64,000 nucleotides of DNA, taken from NCBI GenBank assembly GCA_037951105.1, contig JBAMJV010008074.1, forward strand, positions 1 through 64,000, in the 5' to 3' direction. The position numbers and the translations under genes were made by a program. Below, piece by piece: positions 1 to 64,000 of this stretch (position 1 is the first letter of the stretch; each line of letters opens with the position of its first letter). This DNA is from Echinarachnius parma (taxonomy: Eukaryota > Echinodermata > Echinoidea > Clypeasteroida > Echinarachniidae). The notes under the pieces were generated by a model, which worked only from the letters and a program-made list of their open reading frames with translations, ran no database searches and was not told the origin of the DNA.

Positions 1-37
1 CCACTGCCTTCAAGTGGTGAAAATTATGCCTCACATA

Positions 38-335
38 CACTCTGAGAAAAAAAAAGTTGCGAATGGGGTTCTAACTTGTCCTGTGTGTATTTGGAACACT
101 AATGGTTCTCTATATTAGAACCGTAGAAATTGAAGGTTCTATTTAAGTCGAGAAAGGTCCTTTCAGCACGCAAAAAGGTTTTCGTAATAGTAAGATGGTT
201 CCTTTTCAGAAACCTCATTATTAGCGAAACGGGGTTCGTCACCTACATAAAGGTTCCAAAATGAGACCAATCAGTGGTTCCAAATACGGGACAAGTGTTT
301 AGACCCCATTCGCACCTTTTTTTTTCATAAGAGTG
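38..335. mobile_element. TA-flanked MITE with reiterated GGTTC
   Basis: The inverted termini CACTCTGAGAAAAAAAAAG and their complement near 312-335 share a long match through TGCGAATGGGGT. TA at 36-37 and 336-337 fits a Tc1/mariner-type target duplication. The interior repeats GGTTC or GGTTCT/C about ten times on both strands. Confidence 0.75.
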
Positions 336-380
336 TATAATGAAGAGCTTAGATCCAAACTCGAGTTAACTATATCTATA

Positions 381-912
381 CACCTGTTAGAACCGCTGAG
401 TGTAAAAAATGCTGTGTAAAAAATGGTTGTTAAATCCTTTCCTAAACTTTAGGTGTAGACATGATAAGTTTGTATGAAGAAGGGTTCTGCGTGAAGCGCG
501 CATTGTTCAAGCGTTGATGAAACGTGTTAAAATCACGTGATAGTTTCGACCGCAAAAAAAATCACCGATCAAAAAACTCTTTTTGTCCCTTCGGAAACCA
601 AGCGAACCGAGGTTGCGCAGTCGATAGAGATGTGAGGCTTATAACCCAAAGACCCCGGTTCGAATCCTACCATTGCCGGCTTTTAAATCCTGTTTTGAAT
701 TTGCTATTACAACAACGGATTGTTGTTTTTATCAAATCAACAGTTGTAGAACAAATTAAAAACAACAGTAATGTGCAACTTTTAAACAACTAGGGGTTGC
801 TGAATGTTTTCACAACAGGTTAATGTTTTCAACAACAGTTGGATGGTTCATATGATCAAACAGCGGTTGATGAACAAGTTGTTGAATTTGTTTACACAGC
901 GTTTTAACAGTG
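381..912. mobile_element. TA-flanked MITE with reiterated CAACAAC/GTTGTTG
   Basis: The left end CACCTGTTAGAACCGC and the complement of the right end CACTGTTAAAACGCTG align, followed by GTGTAAA on both sides, with TA at 379-380 and 913-914. The right third is dense in CAACAACAG and GTTGTTG. A tRNA-like segment lies inside. Confidence 0.6.
604..682 (+). repeat. tRNA-like sequence (SINE head or tRNA relic)
   Basis: It has a B box GGTTCGAATCC, a GCGCAGTCGATAGAG D-arm-like part and an anticodon-loop-like CTTATAA. The acceptor stem does not pair well, so it is more likely a tRNA-derived repeat than a working tRNA gene. Confidence 0.5.
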
Positions 913-1856
913 TACATAATAAGCCTACAAAGTATATAAGGAAATAATTTTAAAGGACAAACTAAGTAATACAGATTAAAAATATTGACGTTTAAAGCAA
1001 ATTGTTCATATTCACCGTAGGCATGTGTACAAATGGAACCCTGGTTTTCTTCCAAAGTGAAAAACTGGATCTAGGCGTCTTTTATTTTTTATTCTTGACA
1101 CGGACTACTAAACCTTGCTCCTCTTTGCCTCGGCCCCTGTGGCTATATCACCTCAATAATGACCGTGTTGGAATGACAGCATAATATTACATATCAGGAC
1201 TTTAGTTAAGCCTAATTTTAAGGTCCCGAGCAACGTACATAGTAACAAGCCGTGTTCGTTGCGAGTGATCGGTCTAACAACATGGACCTATACTTGTAGG
1301 ATCCAGCGCCTTGGCCCAACCAGGCAGGTCTAATATCTGGTGTATCGGTTGAGTCGGTATTGATTAGGGCTATTATCCTAAATGGTCGACGATACTTCAA
1401 CATAAATACCGACCTTAATCAGTGAGCAGACTGCCTGCCAAGTGCACCTAGCAACTTCTTTGCTAGATATTTTAACCGCACCCCGGGCATTGACCTAAAG
1501 GCTATATCACACATCCCTGGATTCCTCCAAGAATAGCTGCTTTGCCCTTGTCTCTGGACAGGTAGACAGATACAGTCACCCCTGTTTCATCGGTCAACGT
1601 AATTACCCATAGTGTGCAGGGACCCTTCAAACTAGACATGTGCGATAAACAGAGGGGGCAGGGGGGGGGGGTGGGGGTTCTAGTTCCCCTTACTTTATCC
1701 TTCATTTGATATTAGAGGAAACATTTTTAAAGAATACATAAAGTGTTTTTTTTTTGGCCAGCATGATTCGCCCCCCTCGATGGAAGCCTATTCAATTAAC
1801 TTTGCCCCTGAGATTCTTGTTAAAGATGGAATGTGTACAGTTATACAGTAATAATA

Positions 1857-1935
1857 CCTCGATGGTTGAGCACCGGTCTCAGCAATCCGGAGGGTCTTGG
1901 GTTCGATTCCCGGCGAAGCCTAATTTTCTTATGCT
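1857..1935 (+). repeat. tRNA-derived SINE copy
   Basis: GGTTGAGCACCGGTCTC and GGGTTCGATTCCCGG resemble A and B boxes. It is followed by AAGCCTAATTTTC. The same body and tail recur at 14304-14385, which indicates a SINE family. Confidence 0.6.
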
Positions 1936-2751
1936 CATTTTCAATCATTACTTTATTATTCTTATTACATTTCTCTCTCTGATGGAGTTATTCGGGGGTT
2001 ACGCCCCTGAACCCAGAAAATTTGATTCTTAATTGCATCTAGAAACTATATAGCCCGCTGGCCCGGGGCCCACAAAGTGATGAGCTTCGGGCACACCAAC
2101 ATGTGAATCCGTACAAATTATGCTTGCCCGACTGGCAACCGAAATTGACAGAGGTGGTTGATGTTTTGTTTTGTTTTTCTTTTCAGGGCCAGCAAAATTT
2201 GATGATCTCTATATTTGTTTATATCCGACTGGGCCACCTATAAAAAACAACATTTATGTCTAGGCCAGGATTAAATAAAAAGGGGCTGACAGTTACCAGT
2301 TCATTATGCTCGTTTATAAATAATTAAGTACAATGTGATTGTATCGATTCATTAAAACAATCTCGCAATATCCTCCCCCAGGGTTTTGCAGGGATTTGAA
2401 AGATGTGATGATGTGTAACAATATTGTAAAACCTGAAATAGCTTTCCCAGAGTATGACGGCGTCACACTGGTGGACTACTCTTGGTGGTGTATAGTAACG
2501 GAAATTCCGTGGGGTTAAGTGCATTACTGCATTTTTAAAACATATTTTGACCACCAAAGGGAGAGGAGGGGGGTCCAACTCCCACCACCCATATTCATAG
2601 GTCTGCCACAATTAGCGTTGTATGCATGCCAACCAATAATCTCAAACATAACAGATTTTATTGAGTGGCGTAGCCAGTTCGATCCATTAGTGGGGCAAAA
2701 TTTCCCCTTGAGGGGACAGCATAGGCCAATGGTTAAAACTAATGTAATGTG

Positions 2752-2781
2752 TTGTTTTACCACTATATAGTGGTAAAACAA
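2752..2781. repeat. 30-bp perfect palindrome
   Basis: TTGTTTTACCACTAT is followed directly by its exact complement. No spacer is present. Confidence 0.9.
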
Positions 2782-4833
2782 TGGGGGCGGTGAACATGGT
2801 GATGGGGCAATCATTCAAGAAGGGCTGTTAGTGGCAGTGACCCCTCTTGCCCCCCCCCCCCCCCATCTTTTTTTTGGTTAAAGCAACATCATGCCATGCC
2901 CCATTATTTACCCATAGTAGGATATCCGTATCTGTATAATAAAAATGTCGATAATTATTATTCCCATTGGACGAAGTGGGTGCAACGTCCCCATTTGCCC
3001 CTCCCTCCACCTCCCCTTATATACAGGCCACACCAATTCATTTCGAAATATATTTCTCGATCCGTGTCAACAGTTTAGGTACAGTATGTCAATAGGCATG
3101 CATGTAACCTGTCTGGCCTGTATACATTCTGACGCTGAAAAATTGTTCCTCTCTGCGCTGACAATTCAGTGTGAATATATTTTCTGTGGAACCAGTTCGG
3201 AGTTTCTGTCAAGAAAAGCAGGGTTAATATATTAATGAAGAAAACATTTTCGTGTCGAATACTGTGAGAAAAATGGCAGTCAGCTATGAAACCCGTAAAT
3301 GTACATGTAAGTATTAAAATACAACAGTGCATGATTTGTCTCTGTACCAATAATTCGATGTCATAATTATTTTGAGGCTAATTGTATCTTCTATCTTAAC
3401 CTAAGTTTAGGCACTATGTTTCAGCATTCCAAGCGTTTCCACATACACCAGCCCAATGTATCTCGGACATAGTCCTCAACGAATGACATGTGCGTTTATT
3501 TGTTTGATTATAACAGATTATAACATTTGTATGTTTGTTTTGTTCTGTTTGTAATGGTTTTGATTTTGCAATGAACTATTTTTAACTCTTTAAATGATTG
3601 GTTTCTGTTGCGTTTCCGGTGTACATCGGAAGAATTCAGTGTACAGTACAGATGTTCGTCATGTCATAGGCATGTAATTTGACAGTAGCAACTGATAGGT
3701 TGAGTAAAATATTAGTGTTATTCATGAGTGCTATACTGTTTGCACTTTGCTGTATGTTCATCTATTAGATATTATCATGAATATGCAGTAATTCTCAACC
3801 ATTGTGCAACAACTATGATCGTCTCCATCGAATTTGGTTTAATTTTCTATTGTAAGCATTATCATAACCTAGTCCCGACCTAGTAGTGTGTATTCGTATA
3901 TGACTATAGGGGCTAAAGTCTGCTCACCGTGAATAAAAGCTTCCCATAATAATATTTAGTCGAAATCTTCAAATGTGTGTGTGTGTGTGTGTATGCGGGG
4001 GTGTAACCGGTATAATTTCAGGAAAAACCATCGAATCTAAGGGCAGGCTTTCAGCCTGGAAAATATTTTAGCGTAGCTCATGTCTATTCTCTTTTGTTTT
4101 GATTGTTTGTATAATTTAACGATTAGGGTGAGAAAAAAAATGCAAAATCAAAACTTGTCATTCTGTACATGTAAAGAAAGGTTTCCATAATTCAAGCGGA
4201 TCAGTAAATACCATTGATGTGTTGTGCGGTTTCTGTAAGGTCACATTGTAATGCGTGACTGTATAACAAATCTAATAATTGGGTGATATCTTTGCAAACC
4301 GTACATAAATGCAACCCTGTGATGTATAAATAACTTGCCTGATATATGAGTAATATCTTTGGTGAACATGCGTTATCATTGATAGATTTTTTGTTCGATG
4401 AGGAACATGCAAACAAACCTGCTTATTTTTCTATTGAGTGTTACCAAGCATTCATTCGTTGGTCCAGTGGCCCGTTAGCCATTTAGCCATGGGTTTTCCA
4501 GATAGGGGCCAAATGATTCGGGGGGGGGGGGGGGGGGGTGGCACTTTTTCACACAAAATGGGGGGGAAAGGAACGCAAGGCAAATTGTATATGGGCTTGC
4601 CATGAATGCGTTCTCACAACTAGGGTGGTAGGTGGCAACAATTCAGTGGGGGATGGATAACCAATATCGCAACCCCCCCCCCCCCCCTCCCCCCGCCATT
4701 TGTTACGCCACTTCAACTTATTATAGGAAGCCATTATATGTTTTCGTTTGTTGTTATCCAGCAGCTAGAGTTATACTATCATTCGAGTTAACGTTGCGTG
4801 AAATCATCGATTTGAAGTGGAACACCGTTTACT

Positions 4834-4893
4834 GTTGTTGTTGTTGTTTAGTTTGGTGGCAATCAGTCAAATCTGACTATTGTTGCCAATTGC
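4834..4893 (+). repeat. Dispersed repeat GTTGTTG...GGCAATCAGTCA
   Basis: GGCAATCAGTCA, TGACTATTGTTGCCAAT and the GTT run match the complement of 8340-8402. Confidence 0.7.
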
Positions 4894-5681
4894 TTTTCTA
4901 TTGATTTCATCTTCACATATTTAAAAAATATTATACAATTTTATATATCATCAACAAATTATTTCTATGGCACTGCTAAAAATATTGCGATATTTCATTT
5001 TTGTTCTTCTACCTTATTATGAATATTACTTTTATATACAAAAATATAACAATTTTCCTTATTTCAATAACAAAGCCCATCTCACATCGGGACTCCCGCC
5101 ACATATGTGGAAGTGGGCCTCTTATGGTCAAAACGATCATCTTACAAACACGTAATTATAATAGTATAATAATAAAGCGAAATACTTGTTTCGCTTGATT
5201 CCATGTCTCTTTATATATAAGCATGTTTAGTAAGGTTTCGACTTTTCAACAACAGTGCAATTGATCACTGTGAACTAAGCCATGGTAAACACAAATGGTA
5301 GCGTGCCATTTTGGTAAAATTTGTTATACTTTTTTGGTTGAGGTGTTGTGACACGATCGGATTAATCTTTTGTACACATGCCTATATGGGAATATAAATA
5401 TAGATCATCCCATATTTTGAATTTGATCGTGTAATTTGTCCTAAAATTTGGATTCTAGATAATTACGTAGCTTATTATGTATTGATGTACTGATATCGCT
5501 AACTCATTTTTTATGAAAAGTGGATTTAGCGCCTTTTGGAACTGAGCTATTATAGGAGGAACGACTGGCAAAAGCGACTAACGAGCGAGTAAAAAGCCGA
5601 GTAGGGATTACCGCAAGGACTCACGACCACTGGGAAAAATACACAGAGGCTCAGGGCGATCGAGTCCCCGAAATGCCAAAA

Positions 5682-5751
5682 AGACATAAAAGACATAAAA
5701 GACATAAAAGACATAAAAGACATAAAAGACATAAAAGACATAACAGACATA
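5682..5751. repeat. 10-bp minisatellite AGACATAAAA
   Basis: About seven near-identical units run in tandem. The open frame across it is a by-product of the repeat. Confidence 0.92.
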
Positions 5752-5869
5752 ACAAAAATAAAAAAAGACATAAACAAATAAAAAACGACATAAATTTTGT
5801 TTAAAGACATACAAAAATTATATTCGGGATGTTGAGAATGTGCAGAAAATAATTGTGTTTTAGTGTATA

Positions 5870-6202
5870 CAGGGAGGTGTTTCACAAAGATCCAAAGTTG
5901 AACTTAACTCTAAGTTGGACGTAACTAATGTATTGTGAAAAGCCGTTGGTTTCTTTGTAAAATTGTTGGAACGGTTCTTTACAAAAGGCAAAAGCATATA
6001 CATTTTGATTGAAATCAGTTATATTTTTGTTATTATCAAGGAGCCGTGAAGTTATCGATATACATTTTTGTTGGAAGCTTACAATAATTGTATTGTTTTG
6101 ATTTTGAATATGTTTTATTCGAAGGCTACCCATGGCTTTCCATAATTTGTAGGTCCAACTTAGAGTTATGTTCAACTTAGAATCTTTGTGAAACACCGCC
6201 TG
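5870..6202. mobile_element. hAT-like MITE, CAGGNNGTGTTTCAC termini, AAGTTGGACTTAA word
   Basis: The left end CAGGGAGGTGTTTCAC is mirrored by GTGAAACACCGCCTG. Inside each end follow AAAGATC, then runs of AAGTTGAACTTAACTCTAAG. The flanks share AGTG. The same family is at 21978-22302. Confidence 0.8.
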
Positions 6203-8414
6203 AGTGCCCGGACTACTTTAAGATTGACATGCAGGTTGATAAAACGCAGGATGACGCCATCATAAGCCGATTGGTTGAAGTCGGTGTCGGCCTCGACCTC
6301 AAATGACATTGAAATGACAACATTAACCGAACAATTATTTACTGGACACCTTCCCATGAAATATGAAATAATACATTTCGCATTCCATAATCTCAATTTG
6401 AACTATCACACAGTAATTGATGTTATTCGGTTTATACTGCTCGAGCATGTCCTAGCAAACTCCCGACAAAGAGAACAATAGAGAACACTATATTTAGACA
6501 TATCTCATAATTGATGTTTATGTCAATTGTGATATTTGATGGATACGTTTTGCAGTTCAAATATATGAGGCATTATTTTGTGTGTGCAAAAGTGCATGGT
6601 GCTCGGTTAAGTAATTGCAGTTATGATGTCAAAGACCTTGAACCGAGCAGCAAGTGTAACATTCTATTGGACAAACAAGTTTTTGCAAAACTAGTGATAT
6701 GTCCATGTCCATTCAACAGTAAAGTACAATGACATTTAAAGGGGACCACCATGCAGGCAAAGAACAACACATAATTATAATTATGTTTTGCTACCGTTGT
6801 GTGATATCAAATAGATGCCCAATATTTTGCAAAGGGCACAATGCAATTAATTACCACCACTTATACGGAACCATTATTATTCCATGGTTCCATACGCGCG
6901 AAACATTTGCGAGTGCGCCAATTCACGCGTACGTTTGGAGACAATATAATCATTCGTTGTTGTTGTTTGTTGTTGTTGTTTGATGTTTATTGGCGGTTCA
7001 TTCAATTTGAATATTTTCGCCAAAAACTAAATATTATTTCATTCTTCTCATTTATTTTCTTTATTTTAATATTTTTATTATTATTATTATATACTTATGT
7101 ATATATGTTTTTGAAGTGCATAAACGTTTTCAGACCATCAATAAACAAAACCAAAATTAAAGGCATCATCGGGCCAACCCGGCTCGGTACGTTGAGCAGG
7201 CTTCTCAACTGACGAATCAGTCTAGGTCCCCCGATGCATGGAGATGCACTCTGGTCGCCTTCGTTTTTCTTTGCACCTGCATCCGATTCCAAAAAAACAA
7301 ACAAAATTATATATAAAATCAAAACAAATCATATTAACCAAGAACATACAGAGGTAGCAAACATTTTTGGGCTTTGTAAGTGAAAGTGCAAGGTGCAGGG
7401 TGTAATTTACTAAATATTTTCATACATGTCATTAATTTTGAGCACAATTTATTATGGTGATCAAAACCGTCTTCAGTTGCCTGCATAGATATCCTATTAA
7501 CAGTCTCTGTACCGGCTTGAGCATGCATATAATGTTACGTGTCTTCGTATGCAGACCTCTGAACACATGTTGTAGTATGTTGATGCTTTTTCACAATTTT
7601 ATATTTTTCTGAAAACCTATTTTTCTAATTTTGTTGGTGGAATGGACTATTCAAAATGTTACCGTTCTTTTATAAGAATATTATTTTTGGGTGGTGGTAC
7701 CCGTTAAGAAATAGAGACACAAGCATGACAAGCGGACCGTGACTATTAAAGTATATTATTAAAGTGGAAACGTAAACATCAAAAACATGTACAAACAGAC
7801 AAAATAATGCACACATTTTCAGAAATATATATGGTAAATACTAGATATATGTGGAAATAAAATCATTTATAAGAATCACAATGCACATTCTTTTTGTAAT
7901 CATCACTTTGTCATCATGATTGTCTAGTGTGAAGAAACTTTTGGCACCTTCGATTGTTAGTAACTTTTCATTTGGTTGTCAGATAAATTCGAAGAGTGTA
8001 CAATACATATGAAGTGTACATAATTCAAAGATGGTGAATTTTGTGGCGTAACTCATTTGTATTTATTTATTACTATATAATTATTCAGAATTTGATTACA
8101 ATTGTGGTACAAGAAATACGAAATCATCTTCTGAAACCCTATCTTCTCCAATGTCAGCATCTATATGGATATAATTAGAACTAAATAAGCTGATGCATTA
8201 AAGGATATAATGAGCATAAATGTAATTTTTAATAAGGTTATTTTTCATTGGTATCGAGATATTTAGAGTGGTATGATCAAAATGTTATCAAATATGAAAT
8301 ACATGTATTAATATGAATAAGTATGAAAAATAAAGATAAATTTGATTGGCAACAATAGTCAATTTCTGACTGATTGCCATTAAACAATAACAATAACAAC
8401 AACAGCAACACACA
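6203..8414. other. Intergenic stretch, nothing recognised
   Basis: AT-rich sequence with GTT and TTA microsatellites near 6957 and 7078. No gene or clear element was found beyond the dispersed repeat at 8340. Confidence 0.5.
8340..8402 (-). repeat. Dispersed repeat, inverse copy of 4834-4893
   Basis: ATTGGCAACAATAGTCA, TGACTGATTGCC and an AAC-rich end mirror the upstream copy. Confidence 0.7.
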
Positions 8415-8560
8415 TTCAGCCAATCGCCGTACGCTTTGGACACTCTTGCTCTGTCCTCGCATCTGACTGGCGGAGCGCAAACATCGGAATTGTCCAATCA
8501 ACGCGCGTTTGAACGGCCCGCAGATGCATTGTGGGTGACGTAAAACTACACCGATTTCAG
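8415..8560. promoter_or_regulatory. CpG-rich segment with CCAAT and CRE-like sites
   Basis: GCCAATCG, GTCCAATCAAC, ACGCGCG, GCATTGTGGG and TGACGTAA cluster within 150 bp in an otherwise AT-rich region. It could be a distal promoter for the SLC23 gene 3.6 kb downstream, but no transcript evidence exists. Confidence 0.3.
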
Positions 8561-8623
8561 TTGATGCAGGTATTTCGTTATAAATGGTCCATCAAGCTAC
8601 TTTAGTGTTTAATACCGTAATCC

Positions 8624-9119
8624 AAGGGCAATGCAACTCAAGAAAAGAGTTTATACTACTTTATACATCGTAATATTCCTGTTTATTATATGTAACATTA
8701 CTCCGACTCAGATTTCTGCTTTGGAAGAAAAATGTGAAAACTCTATAGGCTTTACCACTATTTACGCGAACACTGGAGGCCGCCATTAGGTTTGTACGGA
8801 CATCGGTCAATTATATGCATTAATGCACTTCAATAGCTCCTATTCAAACCATTATCTGAATACTTGTAGATGAGCATCTACTACAAGTATTCAGACAATG
8901 GTTTGAATAGGTGCTATTGAAGCATATCATTGACCGAGGTCCGTACAAACCTACTAATGGCGGCCTCCAGTGTTCGCGTAAATAGTGGTAAAGCCAATAG
9001 AGTGTTCACATTTTTCTTCCAAAGCAGAAATCTGAGTCGGAGTAATGTTACATATAATAAACAGGAACATTACGATGTATAAAATAGTATAAACTCTTTT
9101 CTTGAGTTGCATTGCCCTT
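8624..9119. mobile_element. Long foldback element, ~245-bp inverted arms
   Basis: AAGGGCAATGCAACTCAAG at the left is matched by its complement at the right end. The arms stay nearly identical through GGAGGCCGCCATTAG to a centre near 8870 (CTTGTAGATGAGCATCTAC). Only a few mismatches and small indels are seen. Confidence 0.93.
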
Positions 9120-9650
9120 ACAATCTTGTCGGATTTGTGTCAATCTATACGCCGGTAATAAGTACGCGTTATATCAAATGATACTCGTCTTTAAAGGGTT
9201 AATTGATTGTTCATGGTGTAGTAGCCCTACTGAAAGGGTTTAAACCAAGATGATAAAGTGCCTTCTAGCTATATACCATCTTTGGTTTAACCCGTAAAGC
9301 GCTTGTGATGTTACAGTTTCAAAACATGAGTACGGTATGTGTAGTGTGTTTATTGTTGGGTACGAAAACGCATAATCGGGGCTGAACATTTTGATAGAAA
9401 TGGAGACCAACAATAACAAAAGATACATCCGTCCTGTTTGAGGCTGTTTGGCTCTCTCTACACAACGGATGTATAGTAGAAGTTATGATGATCTACCGGA
9501 GGTCACCATGACTGACTCTGTAACCCAAAACTGTATTGTTTGATGTCAGTGATTGGATTCAATGGCGTAGATGTGTAATGGAGGTGAGACAAGGGGGCCT
9601 TAGAGCCCTCAAATGCGGTGATCCTTTGGTAACCACTGCTTCACTCGCGT

Positions 9651-9704
9651 CTCCTTCCTCATCCTCCTCCTCCTCCTCCTCATCCTCTTCCTCATCATCC
9701 ATCC
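9651..9704. repeat. TCC/TCA microsatellite
   Basis: Tandem TCC with some TCA and TTCC changes gives Ser-rich or Glu-rich frames that are not genes. Confidence 0.9.
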
Positions 9705-11459
9705 TATCTGTAAAGCAAAAACATCTTAATAAATGCATCACATACATGCTAGTTAACATATTCTTTATCTAGACTGCCCCCTCCACACAGGCACTTTGCC
9801 GGCCTTCTGAGCCCTGACTCTTGCTACGCCACTTGTGCGTGATACTGCAGTGGCCCAACTTTGATAAACAAGACGTGGGCGTAATGGATGTAAACCGGGG
9901 GGGGGGGGGGGGGGGGGGGGGCGTGGGGGGAGGGGGAGGCGGTCGTAATTAAGTCATCGGCATGGAGCATATAATATGCATTGTTGTTCATGATGGTTGG
10001 TCTTCAAACAGGGCAAGGGGGGCGTTCGTCACGCGCTCCGCCCCATGCTGGCTACTGTATCAACCCTCCTATACAACCTCAGAACAACCTTTCATAAAGT
10101 CACCAAACTACCAAGTCTATACAAACAATTGTCTGAACCTGCCCGCAAGTAATTAAACACCGCACACTGTTCGACAGCGGGGAATTGTTTAACCAGTGTG
10201 AGTGAGCCCATTTAGAGGGGGCACAAATAATTGAGGGGGACAAAACTTTCCCATGTAGATATTAGTATATTGCATTTAATTAGGTATTCTCCTCATGGGA
10301 CGGGGTGTTTCATAGGCTAAATATTTTCTGGGGGTGTTAGCCCCTTGCCCCCACCCCACCTCCCACCCCACAAAGAGCCTCACCACTGACAGCAAGTATT
10401 ATAGTGAAAGTAAATTTATTTCACTACATTCGTGTCAGGCGCATGTTATCACGTCTGATATATAGTCAATGCGCAGTTTTGTTTCACTGTTCAACTTCGT
10501 CGCATGCTGAGCTTTGCCATTTACACAAAATTACCAGTCATTAGTGGTGGAGATTTCTGATTTAATTTCAGGAACATATCAAACGCCTATTCAAAGAGGA
10601 CCGTTATTCGGATATTTGTTGATTTTTACGCGAACTGTTTACGTAGATAGGTGATTTCTTAAACTTCAAGCTGAGTTTTTACCAACACGGTGTGAAGCGA
10701 TCATAGAGAAGCCAACTAGGAGTCAAAGCAAATAACAACACCTTGATCTATTCATCGCCATTTTGTCGTTTCAATTCTGCTCTCTGGATCGGAATAATAG
10801 AGGTATTTGACTTCAATGTTTGACTTAGCTTACTTGTGTCAATATTTTCGTTTTGGGGATCTATGGGTTTTGCATTCGTTTCTTTCCAAATGCTGGCTGT
10901 GAAACATTATGTTCCTCATCCACATTTGTTGCCTTTTTGTTAGATAGGAATATAATGTCGATGGTTGTCTTTTTTGTGTGTAGTGTGTTTTCTTTTTTAA
11001 CAGCTGTGGTTTATTTTGATTGCATGCATATTGCTGTAGTTAATAAATGTTTATCAACTTTTTATTAACAATATGATCTTTTTCATTAACGGCATCAAAA
11101 CAAAATCACCGTGGGTGCGAATGTATCCAAGTTAATAATTTCCTTTGTATTGTAAGATGCGAGAAGACAAAAGAAAGAAGTACAATACAAATTGTATGGC
11201 AAATTCACAAGTAAAGTTCACAGCACTTTCTTCGTTTACAAAACACGGATTTTCTGACACGGGTAACGTAAATATTTTGTTAAAAGAATATTTCATCTGA
11301 TGACTGATGACACATCACACCTGCGGGCATGGGGCTAGCTGCACATGCTATTCCGATCCATTTTGAAGGTATATTTTTTGGGGTGGAGTGTAAATTATGC
11401 CTCTTGACTTGCAGGGGTGTATCTGTGCTTGATTTTGCTGCATCATATTGCCTTCAAGA

Positions 11460-11620
11460 TTGTCATATGTGAAAATGTACACCGCGGTTCGCTATTTGGA
11501 ACTCGATCAGATTGCACGCTCTGCATAACACTGAGCCAGTGTGTATTTCGCACAGTGCGCAAAGCGTTCGCAAGATGGCACCGCGAATCTGATTTGCGAA
11601 TCCAAACCACCTTAAACACA
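11460..11620. promoter_or_regulatory. CpG-rich segment upstream of SLC23
   Basis: Repeated TTCGC/GCGAA-type sequence (CCGCGGTTCGC, GCGCAAAGCGTTCGC, CCGCGAATC) stands out against the background about 600 bp before the start codon. It is a candidate promoter or 5'UTR exon. A 159-codon open frame across it has no recognisable domain. Confidence 0.3.
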
Positions 11621-12161
11621 CAACTCCTTTTGCACAAATTGTCTTGTTTCCCCTCCTTCTTTCATGTGCACTTATCTGCATTTTGTTTGGTTTTTAATTT
11701 TGCCTCTGACAAAGATACACTGCTAGGATCGAAAGCGCAGACTTTTATGGGTTTTATGGCACATGAATTTAGTTCGAGAACTTTTCAACGAGGCATGAGT
11801 ACTACATTATTTTACATAATATTACTGTGTTGTGTTGAGATAAGCTTTATTTGGTGTAGACAGAAAAACCCATCTCGTTCTAGAGGGGTCCTTTAATATT
11901 ATGACGTCATACTATCCCCTCCATCTCGATATATTGATGCGTTTATATACTTTTCCTCTCATGTCATTACTCTAATAATTTAAATTCATCTCATTTGAGT
12001 TAAAACATTTTCCATTAGTTTAATATTGCATAGGACCCTGCTACTGGTATTAGACCAATAGTATTGTACTGGGGAATGGAGTCAATAATAAACTAAAATT
12101 AAAAAATTAAACAATATTATGTTGAACAAAGAAAATACTTATTTCATTCCATTATAAATAG

Positions 12162-12407
12162 ATGAATGATGATGAGGATACGGGAGATAAATTTGCCGCG
12201 GCAGCAGATGGCTTCGACCAACAGGCCACGAATGGTGTCAAGAAATCCGGTCAGGACGTCATCATTGAGCCAGTAATCGAAGAGGGCCGTCCTACCATGA
12301 GCGCTCAGGAGCGATCCGACGCCATCTTAACCCGTCTGAAGAGCGCGGTGCGATACGGGATCGAAGATCGGCCGCCGTGGTACACCACCATTGTACTCGC
12401 TTTCCAG
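12162..12407 (+). CDS. SLC23: SLC23 exon 1: start codon, cytosolic N-terminus and start of TM1
   Basis: This exon codes 82 residues, from [10 protein letters not shown] to [16 protein letters not shown]. The YxIEDxPPW motif before TM1 is a hallmark of animal SLC23 proteins. The exon ends in phase 0 at CAG before GTTCGT. The ATG directly follows AG at 12160-12161, so either the exon begins at the ATG after a 5'UTR intron or the 5'UTR runs on upstream. The N-terminal ~60 residues are acidic and poorly conserved, as usual for the family. Confidence 0.9.
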
Positions 12408-15400
12408 GTTCGTTTAATTTTTGTTGTAATTTTTCATTTAATTTAAGAAGGAAACGAATTAATCCTCGTCGAAATAAGATTTTGTAAACATTTATCAGCA
12501 TAATATGTCAGTCAGAGAAACAAAGGGGACATTTGAGTTAAATTGGAAAACATAACGAGAACGTTATAATTGAGAGTTTTAACGGATGACATAAAATTAT
12601 TAATTTTGATTGCTTGTGATAAACATTTTTCGGGACAATGCTCAGCGATATGTAAGCCATTCAGCTGATTCTGCCCCATAAGGGGATGACCTTATGCACT
12701 TTGTCAAAACTCACCGATCAGTCTTTCTCGAAGCTGGGCCTGGTCGTCCATATTTAGTAGACTTAGTTATACACAACAGTTTTAACCAGGAGTATAAATT
12801 TATAAATTGATTAACTAAAACGTGTTTAAACGGTCTCTGTGTCCTTGACAGCATTTCCTGACAATGTTCAGCGGCGTCCTGGCCATTCCGCTGATTCTGT
12901 CGCAGGACCTGTGCATCAGCGATGACCTGGTCACTCTATCCAAGCTCATTGGGACCATCTTCTTTGTGTCCGGTCTGGTCACGCTTCTACAGGCCACATT
13001 CGGCGTCAGGTAGGTAGTACGTGTAATACGTACGTCGTAACTATAAACCCTGTCCGAATGGAGCGACTGGGAAGGGTAATCATTTGAAATTTCGACCGCG
13101 GTCATCATCATTAGTATACGTCCGTATTACCCGGGTTTGTTGTTTTTACTTTAAATTAGTATGAATGGAACAATCCAGTCAACCTTCTTTTTAAATAGTG
13201 TAGTAGTGAAACAATTAAAGGGCTTAAAACCAATCATAATAATTCGACAGCAGTCCGTATTTTCCTGGAGTTTTGCTTTTCCTTTTTAATAATAGTATGA
13301 ATAGAAAAATCCAGTCAACCTTCTTTTTAAATTGTGCAAGGAGTTAAACAAATAAAGGGCATAAGAGCAATTATACTATCAAACTTGCTGAAAAGAAGCT
13401 ATATGTTGGCAGTCACATGACAAGAAGATTTGTATATATTTCGATATTTGGTAAACAAAAAGTTAACTTGGGTTTCGTGTTTGTCAATGATCATGGAGAG
13501 TTCCAACATAAATAACATGAATCTACATTATATGTGATTATATTTTACATACATGGCAGAGCATGTGAATATTAAAAAAAAACAATTACTTTAGTCTAGA
13601 TGTTGCATTTGAATACCAAAAAGGTGTCAAGAAACGAGGTTAAGGGGGTGATAATATTGTCTACATGCATAGTATAATACATGCACGTATAATACATGCA
13701 TGTATGTATGTATGTAATGGGGGTCATGATGTCAAACTAAATGGGTATATTATAGGGCATTGTGCTGATTTCTTCTACCCTTTCTTTCCGATTTGACTGT
13801 TGGCACAATCATCGGAGTATGGAGGTCATGGTGAATCGCAGGAAGCTCAAAACCAATGTTTTTGACCCTGGATGTGATTTGTGTGTCAGTGACTCATTGA
13901 TTCATCGGCATTCGTCGAACTTTAAAACACTTTTAACAGAACTAGGCAGAACTATGCATGCAATATCCAATGACATTCAAACATCTTTCTGTAAATAATG
14001 GAATTTAACTTTCCTTATTATCATGAATTGCAATCATCTTAAATAAAGTATGGTTGTCGAAGATGAGTGTATTTCATTGAGAGTGATTAATTGCGATATA
14101 TTTTGTATATGCCTCCACCACAGAGTATAGCCTTCTTATTGACTATGACCAGTTGGCTGCGTACGTGCATTGCTATTGATACGACTAGTTTATATCTTAT
14201 TTTAGTACTGCAAAATGCCTTCTGACTAGAACGAACCTAATGACCTAGGGTTAGTGTTAGTGTTAGTGAAAAGTGTTTTGAGAATTACCACCATCAAATA
14301 GGGCCTTGTGTTTCAATAGTTATATCACTGGTCTAGCAATCCGGGTATTTTTCGGGTTCGATTCCCGGATGAGAAGCCCAATTTTCCTTTTCACTTTTTC
14401 ATTTATTTAATTTATTTCTTGCCCGTTCCCTTTTTGTGTGTGTTTGTGTTTCTTTATGAAAAGGTTACCCATTATACAGGGAGGAACGTTCGCCTTCCTC
14501 CTCCCCACTTTTTCAATTTTGGGTCTAAAGGGGGACTGCCCCAGCAAGGATGGTAAGCTCGACAAAAAAAAAAACATTTCCGCAGAATTAGCATATCGTG
14601 TGTTTCTCTCTCATGATTACCACCATTCCATATTACACTAAATTTGTAAATTGCAATTATCATCTGCAATTATCATCTGCAATTATCATCTATGAAATCT
14701 GCTTTTCACCCATGTATATAAACCTAGTTACATTTAATCGGATTTACTTTGATTCAATAGAAACCTGCAAACTCAAATGGCCTTGTTTTTACCGGTTTTA
14801 GTGTTAAATTATGACGTTTGTTGTAGAGCGCCAAGTTAGTAGGAATAGGGGGCTAGATGTGAGATGAAACTAACATTAAACTCAGTTTGAAAGAATTGTA
14901 GCTTTTGAATGTTTTATGTATATGTCGGCATTATACACAGAATGTAGCAAGTTCTTTTAGCATAGCATAGAAATGCAATTTCTAATCATGTTTGTTTGAT
15001 CTTAATCATTCTCCTTAGAGTCACCACTTGCGTAAATACTATTCCCCGCCATTTTATGCATTTCACGTGACGTATCATTTCACAACGGAGATTGACCAAA
15101 ATAATGGCTCTCCTCCTTCCGACATTTGTATACGTACTATAACGTCGCGTTCTATTTTAACATCTCCAGTGATTTAATTTCGTTATTATTGCCATTAATG
15201 TTCACATTTCCCGTCATTTTATGCATATCACATGACGTTCGTACCACCAATCGCAGGTTACCAATTCTACATGAGGGCACTTTGACCTTTCTCCTGACTT
15301 GATACTGTACATCCCTATTATCATTTCATTTCCCTAGGCTATTACCTTCATTTGTTTACATAATTTCCCGCCATTTCATGCATGTCGTGACGTAGGTTGC

Positions 15401-18400
15401 CAATCGTACAGGGGGGCACTTTTACTTTTCTCCTCCCGACTTTCGCTATCTTCCGTCTGCGCGGAGAGTGCCCGAGCAAGGAAGGTAAGTGTTACGTATT
15501 TCTGGTGGTCGAGGGCAGTAGCTAACCGCGCTTCATTTAATTGAATTTTAATTCCATAACAAAAAAAAATCATTATTAGAAAAAAAAGATATGCTAACAA
15601 AATGTGCTTATGAATACAAATGCAACATCATATAATCGTGTACAACAAACGTCTATCATTTATATCCCAACCGCTTAAATTTCTTTGTGTTTTATCATTT
15701 GTGACATGATTTTGTCTTGTCGTTTTCATCATGCGAATCGTTTGGATTTTAGTTGCACATTTGTTTGTTATTGTGTAATTTATTGCACGTGACGTTGTGC
15801 CCCACCCCCCCCCCCCCCCTTTCCGCGCAAAAGTAGCTGTAGCTTAAAGGGATGCCCGTAAAGTGTCTAACTCTACCAAAATTACTTGGAGCTTCCTCGT
15901 TTCTCTTCTACTGTGTTGTTTAAGCTTATGGTAAGAGAAGAATAAAATAGGGTTAGATTTTTCAAATGCCCCCTTTAGTATGGCGATATCTATCATTCAG
16001 CTCAAGAGCGTTAATGAACGGTCATAAACCTCAATAAACGGCATACAGTAATTCGTTGTAAAAGCTGACGCATATTTTCGCTTTTTAACCAGGAAGCAGT
16101 GTTCTCTTTTTCAATGAAACTTTCACACATCATTCGGACATATCTTTACAATGATCTTGGTACAGGATGTCAAATGTCATTTTGGGGCAATATCTGACAC
16201 AAGATAAAGAAAGTTATTAACACTAATACGGCTTTGTTTCGTTCAGTAGTGTACGTGAAAGAAGAGCTAATTCCAAATGATATTTTAACCTTCTATACAA
16301 TAATCCCTACAATATAGATTCCATCCATTTACTTGTTTTTTCACTTCATGTTTCTTTTTGTTTCGTACATAATCATCTCTTATCAAAGAGTATAATATTA
16401 CCCCACTATCATGCAAATCATGTTCCATATCATAATCGTGCTAACAATCACCCGGCTGTTCGTGCTTGACATAACATAAATATTCAATGCATGATAATTG
16501 AAATTTAATATCGTACTATAACCGATGAGTGTATAACTCAGATGTATGATATGTACATGCCGTAAATGTGACTATGACCTAGTTTCTTAAAGGCAAATGC
16601 CAATAGTGGGAAACGCCCCACACAAACAAAATAAAATGTACGCTCGCATTACCAATCATGTGAAAGAATATGTTTTTACTAATACGGGATGATACAATTT
16701 TTGCCTGGAAACCGCCTACTAATTGATATATTTTGGTAAATTATAAACTCATTTACTTTAAATTGATATCTCCGACGGTTGTATGTTGATATGCACCCTC
16801 GTGCGCTGCGTGCTAATCCTATGGCAAATGCGGCACATGGTTTCGCACGAGCTTATCGCACGAACAACAATACTAATCATTAGTTTGGCCAATAAAGTTA
16901 TTTCCGATAATTTTCTCAAAACGAGCATTTGGCTTTAATAACGATACAAACAAAACCATGTGCACTTAATGACAGTTTCAGTGATCATGTGATGTATATA
17001 AGGTTCTAATGAGGACTCGGTCTGTAGCAAGAATAAAATGGTGTAGCGGATCTTTGTACCCCGCTACAGTGGGTTAAAACCATCCTACCTATATATATCA
17101 CTAAAATATGCCCCCCTCCCCCCATCGGGGTTAGGATTGGGGGGGGGGGGGGGGCAAGCGCTCCTGCAACGGGAAGAAACAACCCCTCTACGTTACTGAG
17201 CTGTGGTCTATCATTTTATTATTTAATCTTTCCTCGTTTGAAAACAGGATATGTACACAACGTTTATTATACATATACCGCTTTTAAAAATGTTTGCACA
17301 TGTCTAAAGGTAAAATGGACCCTAATTAAAAATGAATGGTCCTCCAGAAGTTTGATATATGAGAGTCGGTTTGGGAACTAAGGGCTGGGGGAATTACCTT
17401 CCAATCGGATTTCTCGCCCCATAACTATACCTTTAACTCTCTCTCTCTCTCTTCTTGGGAAAATTAACAGCAAAATACATTAAGCTACTTTTAACTTTTA
17501 TATCGGATTGTCTTCAGCACGGGGTAATATTGACCCCATCTTCCACCCCTTTACTAGTTTACTCTGGCTGCGGCACTATAATTTGTACATGTTGGTTTTG
17601 GTTTTGTGATAATTATCATGACTGCTTTACCCTTTTGGAAAAAAATATACATATAATGGGCCCATGTCCCTGCGAGAAGAAAAACACAACAAAAGCATAA
17701 TGGGTTATCGTAAACAAATAACTTAAGAAGTATATAAATTGTGCCCCACCTACCCTACCCTACCCTCACATCCCCTGCCCACCACCCCCCCCCCCCCCCC
17801 CCCCCCTCAGTCCGACCACGCGCTCGCCATTGACACCACTATCTGTCATTTTTGGGGCTGTCATGAAACCTTCTTGTCTTTCCTGTCCTTGTTTTCCTCA
17901 GCCAACGCGACGGATGCGGAGATCAATGCCGAATTCCAGAGTCGGATCAGGAGGTACGTTTAGATGTAAACTAAACAAAGAAACGCCTAAATACAGTTGT
18001 ACCTAAAACAAAACAATTAATATTATGTGGTTATGTAGTTAACAGTGGAGTCGTTATGGGGGTATTATTTTCTTACTTCCGTCAAAATAGTAGTTTGATT
18101 ATGTGAAATTAAACATTTTTGATCTATCAATTTCACATTGTCAATCAGATAGCTTATCTATTCAAGAAACTTTTATTTATTGCAGCCATAAGATATAACA
18201 TGCAAACGGCTTGACGTTCGATTAATTTCAGATTAATTTCGATATTTGTTAAAAACACAGGCTATTTTTATAGGGCGTTCGCGTGTAAAAGATCTATTTT
18301 TGATGATATGAATGATTCTTCGTTTTCGGTAATCTGTGAAAAGATCGTTCCTTATAGTGGTGTTGATTTTTTAGATCGTTTATGCAATTGACGCACTTCT

Positions 18401-19726
18401 ACAGTACCAAAACAGGGCCCATACAACCCATTACAAACAACAAATATTGTTGTTAAATGTAGAACTATATACCTACCGATTCTTATTAACGATTTAGTAG
18501 AAGTGAAACCAACAATTAGGTTGGAGATCTACTGGAATGACACTTAACTATAAACAAAGGATATCCTGTTTTTGTTTTAACCGGGTTAATATACCCATTA
18601 TAAGTTAAGATTACGTCCGGTTTGTCTAGGTAGGACCAATAAGTCTAGGTAAGACAATAATTCCTGATCTACCAACGATGACAAGATATGTTGGTAGTTG
18701 GTGCTGAAAATTAATGTGGAAAGTCATTTAAAGGTGCACTGTAAAGTGTTAACTCCACAAAAATTAATTTTAGCTTCTACATTTTCTCTTCTACCGTGTT
18801 GTGTGGCTTATGGTAAGAGAAGAATAAAAAAGGGTAGATTTGTTTGCAAATGCCCCTTTAGTATGACGATAGTATCTATCATTGATAATCATTCAGCTCA
18901 AGAGCGTTAATGAACGGTCATAAACCCAATAAACGTTATACAGTAATTCGTTGTAAAATCAGACGCAAATTTTCGCTTTTTTTAACCAGGAAGCAGTGTT
19001 CTTTTTCATGAAAATTTCACACATCATTCGGACATAATCTTTTGATTTTGGTATAGGACTGAAGTCTCAAATATCATTTTGCGCAATATCTGACACATTA
19101 CAGGTGCAAATAGACAGTCGACGTAAAAGAAACACACTAACATCTAGAACCACACAGAACACACGCATACATATGCGTACCTTCACACACACAAACAAAC
19201 CAATGGGAGTAATTGATAATTCAATTGATGATCCGTCCGATAATTTGCTTGAGAAATTTAAATTGATTATTGATTTATGATTCATTCTTCATTCGTTCGT
19301 TCGTTCGTTCGTTCGTTCGTTCGTTCGTTCGTTCGTTCGTTCGTTCGTTCGTTCGTTCGTTCGTTCATTCATTCATTCATGCATGCATGATCCATCCACC
19401 CATCCATCCATCCATCCATCCATCCATCCATCCATCCATCCACCCATCCATCCATCCACCCATCCATCCATCCACCCATCCATCCATCCACCCATCCATC
19501 CATCCACCCATCCATCCATCCACCCATCCATCCATCCACCCATCCATCCATTCACCCATCCATCATTCACCCATTCACCCATTCATCCATTCACCCATTC
19601 ACCCATTCATCCATTCACCCATTCATCCATTCACCCATTCATCCATTCACCCATTCATTCATTCACCCATTCATTCATTCACTCATTCATTCATTCATTC
19701 ATTCATTCATTGGGTGAGGATTGATG

Positions 19727-19792
<66 letters not shown>

Positions 19793-22700
19793 CTTTCATT
19801 GGGCGAATCTTGATTGATATGTTATTGTTGAATTAATGAATATAAAATATTGATAAGTTCATAATTATATTGATTAACGGTTCCGATATACATGTATTTC
19901 GATTTCTCTACCATGCAGGTCCAGGGAGCGATCATGGTGGCGTCGGTGTTCCAGGTGGTGATCGGGTTCACGGGCATCATGGGTTTCCTGCTGCAGTTCA
20001 TCGGGCCCCTGGCCATCGCACCGACTATCGGGCTGATCGGTCTCTCGCTCTTCAAGGAAGCCGCGCGCCAGTCTTCCTCCCACTGGGGCATCTCGTGGAT
20101 GTAAGAATGTTTCTTGAAGTGCATTAGTCCCTTTTTTAAGTATAAGAATGTTTCTTGAAATTCTTGAAATGGAAGCGTTTGGTACACCCAGTCGAACATA
20201 ATTTTGGGGAAGAGAAATAGTTATCGGAAGGGGTCCACTCATGATCTCATCGCTGAGGACACTCCTGGTGGAGATCGCGATGGCCAATGCCAGTATGCGA
20301 TGGTCTGTTTTCAATGGGTAGCAAACACCTACCAGGGAGGTGTTTCATTCACCAAGCACTAAAATCGATTTTAGCATTTAATCACTAAAAATTCGATGCT
20401 AAAATAGATTTTAGTGCTTGGTGAAACACCCTACATTTCTTTCTGCAAAAATTGGTTATACTTTGTTTAAGATTCGTTCACATCTTAAAGGGGTAGTTTA
20501 GTTTTGGTAGAGAGGGCGCTGCACATCACAATTTTGTTGTGAGGTAATGAAAAACTGAGTGTCAAATTTGAGAGAACATGCAATTTTAATTTTGTTAATG
20601 GCAGAATAAACTTTATTTGGTCAAAATCGACCCAGAAACGGCTGAAATATCAATAAATATATCTGATCTTATAATTATTTGGGGCCCAAATAATTAGATG
20701 TTTTTTTCGAAAAATTAAAAAAATTTAAAAAATTTCAAAAGCGTTTTTTAAATAGTTGTTGATGATCTCTCTATTTAATTATTGTTTCAATAAAACATCA
20801 CATGCATAATTTTGTAAGAAAAATGGTTGAAACCAATGCCTTTTTAGAAAGCGCCCTCGTGTGTTTTAATGGCTTTTTTTTTTAATGATAACGGGCTTTT
20901 TACTTAGTCGTTTGAAATTTTGTATACCTTTCGAGCATGGTGGAGTTATAACTAGTAGTTTATAATGTTACTGTCCAGGTTTGGTTACTAAGTTCAGCCT
21001 TACCAAAACTGTACTACCCCTTTAAGAATATTGTAACACTTCTTGTTTCACAGGGTGATGCTGCTTATTATCCTGTTCTCGCAGTACCTAGAGCGGTTCA
21101 ACGTGCCGTGCCTGTTGTACAACAAGGACAAACAATGCCACGGTACATGGTTCCCTCTCTTCAAGTTGTTTCCAGTAAGTTTCATCGTTGATTAGGTGGA
21201 CTGAGTGTGGTTATCGTGATTAAACAGCTTGTATTTACCTTTTTGTCCATCTACCTCTTCTCCTCCTCCTCATCCTCCTCCTCCTCCTCCTCCACCTCAT
21301 TTTCCTTCTCCTTCTCATTCTCCTTCTGCTCTACGTTATATTTAAAATATAGTCCGCAATATGTTGGCTCAATTTGCCTCCAAAGTTTTTTTTTTTTGCC
21401 AATCCGATGTCACATTATTGCTTTCCCTATACGTAAAGTATATACTTCCTAAAAATGCACTTCTGTTCCTTTGGGCTACTGGCGTATTGTCTGCTGGAAA
21501 TAGTACAATAAACAAACATTTTAAATTATACACAAATGAGGTTTACTTCTGATAAGCGGCATGTGGGCCAAATCGTCCGTACAATAAACTTTACTCAACA
21601 TAACATGTACCAGTCCTATAAGCTCATTATATTAGATTACTTCTTTCGACATTTATTTTCCCTATATAGATCATTATGGCGATTCTGATCGCCTGGGTAT
21701 TCTCCTACATCCTCACGGCTACGGATGTCTTCCCAACGGACCCTGATGCCTATGGCTATAAGGCCAGAACAGACATCAACACCGAGGTTATACGCCAGGC
21801 ACCGTGGTTCTACTTTCCGTATCCAGGTATAAAGCAACGTATACTATGTAGGGAAAGTAATTCCTCGCTTTGTTAGTCTTACTTTGTCATCATGGCGATT
21901 CTTTTCGGCTTGTCTCCTACATCCTGACCGCCATGGATGTGTTCCCCACAGACCCTGATGCATATGGCTATAAGGCCAGGGGGGTGGGGGGGGGGGGGGG
22001 TTCACAGAGATCCTAAGTTGGACTTAACTCTAAGTTGGACTTAAACATTATGGTAAGCCATTTGTAGCCTTGGAATTGCATATATTCAAAAGGAAACATG
22101 CAAGTATATTAGACTTTTCATAAATTTTACATCAAGAACATGAAATGTCCTTGATAATATAACATATTAATGATTAGAATCAACATGTTATGCCCTTGAA
22201 AAAGGACTTTACAACAATTTTCAAAGAAACTATTGGCTTTCCATACTTTTTAAGTCCAACTTGGAGTTAAGTTCAACTTAGGATCTTTGTGAAACACCCC
22301 CAGGACAGACATCAACACCGAGGTTCTATTCTCCTATCCAGGTGAGTATCCCTATATATCACCCACTACCTTGCTCAAGTTCTCCCTGACATACTTGATA
22401 AATGATACTCGGACTTCTTACCGAGCTGAAATTATTTTTTATTCATTTCATTGTAGATGATTGGGGGTTTTGAGCTATTCATGTTAACTTGTCTACAGAA
22501 GAGACTTCTTGGAATTTAATTTGGCACTCGGAGGGTTAATTTCATCCGAACTTGCATGTTCTTCCTTATATATAGGTCAGTGGGAACATCTTTGGTTTAA
22601 AATAGTTAATGGCATGGGTATGTTAGCTGGGGGTTGTCGCCTACATGATAGCTTGAGTTTAATGTTTCTCACTTTCTGAATTTCTATTTTTTTTTCTCAA

Positions 22701-25700
22701 CTTTAGGTCAATGGGGGACGCCATCGGTGAAAATAGCCGGAGTGATGGGCATGTTGGCTGGGGTTCTCGCCTCCATGGTCGAGTCTGTTGGAGACTACTA
22801 CGCATGCGCCAGGTTATCTGGGGCGCCTCCACCGCCAGCCCACGCGATCAATCGCGGTATCGGTATGGAAGGTCTCGGTTGCATCCTGGCCGGGGCCTGG
22901 GGCACGTCCAACGGTACCACGTCGTACAGTGAGAATATCGGTGCTATCGGTATCACAAAGGTATATTTTATTTCAATTATTGTGCCCTTTTCATTTATTA
23001 ATAATTGTAATAGTATTATCATGTCTATATTTTGAACAATGCTGAAATCACGTTACTCTGTATGAATATGTGAAATAAATAAATAAATTAATTAATTGAT
23101 ACATATATGATAGTTGTGAAAGATAATTCCTAATATGGTGTAATAATATGGGATACTATATGGAAACATTTCTTTCATGACTTAAATTAACTTTAAATTA
23201 TTGTCATTATTTTGTTATAGCAATATAATGAATATGAATATGAATATGATAATGAATATTAACTAGAAGTAAAGATTTGCACAGGTCATAAGAATCTTTG
23301 AAACTATATTTGAAAGTGAAATCATTTTGTAAACATTAATGATGTAGTTAGAGTAGGTGTATCTGATGTGTTTTATATTCAATGAGTAATAATTGTTCAG
23401 TTATTCCGTGTATAAGTAATAATTTCACATTTTTAAAGTGATGTATATATATATAGAAATGTTGGTACATTAATAATACTTAATATTAATTTAATTTATT
23501 TTGTCCAACCCTCGTAGGTCGGTAGTCGTGTGGTGATCCAAGTCGCCGCCTGTATCCTGATGTTTGTAGGGGTGTTTGGCAAATTTAGCGCCTTTTTCTC
23601 CACTATTCCTGAACCCGTCATAGGTGGTGTGCTTTCAACTACATTTGGTGAGAAAGAGAGCCAAACAATTATTGTTGTCCCATGTTGTAATGATAGCATT
23701 TACCGGATAACGAATTTCACATCTACTATATCATATGATAATGGTATATACAGTCGAATTTCTAAAACAAAACGCATGCATGTTAACAGTTTGCGACACA
23801 ACATTATTTATTATCACCTGACTTAGTAAATACAGTACATCAGCTGCCATGTAATATTTTTGGATATTACATGGCACTGTTACATGGCAATCAGATGATA
23901 AAACAGTTGTTAACTTTGCTGTCGGGGAAAATCATGGAATGTTCCCCTCGGGATTTAAAATGCTATTTCGTGAAGAAAATAAGTCCCTCGACTACGTCTC
24001 GGGACTTATTTACTCTTCCCTCAATAGCATTTAAAATCCCTCGGGAGTGGAACCAACCAAAAAAATACACGGGGGCAAAGGGCGATTCGCCCCCGATACC
24101 TTTAAAATCGCCCCCGTGAGCCACGGCAAGGGGGCGGAAAAAAAAAAAAAAAAAAAAAAAAACTTTTTTTTTTTTTTTTTTTTTTTTTGGAAAATTTTGT
24201 TTAAACATCTTTTTGCATGATCGGAAAGCGCCAGAAACGTATCAAACGTGGCATAATCAGATAGATCACATCATGATAATCATTTATTAGACCCTTGAGC
24301 AGTGAAAACGATGTAAAAAAAAAAAAAGAGCCCCCGTGAGCCCCAAAATAGCCCTCGTGAATAATTTCACGAGGGCGTTTTTTCCCCTCAAAATTTTCAA
24401 AATCGCCCTCGTGAAAAAAAAAGTATTTTTTTGGTTGAGTGGAACATTCCGTGCTTTTCCCTCCACCACCAGGAGAATTCCACCCCAGAAATGTGATGTT
24501 TGCTGTACAATGAGGTTAATATGAAGAATCATGATCGAAAATCTGAGCCAAAACGGTAGAGCAATAAAAAAGTTATGACAGGATGAACTTTGCTCCGATT
24601 TTTAGTATCGTTCGCAATTGCTATCGATCGTGACGTCACTTGCGAGCAGCAGCCATTTTAACTTCTACATAGAAATTTTACAAAATTTAAATTTTCTTCA
24701 TAAAAAAGCAAATGTATGAGCTACAAATTCCAATGAGGTTGGCCCATCGATATTCTTCTATGAATTTGTGAAAACAAGCAGAGAAAATTAATTTTTAGCA
24801 ACGAAAATGAGAAATAAGTGTATTTTCATGTACTAAAGCCATGGCGAGTTGCTCGTGAATGATGTTGCATATGGCGGCAATTTTGAAACGATCGCTCATT
24901 ACTACATGATGTTCAAAATTATAACTCCCGTGTTTCTTGTCCGAATTTGATCAAATTTTCACCAATTATTCCTCTTGTTCTGCTTATTCAAATACCGAAT
25001 AGTTTTATCAGGCCCGGAATACCCCTTTACCAACTGTATACTATTATATAAAACATACTTTTAGCTATTGTGACTGATTAAGGTTAATACACTCTACTAT
25101 AATGAGTTGCTCATTTGTTATTCATTATTATGCACTTATTAACATATTTACTAGGTATGATTAAAGGCACGCGTTCTACCTATCTTGCAACACCACGTCA
25201 ACGTCACTTTAAAGGGATCTAGTAACTTTGTTGACATGTGCAAAAAGTGATGAGTGGTTGATTCAATGTATATTATTGTTATCTGATATGTCCACACTGG
25301 GTGTTGTGTGAAAATTTCAAGTTACATGGACCCTATATGGCCGAGTAATGAGCAAAAAAGCCAAGGGATATTCACTAACTCATTGCACTCACTTTGTTCA
25401 TGGTTTTCGCGGTCCAGTGGATAATTTAACATCTGAACACTTCAATCGTAAATATCTTGTTTAACAATAAATACAATAAATAAAAGCATGGGACAGGTTT
25501 CGGTTTTTCAAATTTCCCTTTCGTTAATAACGAAAGGGAAATTTGAAAAACCGAAACCTGTCCCATGCTTTTATTGTTAATACAAATACAACAAGGTATG
25601 AGGGAACTGCTAGAATTCCAAATGGATTTTGAGGATTTGGACAATGTTACTAAGTCACTTTAATGATGATGATGATTATATTTGTATGATATGTTTTGTT

Positions 25701-27679
25701 TTCTCTTAGGTATGGTCTGTGCCGTTGGTCTCTCAAACCTTCAGTTTGTCGACCTCAACTCGCCCCGGAACCTCTTCATCATCGGTTTCTCGTTCTACGT
25801 CGGTATCTCCATTCCCGATTACATCACATCTAACCCAAACGCAATTAACACAGGTGAGAACCAATGATTCATAATTCATGTTTTTTCTTCTTTTAAAACT
25901 TATTTTAACATGCAGTGGCGTAGAGTGGTCGGGCTGATTGTGGGGCACATACTTAATGTATTTCCTTGGTCATTTTGGGGCACATTCTATGTTTTCCCAT
26001 TGTCATAATGTTATCCTCATCATTTTGTTTCTGATGTCTCTCAGGGAATGAAACCTTTGATCAGATTCTGGTGGTTCTCCTAGAAACCAGTATGTTTGTT
26101 GGCGGAGCTGTTGGATTCATTCTAGACAATACAGTGCCAGGTAAGATTCAGTTTTGCAAAAAATTCATCACTTTAGTACATTGCAACATGAAGAAACTAA
26201 GGAAGCAAAATAAATACCGGTCCAGGTCGTGCCATATTACTGGACACGCAGGACAAAAAAAGGAGTGTATACAGTACAGTACTCTAAAATATATAATAAT
26301 TGCAGACATTACCATAGACCAAACTACTTAATAACTAGAACTTAAAGGGATCTAGTAATATTGTCCAAATCCACTAAACTTACTTAGAATATTGGTAGTC
26401 TCAACCTTGTTATATTCGTATTACCTATATAAGCATGAAACAGGTTTTTTTTTCTTCGAATATCCCTTTTGATATAAATATATTTACGATTGAAGTGTAT
26501 ATTGTGTTCGGATTTGTAATTATCTACTGAAAATGGAAGAATCATGTAAAAGATTTGATTTACCGGTATAGTTTGATTTATTTATATTGCTTTCGTACAG
26601 TATATGTAGCTTTTTACACATCAATGCAGGGTTTGTCCTAATGGAGAGTCGTGTGCGATCACTTATAGACTTTTCTTTCGTTTTCAATATATAACATTTG
26701 AGCTATACTTTGCGCTGTTTTCTGGCATTCAATACTCTTGATTATGAACTATGTTCATTAATAAGAATGGAATTGATGATCCATATACCAAGTAACTTAA
26801 ATACGGTTGCCTGTCTACCATCTAGGCACTCTCGAGGAGAGGGGTCTGGCAAAATGGAGAGCCATGTACGGCATGACCGACGACGACGACGACGACAACG
26901 ACGAAGAGGCGATCGATATTGATGATGAGGTCATGGAGCTGACCCTACGGTCGTATGACATGCCCTTCGGGATGAGGTTCATCAAGAAATGGAAGTGGAC
27001 GAAGTACGTGCCCTTCAGTCCGACCTTCAAGGGATCTCATCTGAAGAAGCACTTCAAACGCTGCATGCCAAGTTGGTGCAGGAAGTCAAGGAAACAATCA
27101 GGTAATTGAAGAAAGAAAAAAAAAGACAATTGTTGAGGTAAAATAAAAACGAATTAGACAACACGTAAAACCCTCTGCAGACAGAGCCGACTCGACCCGA
27201 TTCGACTGGTTTTCATTCGGATCGGCTCAGTTTTCAGTGCCTCGCGACACACATTATGCCAGTCGAGAGACAGTCGGATGCCAGTTGGGGCCGATTCAAC
27301 ACGATGAATCGGATCCGACCGACCGGGACCAACTCTAGCCTGATAATTGATTGAAACCAGTCGGATCGGGTCGAGTCGGCTCTGTCTGCAGAGGGCTTAA
27401 GATTGTAATATAGTACGTAACTGCATTCAGTCCGCGACTTTAATTCAAATGACTTTATATGTGGATATCTCAGCCCTTTCTGAACGGATTTGGATCAAAC
27501 AAAATGTTGTTTTATTGTATAATTATGTTCTTTTATGGATCACATAATACTTATTTATCCTTTTTGAAGCGCCCCTAAACCAAAATAATACTACATTTCA
27601 AGCAATAACCCTACCCCCTTTCTATTTTGTTTCCCCTTCAGATATACCCATGTCAGGGACAGAGGGACAGTATGCCTGA
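12162..27679 (+). CDS. SLC23: SLC23/NAT-family nucleobase or ascorbate transporter, complete gene of 13 coding exons
   Basis: The joined exons (12162-12407, 12852-13009, 14464-14552 or 15396-15484, 17902-17957, 19919-20100, 21054-21174, 21670-21826, 22707-22960, 23518-23647, 25710-25853, 26045-26140, 26826-27101, 27642-27679) total 1947 nt, or 648 codons plus stop, near the ~600-650 residues usual for animal SLC23. Seen directly are the Gln-His pair of TM1 (FQHFLTMF), QGGTF in TM3, [11 protein letters not shown] in TM8 and the NAT signature [10 protein letters not shown]. In this family these motifs line the substrate site of a plasma-membrane cation symporter. The residue before Asn in the signature is Glu. 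Vertebrate ascorbate carriers have Pro there and nucleobase carriers have Gln or Glu, so I favour a nucleobase substrate, by inference. The ATG at 12162 lies just after an AG and is followed by an acidic cytosolic N-terminus. Expression control is not visible. Confidence 0.93.
12624..12750 (+). pseudogene. Decayed tandem copy of SLC23 exon 2
   Basis: The stretch from CATTTTT through GACAATGCTCAGCG and GCCATTCAGCTGATTCTG matches the start of exon 2 base by base with scattered changes, then fades. It sits in intron 1 about 230 bp before the real exon and has in-frame stops, so it is not usable as an exon. Confidence 0.75.
12852..13009 (+). CDS. SLC23: SLC23 exon 2: TM1 end and TM2
   Basis: It begins with the His of the TM1 Gln-His pair ([16 protein letters not shown]) and ends in TFGVR, with the Arg codon split AG|G. 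It is 158 nt, enters in phase 0 and leaves in phase 2. It is flanked by ttgacag and GTAGGT. A decayed copy of this exon lies about 230 bp upstream at 12624-12750. Confidence 0.92.
13148..13370. repeat. Tandem duplication in intron 2, period ~130 bp
   Basis: AGTATGAATGGAACAATCC, CAGTCAACCTTCTTTTTAAA and AATTAAAGGGC recur about 130 bp later with several changes. Confidence 0.8.
14304..14390 (+). repeat. tRNA-derived SINE copy
   Basis: CACTGGTCTAGCAATCCGG, CGGGTTCGATTCCCGG and AAGCCCAATTTTCC match the copy at 1857. It lies in intron 2, 75 bp before exon 3a. Confidence 0.6.
14464..14552 (+). CDS. SLC23: SLC23 exon 3a: TM3 cassette, first alternative
   Basis: The exon encodes [19 protein letters not shown] followed by a loop ending CPSKD. 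It is 89 nt, acceptor gaaaag, donor GTAAGC, and is read in phase 2 in and phase 1 out. It corresponds to the TM3 segment whose short beta-strand helps form the substrate pocket in the bacterial homologue UraA. An equally intact alternative with the same length and phases lies 0.84 kb downstream. Because 89 is not a multiple of three, splicing both would shift the frame. Confidence 0.9.
15047..15140 (+). pseudogene. Strongly decayed exon 3-like copy
   Basis: A CCCGCCATTTTATGCAT block with a following TGACGT occurs here and is repeated before the next two exon 3 copies. The downstream part (CTCCTCCTTCCGACATTTG) resembles the CTCCTCCCGACTTTCG of exon 3b. Coding potential is lost. Confidence 0.5.
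15209..15300 (+). pseudogene. Decayed tandem copy of SLC23 exon 3
   Basis: After the shared upstream block and an AG at 15256, the frame reads [14 protein letters not shown] and then a TGA stop. It is the middle unit of a ~160-bp tandem series whose last unit is the intact exon 3b. Confidence 0.82.
15396..15484 (+). CDS. SLC23: SLC23 exon 3b: TM3 cassette, second alternative
   Basis: The exon encodes [19 protein letters not shown] followed by [10 protein letters not shown], clearly homologous to exon 3a. It has an intact frame, a cgtag acceptor and a GTAAGT donor, and is 89 nt with identical phases. Differences include Ala to Thr in the QGGTF(A/T)F motif and a more basic loop. I infer mutually exclusive use with exon 3a. 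Transcript evidence is lacking, so it could instead be a recently duplicated exon not yet silenced. Confidence 0.85.
15844..16200 (+). mobile_element. TTAA-type MITE, family J (right end missing)
   Basis: TTAAAGGGATGCCCGTAAAG begins a ~360-bp body shared with 18728-19110 and 59354-59726. Its outer right end is absent here. Confidence 0.8.
17902..17957 (+). CDS. SLC23: SLC23 exon 4: extracellular loop after TM3
   Basis: It codes [17 protein letters not shown], matching the loop that ends RIRE in vertebrate SLC23. The acceptor is ttttcctcag. The frame into exon 5 requires the donor at 17958 (GTTTAG), which adds a Tyr. The better-looking donor at 17954 (GTACGT) would break the frame with the exon 5 acceptor seen. 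NAT is a possible N-glycosylation site. Confidence 0.78.
18728..19110 (+). mobile_element. TTAA-type MITE, family J
   Basis: It starts TTAAAGGTGCACTGTAAAG and ends near TACAGGTGC, giving imperfect inverted termini. The body matches the other two copies. Confidence 0.8.
19283..19793. repeat. Compound tetranucleotide array in intron 4
   Basis: Blocks follow each other: TTCG (to ~19366), TTCA/TGCA, CCAT with a CCAC every third unit (to ~19560), TTCACCCA mixtures (to ~19711) and GATT (19722-19792). Long His/Ile/Pro/Ser frames here are artefacts. It ends ~125 bp before exon 5. Confidence 0.95.
19919..20100 (+). CDS. SLC23: SLC23 exon 5: TM4-TM5
   Basis: It codes [19 protein letters not shown] and on to HWGISWM, 182 nt, phase 0 in and phase 2 out. 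The QGAIMVAS and [11 protein letters not shown] stretches are strongly conserved in SLC23. It follows a tetranucleotide repeat array by only about 125 bp. The splice sites are ccatgcag and GTAAGA. Confidence 0.93.
20333..20433. mobile_element. Short hAT-like hairpin MITE, CTAAAATCGATTTTAG word
   Basis: CAGGGAGGTGTTTCA and GTGAAACACCCT are nearly the termini of the MITE at 5870, but the interior is GCACTAAAATCGATTTTAGC and relatives instead of the AAGTTGGAC repeats. Confidence 0.8.
20485..21025 (+). mobile_element. TTAA-type MITE, family K
   Basis: TTAAAGGGGTAGTTTAG and CTGTACTACCCCTTTAA are inverted termini with TTAA on both sides. The same sequence, inverted, is at 61236-61763, and its right half is at 62999-63280. 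Confidence 0.88.
21054..21174 (+). CDS. SLC23: SLC23 exon 6: TM6 and following loop
   Basis: It codes [18 protein letters not shown] and then a loop with three Cys ending in FKLFP. It is 121 nt, phase 2 in and phase 0 out. The acceptor tttcacag and donor GTAAGT are strong. It begins 29 bp after the end of a TTAA-flanked MITE, so the insertion borders the acceptor region. Confidence 0.92.
21670..21826 (+). CDS. SLC23: SLC23 exon 7: TM7 and AYGYKARTD loop
   Basis: It codes [19 protein letters not shown] through [12 protein letters not shown] to PWFYFPYPG, 157 nt, phase 0 in and phase 1 out. The AYGYxARTD and APWFxFPYPGQWG stretches are diagnostic of animal SLC23. A decayed tandem copy starts about 60 bp downstream. 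Confidence 0.94.
21888..22341 (+). pseudogene. Decayed tandem copy of SLC23 exon 7, split by a MITE
   Basis: 21890-21980 repeats ATGGCGATTCT...TCCTACATCCTGACCGCC...GACCCTGATGCATATGGC of exon 7, with a small internal deletion that shifts the frame. A hAT-like MITE then interrupts it. The copy resumes at about 22303 with GACAGACATCAACACCGAGG and ends at TATCCAGGTGAG. It lies directly after the intact exon. Confidence 0.88.
21978..22302. mobile_element. hAT-like MITE inserted in the exon 7 copy
   Basis: TTCACAGAGATCCTAAGTTGG and its mirror CCAACTTGGAGTTAAGTTCA...GTGAAACACCCCC match the family at 5870-6202. The left tip is partly replaced by a poly-G run. It splits the decayed exon 7 copy. Confidence 0.88.
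22570..22655 (+). pseudogene. Decayed tandem copy of the start of SLC23 exon 8
   Basis: TATAGGTCAGTGGG, then GGCATGGGTATGTTAGCTGGGG and TCGCCTACATG, matches the acceptor and first ~75 nt of exon 8 just downstream. Together with the exon 7 copy it suggests one segmental duplication covering exon 7 to early exon 8. Confidence 0.82.
22707..22960 (+). CDS. SLC23: SLC23 exon 8: TM8-TM10 with substrate-site motifs
   Basis: This is the catalytic-core exon, 254 nt, with acceptor ctttag and donor GTATAT. It codes [24 protein letters not shown] (TM8, with the Glu that contacts substrate in characterised homologues), [20 protein letters not shown] and the NAT signature [10 protein letters not shown]. 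Vertebrate ascorbate carriers have Pro-Asn here. Glu-Asn resembles nucleobase-type members. Confidence 0.95.
23518..23647 (+). CDS. SLC23: SLC23 exon 9: TM11
   Basis: It codes [19 protein letters not shown], then [17 protein letters not shown] and LSTTFG. It is 130 nt, phase 0 in and phase 1 out, with splice sites ctcgtag and GTGAGA. The VGSR start after the NAT signature and the IPxPVIGG motif match the family closely. Confidence 0.93.
23924..24461. mobile_element. Palindrome-rich element with GGAATGTTCC ends
   Basis: GGGGAAAATCATGGAATGTTCC and the complement of GGAACATTCCGTGCTTTTCCC form the ends. Inside are nested hairpins (CCCTCGGGATTTAAAATGC and its mirror), a poly-A/poly-T centre (24139-24188), and GCCCCCGTG and GCCCTCGTGAA repeats. 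Confidence 0.7.
24472..25027 (+). mobile_element. Dispersed element, family G
   Basis: About 550 bp match 52518-53085, including ATCGTTCGCAATTGCTATCG and TTGGCCCATCGATATTCTTC. It ends GGAATACCCCTTTA, suggesting TTAA-type termini. Confidence 0.82.
25209..25663 (+). mobile_element. TTAA-type MITE, family L, with a 97-bp palindrome
   Basis: TTAAAGGGATCTAGTAAC and TGTTACTAAGTCACTTTAA are the inverted ends. The centre at 25479-25575 is an exact palindrome containing TTTCCCTTTCGTTA. Confidence 0.88.
25710..25853 (+). CDS. SLC23: SLC23 exon 10: TM12
   Basis: It codes [21 protein letters not shown], then [15 protein letters not shown] and NPNAINTG. It is 144 nt, phase 1 in and out. The [16 protein letters not shown] motif is a clear SLC23 match. 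The 2-kb intron before it is filled with three MITE-like elements. Confidence 0.93.
26045..26140 (+). CDS. SLC23: SLC23 exon 11: TM13-TM14
   Basis: It codes [20 protein letters not shown] and [11 protein letters not shown], 96 nt, phase 1 in and out. [16 protein letters not shown] is conserved in animal SLC23. Splice sites are gtctctcag and GTAAGA. Confidence 0.93.
26342..26525 (+). mobile_element. TTAA-type MITE, family L, partial
   Basis: TTAAAGGGATCTAGTAATATTGTCCAAATCC begins a copy that fades after TTTACGATTGAAGTG. Confidence 0.75.
26826..27101 (+). CDS. SLC23: SLC23 exon 12: cytosolic C-terminus
   Basis: It codes [13 protein letters not shown], then an Asp-rich run (six Asp, Asn, Asp, Glu, Glu), then RSYDMPFGM and [12 protein letters not shown], typical of the SLC23 tail, and ends in a Lys/Arg-rich stretch. 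The exon is 276 nt. The GTAATT donor at 27102 leads to a short last exon. Without splicing, the frame stops at TGA 27107-27109, giving a slightly different end. Confidence 0.92.
27171..27395. mobile_element. Hairpin MITE in the last SLC23 intron
   Basis: CCCTCTGCAGACAGAGCCGA and its complement bound 225 bp. Words such as CCGACT, CGGATC and GTCGAG are reiterated through it. Confidence 0.85.
27642..27679 (+). CDS. SLC23: SLC23 exon 13: last coding exon
   Basis: After acceptor ttccccttcag, the frame continues (D)[11 protein letters not shown] and stops at TGA 27677-27679. The joined coding total then becomes a multiple of three. The alternative is intron retention ending at 27109. The spliced form is preferred because both splice sites are good and the intron contains a MITE. 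Confidence 0.7.
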
Positions 27680-27680
27680 A

Positions 27681-27711
<31 letters not shown>

Positions 27712-30085
27712 TCTGGCCACTATAATTATGTTACATGAACGATGTATCTCCAAGTCTTCTTAGCCTACAATTAAATTGTCTTCCTTCGACATTAGCTTCC
27801 AAATGGACCAACCTTTCCCGACTAAGATGGACACTCTCTGTAAAGAGTTCTAGAGCTTTATTTAAATCTCGTTGTCCCAGAGGCATTGAAACTAAAGAAC
27901 TGAGACACTTATTTATGAGAAGGGGGACTTAAGGTGAAGCACCCCCCCCCCCCCACCCCTCTTCCCGATTTTTGGAAAAGCCAACATTCGGACAAAAACC
28001 ACCTCTTATTCAGGTAAATATCTAATTTGGGGCAAACAGTCTCCTTTTGGGCTAAGTGATCTCATTTGTGACAGGCGGTGACAGTGGTGAAGGTTTTTGT
28101 TTTTTCTGGTAAACAGCAAAGTATTATATGCAACCTCAGCCCTCACTCCATTTTCGGCCCAAATTTTCCCGTACGTCCACCCATGCACAAGGCCATAATG
28201 TTTTGTATTTTGCAACTATTATGACAATGTGACATGCATTTCCACAGGGTAGCATAAAATAAGTGACACACCGTTATCATATTTCATCGTCTCTGTTTTA
28301 TGTATTGTATTGTTTTGTACTAGAACTCCACAGGGAAATTGTGTATTACTGGGTAAACTATAGAAAGTATGTATCTTATTTGTATTTAAAGGATGATACG
28401 TATACTATGGCTGGAGTTCACAAAAGAGGTGAATTCCATAGTTTTAAACCATGTAAAAACCGTGGTATAAAACTGGAGCGCCATTTGTAAACTAATGCAG
28501 AAAATTGTACACCTACTTTTTAACATTGTTGAAGCTACACATTTGCTACATAATGTAAATACACTAAAAGAAAGGGTCTATCTTCTCAGATGATGAATTG
28601 TATTTGTTGCCACTGGTTATCAAGCACCAACGGCGTTAACTTTAGAAATTAGCCAAATTGATTTCCACTTGTTATTTCTCTTATACTAGCGTCACTTTCT
28701 AGATTTGAACCATGATTTATATGGTATTACATTTGTTATGAATTCCTGCCCATATGATGTATTATGTAAACTGATTCTTGCTCCAGTGTCATGAAGAACA
28801 ATTTGATGATGTTCCTCAAACATATTGATTTATTTTACAGTAGTATTGTAACACTTATCATATACAAATTATAAATAACTTAGAACAATTATCAGTTGAA
28901 ATTATGTTATTTTTAGAAATAAATTGGAATATATTCTCACATGCATCGAATGTAATTGATTGAAGATGAATACTGCTGACTGTTAAAAGAGTGTAAATTT
29001 AATCTACATTTTCATTAAACATACTTGTAAGGCATTATGTAATCACGTTAGATTTATCAAGTGATATTAACGTTTTTAAAATGTGTTTAAATATGTCTCA
29101 TAATTTTAGGTTAATATGTCAAACATGTTGACAAAATTGTCCTATCATAAAACTCAATAGTCTCTGCATAATTGTGTATGTGACATTTCGTAATTATTAC
29201 ATAGTACATTTTTATGCTAACTTGGTAGAAACTGTTTACATCTGCATTATTATAGATTTAATTGATTTTCTTTTTCTGTTTTTGATTTCCGCGATCGTTT
29301 GTTAATCAACTATTTGTTCGGATAATTTTCTTGATATTTGATGGGTTGACAGTTGTAGGAGTTGTGTGTGGAAAGATTTGAATTATTTGTATATTACGTC
29401 AATGTCTTGTTTGATTTTCTTGATAATGAAAGAGTGGACATTTCTGGGACAATTAAATACGGTTTTATCAGTCATAAATAACCATCTCTAAATGGGGGGG
29501 GGGGGGGGGGGGGGGTTATGGTAGCAAGGAGCATAATATGCCTAAAAATCATTTGACAAAAATAGAAACACATGCAGACCATTTTGAAGCTAAACAAAAA
29601 GAACTGGTTTAGAATTTCACCCCAAACTTGGTGTGCCCTAAAATGGTTTTAAAATATTACGAAAATGTACATATATTTTGTGGTGCAAACGTACTTAGTG
29701 TGGTGCTTGATGGGTTTAATTGATTTATGTTATATCCACCAAAGCAGATTTATATTATGTCATAGGCATCCTTGTGAATAGTTAAATATTACACTTACTG
29801 TGTTTTATGAAGAATGAAGTCTAGATAACAAATTATATATTTTTAATCGTTCTTTCTCGAATTTAACTTAGTGTACGACCTAGCGTAACTTTTAGAAAAT
29901 CGTATATATACATGACCTCGTTCATTCCCCGCTCTCTGTACATAACCGTGACATTATATTTTCAAATATATATGCTCTGTTTCAAACTTATTGTAATCTG
30001 TGTCTTTGGGTTTGTTTTGTAAAAAATTATATTGTGAGTTTGTGTTTTATATCATATCTTGGAAATAAACTGAATTTGATACAAA
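27680..30085 (+). other. Probable SLC23 3'UTR
   Basis: This AT-rich stretch has no exons. It holds an ATGT tetranucleotide (27683-27712), a poly-C run near 27945 and a poly-G run near 29490. AATAAA occurs at 28918 and 30064. The latter could be the poly-A signal just before a GAT microsatellite. The transcript end is not determined. Confidence 0.35.
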
Positions 30086-30094
30086 ATCAAAAAC

Positions 30095-30500
30095 ATGTTT
30101 GTCATATGTGATGATGAGGTTGTGGTGATGATGGTGGTGGAGGTCGTGAAGATGATGATGATGACGATGATGATGATGATGGTGATGATGAAGAAGAAGA
30201 TGGTTGTGGTGGAGTTCGTGATGATGATTATTGTTATGATGATAATGGTGGTGATGGAGGTCGTGATGAGGATTATGATGATGATGATGATAATGATGAT
30301 GATAATGATTGCTAACAGGAAGATGATGATTTTTAAAAACATGATGGTGGTGATGGTGAATTAAGGGCGTGATGATGATGATGATGATGATGATGAAGAT
30401 GAAGATGAAGATGAAGATGAAGATGAAGATGAAGATGAAGATGAAGATGAATATGAAGATGTGATGAAGATGAGGTCGATGGTGGTGGTGGTGGTCTCCT
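30095..30500. repeat. GAT/GAA trinucleotide microsatellite
   Basis: GATGAT, GGTGAT and GATGAA tracts run for about 400 bp. The His-rich and Met-rich open frames on both strands are artefacts. Confidence 0.95.
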
Positions 30501-30626
30501 TCTATCTCTGTTATTTGTTTATGTGTTACTTTAGAAAATGCAGGATTGAAATAAAGCACAAAGATTAACTTACAAACTTGTCGCCATCTAGCGAGCTCGG
30601 TTGAATAAGCAAACGCCAATCAACCC

Positions 30627-30943
30627 TGCCGGAAAGAACACACTCATTCACAGTGTGAACACACTGTGTTTCACAGTGTGGCCCACAATGTGAAATTCGA
30701 GCGTTTTCACAGTGTGAAAGCCAGTTAATTCACACTGTGTACACACTGTGAAATTGCTGAGATAGACAGTGTGAGCGCACTTTCTTACACACTGTGAACG
30801 CAGGTAATTTCACACTGTGGCGATAGTGCCCTCACAGTGTGTTCACATTGTGAATTGGCTTTCACACTGTGAAAACGCTCGAATTTAACATTGTTGTCCA
30901 CACTGTGTTCATATTGTTGTGGATGAGTGTGTTCTTTCCGGCA
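30627..30943. mobile_element. Element with GCCGGAAAGAACACACTC ends and a TTCACAGTGTGAA array
   Basis: TGCCGGAAAGAACACACTCA is mirrored by GAGTGTGTTCTTTCCGGCA. Between them CACAGTGTG or CACACTGTG occurs well over ten times, often as the palindrome TTCACAGTGTGAA. Confidence 0.88.
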
Positions 30944-31180
30944 AGGAATGATGCATTTTAGAATAATCAAAATTAGAGACTGGATGTGAGTCCGATGTGT
31001 GCTCGTTCGAAACCCGTTCGACCCAAGAGCAAAGTATCAGAAGGCGGATTAGCATGAGACCTAGATGCAAAATCATAGAGTTCTGTTCAGGCCACATGCA
31101 ACGATGTATACCATAGTAATATAAAACAATATAAATGTTGTCTTGTTTTCAAAACACAAATAAGAAAAAAAAATTGTATA

Positions 31181-32862
31181 TGGGCAATTCCACGAAAAAT
31201 GTCACCCAAGGATGGAAAAATGAAACTCATGGGATAGCCTTGTTAACTACTGGATAGTAATGAGGAAGGACCATATTTTGATGACTAAAGGAAAAAAGTT
31301 TGAAATTCAATGCAGAATATTTTTTTTTTGGCCATTGAAGTTGGGACAAAAATTGTATGTATAACCCCCAAAAATGATGAAATTTGCATCCGTTGTTTGT
31401 GAAATAAAATTTAAAAATATGGATCACTTCAGAACAATAATTCTACTTCTAATGTCTTGTTTATGCTTTGTTTTAACATCATAGAAAAGGAAATTGTGTA
31501 AAAATCTTTACTTTTTGAAAACTGTTATTGGATAAAATCTTGATTCTTACAACATTGATGTGTAATGTCCGTGACGTTTGAGATATAAAAGTTTTTGTAG
31601 AAGCAGAAGTCCTAATTCAATTTAATTCAAAATTCATTTGCAAAGCTAGAATGTTATATCATAAAGTATATCAAGAGCATTTACTAAAATATTTGATGGC
31701 TTGTCCAGAATGGCGTCACGGACATTACGTCACGGCTGCGTCACGGACATTACATATACAGTGAAAAGTATAAAAAAGCAGAGCAAAAAAATATCAAGCA
31801 TTATTTTCTTATGTAAATGTCTTACTTTAGCCAAGAAATAAGATAATCCCAAGTAACAGGGGGACTACTACCTTCCTGGTTCAAGTTTTAATAAATTGTA
31901 TCGTTAATCAGATAGTGAACTTTGAGTCAGTACTCTGAACTACATATGTATTTATAAAACTAAATTCCTTGCTTAATTTGAACATGCATGTCTCAATAAT
32001 CAATAAAGACTTGACAATAACTTACTGGGAGGAGAAAGAGATGGTTAAATCTCATATAGTATGATCAAATTGCAAAAATTATACTCTTAGTCCATGATTT
32101 TCCATGTGTTATGCCCATGATGTACACAACTTTTTTTAGATTTTACAATTTTTTGGCACAAAACAGCATTGTACCTCATTAAAAATGTATAATATTTTTT
32201 GTAATAGTTGAACATTTGGTTTACTGCACATTCTGTTAAAACAATTTCAAATTTTACAATAATTTTGGAAAAATTATTAATATTTTAAAAATAATTTTTT
32301 GCTAATTGAAAAAAAAAATTGAAATATAATTTTTGATCTCAAAACTGTTTGATTACATATCAAATGTACAATTAAAAAAGTGTCATGCACAATGGAGCAT
32401 TTTTTGCGGGTTATTTCTGAGTTTAGAAAAAGTGGACAAAAGTGTAATGTCCGTGACGCTGAAAATGTAATGTCCGTGACGCAACGTTTTGTTGTCTAGA
32501 TCACATATGCCTGGCCCGTTTCCCCCAAAACAACTTGGATTCAATTCATCATTGCCTTGTCTATAATTAAATACCTAAATCACCTTTGTGAGGTCTCAGA
32601 ACTCACAGACTTTTGCAAAGATGTATATGGATGCAAAAAGTCATGTCCAAAAGATGTAATGTCCGTGACGGCGCACATTTCGCAGAATTACTCAGTAACG
32701 AATTGGATAAATGTTCTGAAACTTTTTTTGCATACTTAACTAGGATATTGTTTTGTAATCAAAATAAAAGTTAGACATTAGTTAGAGGTATGAATTAGTA
32801 GTGGCATTGGAAAGTCATGAAAATTCTCTGATTTGTAATGTCCGTGACGCTGGAGTTGCCCA
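31181..32862. mobile_element. GGGCAATTCCA-ended element with seven GTAATGTCCGTGACG words
   Basis: TGGGCAATTCCA and TGGAGTTGCCCA are inverted termini, flanked by TAT on both sides. The exact 15-mer GTAATGTCCGTGACG or its complement lies at 31562, 31714, 31739, 32444, 32467, 32656 and 32835. No long open frame is present, so it is non-autonomous. Confidence 0.85.
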
Positions 32863-32961
32863 TATCGTACATAATAAGACGAAAACCGAGTTTGACGGTT
32901 AATTTGTCGATGAATAAGAAATGTTTTTTTTTTCTAAATTGAACACATCACTGAAAAGCAT

Positions 32962-33564
32962 ATAAACCGAACACAAAAAGTAGATACCCCCCTAAACAAC
33001 AGCTCATAATTTCATAACCAAGAATCGTTTAAAGATTTAGTTTCGCCAACATATTTCTATGGTAGTTAGGAAAACAATATGTTAAAATGAGACGTAACCA
33101 TTAATCCATGGTTGAGTAAGCACACATTTAAGAGAAAAAGTCATATTTCAAAATTCGCAAAATTGATATTATTATTGCAGTTTATTGAGTATTGAGCAAT
33201 TTCTAATTGCACTGCTTTACAACTGCAAGTATTGCATTTAACCACATGTGCCATAAAAAATGAAAATGGATAGAATTTCAATCAGCAATTTTTCATAAAT
33301 CATAATTAATGCATTTAGCCACATGTGCTGTTTCACAGCAATGTAGAGGCATGCGCAAGTTCTTGTGACTTTTGAAAGTGGGTCATTTTGTCTTTAATCT
33401 GTTGTCATTCAACCATGAAGTGATGGATATCTCTGATATCTCACATAACACGTTTATAACAACTGTAGAAATATTGTGGTAAAATTATAGCTTGAGACAA
33501 TTATTAGTTATGAAATTATAAGCATTTGTTTAGGGGGTATAGTTACTTTTTGTGTTCGGTTTAT
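32962..33564. mobile_element. MITE with AAACCGAACACAAAAAG ends
   Basis: ATAAACCGAACACAAAAAG and its complement, followed inward by TAGATACCCCCCTAAACAA and its near-mirror, bound a 600-bp AT-rich element without coding capacity. Confidence 0.85.
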
Positions 33565-33620
33565 TATGTTATTCCATATTACATCATAAAGATATTCAAA
33601 ACACCACACATGACTGTTTA

Positions 33621-33905
33621 CACACAGTAAAACAAAATTAAACAACTTTTTAAAACAACCAAAAACGCTGTTTAAGCCGGTCCCTCTAACAACGTTGTTG
33701 GTTGTTCAAAATTCTAAACAATGTTGTTAGAGGGACCGGCTTAAACAGCATTTTTGGCTTTTTAAGCCGGTCCCTCTAACAACATTGTTTAAAATTTTGA
33801 ACAACCAGATCTTGGTTGTTCAAAATTTTAAACAACGTTGTTAGAGGGACCGGCTTAAACAGCGTTTTTGGTTGTTTAAAAAGTTGTTTAATTTTGTTTA
33901 CTGTT
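33621..33905. mobile_element. Double-palindrome MITE
   Basis: CAGTAAAACAAAATTAAACAAC is mirrored at the right end. Inside, AAGCCGGTCCCTCTAACAAC appears four times in alternating orientation, giving a hairpin within a hairpin. TA at 33619 and 33906 may be the target duplication. Confidence 0.85.
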
Positions 33906-34649
33906 TACAGACAATCTGAAGTGGCACTGTTAAATACCCAAATCGATCAAAATGATAGACGACTTCAACATTAGTCCGCCTTGATTTTAGCTGCATCATC
34001 GGGCAAGCTTTTGTTTCCTTTTGCAGGGAAAATTGGAAAACTGTGCAGTTAATTTAATGTCATATATTTTGTTTTGAATTAATAAACTGTTGCGTAACAC
34101 ATTTCGCATGAACCCAATGTAGCAGCCCGTCTATTTTTGTTTTACAATTGGGTTTTGTATAATAACAATTCAGTTTGTTTATATAATCACTCATGCGTGA
34201 TTTATGGATATTTTCTATGATGTCCTAAGAAAGAAAAGAATTTGAGCTTTACAGGGATTGACAGAGAAATGAAGCATGGCGCAGCTTAGGTTTCTTGTTT
34301 ACAAATTTTCCTTTCGTTCAAAATAATATGTACGAGTCGAAGTGTTTGGATTTTTAATTATTCACTGTACAAAGTCAGTGCAATAAGTTCGCGAATTACT
34401 ACACATATTAATATTTTCACATCACATCACATCAGGGTACGGAAAAGAAGGATGACTATATTTTCGGTCTTCTCTACGTTGATTGTTGCTACTGTACGCC
34501 TATTTTAAACTTTTTATATTGTAAAGAATGTATAAAATATACTGAAACACTGGCTCTTGTTTTATACGGATTTTGTTATCGAATTACTTTATATTTCTGA
34601 AATAAATAAAGTCGATGAATTACAGTGTACATTTACTTGCCATATAGTT
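33906..34649. other. Intergenic stretch before gene 2
   Basis: AT-rich sequence. 34310-34400 shows a diverged family L fragment (TTTCCTTTCGTTC, TACAAAGTCAGTGCAATAAG). Nothing else was recognised. Confidence 0.5.
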
Positions 34650-35146
34650 TGTAAACTGACACACTTTTGGATGTACCAGTCCACTTTTGGGAGATGGCGC
34701 CATTTCAGAATGCACAACAGTGTAGTGCTAGGGCCTAGGGAGATCCAAATTTCAAAGTCCAGTGGTGGTAGCTCCAGTTTCGTACGGAACAGGTATCCGC
34801 TCCAGTCGGTCTACGGTACAGATGCATATAGCGCGCCGGTACGCGGTAGTGCGGGTAGCCCAGTGGTACAGTTTCGGGGATGGAACTCGATCTGCATATC
34901 TGTAGTATACCAGCACCACCAGTGACCGGTGACTTCTGAAAGTCGTCTGTGTGGTGAATGATTCCCGGAATGATTGTGTTGAAAAACACTTCCAAATGAC
35001 ATGGTGGAGAATATAAAATTTGTTACAAAATGTAGCATCCGAATCAAATATTAACCACCAGCATTACATCTTTTCATCGTGGTACCAATCCAAAAACTAA
35101 CTTTTGGTTATCGCTATTCTACTGCCCCGGAGAAGAAGCGATCGCC
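34650..35146 (+). promoter_or_regulatory. Likely 5'UTR and promoter region of gene 2
   Basis: The sequence becomes richer in CpG (for example GCGCGCCGGTACGCGG near 34830) just before the first coding exon, unlike the AT-rich surroundings. No TATA box or start site can be fixed by eye. A 122-codon open frame here looks like chance. Confidence 0.35.
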
Positions 35147-35308
35147 ATGCGGGGACTGTCGGCGCGGAGTTGCTGTCTAGTGGTGCTGGTCACCGCTTTA
35201 AATTTGCTGTTCAACCATTTTGCCTCAGCCGATGATTTGTGCTGTTCGGGAGATCAGGCTCCAAGGACGAATTGCTCATTCCAGTACACCGACTTGAAAC
35301 AGAATGAG
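35147..35308 (+). CDS. Gene 2 exon 1: signal peptide
   Basis: The exon codes 54 residues starting MRGLSARSCCLVVLVTAL and ending DLKQNE. The ATG sits in a good context (GCGATCGCCATGC). The donor GTATGT follows in phase 0. CC and SGDQAP follow the presumed signal cleavage. Confidence 0.75.
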
Positions 35309-38300
35309 GTATGTCTGATAAAATTTGATACTCATTAATTGTTTTTGTTTCCGTTTTCTTTTACAATATTACAATCTGAAAATGAGAGTAAACTTTGCGA
35401 AAAAAAAGAAGAAAAAAGATAGATGATGAGTATATAATGCTAATGTCTGTGATGACAACAATAAGATAATTGATGATGGTGAGTATAATGATGATGCCAA
35501 CAATAACAACATAATTGATGATGATAATGATAATGGTGAGGATGATGATGATGATAATGGTGAGATGAGGAGGATGATTATAATGATGGTTGTGATGATA
35601 ATGATTATCAGAACTTACAGGAAGTTTGATAATGATTGATAACGGGGCTTACACCTGATTTGTCCAGAAAAATGGAACATACAAAAATGGGTACAAAACT
35701 ACAAAAGGAATATGTTCACTAGATATGTAATCCTTTGCTGAGAAAATGTACAGCTTTTACTCTATAGCCATAGGCGTACCCGGGGGGGGGGGGGGGGGGG
35801 GGGGTTGTTCAAACCCTCCCCCTTTGACCAAAAATTGACCGTTTTGGGGAGGTTTGAACCCCCCCTCCCTTTAAAACTTGTCGTTGGTCTCGAGACCACA
35901 TTTAAGCGGTCTCGACCATCATTACCGATGGTCTCGCCCTCGAAAATTGCGAAGAAATTGCAAGTAAAATCATAAATGTTCAAATTTTACTTGCCTGCTT
36001 ACTTCAAGATGAGATTGTCATGTTAGGAACCACATTATATTCTAGTAATTAAAGAGAAATTTAAGTTGCCTGATTGGGCAAGAAAACTGGACCATTTATG
36101 GAATTTTACTTGCCGGGCAAGTGCTAACTAGTGTTGAGCCCTGCTATTTACCTTCACAAGAGATTTATAGTTCTAAGAGATCTCATTTAATTTAATTACA
36201 CTGTAAAGCGGCATAATTAAAAAAAAATCACTTTCACATCATTTAACTTTCAATATATTGTATCCTTTAAAAAACAGAACCTGTGGATTTAGTTCATTAG
36301 GATAATAAATAGTTTCTATTGCCTACAAATGTGATAATCTGAGTCTTCTCTTAGAACTGTATTATATTACATTTTAAATGAGTGTTTCAATTTAACCGTT
36401 AAGCAGATTTGGTTTTGGTATAACATATTATCTACCGTACGTAAAGCTCAGCCTGAGTATTTTGGTAGCACTATTTTGGGGAAGGAAACAACTGCCTATC
36501 CTTTAACCCATTCAGTGCCCCGTTGCAGAAAGAGATACAATCATACAATCGATTGTAAACTCAACAGTTTATTGTAAGTTGGATCATGTGGTCTAAATGC
36601 ACAAATCTGATTGGTTGAAACGCGCACTTTTTCTGACTTACAATTAATTGTAACTTACAATCGATTGTATCTCTTTCTGCACCGGGGCCCAGGACTGATT
36701 GATTTTGCTATAATCTGTATTCTCCTTGGGGACCAATCCTGAATAGGTTAAATGTGTTTTTTATTAAAATGGAGTATTGTTTTTTATTATGCACTTACAG
36801 GGAATAATTTTCCTGGTATCGCATCACAATTTGCTATGCATTTTTAATATGACTGCTATACAAAATATCTTTTGTACATAGCAGTTTTCTACCATAGATA
36901 TGTACAGAATTTCATTTGAAATATTTATCCATCGGTTAAAAGTGCTAATCAAATTTGAGGAGGTAAATTATTCCCTGGCACTTATGAAACTGATACTTCT
37001 TAATGTACGTAGCAGGTGCTTTATTAATAAACACTATTTTCTAATTGTCACTATTTGTTTTGTCACAATCTGTTTTTCCTCTTTTATTGATTTGATAATT
37101 AAATTGTAATTTCCTCTTGGATTATTTGTAATTATGCAGTACTTAACATGCCAATGACATAAATAATGAGTATGACAAACCTTCATCATTCTTAGAAAAA
37201 AGGAAAGAGATTAGGATTGTTGCCCTGTCCTACATGTAGGACCAATACAAATGTGCTTTAACCCGTTCCCCTCGAGTTTTTGAAATCCCCATAGACTTTG
37301 TACACATCCTACCGGGTCCCTGTAGTCAAGGGATTAATGGGCCACCAAAATGTCAAAATCATGGGACCGGTTTCGGTTTTTCAAATTTCCCTTTCGTTAC
37401 AAAGATATGTATGATTGAAGTATTCAGATAAGAAAAACTCCGGGCAAGTTTTTCTTCCGTGTACAAAGTGAGTGCAGTGAGTTACTGAATATCAGTTTGC
37501 ATTTTCACTCATTACTTGGCCATACAATCATTCTACTTGCATGAATAGGCAGTCAAATTAAACAGTCTATTTAATACAGGTAGGTTTTCTTTCTTAAGGG
37601 CCACCTTATTAACAAAATCACACAAATTTAAGTACAATCTGATTTAACCTGTCAGACTGGGCCACAAGAAAAACAAGACAAAGTTAAAGGGATTTAGTAA
37701 CATTGTCCAAATCCTCAAAATAAAATTTTAATTCTAGCGGTTCCCTTATACCTTGTTGTATTCATATTAACAATAAAATCATGGGACCGGTTTCGGTTTT
37801 TCAAATTTCCCTTTCGTTACAAAGATATGTATGATTGAAGTATTCAGATAAGAAAAACTCCGGGCAAGTTTTTCTTCCGTGTACAAAGTGAGTGCAGTGA
37901 GTTACTGAACATCACTTTGCATTTTCACTCATTACTTGGCCATACAATGTCCATTTGACTTGAAATTTTCACACAATACCCTGTGGACATATAGGATAAC
38001 AACAATATACATTGCATCAACCATTCATCACTTTTTGCACATGTAAACAAAGTTACTAAATCCCTTTAATTATACCAACTAAATATGGATAATTCAGGAC
38101 AGGGTAGGGAATATATATGGGGGCTGAGGGCGATTTTGCCCCCTTATTTTCAAAATAGCCCCCTATATATTCAGTAGGTAGCCCCTAAAATTACCATTGG
38201 GTATTATGTTAAATATTTTGTGATATCCATCAGAAGTAGCCCCCTAAAATAAAATAATAATTCCTGCATTGATTCAGGACTATATCTATATATATATAGG

Positions 38301-41300
38301 AACAAATTTGATTGTTTTAGGCCATTCTTCACATATGATACGATTTTTCTTTTTATAGTTCAGTCATTGTTTATGTATTGAAGCCAAACGTATCATGGAA
38401 AAACATTAAAAAACATACACAAATAATATTTATCATGCTTATCATCAGAAAGGAAATTGTCTGTTCATTAAAACAGCTAACCTTCAGCTTCCTGAGTGTG
38501 ACGTGACGTAAACAACCTTCTTTTTTACTTGGAATAATTGATGTTTTCATGTGAACTTAGATTATTTCCTGTACACCTTGTCCTTCCTAACACTATTGAA
38601 CTATTTACTGTCTAATTTATGCATCATCATACATTAAAACAAAAATCATGTGTGATTTTTAGGAAATTATGTTTAAGGAAATTGCCTACTCATGGAAACC
38701 TTTATAACCTTCAATATTCTATACCCTACTGTGTTGTCAACCTTTCCTGTTTGTATTTCCTATTATTAGTCATAGTAAATATTTTCATCTAATATTTTGG
38801 TTAGTATACCAATGGCAAAATTGTTGGACTTTACATTAAATGTGGTTTGGATTTGTAAATTGCAAAGATGGAAATGTGCTTAAAAAAATTACAAATTATG
38901 ATACTTGGGGAAACTGTCCTAGCTGAATTGTGCTCAGCATTCCAAACAATAACAGGGGTAACAAAGCAATTTCATCATTATAGGGAACCCATCAAAATAA
39001 GAAATTCTCGGTTTCCAGTGCCTTTGGGTAAGGGTGACTTACAACAAAAGTTTTGTGTCATGATATTTGGCGAATGTTGACTTGTTAATGATTGGTCTTC
39101 AAAGCAGCACATAATAATTAACTGACCAATCATTTCTTTTAAAACTAATGTTAGCAGAATTTTGAAGACTCATAAAGTAACTATATGTACTTAGAACCTT
39201 ACATTCTATTTAAAGGGATCTAGTAACTTTGTTGGCATTTACAGAAAGTGAGGTGATAAGATATATGTCCTCTGAGTATTGTGTGAAAATGTCATGTTTA
39301 ATGGATGTTATATGGCTGAGTAATGAGTAAAAATGCAAAGAGATATTCCCTAACTCGTTGCACTGACTTTGTACACAGTTATGACTATCCATGGATAGCT
39401 AAAAAGCTGAACACTTCAGTCATAATTATATCTTTCTAACGAAAGGGAGATTTAAAAAAAAAACGGTTCCATGAGCGCTATGAGAGAACCAATATAGTAA
39501 GATTAGGTTTGTGGATTTGGACAAAGTTACAAAATCCCTTTAAAGTACCTGAGCGAAGGTTTAAAAATGCTTGTAACCTAAATAATTTTGGCATCATCAC
39601 AAAGGAAATGTTACATTCTTCCTAATAATTCATATATATTTGTCAAAAATTGTCACAGAATTGATTGATCTGCTATCTAAAGTGATGAAATTTCGACCCG
39701 TTATTCGCCCTTGGTCAGCCCGCTGTGTGGGGGTACGATTAATGACGTAACATGTGTGAAGAACGCATGAGAGCGCTCCCAAGCCTGTGGGCTTTGTGTA
39801 CTGTAGGTGTATGTGTATACCACCCGAATGCAGTATTCTCATCACAATGCCTGATCTTCAGGAGGAACTGCTACTAAATGTAGACATCAAAGTTGATATA
39901 AATAGCTCCACAAAATATAATGTCATTGGTATAGTGATAGTGATGATGATGATGATGATGATTTTGATTATGATGATGATGTGGGGGATGTAGGAGGGAT
40001 AGAATGAAGAGGACAAAACGGAAAATACCATGAATTCATTCTTCAGTAAAGTCACTAAAAAGACTTCTAGTACTACTAGTATTATTTAATTGCGAATATT
40101 AATTACATATGCACCGTTATTTGAACTGCATGACATCATAAAATGCAAAGGTATGCTCAAGATTCACCGTCATGTCTATATACATAACCTGCACTATAGC
40201 AACGCTCGAAATTGGCGTAGGCCCGATGGCCCGGGGCCAGTAAAAGTTGCGGTCGGGCCAGTAAAAACATGAAAATGCCAAAGTTTGGTGGCCCGATCGG
40301 GCCACCAAATGTTTAAACCATAAGAAGACAACATCAAGGAATATGAATCTCAAGTTTGACACCTCTTAAAAACACTTTAATTGTGATTTAAATATTTGCA
40401 AGAAATGAAAAGGACGGACATAAAAAGTCGCAAGCGCACTTGCGCTAGTTGAATTAATCCTTATTTATGCCTACAAATATGTGCTATTTCCTCATATGAA
40501 CACTCTCCCTTGAATTATCTACTTCTTGCATGATAAATCATGGTAAATCCTTGGTAAAATTAAACAACTTCCAGAGGTGTGTAATGACTAAAAGTAAAAG
40601 CATATGCTTATGCTGTTTTCTTAATTTCCCACACACCCCCTGGAAGCCTTTGCAACATGTAGAATATAAACATAGAACAACCAATCCACAGAGGGAGTAT
40701 GTGTGCATACTAAGACCTATCAAAACACATGTCTAACTTTTCACATTCATTCATATTGCAAAGTGCAGTGTGCTTGCCTTTGCGATACCGTCCGCGATAC
40801 CGTCAATAAAGGGGAATAATTTCATCTTTCGGATCATTATTCATATTTTTGAAGGTATTAGAAAGAATCATTTTTACAAGGTAGAGACTTGTGACTACTT
40901 GGAATTATTTTAGCTTGTAAAATAACAAAGATTTAAGTGATTTCATTTCCCGATTGGAAAAGTTATTTTAGCTATGCTCAGTCCCATGTGTGTTTTTTTG
41001 TGTTGGAGATTTTATGGACCATAAAATAACAAAATCGTACATGGAAAAGAGCTTAGTTTCATCAGTTGATGACTCTTTGATGTAACTGCTCGATTCTAGG
41101 TTTTGTTTTGTTTATTCAGTGATGGATTTCTTTAATGATGGTGGTAATTTTAACACATAACTTCCATAATTTACCAATTAATGACCAAGTAGTCATGACC
41201 ATTGTTTTTCTTTGTTTGTAAATTTTATTTTCGGGCCACCAGAAAAAAAGATAATTTCGAGCATTGGAATACAGTAACAAATGAGGCTTAACATTGCCCA

Positions 41301-44300
41301 GTACCCTGAAACTATGAATATGGTTATTGTTTTAATTTTACCTTTGTTTTTCCTTATTTTTTTCGGGCCAGTAGATTTTGGTTTCGGGCCACCAAAATTG
41401 GAAAAATACTAATTTTACTGGCCCGACCGGGCCACCAGCAAAAAAAGTTAATTTCGAGGGTTGACTATAGTTACCAACAATCACTCTGCGCTAGCTGTCA
41501 GGCTTACATGTTTACGAAAGCATCTCGGGGAAATTACACGACATAGAAGGGTAGACAAATCTATTTGCATGATTCAATATCATATAATAGAATATTCTTT
41601 ATAGGCAATAATAAAATGTAATTAGCTGTTTTCGAGAGATTTGTATTCCACTTTCATCATCAGCTGGCGTAAGTTCGTGTCATGTGAAGTCTGGATTATA
41701 AACCCTCACAAAAAGTTCCGCAATTCAAGTTTGAGCGGTCATATCTCCCTCATTACTTTATTACCGTTCATTGTGTTACCATTGGAAAGCTTGTATTCTC
41801 CCCTTCACACTAATATGACATTTCTTATCATGGAATGTGCATTACAAAGTCAAAAGTGAAATCTTGCAAAAAGCATTAATATGGTCAAACATAATGATAA
41901 TTTCTCAATCAGTCAATAAAACACACTACATCTTCCTAACAACATACACAATCGTTATTGCACCCCTTTAAAATAATAAAGGTATATTGCATCCTCAACA
42001 AAAATGATAAAACGCCATTGACGTTCACGCATGACCGACTGAACATCATTCATAATTATCACCGTTCTCACAACAAAAGGAGGGTACACTGTTGTTTTAT
42101 CAATGCATTTTGCAACATTTTACTTTTGACTTTGCCCCATATTCGGGTGTCATGCGCATTCCATGATAACATATTCATGGCAAATGTCATAAAGTGGGGA
42201 ATACCAGCCTTCTAATCATATCAAACTCATGAACGGTAATAAAGTAACATCAGAGATATAAACGCTCAAACTTGAATTGCGGAACTTCTTGTGAGGGTTT
42301 CAATACACAGTTGTATACGTCTCGCTCTATTTGTGAGGGTTTCAATACACAGTTGTATACGTCTCGCTCTACGCTCTACGCTCTAGGCGGGGGACTCACA
42401 CGTGTGACGTCACTCGACGTACTCGGTAATTCCTGTTTCAAGCCATATAGGAGTTCTGAGAAGGGTCTTCGAAACACGCTTCTTATCGCGTTGCATTGAC
42501 ATTTCAAGACTTAAGAGCAGATGATTTGTGTTCTGGTTGGTATAAGCTTCCCGCACATGTATAATTTGTCTATTTTGTGATACTTTGTGATATTTCTTCG
42601 CTCAGCTACTTTAAAGGAGGGGGGTAATCCCGGCTTTGATTCAGGTTTATAGCTTTAAATATGTGCCTTTATTGATATACCACACTCTTTTTTTCAAAGA
42701 AATCCTTAAGTTGGGAAAAAAAGGTAAATTTCATGCAACTTTTTTGCTTTTTTACGCATCAGCGTTCCATGCTCCTAAAAAAAGTCATTTATAGCAGAGC
42801 GGGAATGTGCGCACGTGTCACCCGATTCATGACATCACATACAGACCGCAACGCGGAGGAATGTGCATTGTTTACATGCAGAGCCTATGACTTGCTTGTA
42901 AAACAAACTCGTTTTTGCTTGTAAATTGAGGTTTTACTGAAAATGCTTAAGAATTGCTAAGAAATGAATTGTAGCAGGATGCAGCTACACATCTGAGTGT
43001 ATATCGTCCATGATATAAACCTGAACAAATGTTTGCAAATATTGAAACAAATGGAAATAATATCTCTGTGTCAACGTGAGTATTGCACTCAGCGTGTACG
43101 TCTATGACCGAGCTAAACTGCGATTGCCTGCAGGTGACGTCACAAAGATGACGTCATTTTTTGTTCGCCCGGGACTCAGTTTTTTTACGGGGGTTCCGAA
43201 AGTGAATTTACAAGTTGATTTTTTTTATTTTACCGGGTTTTCCCACGTATTGTATTAGTAATCTTCATGAAAATCTACCTTAGATACAGTAAAAGTGTAA
43301 AACCCAATTTTGAGGCAGTTTTCTTGTCACCATACCTTTAAAGGGATCTAGTAACTTTGATGACATGTGCAAAAAGCGATGAGTGGTTGGTACAATGTTG
43401 TTATCTGATATGTCCACTGGGTGTTGTGTGAAAATTTCAAGTTAAATGGAATTTATGTGGCCGAGTAATGAGCAAAAATGCAAAGTGAAGTGACATTCAC
43501 TAACTCGTTGCACTCACTTTGTACACGGTTCAGACGATCCGTTGGATAATTTAACATCTGAATACTTCAATCGTAAATATCTTTTTAACGAAAGGGAAAT
43601 TTGAAAAACCGAAACCTGTCCCATGCTTTTATTGCTAATACGAATACAAGGTATGAGGGAACCGCTAGAATTCCAATTGGATTTTGAGGATTTGGACAAT
43701 GTTACTATAAGTCCCTTTAAGGGGTTAAAGTGATCCATTAACCCCTTGACTATGGGAACCAGATGGGTTGTGTACAAAGTCTATGGAGATTTCACAATCT
43801 CGAAGGGAACGGGTTAAGTTTGTCAGATTTGTCCAAAAGTGATATTTGAGACTTCATTCATATCAATATCATTGCCAGATTCTTTTGAAGATGTGTGATA
43901 TTTTTTTAGAAAAATAACAAAATTGTTTACCCAGTGAAAAGGGAGAAAATATACATATTTTATCCTGATCATTTGCGCCAAGTATTCAACTTCGTATATT
44001 ATAGTGTATGGACGATATCGGATACTTTGACTTTACTTTGAAGCGTTCCCGAATGCTTTAAAATTCAATCTTAAATATCTCCATAATAAGGGAGACATTT
44101 GAAAATCAAAACCTATTTTATTCTTCTGTTCATACTATAAGCCAAAAAACAAGGTACAAGACAAGAGAGGCGTGAAGGCTCCAAGTGATTTTTTTTTTAT
44201 TTGAAGAAGTACGTAATGGATCACTTCGGTTGTTTCATATAAATATAAACATGTACTGTTTGGTTAATCGGTTCCTTTTAGAAGGGCAAAATGTTCAAAT

Positions 44301-47300
44301 TGATTTCTGACAGGTTGCTTTTCATCACACGCTGATGAAACCAGGAACTGCCATTGTACAAAAAAGAGGAAGATGTTTTGTAAGTTCGCTCTAAATGGAA
44401 AAACCCAGACTCGCTTGGTTGGCCTCTCTCATACATCAATCCCGATCCCTTTTCTTTTCGGATCTCAAATCAAATATGAACTTTGCTTCCATGGGGGCAA
44501 AGTTATAGGTATTCATATCTGTACACGGTTCACACAGTATACATCTGATCCGTAATCTATGCTATATATATATGATAATTTCATAAGTCATGTATTCCTA
44601 GTTCATACGCAGACAACACAGTATCTATCTGTGACCACATATTATACAGCGCGTTGTATAAGGCCCGGTCACATATCACCGGATAGCGTTAACGGATGCA
44701 CGACAGAGAGTAAACATTTTCAATCTGTTTGTATGCGTTTCTTGTCCGTTCCTTGTCAGGCGATGTACTTTGTTCTATCTGGCGGAATGCAATATTGTGC
44801 ATGAAGCAATGTAGACGATTTTCACCGCCGGATAATTTGATTTTCACAAATGTTCTATTCGTCGGGGCATCCGTTAACGCTATCCGGTGATAAGTGACAA
44901 GGGCTTTGTGTTCACACATTTTCATATTTCTGATATGGAATCTGTGCTATGATAATTTTGTAAACATGTATTTCAATTCATTCATATATACAGGTCTGTG
45001 ACCTCAGAGTGCAATGTTCACGTCCTCAAAGATTTAACCCCTTGTGATAGTGGTGTAATAGCGATAGCGGGGGCATACTGTTAGGTGGGCTAGCTTGCTA
45101 CTTGTTGGGACACGCTCTATGAACTTTTGTATAATTGTATTGTATTGAAATGATACATTAATTATTAATACAATATGTACAATAGTATTGTACTGTTTAG
45201 TCATTATATAGGCAAGCCTCCACACGTTCAAGTGCTAATAATAAAATAAATAATATATATATATTTATATAGCGCCTTTCACGATTGATAACCATCTCTA
45301 AGCGCTTTACAAATTATATTATTACCCCAGTCATTGGATACATTCTGCAATCAATCCAGCACACAAAGTGCACATTTTCCACTCCCTGGGGAGCATTCCA
45401 GCCAAGGGCAACCTTGTGGGCGCTCACAATGCTTTAAGGAACTACAGTGTACGTCGTGCTCTGGTTTAGTATTTTATCGATTTTGTAGCTACCAGAATTA
45501 TGCTGATGCAGTGATGACTGAACGCAAGTCTAAGATATCTTGGGCTGCAGCAGAATTAGGCCATGAAAAATAAATGGTTGGATTGGCGTAACCCGCCCGG
45601 CCCTAAAAATACCAGCGATGTGTTATGTGTGTGTTTTTGTGTATTTGTGCGAAAAAAAATTAAAAAATTAAAAAATTAAAATCCCTACCGACCTACCCTA
45701 ATTTTTGGTTGCCCGTTACTCCAATCAAACATTTTTTTTTTGGCCTTATGCTGTTTCCTGTACTACATGTAGGTTATTATTATTCCTGTTAATGTTTTAA
45801 ATCCCTCTGATTGCCAAATTAACATGAAAGAATCCACCTGTACACTGGTTATTCAGAAAAAGTTAACATTGAATAGCTTAATCCCACCCCCCCCCCCCCC
45901 CCCCCATTTATGTTTATGAAATCCCCATATAGACTTTGTACACAACCCACTCGGTTCCTGTGGTCAAGGGGTTAATCTACAATGAATAGAAGATTGATTG
46001 GAAGTACAGTTCCTTTACCATTCATTCAATACTTGTTGCTTGTTTGTTTTTATTTCCATATTATAAGAAAGTTAACATCAAGACAATGCATGATTATTAT
46101 ATACAAATTAAAAGAATTTAACAAATCGTACATGAAGAAACAAATTACAAGTGATGAAATAATGAAAATTCCTGCTGGATAACCCATGTATTCAGCTATA
46201 GAGCAATATTATGCCCTACTGCTGTTCTTCCATGGGAACCAGGGTCCCGTGTATGGGAGAACCAATCCTCATGCATGCTAAAGAACCCATCTCATTTTTT
46301 CGTAAAGAGCAGGGAGAAATCCCGGTGGGTGTTTACACATTTAAATAATAGTGCGGGAATAGGTGAATTGTTTTGACCCCTCGTGGTCCAGTTTAGTAAA
46401 TACTTTGTGTAGTTTGAAAAATTGTTATTTGGGCATTAATGCCTTACTTGAGAAATAGCTTTACTCTATTTGTGGTATAAGCTTACCTGTATGACACTAT
46501 ATGACACACTATTGTTGCGGTGTCGTTAAAAATTATTTCCAATCCAATCCATGGGAACCAGATAAATGGCAAGAGTAAGAAATAGATACCGGAATGACCC
46601 AACAAACATCGAAGTAATAATAACAATATAAATGGTGTATAAATGGGTACCTGGTCAGGTGAAAATTTGCTTGGTGCACTTATAGGGTTGCCCGCCGCTA
46701 GTATGCTCCCCGGGGAGTTGAGAATGTGTACAAGATAATTGTGCGGGTCTGAACTGGACCAAATGACCAGGGATAATAATAAGCGCTTTGAGCACCTTAT
46801 TAGGTGGATATTGCGCTTTATAAATATTCAATATTATTTTATTTGTTATTATTAATATTTGTTTTAAACACACGCACAAATACAATATCCCTACGTATAA
46901 CTAACACATATTTTAATAACATTGTGTGTATCAGGAACCAAACTAAGCAGCAAAGATAATTCTGATCTGTTCATGAATATTGGGACTATAGAGTCTGAGT
47001 TTGGGTCTAAAGAATGGATCAAACGCTGGGGTGCAGGGTAATGGGACAAAGATTTTCCCACAAAGTCGTGATTAATATGCTTGAACTCGACCCCTGTGTT
47101 TGTTTTCAAATTCCATGCTACATTGTTACTATTTACATTACCGCATGCAAATTGGGAGAATGATAAAAACGTCGGTCTACATACGCATACCAATTGTATC
47201 ATATTTATGGATCTGGTTCAATAATTTTATGTTTTGTACTTTATACTTTGCACTTGTATTTAAATCCAGTCTTTATTAACCATCTTAGCGGCTAATTAAA

Positions 47301-50300
47301 TTACATGTATCCACAGGTTCTAGTTCTTTAGATAAGATTTAATGAATTGTATTTCCCTTTTCATCAACAATTATGTATAAAAAAGGAAGTCGCTTTGGTA
47401 ATAATCCTCAGTGCCTACATGTGGCATTCATAGGCTTTATTTATTGTTAATGAAAAACAATAATCTTGATATCTGAGTTATTGTAACTTGAGTCTACAGT
47501 GGCACTCAGAGGGGATAATCTCAATTTCTGTTTTTTTCCTCGAGATCTGACACTTAACTAAGAATACATGGTAGTCGTGACGTCAAAGCCATCCCTTTTA
47601 CATATAAAGATCTACATGTACTGTATGTACACCCAATGCTCCACACTGGCACACTCGCCTTTTTTGTCAGTGAAATAATTTTTTCCCCTTTTCTGGTAGC
47701 CCCGAATAAAACATTTACTGGCCAGAAAATTTTATTTTCTTGAGTAATCACTCTTTCCTGATCAAACATTATAGATGAAGCATGACATGGAAGAAAAGAA
47801 GATTTGTCTAATTTTGTCATGTTGGGTTGACAATCTGCTTGCCTGACAGCGGCAGCGGGCCAGTGTGAATGGTGAGCCCTGTACACCTGTAGGCTCTTTT
47901 AAAAGCAGTAAACCCTACCCCTACAGAAAATGTTTGTCGCAAGCTAATGGCTAGCTAGGGGCTAGCTAGCGAGGCCAACTCTGCTGAAATTGTGAGTGTG
48001 CTGCAATTTTTAAGCGTTTAATATACCCCTTTCATAGTGCACTGATTGTCATCGGATGCGTCCAGACTCAATATATTCAATATATTGCTGTTTATTCTTT
48101 CCTCTGATGAGTGAGTGTTTGGAAAGTAATATTCATATTCTGCATAATCTTAGCTTTCTGTAAAGGTATAATTCAACTTCTGTTGGTTTTTAATGAATCT
48201 ACAATTTAAGGAAATTCTGAAACATCAAATTATATATGTACACAATTTACCATCTACATAATAAATGGTATATAAAGGAAATGTGTAAATGTTACCATTC
48301 ATGCGTATGTTTAAAGTTAGATATTTACAGCTAATTTATATAGTAGTTAAAATGGAAAACATGCATGTTGTTGGCCCTACTGCTTGATTGATATTGTGGA
48401 AATGATATAAGATAAGATGAAGCAAAACTAAACCTAAAAGTCAATAAAGTTATGGAGAAATATAATTTGAAAAGTTTCATAAAAAGAGTTCAAATTCTGT
48501 ACATGTGAGTGTTGGGAAATATATTTTACATGGATTAAGTAACTTTGTGTTACTTTGAATGTAGAGTCAAGAAAAAAAACTCAGTAGGCGACCAAACTAT
48601 TTAGCAATATTTACTAAAACATGAATAGAGATAATCAGTATCATATCAATGAGCGTAAACGGTAGTTGAAACTTGAAAATGGGAATGAATATGATAACAA
48701 TATAAATAATATAACTAGAAAATAATAACAGGAACATGTAATTGTTGATGTTGACAAAAATTGAATAATTGAGTGAAGGAAGTGAAGAGTGAAAAAAAAT
48801 GAGGTTCCTTTAAAAAGTTTGACAATTAAATTAAATCATTAGACCACCTCTAATAATTGATGTCAATTGATTTTTTAAATTCTATGAACCTGTTAAATTC
48901 TGTTTTTCCCGTGGATGTAAACCCTACAAATAGCCAGAAAACAAATTCTTTCAGTCTCTGTGTTACAGCTTATTTGGAAAAACTGAAAGAGAACATTATT
49001 TAATTGAATTTGGGCTTTATGGGGCCAAATTATAGATCAATGTTTTTCAGTTGATATGAGAAGGGAATTAAATGGCAAAATCTAAACTGAAAATTGATAA
49101 AGTGCAGCAGTGGAAGCCCCAAATATTCCATGCTAAAAATTACCACGCCTCTGAGACCTCGTCTTAACTGGGAGAAATAGATTTTACCTCGATGTCATCC
49201 GAGCGACATCTGGATTTAAGAAACAGTAGGGGGTCTGGTCATAAAACACGGGTTGAGCCTTCGTCAGGCTCATGGCCGCAGTCATAACCAGCCATCCGCA
49301 AAATCCTCACTCGGGTAGTACCATAACAACCGCACCTCCCTCATCACGATCAGCTGGCGCGACACGCGAGTATCGGCGTGTGCTGTGTACTTTAGCGCTG
49401 ATATCATCTACCTGGGTAACGTTCCGCGCGCGTCTTAACTGGCCGTTTATCAGGATGTCGTCCGGACGTTACCGCGATATCACCCTGGCCCGACTAGGGT
49501 GAAACTCACCCCGATGTCGTCCTGATGTCGTCCTGATGTTATCCTGATTGGAGTGTCTTAACTGGAACGGTGTAGGATCTCATCCGGATAACATCAGGAT
49601 GTTACCTCGACTATTTTTCCCGGTTAAGACGGTGGCACCAATACTTCCTTGGCCAGGTACATACTTGTGACTCTGTGCATTGATCACTTTGTGCTTCTAC
49701 TTTCCATGTGCTTTTGATCTGGGTCCTGACTTATATAGTCAAACCTAAAACCTGTGTATATTGACCACCTAAGGGAAACAAGCAAAATGTCCACTGTAGA
49801 CAGGTGACCTCCATCTAGACAGGTTCTTTCACACTGTTTCTATCTGCAGTGGATCACTTTTGGTGGCCTTAATAGGCAGGTTGGCTGCTATAGACAAGTG
49901 GCCACTAAGACAGGTTTGACTGTTATACTTCAAAACATTTGAGTGATAGAATAGTCAATTTCAAATCATTTTGGGTCATTTCTTTGAACTTTCATTTTGT
50001 TGGGAAAATTTGTAGAGGTATATCTCCCAAAAATGTCGTTTCGCTAGATGAGACTTGTATTGACTATATGCTAGGATAAACCTATTGCGCCATACATATT
50101 TGATTTGGGGAATTTTAGAGCCTTTGCAAATACTGCACTGATGCGAGATAACAAGTTTGACGTCAAGCTCCTGCACCTACATACTTACAAAGAGTGTTTG
50201 ATTTTGATCATTTTGTTCACCCTGGACATCATTTGAATGGTAAAAATGTGTCTTTCATTTTTGCTACATGTAAACATAAGTTGAACATGGTAAATAAAAG

Positions 50301-53300
50301 TAGTCTTTGATTCAAGACTGTCATTATCGCCTATTAACATGGTAATAAGTTAGACTTAGTCTTTCAGTCTTTGGTACAGCTTTGGCTTTGGCTGTTTACA
50401 TGAATAGTAATTTAACCCAGTGTACGGGAACCTGGTGAACTATATTACAAAGTCTATGGAAATTTCATTATCCCAAAGGGAAGGGTTATTAAACACATGT
50501 GCAACTTTCACACATCACTTTATAGTGGATATATGTATTTATCCGATCACAAGCGTATTATTATTAATCCACCTTATGTCAGTCTGGTAAAAAAATAAGT
50601 CATCAGTTTCCTTTAATTAACCGGTTCAGGGCTGGTCCTGAAAAAAACTTGGGTTGGAGTCTATGGAAATTGTATGACAAATTAATATTTATTCAATAGA
50701 TTAAATATAACAATGCTACCAAACTTATGTGTCTAAATCTATTCAGCAGGATATGAATTATTGTGTGCTGCCAAAAGTCTTTACAAATATTACTTCAGTA
50801 AAAATAAACCTTAACATTCCCTTCAGAAAATATGTTAATCACAAGACAATGAATAAAATAAAATAATGTAAAAAAATCAGGTTATATTTAATACAGTCAA
50901 ACATGTGTGACTACATGTAGTACAAATTGGGGTACCATACTTATATCTAAAAAATCATCTCTTCAAACAACATTATCAGTCATAGCTCAACCACTCTCTA
51001 TTTCTTTACTTCGTATACTCTAATTTCCTTTTCTAAAGCGCTTAGAGGCTTGTTTGCATTATATAAGCGCTATATAAATTCGTCATATAATTATTATTAT
51101 TATATATAAGACCTTGGAATGGGGCTTCATTTACAATGTTAATGTATTTGCGTACTCAATTCTCTCTCTTTCCATTGCCTTTGTATACCTTTGCTATTCA
51201 GCAGATTAAATGGTTTAACCTGTCCCCTACTAGATTTTACCATCCCCATAGAGTTAATAAAGGAACCACCGTGTTCCCTGTAGGCAAGGGATTAATTGTC
51301 CCTCCCTCTATGCCTCACCTTTGTTGCGAGCTATCATTGTATCTTTAACTAAACAAAGAGCAGAGGATCAAAATGCAGTGGTGAGGGGCAAAGGGAATTC
51401 CCCATTTCGTCACCATGCCATCCCATGATATGGGCCCGCTGTGCAGTGCAGTACCGTGCAGTGTCATGAGAAGTCTTCTTTTTTGTTTTTCTTTATACAG
51501 TTATATACAGGATCCGGAAAAGCTTGAATGAACATATGCTCTGTCATTAGGCTTAGCAACACCACCAACACATTTGTGTTTTTTGTCGATGCAATTCTTT
51601 TTTCTTATCAAGTTGGTAAACTTTGCAATAAAGAGAGACAAGTTCTTGGAATATTTAATTATAACCATTTATAAGAATAGATTTTAAAATGTAGTCAGGT
51701 TGAAGTCTGCAGAAAATAATACATGTTTACCCAAAATAGGTTATCTTCAATTGGTTAAATAATTTTTTTAATTTGGATTTTTTTCTTCTTTTTTTTTTGG
51801 GGGGGGGGGGGCTAAAGATATAGAAAAAATGCATTGATTCTTGAAGTTATACTGTTTTTATTGGTGGCACTGTTAGTGTACATTGTACTTAGTTATAGTA
51901 CATAATTTAGTTTCATTATGCAGCATGAACCATTTCAATATTTGTTGTTTTCATTTGCCCTTTGTTTCATCAACATTAATTAATTAAGGGTTGCTATGTC
52001 ATTACTAAATATATCTGGATGTTTTATTTACATGTCCAGTTCAATGTATATTTGCACAAGTACAAAACAAACTTGGAGTTATCTGTTCTTTGAAAGGAAG
52101 TCTTTAAACTGTTTGGGAATTTTATTTGTGTTAGACCCCACTAGAATAGTTCTATTCCAAGTCTATTGTACACATGTAGATGACAGGGCTGAGTATGCGA
52201 CACAAGATCCTTTGAGTTGCCATTTAGGGTTCATCTAGATTTTTTGCTTGCATGTCATGAGTATGGAACTAATCTAACTACATGGTTTTAATCACATAAG
52301 TTTACTCTTGCCTTTATTTTGTGTTTGTTCTTAAATACAGTTTTGTTATTGTCATTTCTGAATTCTATACATGTATAAAGCATACACCATTTAAAGTTGT
52401 ATTCTTGTCAAACTTACTTGCATCGTCTTTCATGCCTGTTTATTTTCCTCTTACTAATTAAAGTACGCAGCCAGCTTTGGATTGTTAGGTTTTCTTGTTA
52501 ATGAAAAAATATATGATTTAAAGGGTGATTCCATCCAGAAACTTGATGTTTGCTATAGAATGAAGCGAATATGAAGGATCACGAGTGAAAATCGGAGGCA
52601 AAATGGTAGAGCAATACAAAAATTATGACAGGATGAACTTTGCTCTGATTGTGTGTATCGTTCGCAATTGCTATCGATAGTGACGTCACTTGCGAGCTGC
52701 AGCTATTTTTGACTTGTACATGAACATTTTACAAAATTCAAATTTTCTTAATAACAAAGCAAAATTATGAGCTTACAAATTCCAAAGTATAGTTGGCCCA
52801 TCGATATTCTTCTATGAATTTGTGAAAAAAAGCAGAGAGAAATTTATTTTTAGTTTAAAAAATGAGAAATAAGTGTATTTTCATGTACTAAAGGCATGGC
52901 GAGTTGCTCGTCAATGGTCTTGCATTTGGCGGCAATTTTGAAACAATTGTGCATAACTACATGATGTTCAAATAGGCATATCTCCCATGTTTCTTGTCCA
53001 ATTTTTATCAAATTTTCACCAATTATGCCTTTTATTCTGCTTTATCTCATCTAAAATCAGGCCCAGTATAGCAAATAGCACTTTATATTTCCACTCAGTG
53101 GACAAAACATGAGATCACAAAAATACATATTTTATCAACCTAGGTCTACTCTAAAACCCCTTCTTAATTGGGAAAAATAAACCTCACTTCGATGTTAACT
53201 GAGTGACTAGTGGATAAAAAACAGTAGGGGGTCAGGTCGTAAAACACGCAGCAAGCCTTCGGACCTATTCTTAATCTAAAATCCGCAAAATCCTCACTCG

Positions 53301-56300
53301 GGTAGGTTACCATAACAACCACACCTCCCTCATCACGCGAACAGCTGGGGCGACACATAGTATCGGCGCGCGCTGTGTTTTTTGTTCACGGCCATCACGT
53401 CTTCTACCCGGGTAACGTTCCGCGCGCTTCTTAATACAAGGTTTATCAGGATGTCATCCTGATGTTGTCAGGACGTCACCGCGCTATCACCCTGACCCAA
53501 CTAGGGTGAATCTTACCCCGATGTCGTCCTGATGTTGTCCTGATGTTATCCCGATTGGAGCTTCTTAATAGAAACGGTGTAGAATGTCATCCGGACAACA
53601 TCAGGACGTTACCGCGACTATTTTTCTTGATTAAGAATGCGCTTTAGGCTCTAGTTCCCTTTAGGCTTTGAGATGTTATAGAACTTGTCAATTCATGCCT
53701 CAGTCACCTGATTGTTTTATCTAGGATAGTAGATAAAAATGAAAAGCCAAATCATTTTTTATCAGGGACATTGTCAACACCTAGCTTTGTGTATGTCTGA
53801 TAGTTTTCTTGTTTGTCAATAAAATGTAAGCCTTTGAGATGTCTACAATTTGTTTAGTTATGGATATATTCACAATTGTTAGGATCCTATTTATATGGAT
53901 ATCATGGATAATTAGCATACTATTAGCATATTAGCATAATTAGCATACTATTAGCATATTAGCATAATTAGCATACTATTAGCATAATTAGCATACTATT
54001 TGCAATGTTTGTCTTTCTTGCTCTCAGTCAGATGAGAAACATTGTAAATGGTAATGCATTTGCTAGTACAAGGTCTTTATTTTTATAAAGTTTTCCTATG
54101 CTATTCTTTTAATACATCGTACAATTTTATTCTATGTTTTCTTTTATTTTGCTTTTTTGAAAACAGCAAACTGCTGAATGTCAATTGATCAATGGAGGAA
54201 GATTCAAGTATAGGATTAATGGTAAGTTTTCTCTCACCTCATTTCTCTTTTTGGGCAATTCCATAAATTCGGACGTACATTTCACACACTTCAATTAGGT
54301 ACTAAAGAAGAAGTTAATGTAAATCATACGATTTTATGTGATCAATAGATTGCAAATGATGAGTAGAAAATAATAATATGACTTATTCAGATTTTACCAC
54401 CTTAATGACCTTGTACCGATTAAAAAACACTGCATGGTCGGACGTACTCAGAGAAAATGATTTTTCTGACAAGAGGATTTCAACTGGAAAACTCTGTGAA
54501 GTTAATCATTTTTTGGGGCCAAATCATCTATTACCATGTTGATAAGATTGTAAATGATAGGAAATATAAACAAAATTGTAATATTTTCCCTTCGAAGTAT
54601 GGAATATTTACGCTTTATTTTTGTGTCGGACGTACAATGTCGGACGTACAAGACTGCCGTGTCGGACGTACATGTGTTATACCAATGCAAGTCTACTTGC
54701 TGCTGAAATATTTGCTGTAAATAGACACTTTAAGTCATAGTTAGTACGTAATGTTGTCTTAAATGGTAGATATAAATATTTTATCACTGTACCATTAAAT
54801 TTTGGCAGTATAATACAAATAAAAACACAAATAATCTTCACTAACATGAATATGCACTGATGGGACTACATGAACTAGATTTATAATGTATATTTGAAGT
54901 TTAGGGTTGATTTTTCATCACAAAATGTATGTTTGTTGTTCTTTCCTACTAAGAAAATTGTTAAATGTCCTAAGTGAGTCAAAACAAAATAATAATTATA
55001 CAACGTGGTCCACCTGAAGTATGTTTTTATGATATATTTTATAATGACAGCATGATAGTGTGTAGTATTAGTATGTAAATAGCCATACAAAAATGTGACT
55101 ATGTAATGTCCAGCCATATGATGATGATTTGTTATAATTAGGGATATGAATCACTAAGTAATTAAGAGATATTACATTTGAATACACTCTTTAATCATAG
55201 AGATAAGATACAGTGTGAATTTAAGTGTTTTAGGCTGGCAAAACTCTATATCATTTCAATGCCGTGTCGGACGTACATGGTCGGACGTACGCAAAAAGTG
55301 TACGTCCGACCACCCATTTTTTCCGTAATTAGTGATGATTGGAATTTTTTTTTTTACTCTCTGTGTAGAGGGGTTAGAACTTGCTTTGCATTGACATCCT
55401 GCCCTTTATTGGGTTCTTTGTCTTTTCGTGAAATAGAAATTAAGTGTTTTTCCGTGTCGGACGTACATGACAAAAATAGTCCTGATATTAATTAGCTAAA
55501 AATCGTAATTAAAAGAGTATTTTTCTAATTTTTTTGTGTTAATGGATTCAGAAAGTTATACTGTTTACATCTATCATGGTCAATTAATTATTCAGTCTTT
55601 TTTAATTGAAATACATAAAAAGATCAAATGGTATGTTACAGCAAAGAAAAATCAGCAACTTCAGTATGCCTTGATTTGGAAGGGTCTCTTGACCTTGAAC
55701 TTAGTCAAAACAAATTTTAACGAATGGTTTTTGACAGTTCACATTATTACCTTCAAATTGATGTATTATTTGGACCAATATGATGATTTTGAAATTTTGG
55801 CCTACTGGTTGACATATTTATGGAATTGCCCTTGGGCAATTCCATAAATTCGGACGTACATTTCACACACTTCAATTAGGTACTAAAGAAGAAGTTAATG
55901 TAAATCATACGATTTTATGTGATCAATAGATTGCAAATGATGAGTAGAAAATAATAATATGACTTATTCAGATTTTACCACCTTAATGACCTTGTACCGA
56001 TTAAAAAACACTGCATGGTCGGACGTACTCAGAGAAAATGATTTTTCTGACAAGAGGATTTCAACTGGAAAACTCTGTGAAGTTAATCATTTTTTGGGGC
56101 CAAATCATCTATTACCATGTTGATAAGATTGTAAATGATAGGAAATATAAACAAAATTGTAATATTTTCCCTTCGAAGTATGGAATATTTACGCTTTATT
56201 TTTGTGTCGGACGTACAATGTCGGACGTACAAGACTGCCGTGTCGGACGTACATGTGTTATACCAATGCAAGTCTACTTGCTGCTGAAATATTTGCTGTA

Positions 56301-59300
56301 AATAGACACTTTAAGTCATAGTTAGTACGTAATGTTGTCTTAAATGGTAGATATAAATATTTTATCACTGTACCATTAAATTTTGGCAGTATAATACAAA
56401 TAAAAACACAAATAATCTTCACTAACATGAATATGCACTGATGGGACTACATGAACTAGATTTATAATGTATATTTGAAGTTTAGGGTTGATTTTTCATC
56501 ACAAAATGTATGTTTGTTGTTCTTTCCTACTAAGAAAATTGTTAAATGTCCTAAGTGAGTCAAAACAAAATAATAATTATACAACGTGGTCCACCTGAAG
56601 TATGTTTTTATGATATATTTTATAATGACAGCATGATAGTGTGTAGTATTAGTATGTAAATAGCCATACAAAAATGTGACTATGTAATGTCCAGCCATAT
56701 GATGATGATTTGTTATAATTAGGGATATGAATCACTAAGTAATTAAGAGATATTACATTTGAATACACTCTTTAATCATAGAGATAAGATACAGTGTGAA
56801 TTTAAGTGTTTTAGGCTGGCAAAACTCTATATCATTTCAATGCCGTGTCGGACGTACATGGTCGGACGTACGCAAAAAGTGTACGTCCGACCACCCATTT
56901 TTTCCGTAATTAGTGATGATTGGAATTTTTTTTTTTACTCTCTGTGTAGAGGGGTTAGAACTTGCTTTGCATTGACATCCTGCCCTTTATTGGGTTCTTT
57001 GTCTTTTCGTGAAATAGAAATTAAGTGTTTTTCCGTGTCGGACGTACATGACAAAAATAGTCCTGATATTAATTAGCTAAAAATCGTAATTAAAAGAGTA
57101 TTTTTCTAATTTTTTTGTGTTAATGGATTCAGAAAGTTATACTGTTTACATCTATCATGGTCAATTAATTATTCAGTCTTTTTTAATTGAAATACATAAA
57201 AAGATCAAATGGTATGTTACAGCAAAGAAAAATCAGCAACTTCAGTATGCCTTGATTTGGAAGGGTCTCTTGACCTTGAACTTAGTCAAAACAAATTTTA
57301 ACGAATGGTTTTTGACAGTTCACATTATTACCTTCAAATTGATGTATTATTTGGACCAATATGATGATTTTGAAATTTTGGCCTACTGGTTGACATATTT
57401 ATGGAATTGCCCTTTTCTTACTTGAAATTGATTTTTTTTATTTATTTTTTTCTCATTTGAAATATGAATAGGCATTTTGATTATTGCTGTCCGTCAGTCT
57501 GTAAATCCGTTTTTACGATAACTCAATTATAAATTGAAAGACAATCATCAAACCTGGTAGCTGCATTGTATGTACCTTGAAGAGGTAACAATCTGGAAAG
57601 CTATAAGGTCAAAGGTCACATGAAATATATGCCACATTTTAATTATGAGCAATATCACTGCATGCAGAGAGTAATCATAAGCTGTTTCTGTGGAAGCATC
57701 TGTGCTGTCAAACCTGAGTTTCTATTATTTTGCTGTAAATGTTTAGGTTACCACTGAGCACTGGACAATTTTGTATATATTACAATTTTCATTGTATTTT
57801 CTTTTTCATTGAAGGCTGTCCAGCATATGCCTAGAAGCCCAAAAATAATGTTCCTGCTCCAGTCCAAAACCTAGAGACTAGTTCCTTCGACATCATGATA
57901 TTATGTGCTGTGACTTTCAAACCAGGGTTTCTGTTATTTTGCTGTAAATGTTCAGGTTACCACTGGACGACATGATAGATTACAATTTTCATTGTATTTT
58001 TCTTGTTCCTAATACTATTATAGGCTGTCCAGCGTATGCCTACGTGTCCGAAGATGATATGCCTGCTCCAGTCCATAACCTAGAGACTATAATTCCTCCA
58101 ACATGTATATGACATGTATATGTTGTTGTGTGATGTGACTGTCAAATCTGGTTTTCTTATATTTTGTTGTATATATCCAGGTTACAAATGGACAACATGA
58201 TATATTACAATTTTCTTGTTCCTAATACTATTAAAGGCTGTCCAGCGTATGCCTACGAGTCGGAAAATGATGTGGCTGCTCCAGTCCAAAACCTAGAGAC
58301 TAGTTTCTTCTACACTTCCTGCGCTCCGACCATTGAGCCAGCGTTTGCTCTCCAGGCCTCCTCCTGTCATCTGATGAACTGTTCTGACTCAAGCAGGAAT
58401 CAGTATCTGGGACTTAACGTCACCTTCAAACTGGAGCCGTACAGTAAGTGCAAGAACTTTGTAAACCTGCTGTAAACTTATAGCCTTACCTTTGAAACAT
58501 GTTCATGTTCTGCATGATATCCTCCAATACATCCTTTGAGTCTTATGTTACATTGTTTTCCATGTCTCATACTTCAAGCTGGACTGTTATGGCATTAACA
58601 TCACCTTTAGAATTGAGCCATGTAGTGAATGCAAGAACTTTGTAGATTTGCTTGATTTTGCCCCATGTGTCCTGCACCAAAGCCTTCATAATCTAGCTCA
58701 CCAGGCCTTAAAGGGACAGGTCCACTTTTACAAAACGTCTGAACAGCTTTCAGTTGACGGATGGGGATCAATGTAACACGCACAAAAAAAAAGAGCGAAC
58801 AGCCCTCTAATTTGGATTCTACGAATGAAAAACGAATGCGTCCCTCCATTTAAACTATATATCGGTCAATAAAGGAGTTCAACTGATTTAGCATAATATT
58901 ACAACAATATACATGTAGTACTAATTCTCGTAAAGGTATTGTGAAGCAGACATTTGTTAACGTATGTCACGGAAAAAGATCTCAAAAAGAAAGAATAAAT
59001 AATTACATGTAGTCAGTTTAAGCGATGTTTGGGTATTTTGCTTGGTAAACGCTCACACATTAGTACTTATGCGCGAGTCACGTAGCTAGCGCGGGTCACG
59101 TAGGGGTCATGCATACCGATCTGGCACTCCGTGAAATCTATGTACAAACTTACTCACCGGCCGAAAATATGTATGTACCTACATGTAATTAACCGACGTC
59201 CCTCAGTTTATTCAGTTTTAGGTCTATAACTCCACGAAAAAGAGATTTCAAGCCCTAATTTTTTCAGGCATGCTATTAAATGACATTTCCTTTCATATAA

Positions 59301-60282
59301 GACAATAACCTCACAACTTTTGAATTTTTGCTTGCAAAAGTGGATCACTCCCTTTAAAGGGATGCCTGTAAAGTGTCTAACTCCACGAAAATGACTTGGA
59401 GCTTCCTCGTTTTTCTTCTACCGTGTTGTTTAGCTTATGGAGAGAAGAATAAAATAGGGTTAGATTTTTTCAAATGCCCCTTTAGTATGACGATATCTAT
59501 CATTCAGCTCAAGAGCGTTAATGAACGGTCATCAACCTCATAGACATCATACAGTAATTTGTTGTAAAATCTGACGCATATTTTCGCTTGTTTAACCAGT
59601 AAAGCAGTGTTTTTCAATGAAACTTTCACACATCATTCAGACATACCTTACAATTATTTTGGTACAGGATTGAAGTCTCAAATGTCATTTTGGGCAATAT
59701 CTGACACTTTACAGGTGCACCTTTAATTATCCTGTCATCTGAATCGTACTCCTGACTCAAGAAGTAATCAGTATCTCAGACTTTAATAAAGGAGAAGGAA
59801 ATGCAGGAATTTTTGCTTGTTGTTACTGATAAGTGCAGAATTCCTGTCACATCTACTCGTATATTTCCTCTTCGGTATCATTAATAATGGAAATAAATCA
59901 ATGTTTTTGAAAGCACTATCAACTGTTTTGACTGAGCATTGGAGGCTGCCATGTTTTCCAACTGTACCGTATGAAACTGCTTGCATCTGAGCGGGCACTA
60001 ATAAACAGAAGCCGGTTAATATGTAACCGCTGTTGTTGAATCTGCTGCTATGTCAGTGGTTGCGTAACCCATTTTTGTTAGTGCACATTTAGATGTCACT
60101 CAGGTTGTCACTGTACACAGGTTTGACTTTATAATCACTATTATTTTTACATTCCAGCTGCTGAGCTTGTTGAGCGCATCGAGATCTCCCTGTACCTCAA
60201 CGATCGGTATGGTTCATATTCACCCTGGTGCCGCTGGATCGACCTCGGGGTCAATGGAATTGCAAAAAAAGCCGCTGAGCAG
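35147..60282 (+). CDS. Unrecognised secreted or type I membrane protein, N-terminal part (continues past window)
   Basis: Four exons (35147-35308, 54167-54221, 58237-58443, 60158-60282) join in frame as 183 codons with no stop. The product starts MRGLSARSCC, has a hydrophobic signal segment and a likely cleavage after FASA, then an extracellular stretch with ten or more Cys and several N-glycosylation sites (NCS, NGT-like, NVT). I do not recognise the family. A faint similarity in layout to IL-17-receptor-type ectodomains (GLNVTFKLEPY...CRWIDLG) is only a guess. The first intron is 18.9 kb and packed with transposon remnants. No later exon was found between 60283 and 64000. Confidence 0.7.
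35430..35620. repeat. GAT/AAC-rich microsatellite in gene 2 intron 1
   Basis: Imperfect ATG/GAT units alternate with AACAAT stretches for about 190 bp. Confidence 0.85.
35935..36143. mobile_element. CTCGAAATT-type MITE with TTGCC word (D2)
   Basis: The left end GCCCTCGAAAATTGCG and the complement of GTTGAGCCCTG resemble the ends of the element at 40200. TTTTACTTGCC, TTGCCTGATTGGGCAAG and TTGCCGGGCAAG recur inside. Confidence 0.6.
36513..36697. mobile_element. hAT-like MITE with TACAATCGATTGTA word
   Basis: CAGTGCCCCGTTGCAGAAAGAG is mirrored by CTCTTTCTGCACCGGGGCCC. TACAATCGATTGTA, TTACAATTAATTGTAA and ACAATCGATTGTA repeat inside. Confidence 0.82.
37258..37337. mobile_element. 80-bp TTAACCC module (family N)
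   Basis: TTAACCCGTTCCC, then AATCCCCATAGACTTTGTACAC, then CAAGGGATTAA. TTAA bounds both ends. Relatives are at 43738, 45909, 50412, 51236, 62239 and 63385. Confidence 0.8.
37355..37528 (+). repeat. Near-identical internal piece of family L
   Basis: It matches 37775-37948 with only two differences (GAATATCAG versus GAACATCAC), so the duplication is recent. Confidence 0.92.
37684..38069 (+). mobile_element. TTAA-type MITE, family L, complete
   Basis: The termini are TTAAAGGGATTTAGTAAC and GTTACTAAATCCCTTTAA. A 174-bp internal piece (37775-37948) recurs at 37355-37528 with two mismatches. Confidence 0.88.
38085..38290. mobile_element. GCCCCC-type element with TATATAT word (E2)
   Basis: ATATATATGGGGGC at 38111 faces GCCCCCTATATAT at 38158 around GGGCGATTTTGCCCCC. 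The layout matches 24066-24120, which has CACGGGGGC and GCCCCCGTG. Confidence 0.55.
39210..39543 (-). mobile_element. TTAA-type MITE, family L
   Basis: TTAAAGGGATCTAGTAAC at the left and AAAGTTACAAAATCCCTTTAA at the right give inverted termini flanked by TTAA. Confidence 0.85.
40200..41462. mobile_element. CTCGAAATT-type element with GGCCCG word (D1)
   Basis: CAACGCTCGAAATT and AATTTCGAGGGTTG are inverted ends, flanked by ACTATAG on both sides, as for a hAT-like 8-bp duplication. GGCCCGATCGGGCC, CGGGCCAGTAAAA and CGGGCCACCA recur near both ends. A further end-like copy is at 41226-41270. Confidence 0.75.
41700..42300. mobile_element. MITE with AAACCCTCACAAAAAGTTCC ends
   Basis: AAACCCTCAC...GTTCCGCAATTCAAG and its mirror GAATTGCGGAACTTCTTGTG bound 600 bp. 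The match extends inward through TTACTTTATTACCGTTCA. Confidence 0.88.
42291..42370 (+). repeat. Direct repeat of ~40 bp
   Basis: GTGAGGGTTTCAATACACAG, then TTGTATACGTCTCGCTCTA, occurs twice in a row. The first copy overlaps the right end of the MITE at 41700. Confidence 0.9.
42371..43337. other. Stretch without recognised gene
   Basis: From 42611 it begins TTTAAAGGAGGGGGGTAATC and ends CACCATACCTTTAAAGG at 43340, so it may be another TTAA-type element abutting the family L copy. Several TGACGTCA sites occur inside. Confidence 0.4.
43338..43720 (-). mobile_element. TTAA-type MITE, family L
   Basis: TTAAAGGGATCTAGTAAC and ATGTTACTATAAGTCCCTTTAA bound a full copy, directly followed by an N-type module. 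Confidence 0.85.
43738..43817. mobile_element. 80-bp TTAACCC module (family N)
   Basis: TTAACCCCTTGACTATGGG through TACAAAGTCTATGGAGATTT to AACGGGTTAA. TTAA bounds both ends. Confidence 0.82.
44660..44906. mobile_element. MITE with AAGGCCCGGTCAC ends
   Basis: GGTCACATATCACCGGATAG, CGTTAACGGATGC and the mirror GCATCCGTTAACGCTATCCG...GTGACAAGGGCTT bound 247 bp. Confidence 0.88.
45242..45445 (-). repeat. SINE or LINE tail, GCGCTATATAAAT type
   Basis: The complement reads TAAAGCGCTTAGAGATGG...GGCGCTATATAAAT followed by AT-rich sequence, a common 3' tail in deuterostome repeats. Confidence 0.6.
45909..45975. mobile_element. Family N module, left end lost
   Basis: GAAATCCCCATATAGACTTTG to GTCAAGGGGTTAA matches the module. 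A poly-C run sits where the left end should be. Confidence 0.7.
46200..46555 (+). repeat. SINE or LINE 3' fragment
   Basis: CATGCTAAAGAACCCA, GCAGGGAGAAATCCCGGTG and the tail GGTGTCGTTAAAAATTATTT with AATCC repeats fit a non-LTR retroposon tail. Confidence 0.55.
46640..46870 (+). repeat. SINE, GCGCTTTGAGCACC tail
   Basis: GGGTACCTGGTCAGG, GACCAGGGATAATAATAAGC and GCGCTTTGAGCACC, then TATTGCGCTTTATAAAT and an ATT-rich tail. Confidence 0.65.
47630..47881. mobile_element. MITE with CACTGGC word (D3-like)
   Basis: CACCCAATGCTCCACACTGGC and the complement of GGCCAGTGTGAATGGTGAGCCC form imperfect ends. TTTACTGGCCAGAAAA lies inside. Confidence 0.5.
47882..49160. other. AT-rich intron sequence, nothing recognised
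   Basis: No clear repeat termini, exon or RNA gene was seen. Confidence 0.5.
49161..49630. mobile_element. Element C1: GTCTTAAC word in termini and interior
   Basis: GTCTTAACTGGGAGAAATAG at the left is mirrored by CTATTTTTCCCGGTTAAGAC at the right. GTCTTAACTGG recurs at 49432 and 49555, and GTCATAACCAG at 49281. GATGTCGTCC-type repeats fill the right half. It is homologous along its length to C2 at 53161. Confidence 0.9.
50412..50492. mobile_element. Family N module
   Basis: TTAACCCAGTGTACGGGAACC to AAGGGAAGGGTTATTAA matches the module. Confidence 0.75.
51035..51112 (+). repeat. SINE tail fragment
   Basis: AAGCGCTTAGAGGC...ATAAGCGCTATATAAATT and (ATT)n. Confidence 0.65.
51236..51297. mobile_element. 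Family N module, partial
   Basis: CATCCCCATAGAGTT, GGAACCACCGTGTTCCC and GCAAGGGATTAA match the module with changes. Confidence 0.6.
52518..53085 (+). mobile_element. Dispersed element, family G
   Basis: It starts TTAAAGGGTGATTCCATCC and otherwise matches 24472-25027. The right end is worn. Confidence 0.82.
53161..53637. mobile_element. Element C2: TTCTTAAT word in termini and interior
   Basis: TTCTTAATTGGGAAAAATAA and its mirror at 53630 are the termini. TTCTTAAT recurs at 53268, 53428 and 53562. The backbone (CAGTAGGGGGTC, CCGCAAAATCCTCACTCGGG, GTAACGTTCCGCGCGC) matches C1. Confidence 0.9.
53905..54002. repeat. Minisatellite ATTAGCATA
   Basis: ATTAGCATACTATTAGCAT and ATTAGCATAATTAGCAT units alternate about nine times, ending 165 bp before gene 2 exon 2. 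Confidence 0.9.
54167..54221 (+). CDS. Gene 2 exon 2
   Basis: The exon codes QTAECQLINGGRFKYRIN plus the first base of Gly. It has acceptor gaaaacag and donor GTAAGT, phase 0 in and phase 1 out, compatible with its neighbours. It lies 31 bp before a GGGCAATTCC element. Confidence 0.72.
54253..55831. mobile_element. Element B1: GGGCAATTCCA ends, nine TCGGACGTAC words
   Basis: GGGCAATTCCATAAAT and ATTTATGGAATTGCCC are inverted ends flanked by TT. TCGGACGTAC or its complement lies at 54269, 54438, 54626, 54640, 54662, 55267, 55281, 55300 and 55457. Open frames of up to 105 codons show no known domain. Confidence 0.88.
55834..57412. mobile_element. Element B2: exact tandem copy of B1
   Basis: It repeats B1 with period 1581 bp. 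The two copies share a single TT between them, and TT also flanks the outer ends. All short frames are identical to those of B1. Confidence 0.93.
57606..57618 (+). promoter_or_regulatory. DR1-type nuclear receptor site
   Basis: AGGTCAAAGGTCA is an exact direct repeat with one-base spacing. It may be chance or part of a repeat. Confidence 0.3.
57812..57890 (+). pseudogene. Decayed copy 1 of gene 2 exon 3
   Basis: GGCTGTCCAGCATATGCC then a TAG stop, followed by GCTCCAGTCCAAAACC and TAGAGACTAG, matches exon 3 closely. It is the most decayed unit of a ~210-bp tandem series. Confidence 0.85.
58018..58115 (+). pseudogene. Decayed copy 2 of gene 2 exon 3
   Basis: GGCTGTCCAGCGTATGCC, then a frame reading VSEDDMPAPVHNLETIIPPT before a stop, matches the first third of exon 3. 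The intron sequence before it is also shared with the other copies. Confidence 0.85.
58237..58443 (+). CDS. Gene 2 exon 3
   Basis: The exon codes CPAYAYESENDVAAPVQNLE, then a Cys-rich part (SCAP, SSCHLMNC) and NVTFKLEPY. It is 207 nt, phase 1 in and out, donor GTAAGT. Two decayed tandem copies of its start lie immediately upstream. Confidence 0.85.
59354..59726 (+). mobile_element. TTAA-type MITE, family J, complete
   Basis: TTAAAGGGATGCCTGTAAAG and CTTTACAGGTGCACCTTTAA form inverted termini with TTAA at both ends, which suggests a piggyBac-like target choice. The body is shared with the SLC23 intron copies. Confidence 0.85.
60158..60282 (+). CDS. Gene 2 exon 4
   Basis: The exon codes TAELVERIEISLYLNDRYG, then SPWCRWIDLGVNGIAKKAAEQ. 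It is 125 nt, phase 1 in and phase 0 out, with acceptor acattccag and donor GTTTGT. The open frame and splice sites fit exon 3. The next exon is outside the window or not recognised. Confidence 0.82.
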
Positions 60283-61235
60283 GTTTGTCTTTTATTATTC
60301 TCTCAGTCTTTTTCTCTTTAATTGTTTTTTTGTATGCTTTTTGCACCTGATGAAGATCTCAGCAAGGATTGAAAGTTGAGCTATGAATTTGTTTAACACG
60401 TCCAAGACTATTTGATTTAATTTGTAAAACATTCTCTCTTTGGTGAAATTGGCTTGTCAAAATATGGTACAAATACTCATTAATTTGATATGAATAGCCC
60501 CTGCTAAGGTGCTTTTTTGTTTAATTGCCATTTTAATGCACTCAATGTGTTATTTAATATGTTACATGTGTCATACTTATAATATAATTTTAATTTGATG
60601 TTTATTTTCATCTTTATTAGTAAACTGTAATGTCATTTCTAAGTATTAAAAAAGTATGTTGCAGTATACCTAGGTTTATGTGTGTTATTGCTTTATATGT
60701 CAAAGGGGGCTACTGCCTACAAGTTTATCACTTTTTTGTAGTCTCCCTATTTCAATGCTTTATCTATATGATTGATACATGTATTATATACTTTGTGTTT
60801 TTAAGATTGAAATGAATAAACGAACTTGAACTTGAAGTTGAATATATTGCTAAGTGCATAGTGAATAAGCTATATAAGCTGTATAATGCGCTACTTTTAA
60901 AACTGTATTGTTATTGGTATTATTTAGCGCCACCCATATACGGATTTCAATCAATATGATGAAGTGGATGGAAGGGTTATTAATTGCCTCTCCTGCTCTC
61001 TATATCACCCCGATTCCTGCTACGTCGAATCAACGTCCAAGTTCTGAAGTTCTGAACAAACATGAAGATAGGGGCCTTTATTGCTAAATCACATGCTACA
61101 GGTTCTATATAAGTGATGTTTTAACAGTGTTAGTTCTGGCCCACAAAGCCACGGGCATCAAATAACGAATTTTTAGCAACAAGAATTCCATCAATTACAA
61201 ATCTTACTTGTGGGCAACTAAACGTCACATTCTAT
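60283..61235. other. Gene 2 intron, nothing recognised
   Basis: AT-rich sequence. 60900-61150 shows no exon with proper splice sites that I could recognise. Confidence 0.45.
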
Positions 61236-61763
61236 TAAAGGGGTAGTACAGTTTTGGTAAGGCTGGGCTTTGGTAACCAAAACCTGCACAATAACATTAC
61301 AAATTAATAGTTATAATTCCGCCATGCATGCTCGAAAGGTATAGAAAATTATAAAGCTTGTTATCATTAAAAAAAGAGCCATTTAAACACAAGAGGGCGC
61401 TCTCTAAAAAAGCATTGGTTTCAACCATTTTTCTTACAAAATTATGCATGTGATGTTTTGTTGAAATAATGATTTGAGATCATCAACAACTATTTAAAAA
61501 CCTCTTGAAAAATTGTGAAAAAGTGTGAGCATTTTTTAAAATAAATAAAAAATCATCGAATAAATCTAGGACCCAGATGTATTCTCATTGGATATATTTA
61601 TTGATATTTCCGCCGTTTCTGAACCGATTTTGATCAAATAAAGTTTATTCTGCCATTAAAATTGTATGCTCTTTCAAATTTTACACTCAGTTTTACAGTT
61701 ACTCTCACAAAAAATTTACTTCGTGCAGCACCCTCTATACCAAAACTGAACTACCCCTTTAAT
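61236..61763 (-). mobile_element. TTAA-type MITE, family K
   Basis: This full-length copy is in opposite orientation to 20485-21025, with the TTTTGGTAAGGC... and ...CCAAAACTGAACTACC ends. Confidence 0.88.
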
Positions 61764-62238
61764 ATAAATGTTTTCTTTATTATGGACAATCGATATCCTG
61801 TTTAATATGGGCCATAAAAACTGAATCTTTATTTTACTTGCCGAGATACGGGCGAACATGAAAAAAGGATGAATTTCTATCTCATAGCCTGAAGTACAAT
61901 CATTGTATGGGTCAGATTATTGTCATTGCAAGTGACATATACATTTTTTGCCATGATAGTGTACCACTAATTTTATACTATACAAGAGTACAATGTACAA
62001 TATAAAGAGGTAGATGTGCATAATAATCTGTGAAAAAAAAAATCCTTTGTTATTTGACAATTGAGCTAATAAATGAAATGAAATATACCGATAAAGGCCA
62101 TTTTTGTCAATTTAAAGAAAACAAATATTTTGTAGGACGGGTCCCATATATTAGACCAAAATTCAATAGTCTTGAATGGGTTAAGTAATATCTTATTTAC
62201 ACATTCCTTTTAAAAGTATATTTTTGGAGGTATGGTTA

Positions 62239-62317
62239 TTAACCCGTTCACTATGAGATTCTGAAATACCTTATACTTTGTACATAGCCCACCCGGTTCC
62301 TGTAAGCAACAGGTTAA
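62239..62317. mobile_element. Family N module
   Basis: TTAACCCGTTCACTATGAG to CCGGTTCCTGTAAGC and GGTTAA matches the module. Confidence 0.75.
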
Positions 62318-62998
62318 AAAGTGTCCCTTTTTTGCTCATTGTTTTGCAGCAAGTTTAATAGCAATTATTTCAAATTGGTAAAAGTTTGATCAGTTGTTGC
62401 GTTTAAACCCTTCATGTACTTTTCAATGTATTAATTTAGGTTAAAATTAACATAATGATGATGATATTTGTTTGCATCATTCAGTTTAACATTGTTGTTA
62501 GCAATTAATATTGTTATGACATTTTCTGAATGCGCAGCTTGCAATGTAATTTGATGATTTATATGGCTTTTCAGAAATGTTGAATTGTAGATGTCATTGA
62601 TTACTCTAATATCCTGCTATAAAATTTGTATTTCCTAGTGAATCTCGGAAAGGGAATGAAAGTGAATAACCATGATCTGTCATTATGATATCTTATGCCT
62701 CATTTAAAGACCATAATATTGAGCTTTCATTACTATAGATTACATTATATCAGTTCCATAATTCCTTTGTGCATTGGCTATAACATATTTGTATAGTACA
62801 TTTATGTAAATTTGTTGGTAATTTAAAAATATTGTAGATAGTTTACAAATTAATGTACATTATATAAAATCCATGATGAATCTGTCATCTTCAAAAGCAC
62901 CTTAATGTATAAGAAATTTTGATATTTACATATGTTGTTCTGTGTAAATCACATTTAAAAATTATTTTCTATTATCTCCTTCCCTTCGTTATTATGAG

Positions 62999-63280
62999 GT
63001 TTTTAAATAGTTGATGATCTCTCTAATGAATCATTATTTAAACAAAATATCACATTCACAATTTTCCATAAGAAATGGTTGAAACCAATATATTTCTTTA
63101 GAGAGCGCCCTCTTGGGGTTTTAACAGCTGCTTTTGAATGATAACAGACTCCTGACTTAGCTGTTCGTAACCTTTTCTACCTTTCGGGCATGGTGGAGTT
63201 ATAACAATTAGATTGCAATGATATGGTGCAAGTTTTGGTTACTGAAATTCAGTTTGCCCAGAACTGCATTATCCCTTTAA
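62999..63280 (+). mobile_element. TTAA-type MITE, family K, right half only
   Basis: The stretch from TAAATAGTTGATGATCTCTC to GCATTATCCCTTTAA matches the second half of the full copies. Confidence 0.82.
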
Positions 63281-63384
63281 CGTAACATGATGACTCAAAG
63301 TAGAATATTAAGGGTGGCAGCATATTCAGGGAAAGTTTTGGATGATTCAAAGAAATCTTTTGATTGTTTGCTTCTGAGTTGAGT

Positions 63385-63800
63385 CTATTGACCCATTGCA
63401 AACAGAAACCTGGTATTATGTGCATAAGGTCAGTGTATCTGATGGGCACCATGTTAAGCCATTGCCTACATGGGAACCTGTTGGGCCCTGTATGAACACT
63501 ATGGGGATTGCACAATCTTGTAAGGAAAATCTTTTTTTAGCCCATTGCCTGAGTCTAGTGGGCCCTGTACTCGGGCGTGCCGATTCCATCCGAAAACACA
63601 ATGCATTTTTTTTTTTTGGGGGGGGGGGGGGGTGGGGCAGAGCATTGTTCACAAACAATCCCCCCCCCCCCCCCCCCCCCCAATGCATTGTGTTTTCCAA
63701 ACGAATCGGCGCCTATGCCTGTACTAACTTTATGGGGATTGCAAAATCTACTAGGGAACACTATGGGGATTGCACAATCTAGTTGGGAATGGGTTAAAAA
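63385..63800. mobile_element. Cluster of family N-like half modules around a hairpin
   Basis: GACCCATTGC...GGAACCTG, CTATGGGGATTGCACAATC (three times) and GGGAATGGGTTAA are pieces of the module, interrupted by the poly-G/poly-C hairpin at 63579. Confidence 0.55.
63579..63710. repeat. Hairpin with facing poly-G and poly-C runs
   Basis: GCCGATTC...AAAACACAATGCA and its mirror TGCATTGTGTTTTC...GAATCGGC enclose a 17-plus G run and a 20-plus C run. Confidence 0.85.
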
Positions 63801-64000
63801 GATTGGAGCACAGTGCCTGCACATTGAGATTGTGTTACTTTGATAAATGCTTGGGGATATTAGATATGTTCAGTTATGTCATTTGGGCTATTATATGATA
63901 CATACATGTATATGTTAGATCCGGTTATCAAGAAAACAGATAATTCCATGACGTGTCAATATAAAATGTTTAGAAACTTTAGGGTTTACGTAGTCTTTAT

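Follow-up and report, generated by a model that had tools for sequence, protein, structure and literature searches.

Two homologous non-coding elements of Echinarachnius parma with a reiterated word exchanged at five in-register sites, possibly reflecting movers of different DNA preference

The analysed stretch of 64,000 nucleotides of contig JBAMJV010008074.1 (the window) contains two homologous elements, C1 and C2 (Table 1), in which a short word stands in register at five sites, including both inverted tips, and is spelled GTCTTAAC (once GTCATAAC) in C1 and TTCTTAAT in C2. We consider it moderately probable that C1 and C2 are two subfamilies of one non-coding, non-autonomous transposon, that the word is the putative site of its mover, and that the two spellings reflect movers differing in DNA preference.

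The elements and their words

The alignment of C1 with C2 over the full length of about 470 bp, given in the preliminary description, was confirmed. Outside the words, the pair alignment comprises 416 gap-free backbone columns with 83.4% identity, and the 69 differing columns divide into 41 transitions and 28 transversions. The first 20 bases of the left tip agree with those of the inverted right tip at 18 of 20 places in C1 and at 16 of 20 in C2. Both elements are thus short (470 and 477 bp), non-coding and furnished with terminal inverted repeats, as MITEs and other non-autonomous TIR elements are. They have no open reading frame in common, a 73-residue frame of C2 being interrupted by stops in C1, and an Rfam search gave 0 matches at gathering scores.

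At the outer word positions (0 and 7), C1 and C2 differ in 10/10 cells; the change of the first base from G to T and that of the last base from C to T, both noticed earlier, each recur at five of five sites. The core TCTTAA differs in 1/30 cells (P 0.03 for so few). Positions 8–10 differ in 9/15 cells (P 1.8e-4 versus the backbone rate), an excess that is not expected from decay by drift alone, and positions 14–20 from the word start in 1/35. The bases after TTCTTAAT had been described as variable, which is correct for the mixed positions 8–9 but not for position 10: G at all five C1 sites, this base is A at four C2 sites and G at one, remaining unexchanged at the left tip. The exchange extends beyond the originally noted word, to position 10, and the overall pattern is [G/T]TCTTAA[C/T]NN[G/A], exchanged at positions 0 and 7 (5/5 sites) and 10 (4/5). 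Within the window, all 4 occurrences of GTCTTAAC fall in C1, 5 of the 9 occurrences of TTCTTAAT in C2, and 1 of the 4 occurrences of GTCATAAC in C1. Hybrid spellings between the C1 and C2 words would be GTCTTAAT and TTCTTAAC.

Table 1. Positions of the two elements, their words and their tandem arrays in the window
Feature	Positions	Strand	Description
C1	49161..49630	+	non-coding repeat with inverted tips, 470 bp; outermost boundary provisional
C1 word 1	49161..49168	+	left tip, GTCTTAAC
C1 internal word 1	49281..49288	+	GTCATAAC
C1 internal word 2	49432..49439	+	GTCTTAAC
C1 array	49513..49548	+	11-bp tandem array of second motif (GATGTCGTCCT)
C1 internal word 3	49555..49562	+	GTCTTAAC
C1 word 5	49623..49630	-	right tip, GTCTTAAC on minus strand
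C2	53161..53637	+	non-coding repeat homologous to C1, 477 bp; outermost boundary provisional
C2 word 1	53161..53168	+	left tip, TTCTTAAT
C2 internal word 1	53268..53275	+	TTCTTAAT
C2 internal word 2	53428..53435	+	TTCTTAAT
C2 array	53520..53555	+	11-bp tandem array of second motif (GATGTTGTCCT)
C2 internal word 3	53562..53569	+	TTCTTAAT
C2 word 5	53630..53637	-	right tip, TTCTTAAT on minus strand

Apart from the two copies in the window, one was found elsewhere, as a predicted protein. This third, C2-like copy, the only candidate of a protein search with the C2 frame, is known from a predicted protein of 76 residues alone (P0121, from a 598-bp ENA contig); a search with the C1 frame gave 3 candidates, none of them reaching E 10. 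The protein of the third copy implies the C2-type base at the left tip but, in internal word 1, a core base that has changed; the latter speaks against full uniformity within a copy. Pattern scans gave 0, 1, 0 and 0 stretches in viral contigs and 1 in genome contigs, and a protein-guided scan of the viral contigs matched 52 stretches with no relative among them. In L001 and L002 the only strong match to C1 or C2 was the searched stretch itself (17 to 21 bases), which was interpreted as chance.

The exchange compared with ordinary divergence

Substitution rates, simulations and control pairs support the claim of a difference between the words as a set, to an extent exceeding ordinary divergence. 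In the backbone, a C1 G is read as T in C2 at 0/106 columns and a C1 C as T at 11/114; at these rates, and with independence assumed, the ten concerted outer changes have P ~3e-13. When word sets were simulated 400,000 times, the two best columns of a set never held more than 8 concerted changes in total, compared to the 10 observed. Moreover, 30 homologous pairs within the window were compared, each with at least 120 aligned columns and no more than 97% identity after masking of low-complexity sequence. C1/C2 alone had at least three in-register exchanged words; three other pairs had two exchanged 6-mers and 26 had none. Chance and neutral drift were rejected on these grounds. A mutable sequence context was likewise rejected: among 15 GTC triplets outside the words, 13 retain the G, one has A and one a gap, none having T, and among 14 AAC triplets 13 retain the C. 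At 17% backbone divergence the subfamilies are old, which would suit neutral divergence, or a mutable context, in two old lineages; against the simulations, the control pairs and the unchanged non-word GTC and AAC, such an origin of the exchange is scarcely credible.

Possible causes of the exchange

A mover must act at the tips, and both tips carry the word, inverted relative to each other; the word is probably the mover's binding site. A paralogue of the mover would have acquired a changed preference at the outer word positions, copies whose sites fitted the changed mover would have been favoured, and substitutions would have accumulated at one site after another until the tips agreed with the internal sites, the remainder of the element drifting meanwhile. 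Against this reading, the core of internal word 1 is changed in the third copy and the same word is imperfect in C1, so that not every site need be bound; position 10 is unexchanged at the left tip; and the TTAA inside the word is the only candidate target-site duplication. The comparison covered two full copies, C1 and C2. A search for a mover gene in the six frames of 49631–53160 gave no Pfam match at the cut-off, a weak DSL match (E 0.033) lying below it. Of the causes suggested in the preliminary description, which had named selection by a new transposase or host DNA-binding protein as well as gene conversion between words, a changed DNA-binding protein fits best. Its host version, in which a protein of regulation, silencing or insulation binds the words and its specificity or paralogue has changed, would yield the same pattern through binding-site selection, and the internal words are indeed reiterated and kept; it is nonetheless improbable, for the presence of the word at both inverted tips is left unexplained. 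Gene conversion, by which the five sites would have been homogenised within each lineage, fits badly and is very improbable. The words within one copy do all agree, save C1 internal word 1. However, conversion would require tracts of about 8 bp that stop at the word edges every time, because the 5' flanks at the three internal sites remain mutually unlike and positions 8–9 remain mixed. Near-words, moreover, stand unconverted (GTCATAAA at 49238 in C1 corresponds to GTCGTAAA at 53236 in C2).

An alternative arises from the TTAA at both tips of C1 and C2, where the bases outside TTAA also belong to the word. TTAA could be a target-site duplication made by a mover of piggyBac or Kolobok type, and GTC/TTC could be target DNA, the same protein preferring targets that spell the internal word. 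Indeed, TTAA, inside the word, is the sole direct repeat common to both sides at symmetric positions and the only candidate target-site duplication at the tips, other shared 4–5-mers (AGAC in C1; CTCTA and CCCTT in C2) lying at asymmetric offsets, and the outside bases yield the palindromic target halves GTC/GAC and TTC/GAA. This reading is unlikely: at either tip of each copy the outside bases agree with the internal words, which is not expected of unrelated target DNA, and the NTCTTAAGAN site is absent elsewhere in the window. Moreover, TTAA is followed by CTGG and CCGG in C1 and by TTGG and TCAA in C2 instead of the terminal CC[C/T]T of piggyBac, and by CT and CC (C1) and TT and TC (C2) instead of Kolobok RR/YY termini, the words themselves starting with GT and TT; nor are the tips, GTCTTAAC and TTCTTAAT, those of CACTA elements. 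To the left of the word, C1 and C2 match at 9/12 bp, the right flanks at 2/12, and the C2 left flank matches its inverted right flank at 7/10; local alignment of the 300-bp flanks gave no significant result for any of six flank pairs (lowest P 0.09). Repeat 24477–24985 was rejected as an empty site for C2, its homology with 52528–53042 ending about 120 bp short of C2.

C1 and C2 might also be solo terminal direct repeats of KolobokP-like transposons, with the word (also) serving as the site of an encoded I-PpoI-like His-Me nuclease of shifted specificity. KolobokP repeats measure about 450 or 660 bp, with families of 473 and 480 bp named, have short inverted tips of their own, occur solo and are reported from the echinoid Lytechinus pictus (PMC9587614); C1 (470 bp) and C2 (477 bp) agree in length class, inverted tips, solo copies and echinoid occurrence. 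The I-PpoI site, CTCTCTTAAGGTAGC (PMC6294500), includes TCTTAA, the kept core of the word, and I-PpoI leaves TTAA overhangs (PMC9587614), though given TTAA, TC adds just two matching bases. The RR termini and 3–5 bp target duplications of this lineage (PMC9587614) are absent at C1 and C2, where no such duplication adjoins the tips except the TTAA within the word, and for KolobokP the same source reports no strong preference for particular targets. The six frames of 49631–53160 gave no Pfam match at the cut-off to a DDD/E transposase or a His-Me nuclease, both of which solo repeats would lack too. Overall, this origin is rather unlikely. A single composite element with C1 and C2 as its end repeats is disfavoured as well, because no domain lies between them and because drift after a single insertion would presumably not change the words as a set. 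A combined scheme appears more doubtful still: the tip words would reach outside the TTAA duplication, one protein would both read the internal words and pick the target, and a switch of specificity would have rewritten internal and landing sites together, possibly via an I-PpoI-like nuclease with the TCTTAA core kept.

Implications and comparison with known systems

The DNA preference of a mover normally needs bench measurement. If the spellings do reflect movers of different preference, a pair of diverged copies, each with five sites in register, would reveal the re-specified bases (0, 7 and 10) against the kept TCTTAA, transposon–mover co-evolution becomes directly testable, and the pair shows how a non-autonomous element tracks a changing mover despite several sites needing change. 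Comparable switches have already been described in plant transposons; a literature search at the level of titles and abstracts, with subscription journals mostly outside it, found no in-register word exchange like that of C1 and C2.

A close precedent is offered by subfamilies of soybean CACTA (En/Spm-type) transposons. The consensus of a reiterated subterminal motif differs by 6 bases between Tgm1 and Tgmt*, and co-evolution with a TNPA-like protein is raised by the authors (PMC2613891). As in C1 and C2, a reiterated short motif thus differs between subfamilies of one species. However, the soybean motif lies subterminally, apart from the CACTA tips, whereas the tips of C1 and C2 carry the word and their difference is visible site by site on a common non-coding backbone. 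The piggyBac-type coral MITEs (CMITE) are likewise non-coding and TTAA-associated, with a common interior and terminal repeats differing between families; they are about 100 bp long with CC[C/T]T tips, and the available text describes no repetition of their tip motif in the interior (PMC2872659). KolobokP repeats, whose nuclease is kin to I-PpoI, share the features listed above, yet a reiterated word is not described in the accessible part of that account (PMC9587614). The ends of piggyBac and piggyBat also carry TTAA, together with subterminal motifs that bind the transposase and in piggyBat sometimes restrict activity (PMC11707139). In contrast, C1 and C2 lack the piggyBac hallmark CC[C/T]T (PMC2872659), and their words span TTAA together with the bases outside it.

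Exchange of the reiterated word between C1 and C2

The homologous non-coding repeats C1 and C2 carry a short word at five matching sites (left tip, internal words 1–3 and right tip), the fifth word, at the right tip, being on the minus strand in both. At these in-register sites C1 reads GTCTTAAC, except for internal word 1, which is GTCATAAC, and C2 reads TTCTTAAT at all five. With word positions numbered from 0, the outer positions 0 and 7 differed in 10 of 10 cells and the core TCTTAA (positions 1–6) in 1 of 30, so the alignment bears out the five-fold exchange proposed in the preliminary description. In the backbone (aligned columns outside the words; 83.4% identity over 416 gap-free columns), G in C1 was never T in C2 (0/106 columns), and C in C1 was T in C2 in 11 of 114. 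The best two columns held 10 concerted changes versus a maximum of 8 in 400,000 simulations at backbone rates; the exchange thus exceeds ordinary divergence, as had also been supposed.

The same test was applied to thirty homologous pairs detected by BLAST within the window, each with at least 120 aligned columns and no more than 97% identity, low-complexity sequence being masked. Only C1/C2 had at least three in-register exchanged words; three other pairs had two exchanged 6-mers, and 26 of the 30 had none.

Coordinates of C1, C2 and other features of the window
Feature	Position	Length	Details
C1	49161-49630	470 bp	sequence read and alignment with C2
C2	53161-53637	477 bp	sequence read and alignment with C1
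Inverted repeat	8624-9119		166-nt arms, 98% complementary, 164 nt between
SLC23-like gene exons (nucleobase/ascorbate transporter family)	12162-27109		
Dispersed repeat pair	24477-24985 / 52528-53042		86% identity, 516 columns
Several diverged copies of one dispersed repeat	25207-43817		near 25207, 26341, 37355, 37684, 39209, 43336; both orientations
Tandem units	54253-55831 and 55834-57412		period 1581 bp
Tandem repeat	57700-58314		209-bp unit, 2.9 copies

Extent of the word and a third copy

The five sites were oriented alike, stacked and compared column by column. Between C1 and C2, 9 of the 15 cells at positions 8–10 were unlike, more than the backbone rate predicts (P = 1.8e-4), compared with 5 of 25 at positions 11–15 and 1 of 35 at positions 14–20. 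All five C1 sites have G at position 10; four of the five C2 sites have A, and the left tip keeps G. These counts refine the earlier remark that the bases after the C2 word vary. Because these positions, especially position 10, also differ, [G/T]TCTTAA[C/T]NN[G/A] is the best description of the word. Since the differences exceed drift at positions almost uniform in C1, they point to one lineage or both having changed directionally. Upstream (−3 to −1) of the three internal sites, 3 of 9 cells differed without a common change. Three C1 near-words (at most two mismatches from GTCTTAAC) lie outside the set, at 49215 (minus), 49238 (plus) and 49252 (minus); the second, GTCATAAA, is GTCGTAAA at 53236 in C2, with G retained.

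A protein search with the 73-residue minus-strand frame of C2, which is not open in C1 (stops in all three minus frames), gave a single candidate with a single match, P0121. This protein has 76 residues, derives from a 598-bp ENA contig and is identical to the C2 frame at 66 of 73 positions. The comparison covers C1 and C2 in full and this partial copy as protein alone, its words being back-read by hand against the C2 DNA. The last residue, asparagine, gives T at position 7 of the left tip, as in C2; the C1 spelling would encode serine. Isoleucine at internal word 1 gives T at position 6, altering the core (the protein leaves positions 0 and 7 unread). The five codons at this site and the adjoining 3' flank hold 3 of the 7 residue differences (P = 0.005 for a stretch picked post hoc). 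The family thus extends beyond the window, with a C2-like copy elsewhere, but not all copies have uniform internal words.

Other repeats and an SLC23-like gene

The 1581-bp tandem units (100% identical over the 300 bp compared) end in GGGCAATTCCATAAAT and its inverse, are separated by TT, and each contain nine TCGGACGTAC words, eight in plus and one in minus orientation; they are a further reiterated-word element, present as a dimer. The dispersed repeat pair stops about 120 bp short of C2. The inverted repeat is a fold-back or MITE-like element, and an open frame runs across the final copy of the 209-bp tandem repeat. Among the 120 of 4292 matches listed for the joined SLC23-like exons, the top two had 64% and 63% identity, followed by the sea urchin Diadema antillarum as the best named match (62% over 63% of the query), which makes an echinoderm the likely host.

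Termini, assignment and proposed recognition of the word

Both elements are richer in G+C (C1 51%, C2 47%) than the window (36%), have inverted tips (18/20 and 16/20 bases matching, respectively) and repeat a second motif, GATGTYRTCC, some copies of which form an 11-bp tandem. A six-frame Pfam search of the 3.5 kb between them gave no match above the cut-off; one DSL match below it (E = 0.033) was taken as chance.

TTAA occurs at every tip of both copies, as in TTAA-specific superfamilies, and no other direct repeat is shared at symmetric positions. Immediately outside it, both tips of C1 carry GTC and both tips of C2 carry TTC, the same three bases that precede TTAA in all three internal words of the respective element. 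Given this agreement, either these outside bases belong to the moving unit or targets are selected that agree with them. The tips lack the terminal CC[C/T]T of piggyBac, as defined in PMC2872659, and the RR termini given for Kolobok in PMC9587614. KolobokP repeats, as described there, are of similar length to C1 and C2, have inverted tips, can occur solo and are known from an echinoid, and I-PpoI, a relative of the KolobokP nuclease, has a site containing TCTTAA, the core of our words (PMC6294500). However, the termini and target duplications of KolobokP do not agree with C1/C2, and its repeats reportedly show no strong target preference (PMC9587614). C1 and C2 were therefore filed only as non-autonomous inverted-repeat transposons, without a superfamily.

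From the observed word pattern we infer that the word is most likely bound by the mover, the protein predicted to move the elements. Two subfamilies would each have their own mover with a different DNA preference, and selection on each would bring most sites to match it. Not every internal word need stimulate movement, because piggyBat subterminal binding sites can restrict transposition as well as promote it (PMC11707139). The nearest precedent comes from soybean, where two CACTA subfamilies differ by six bases in their reiterated motif (PMC2613891).
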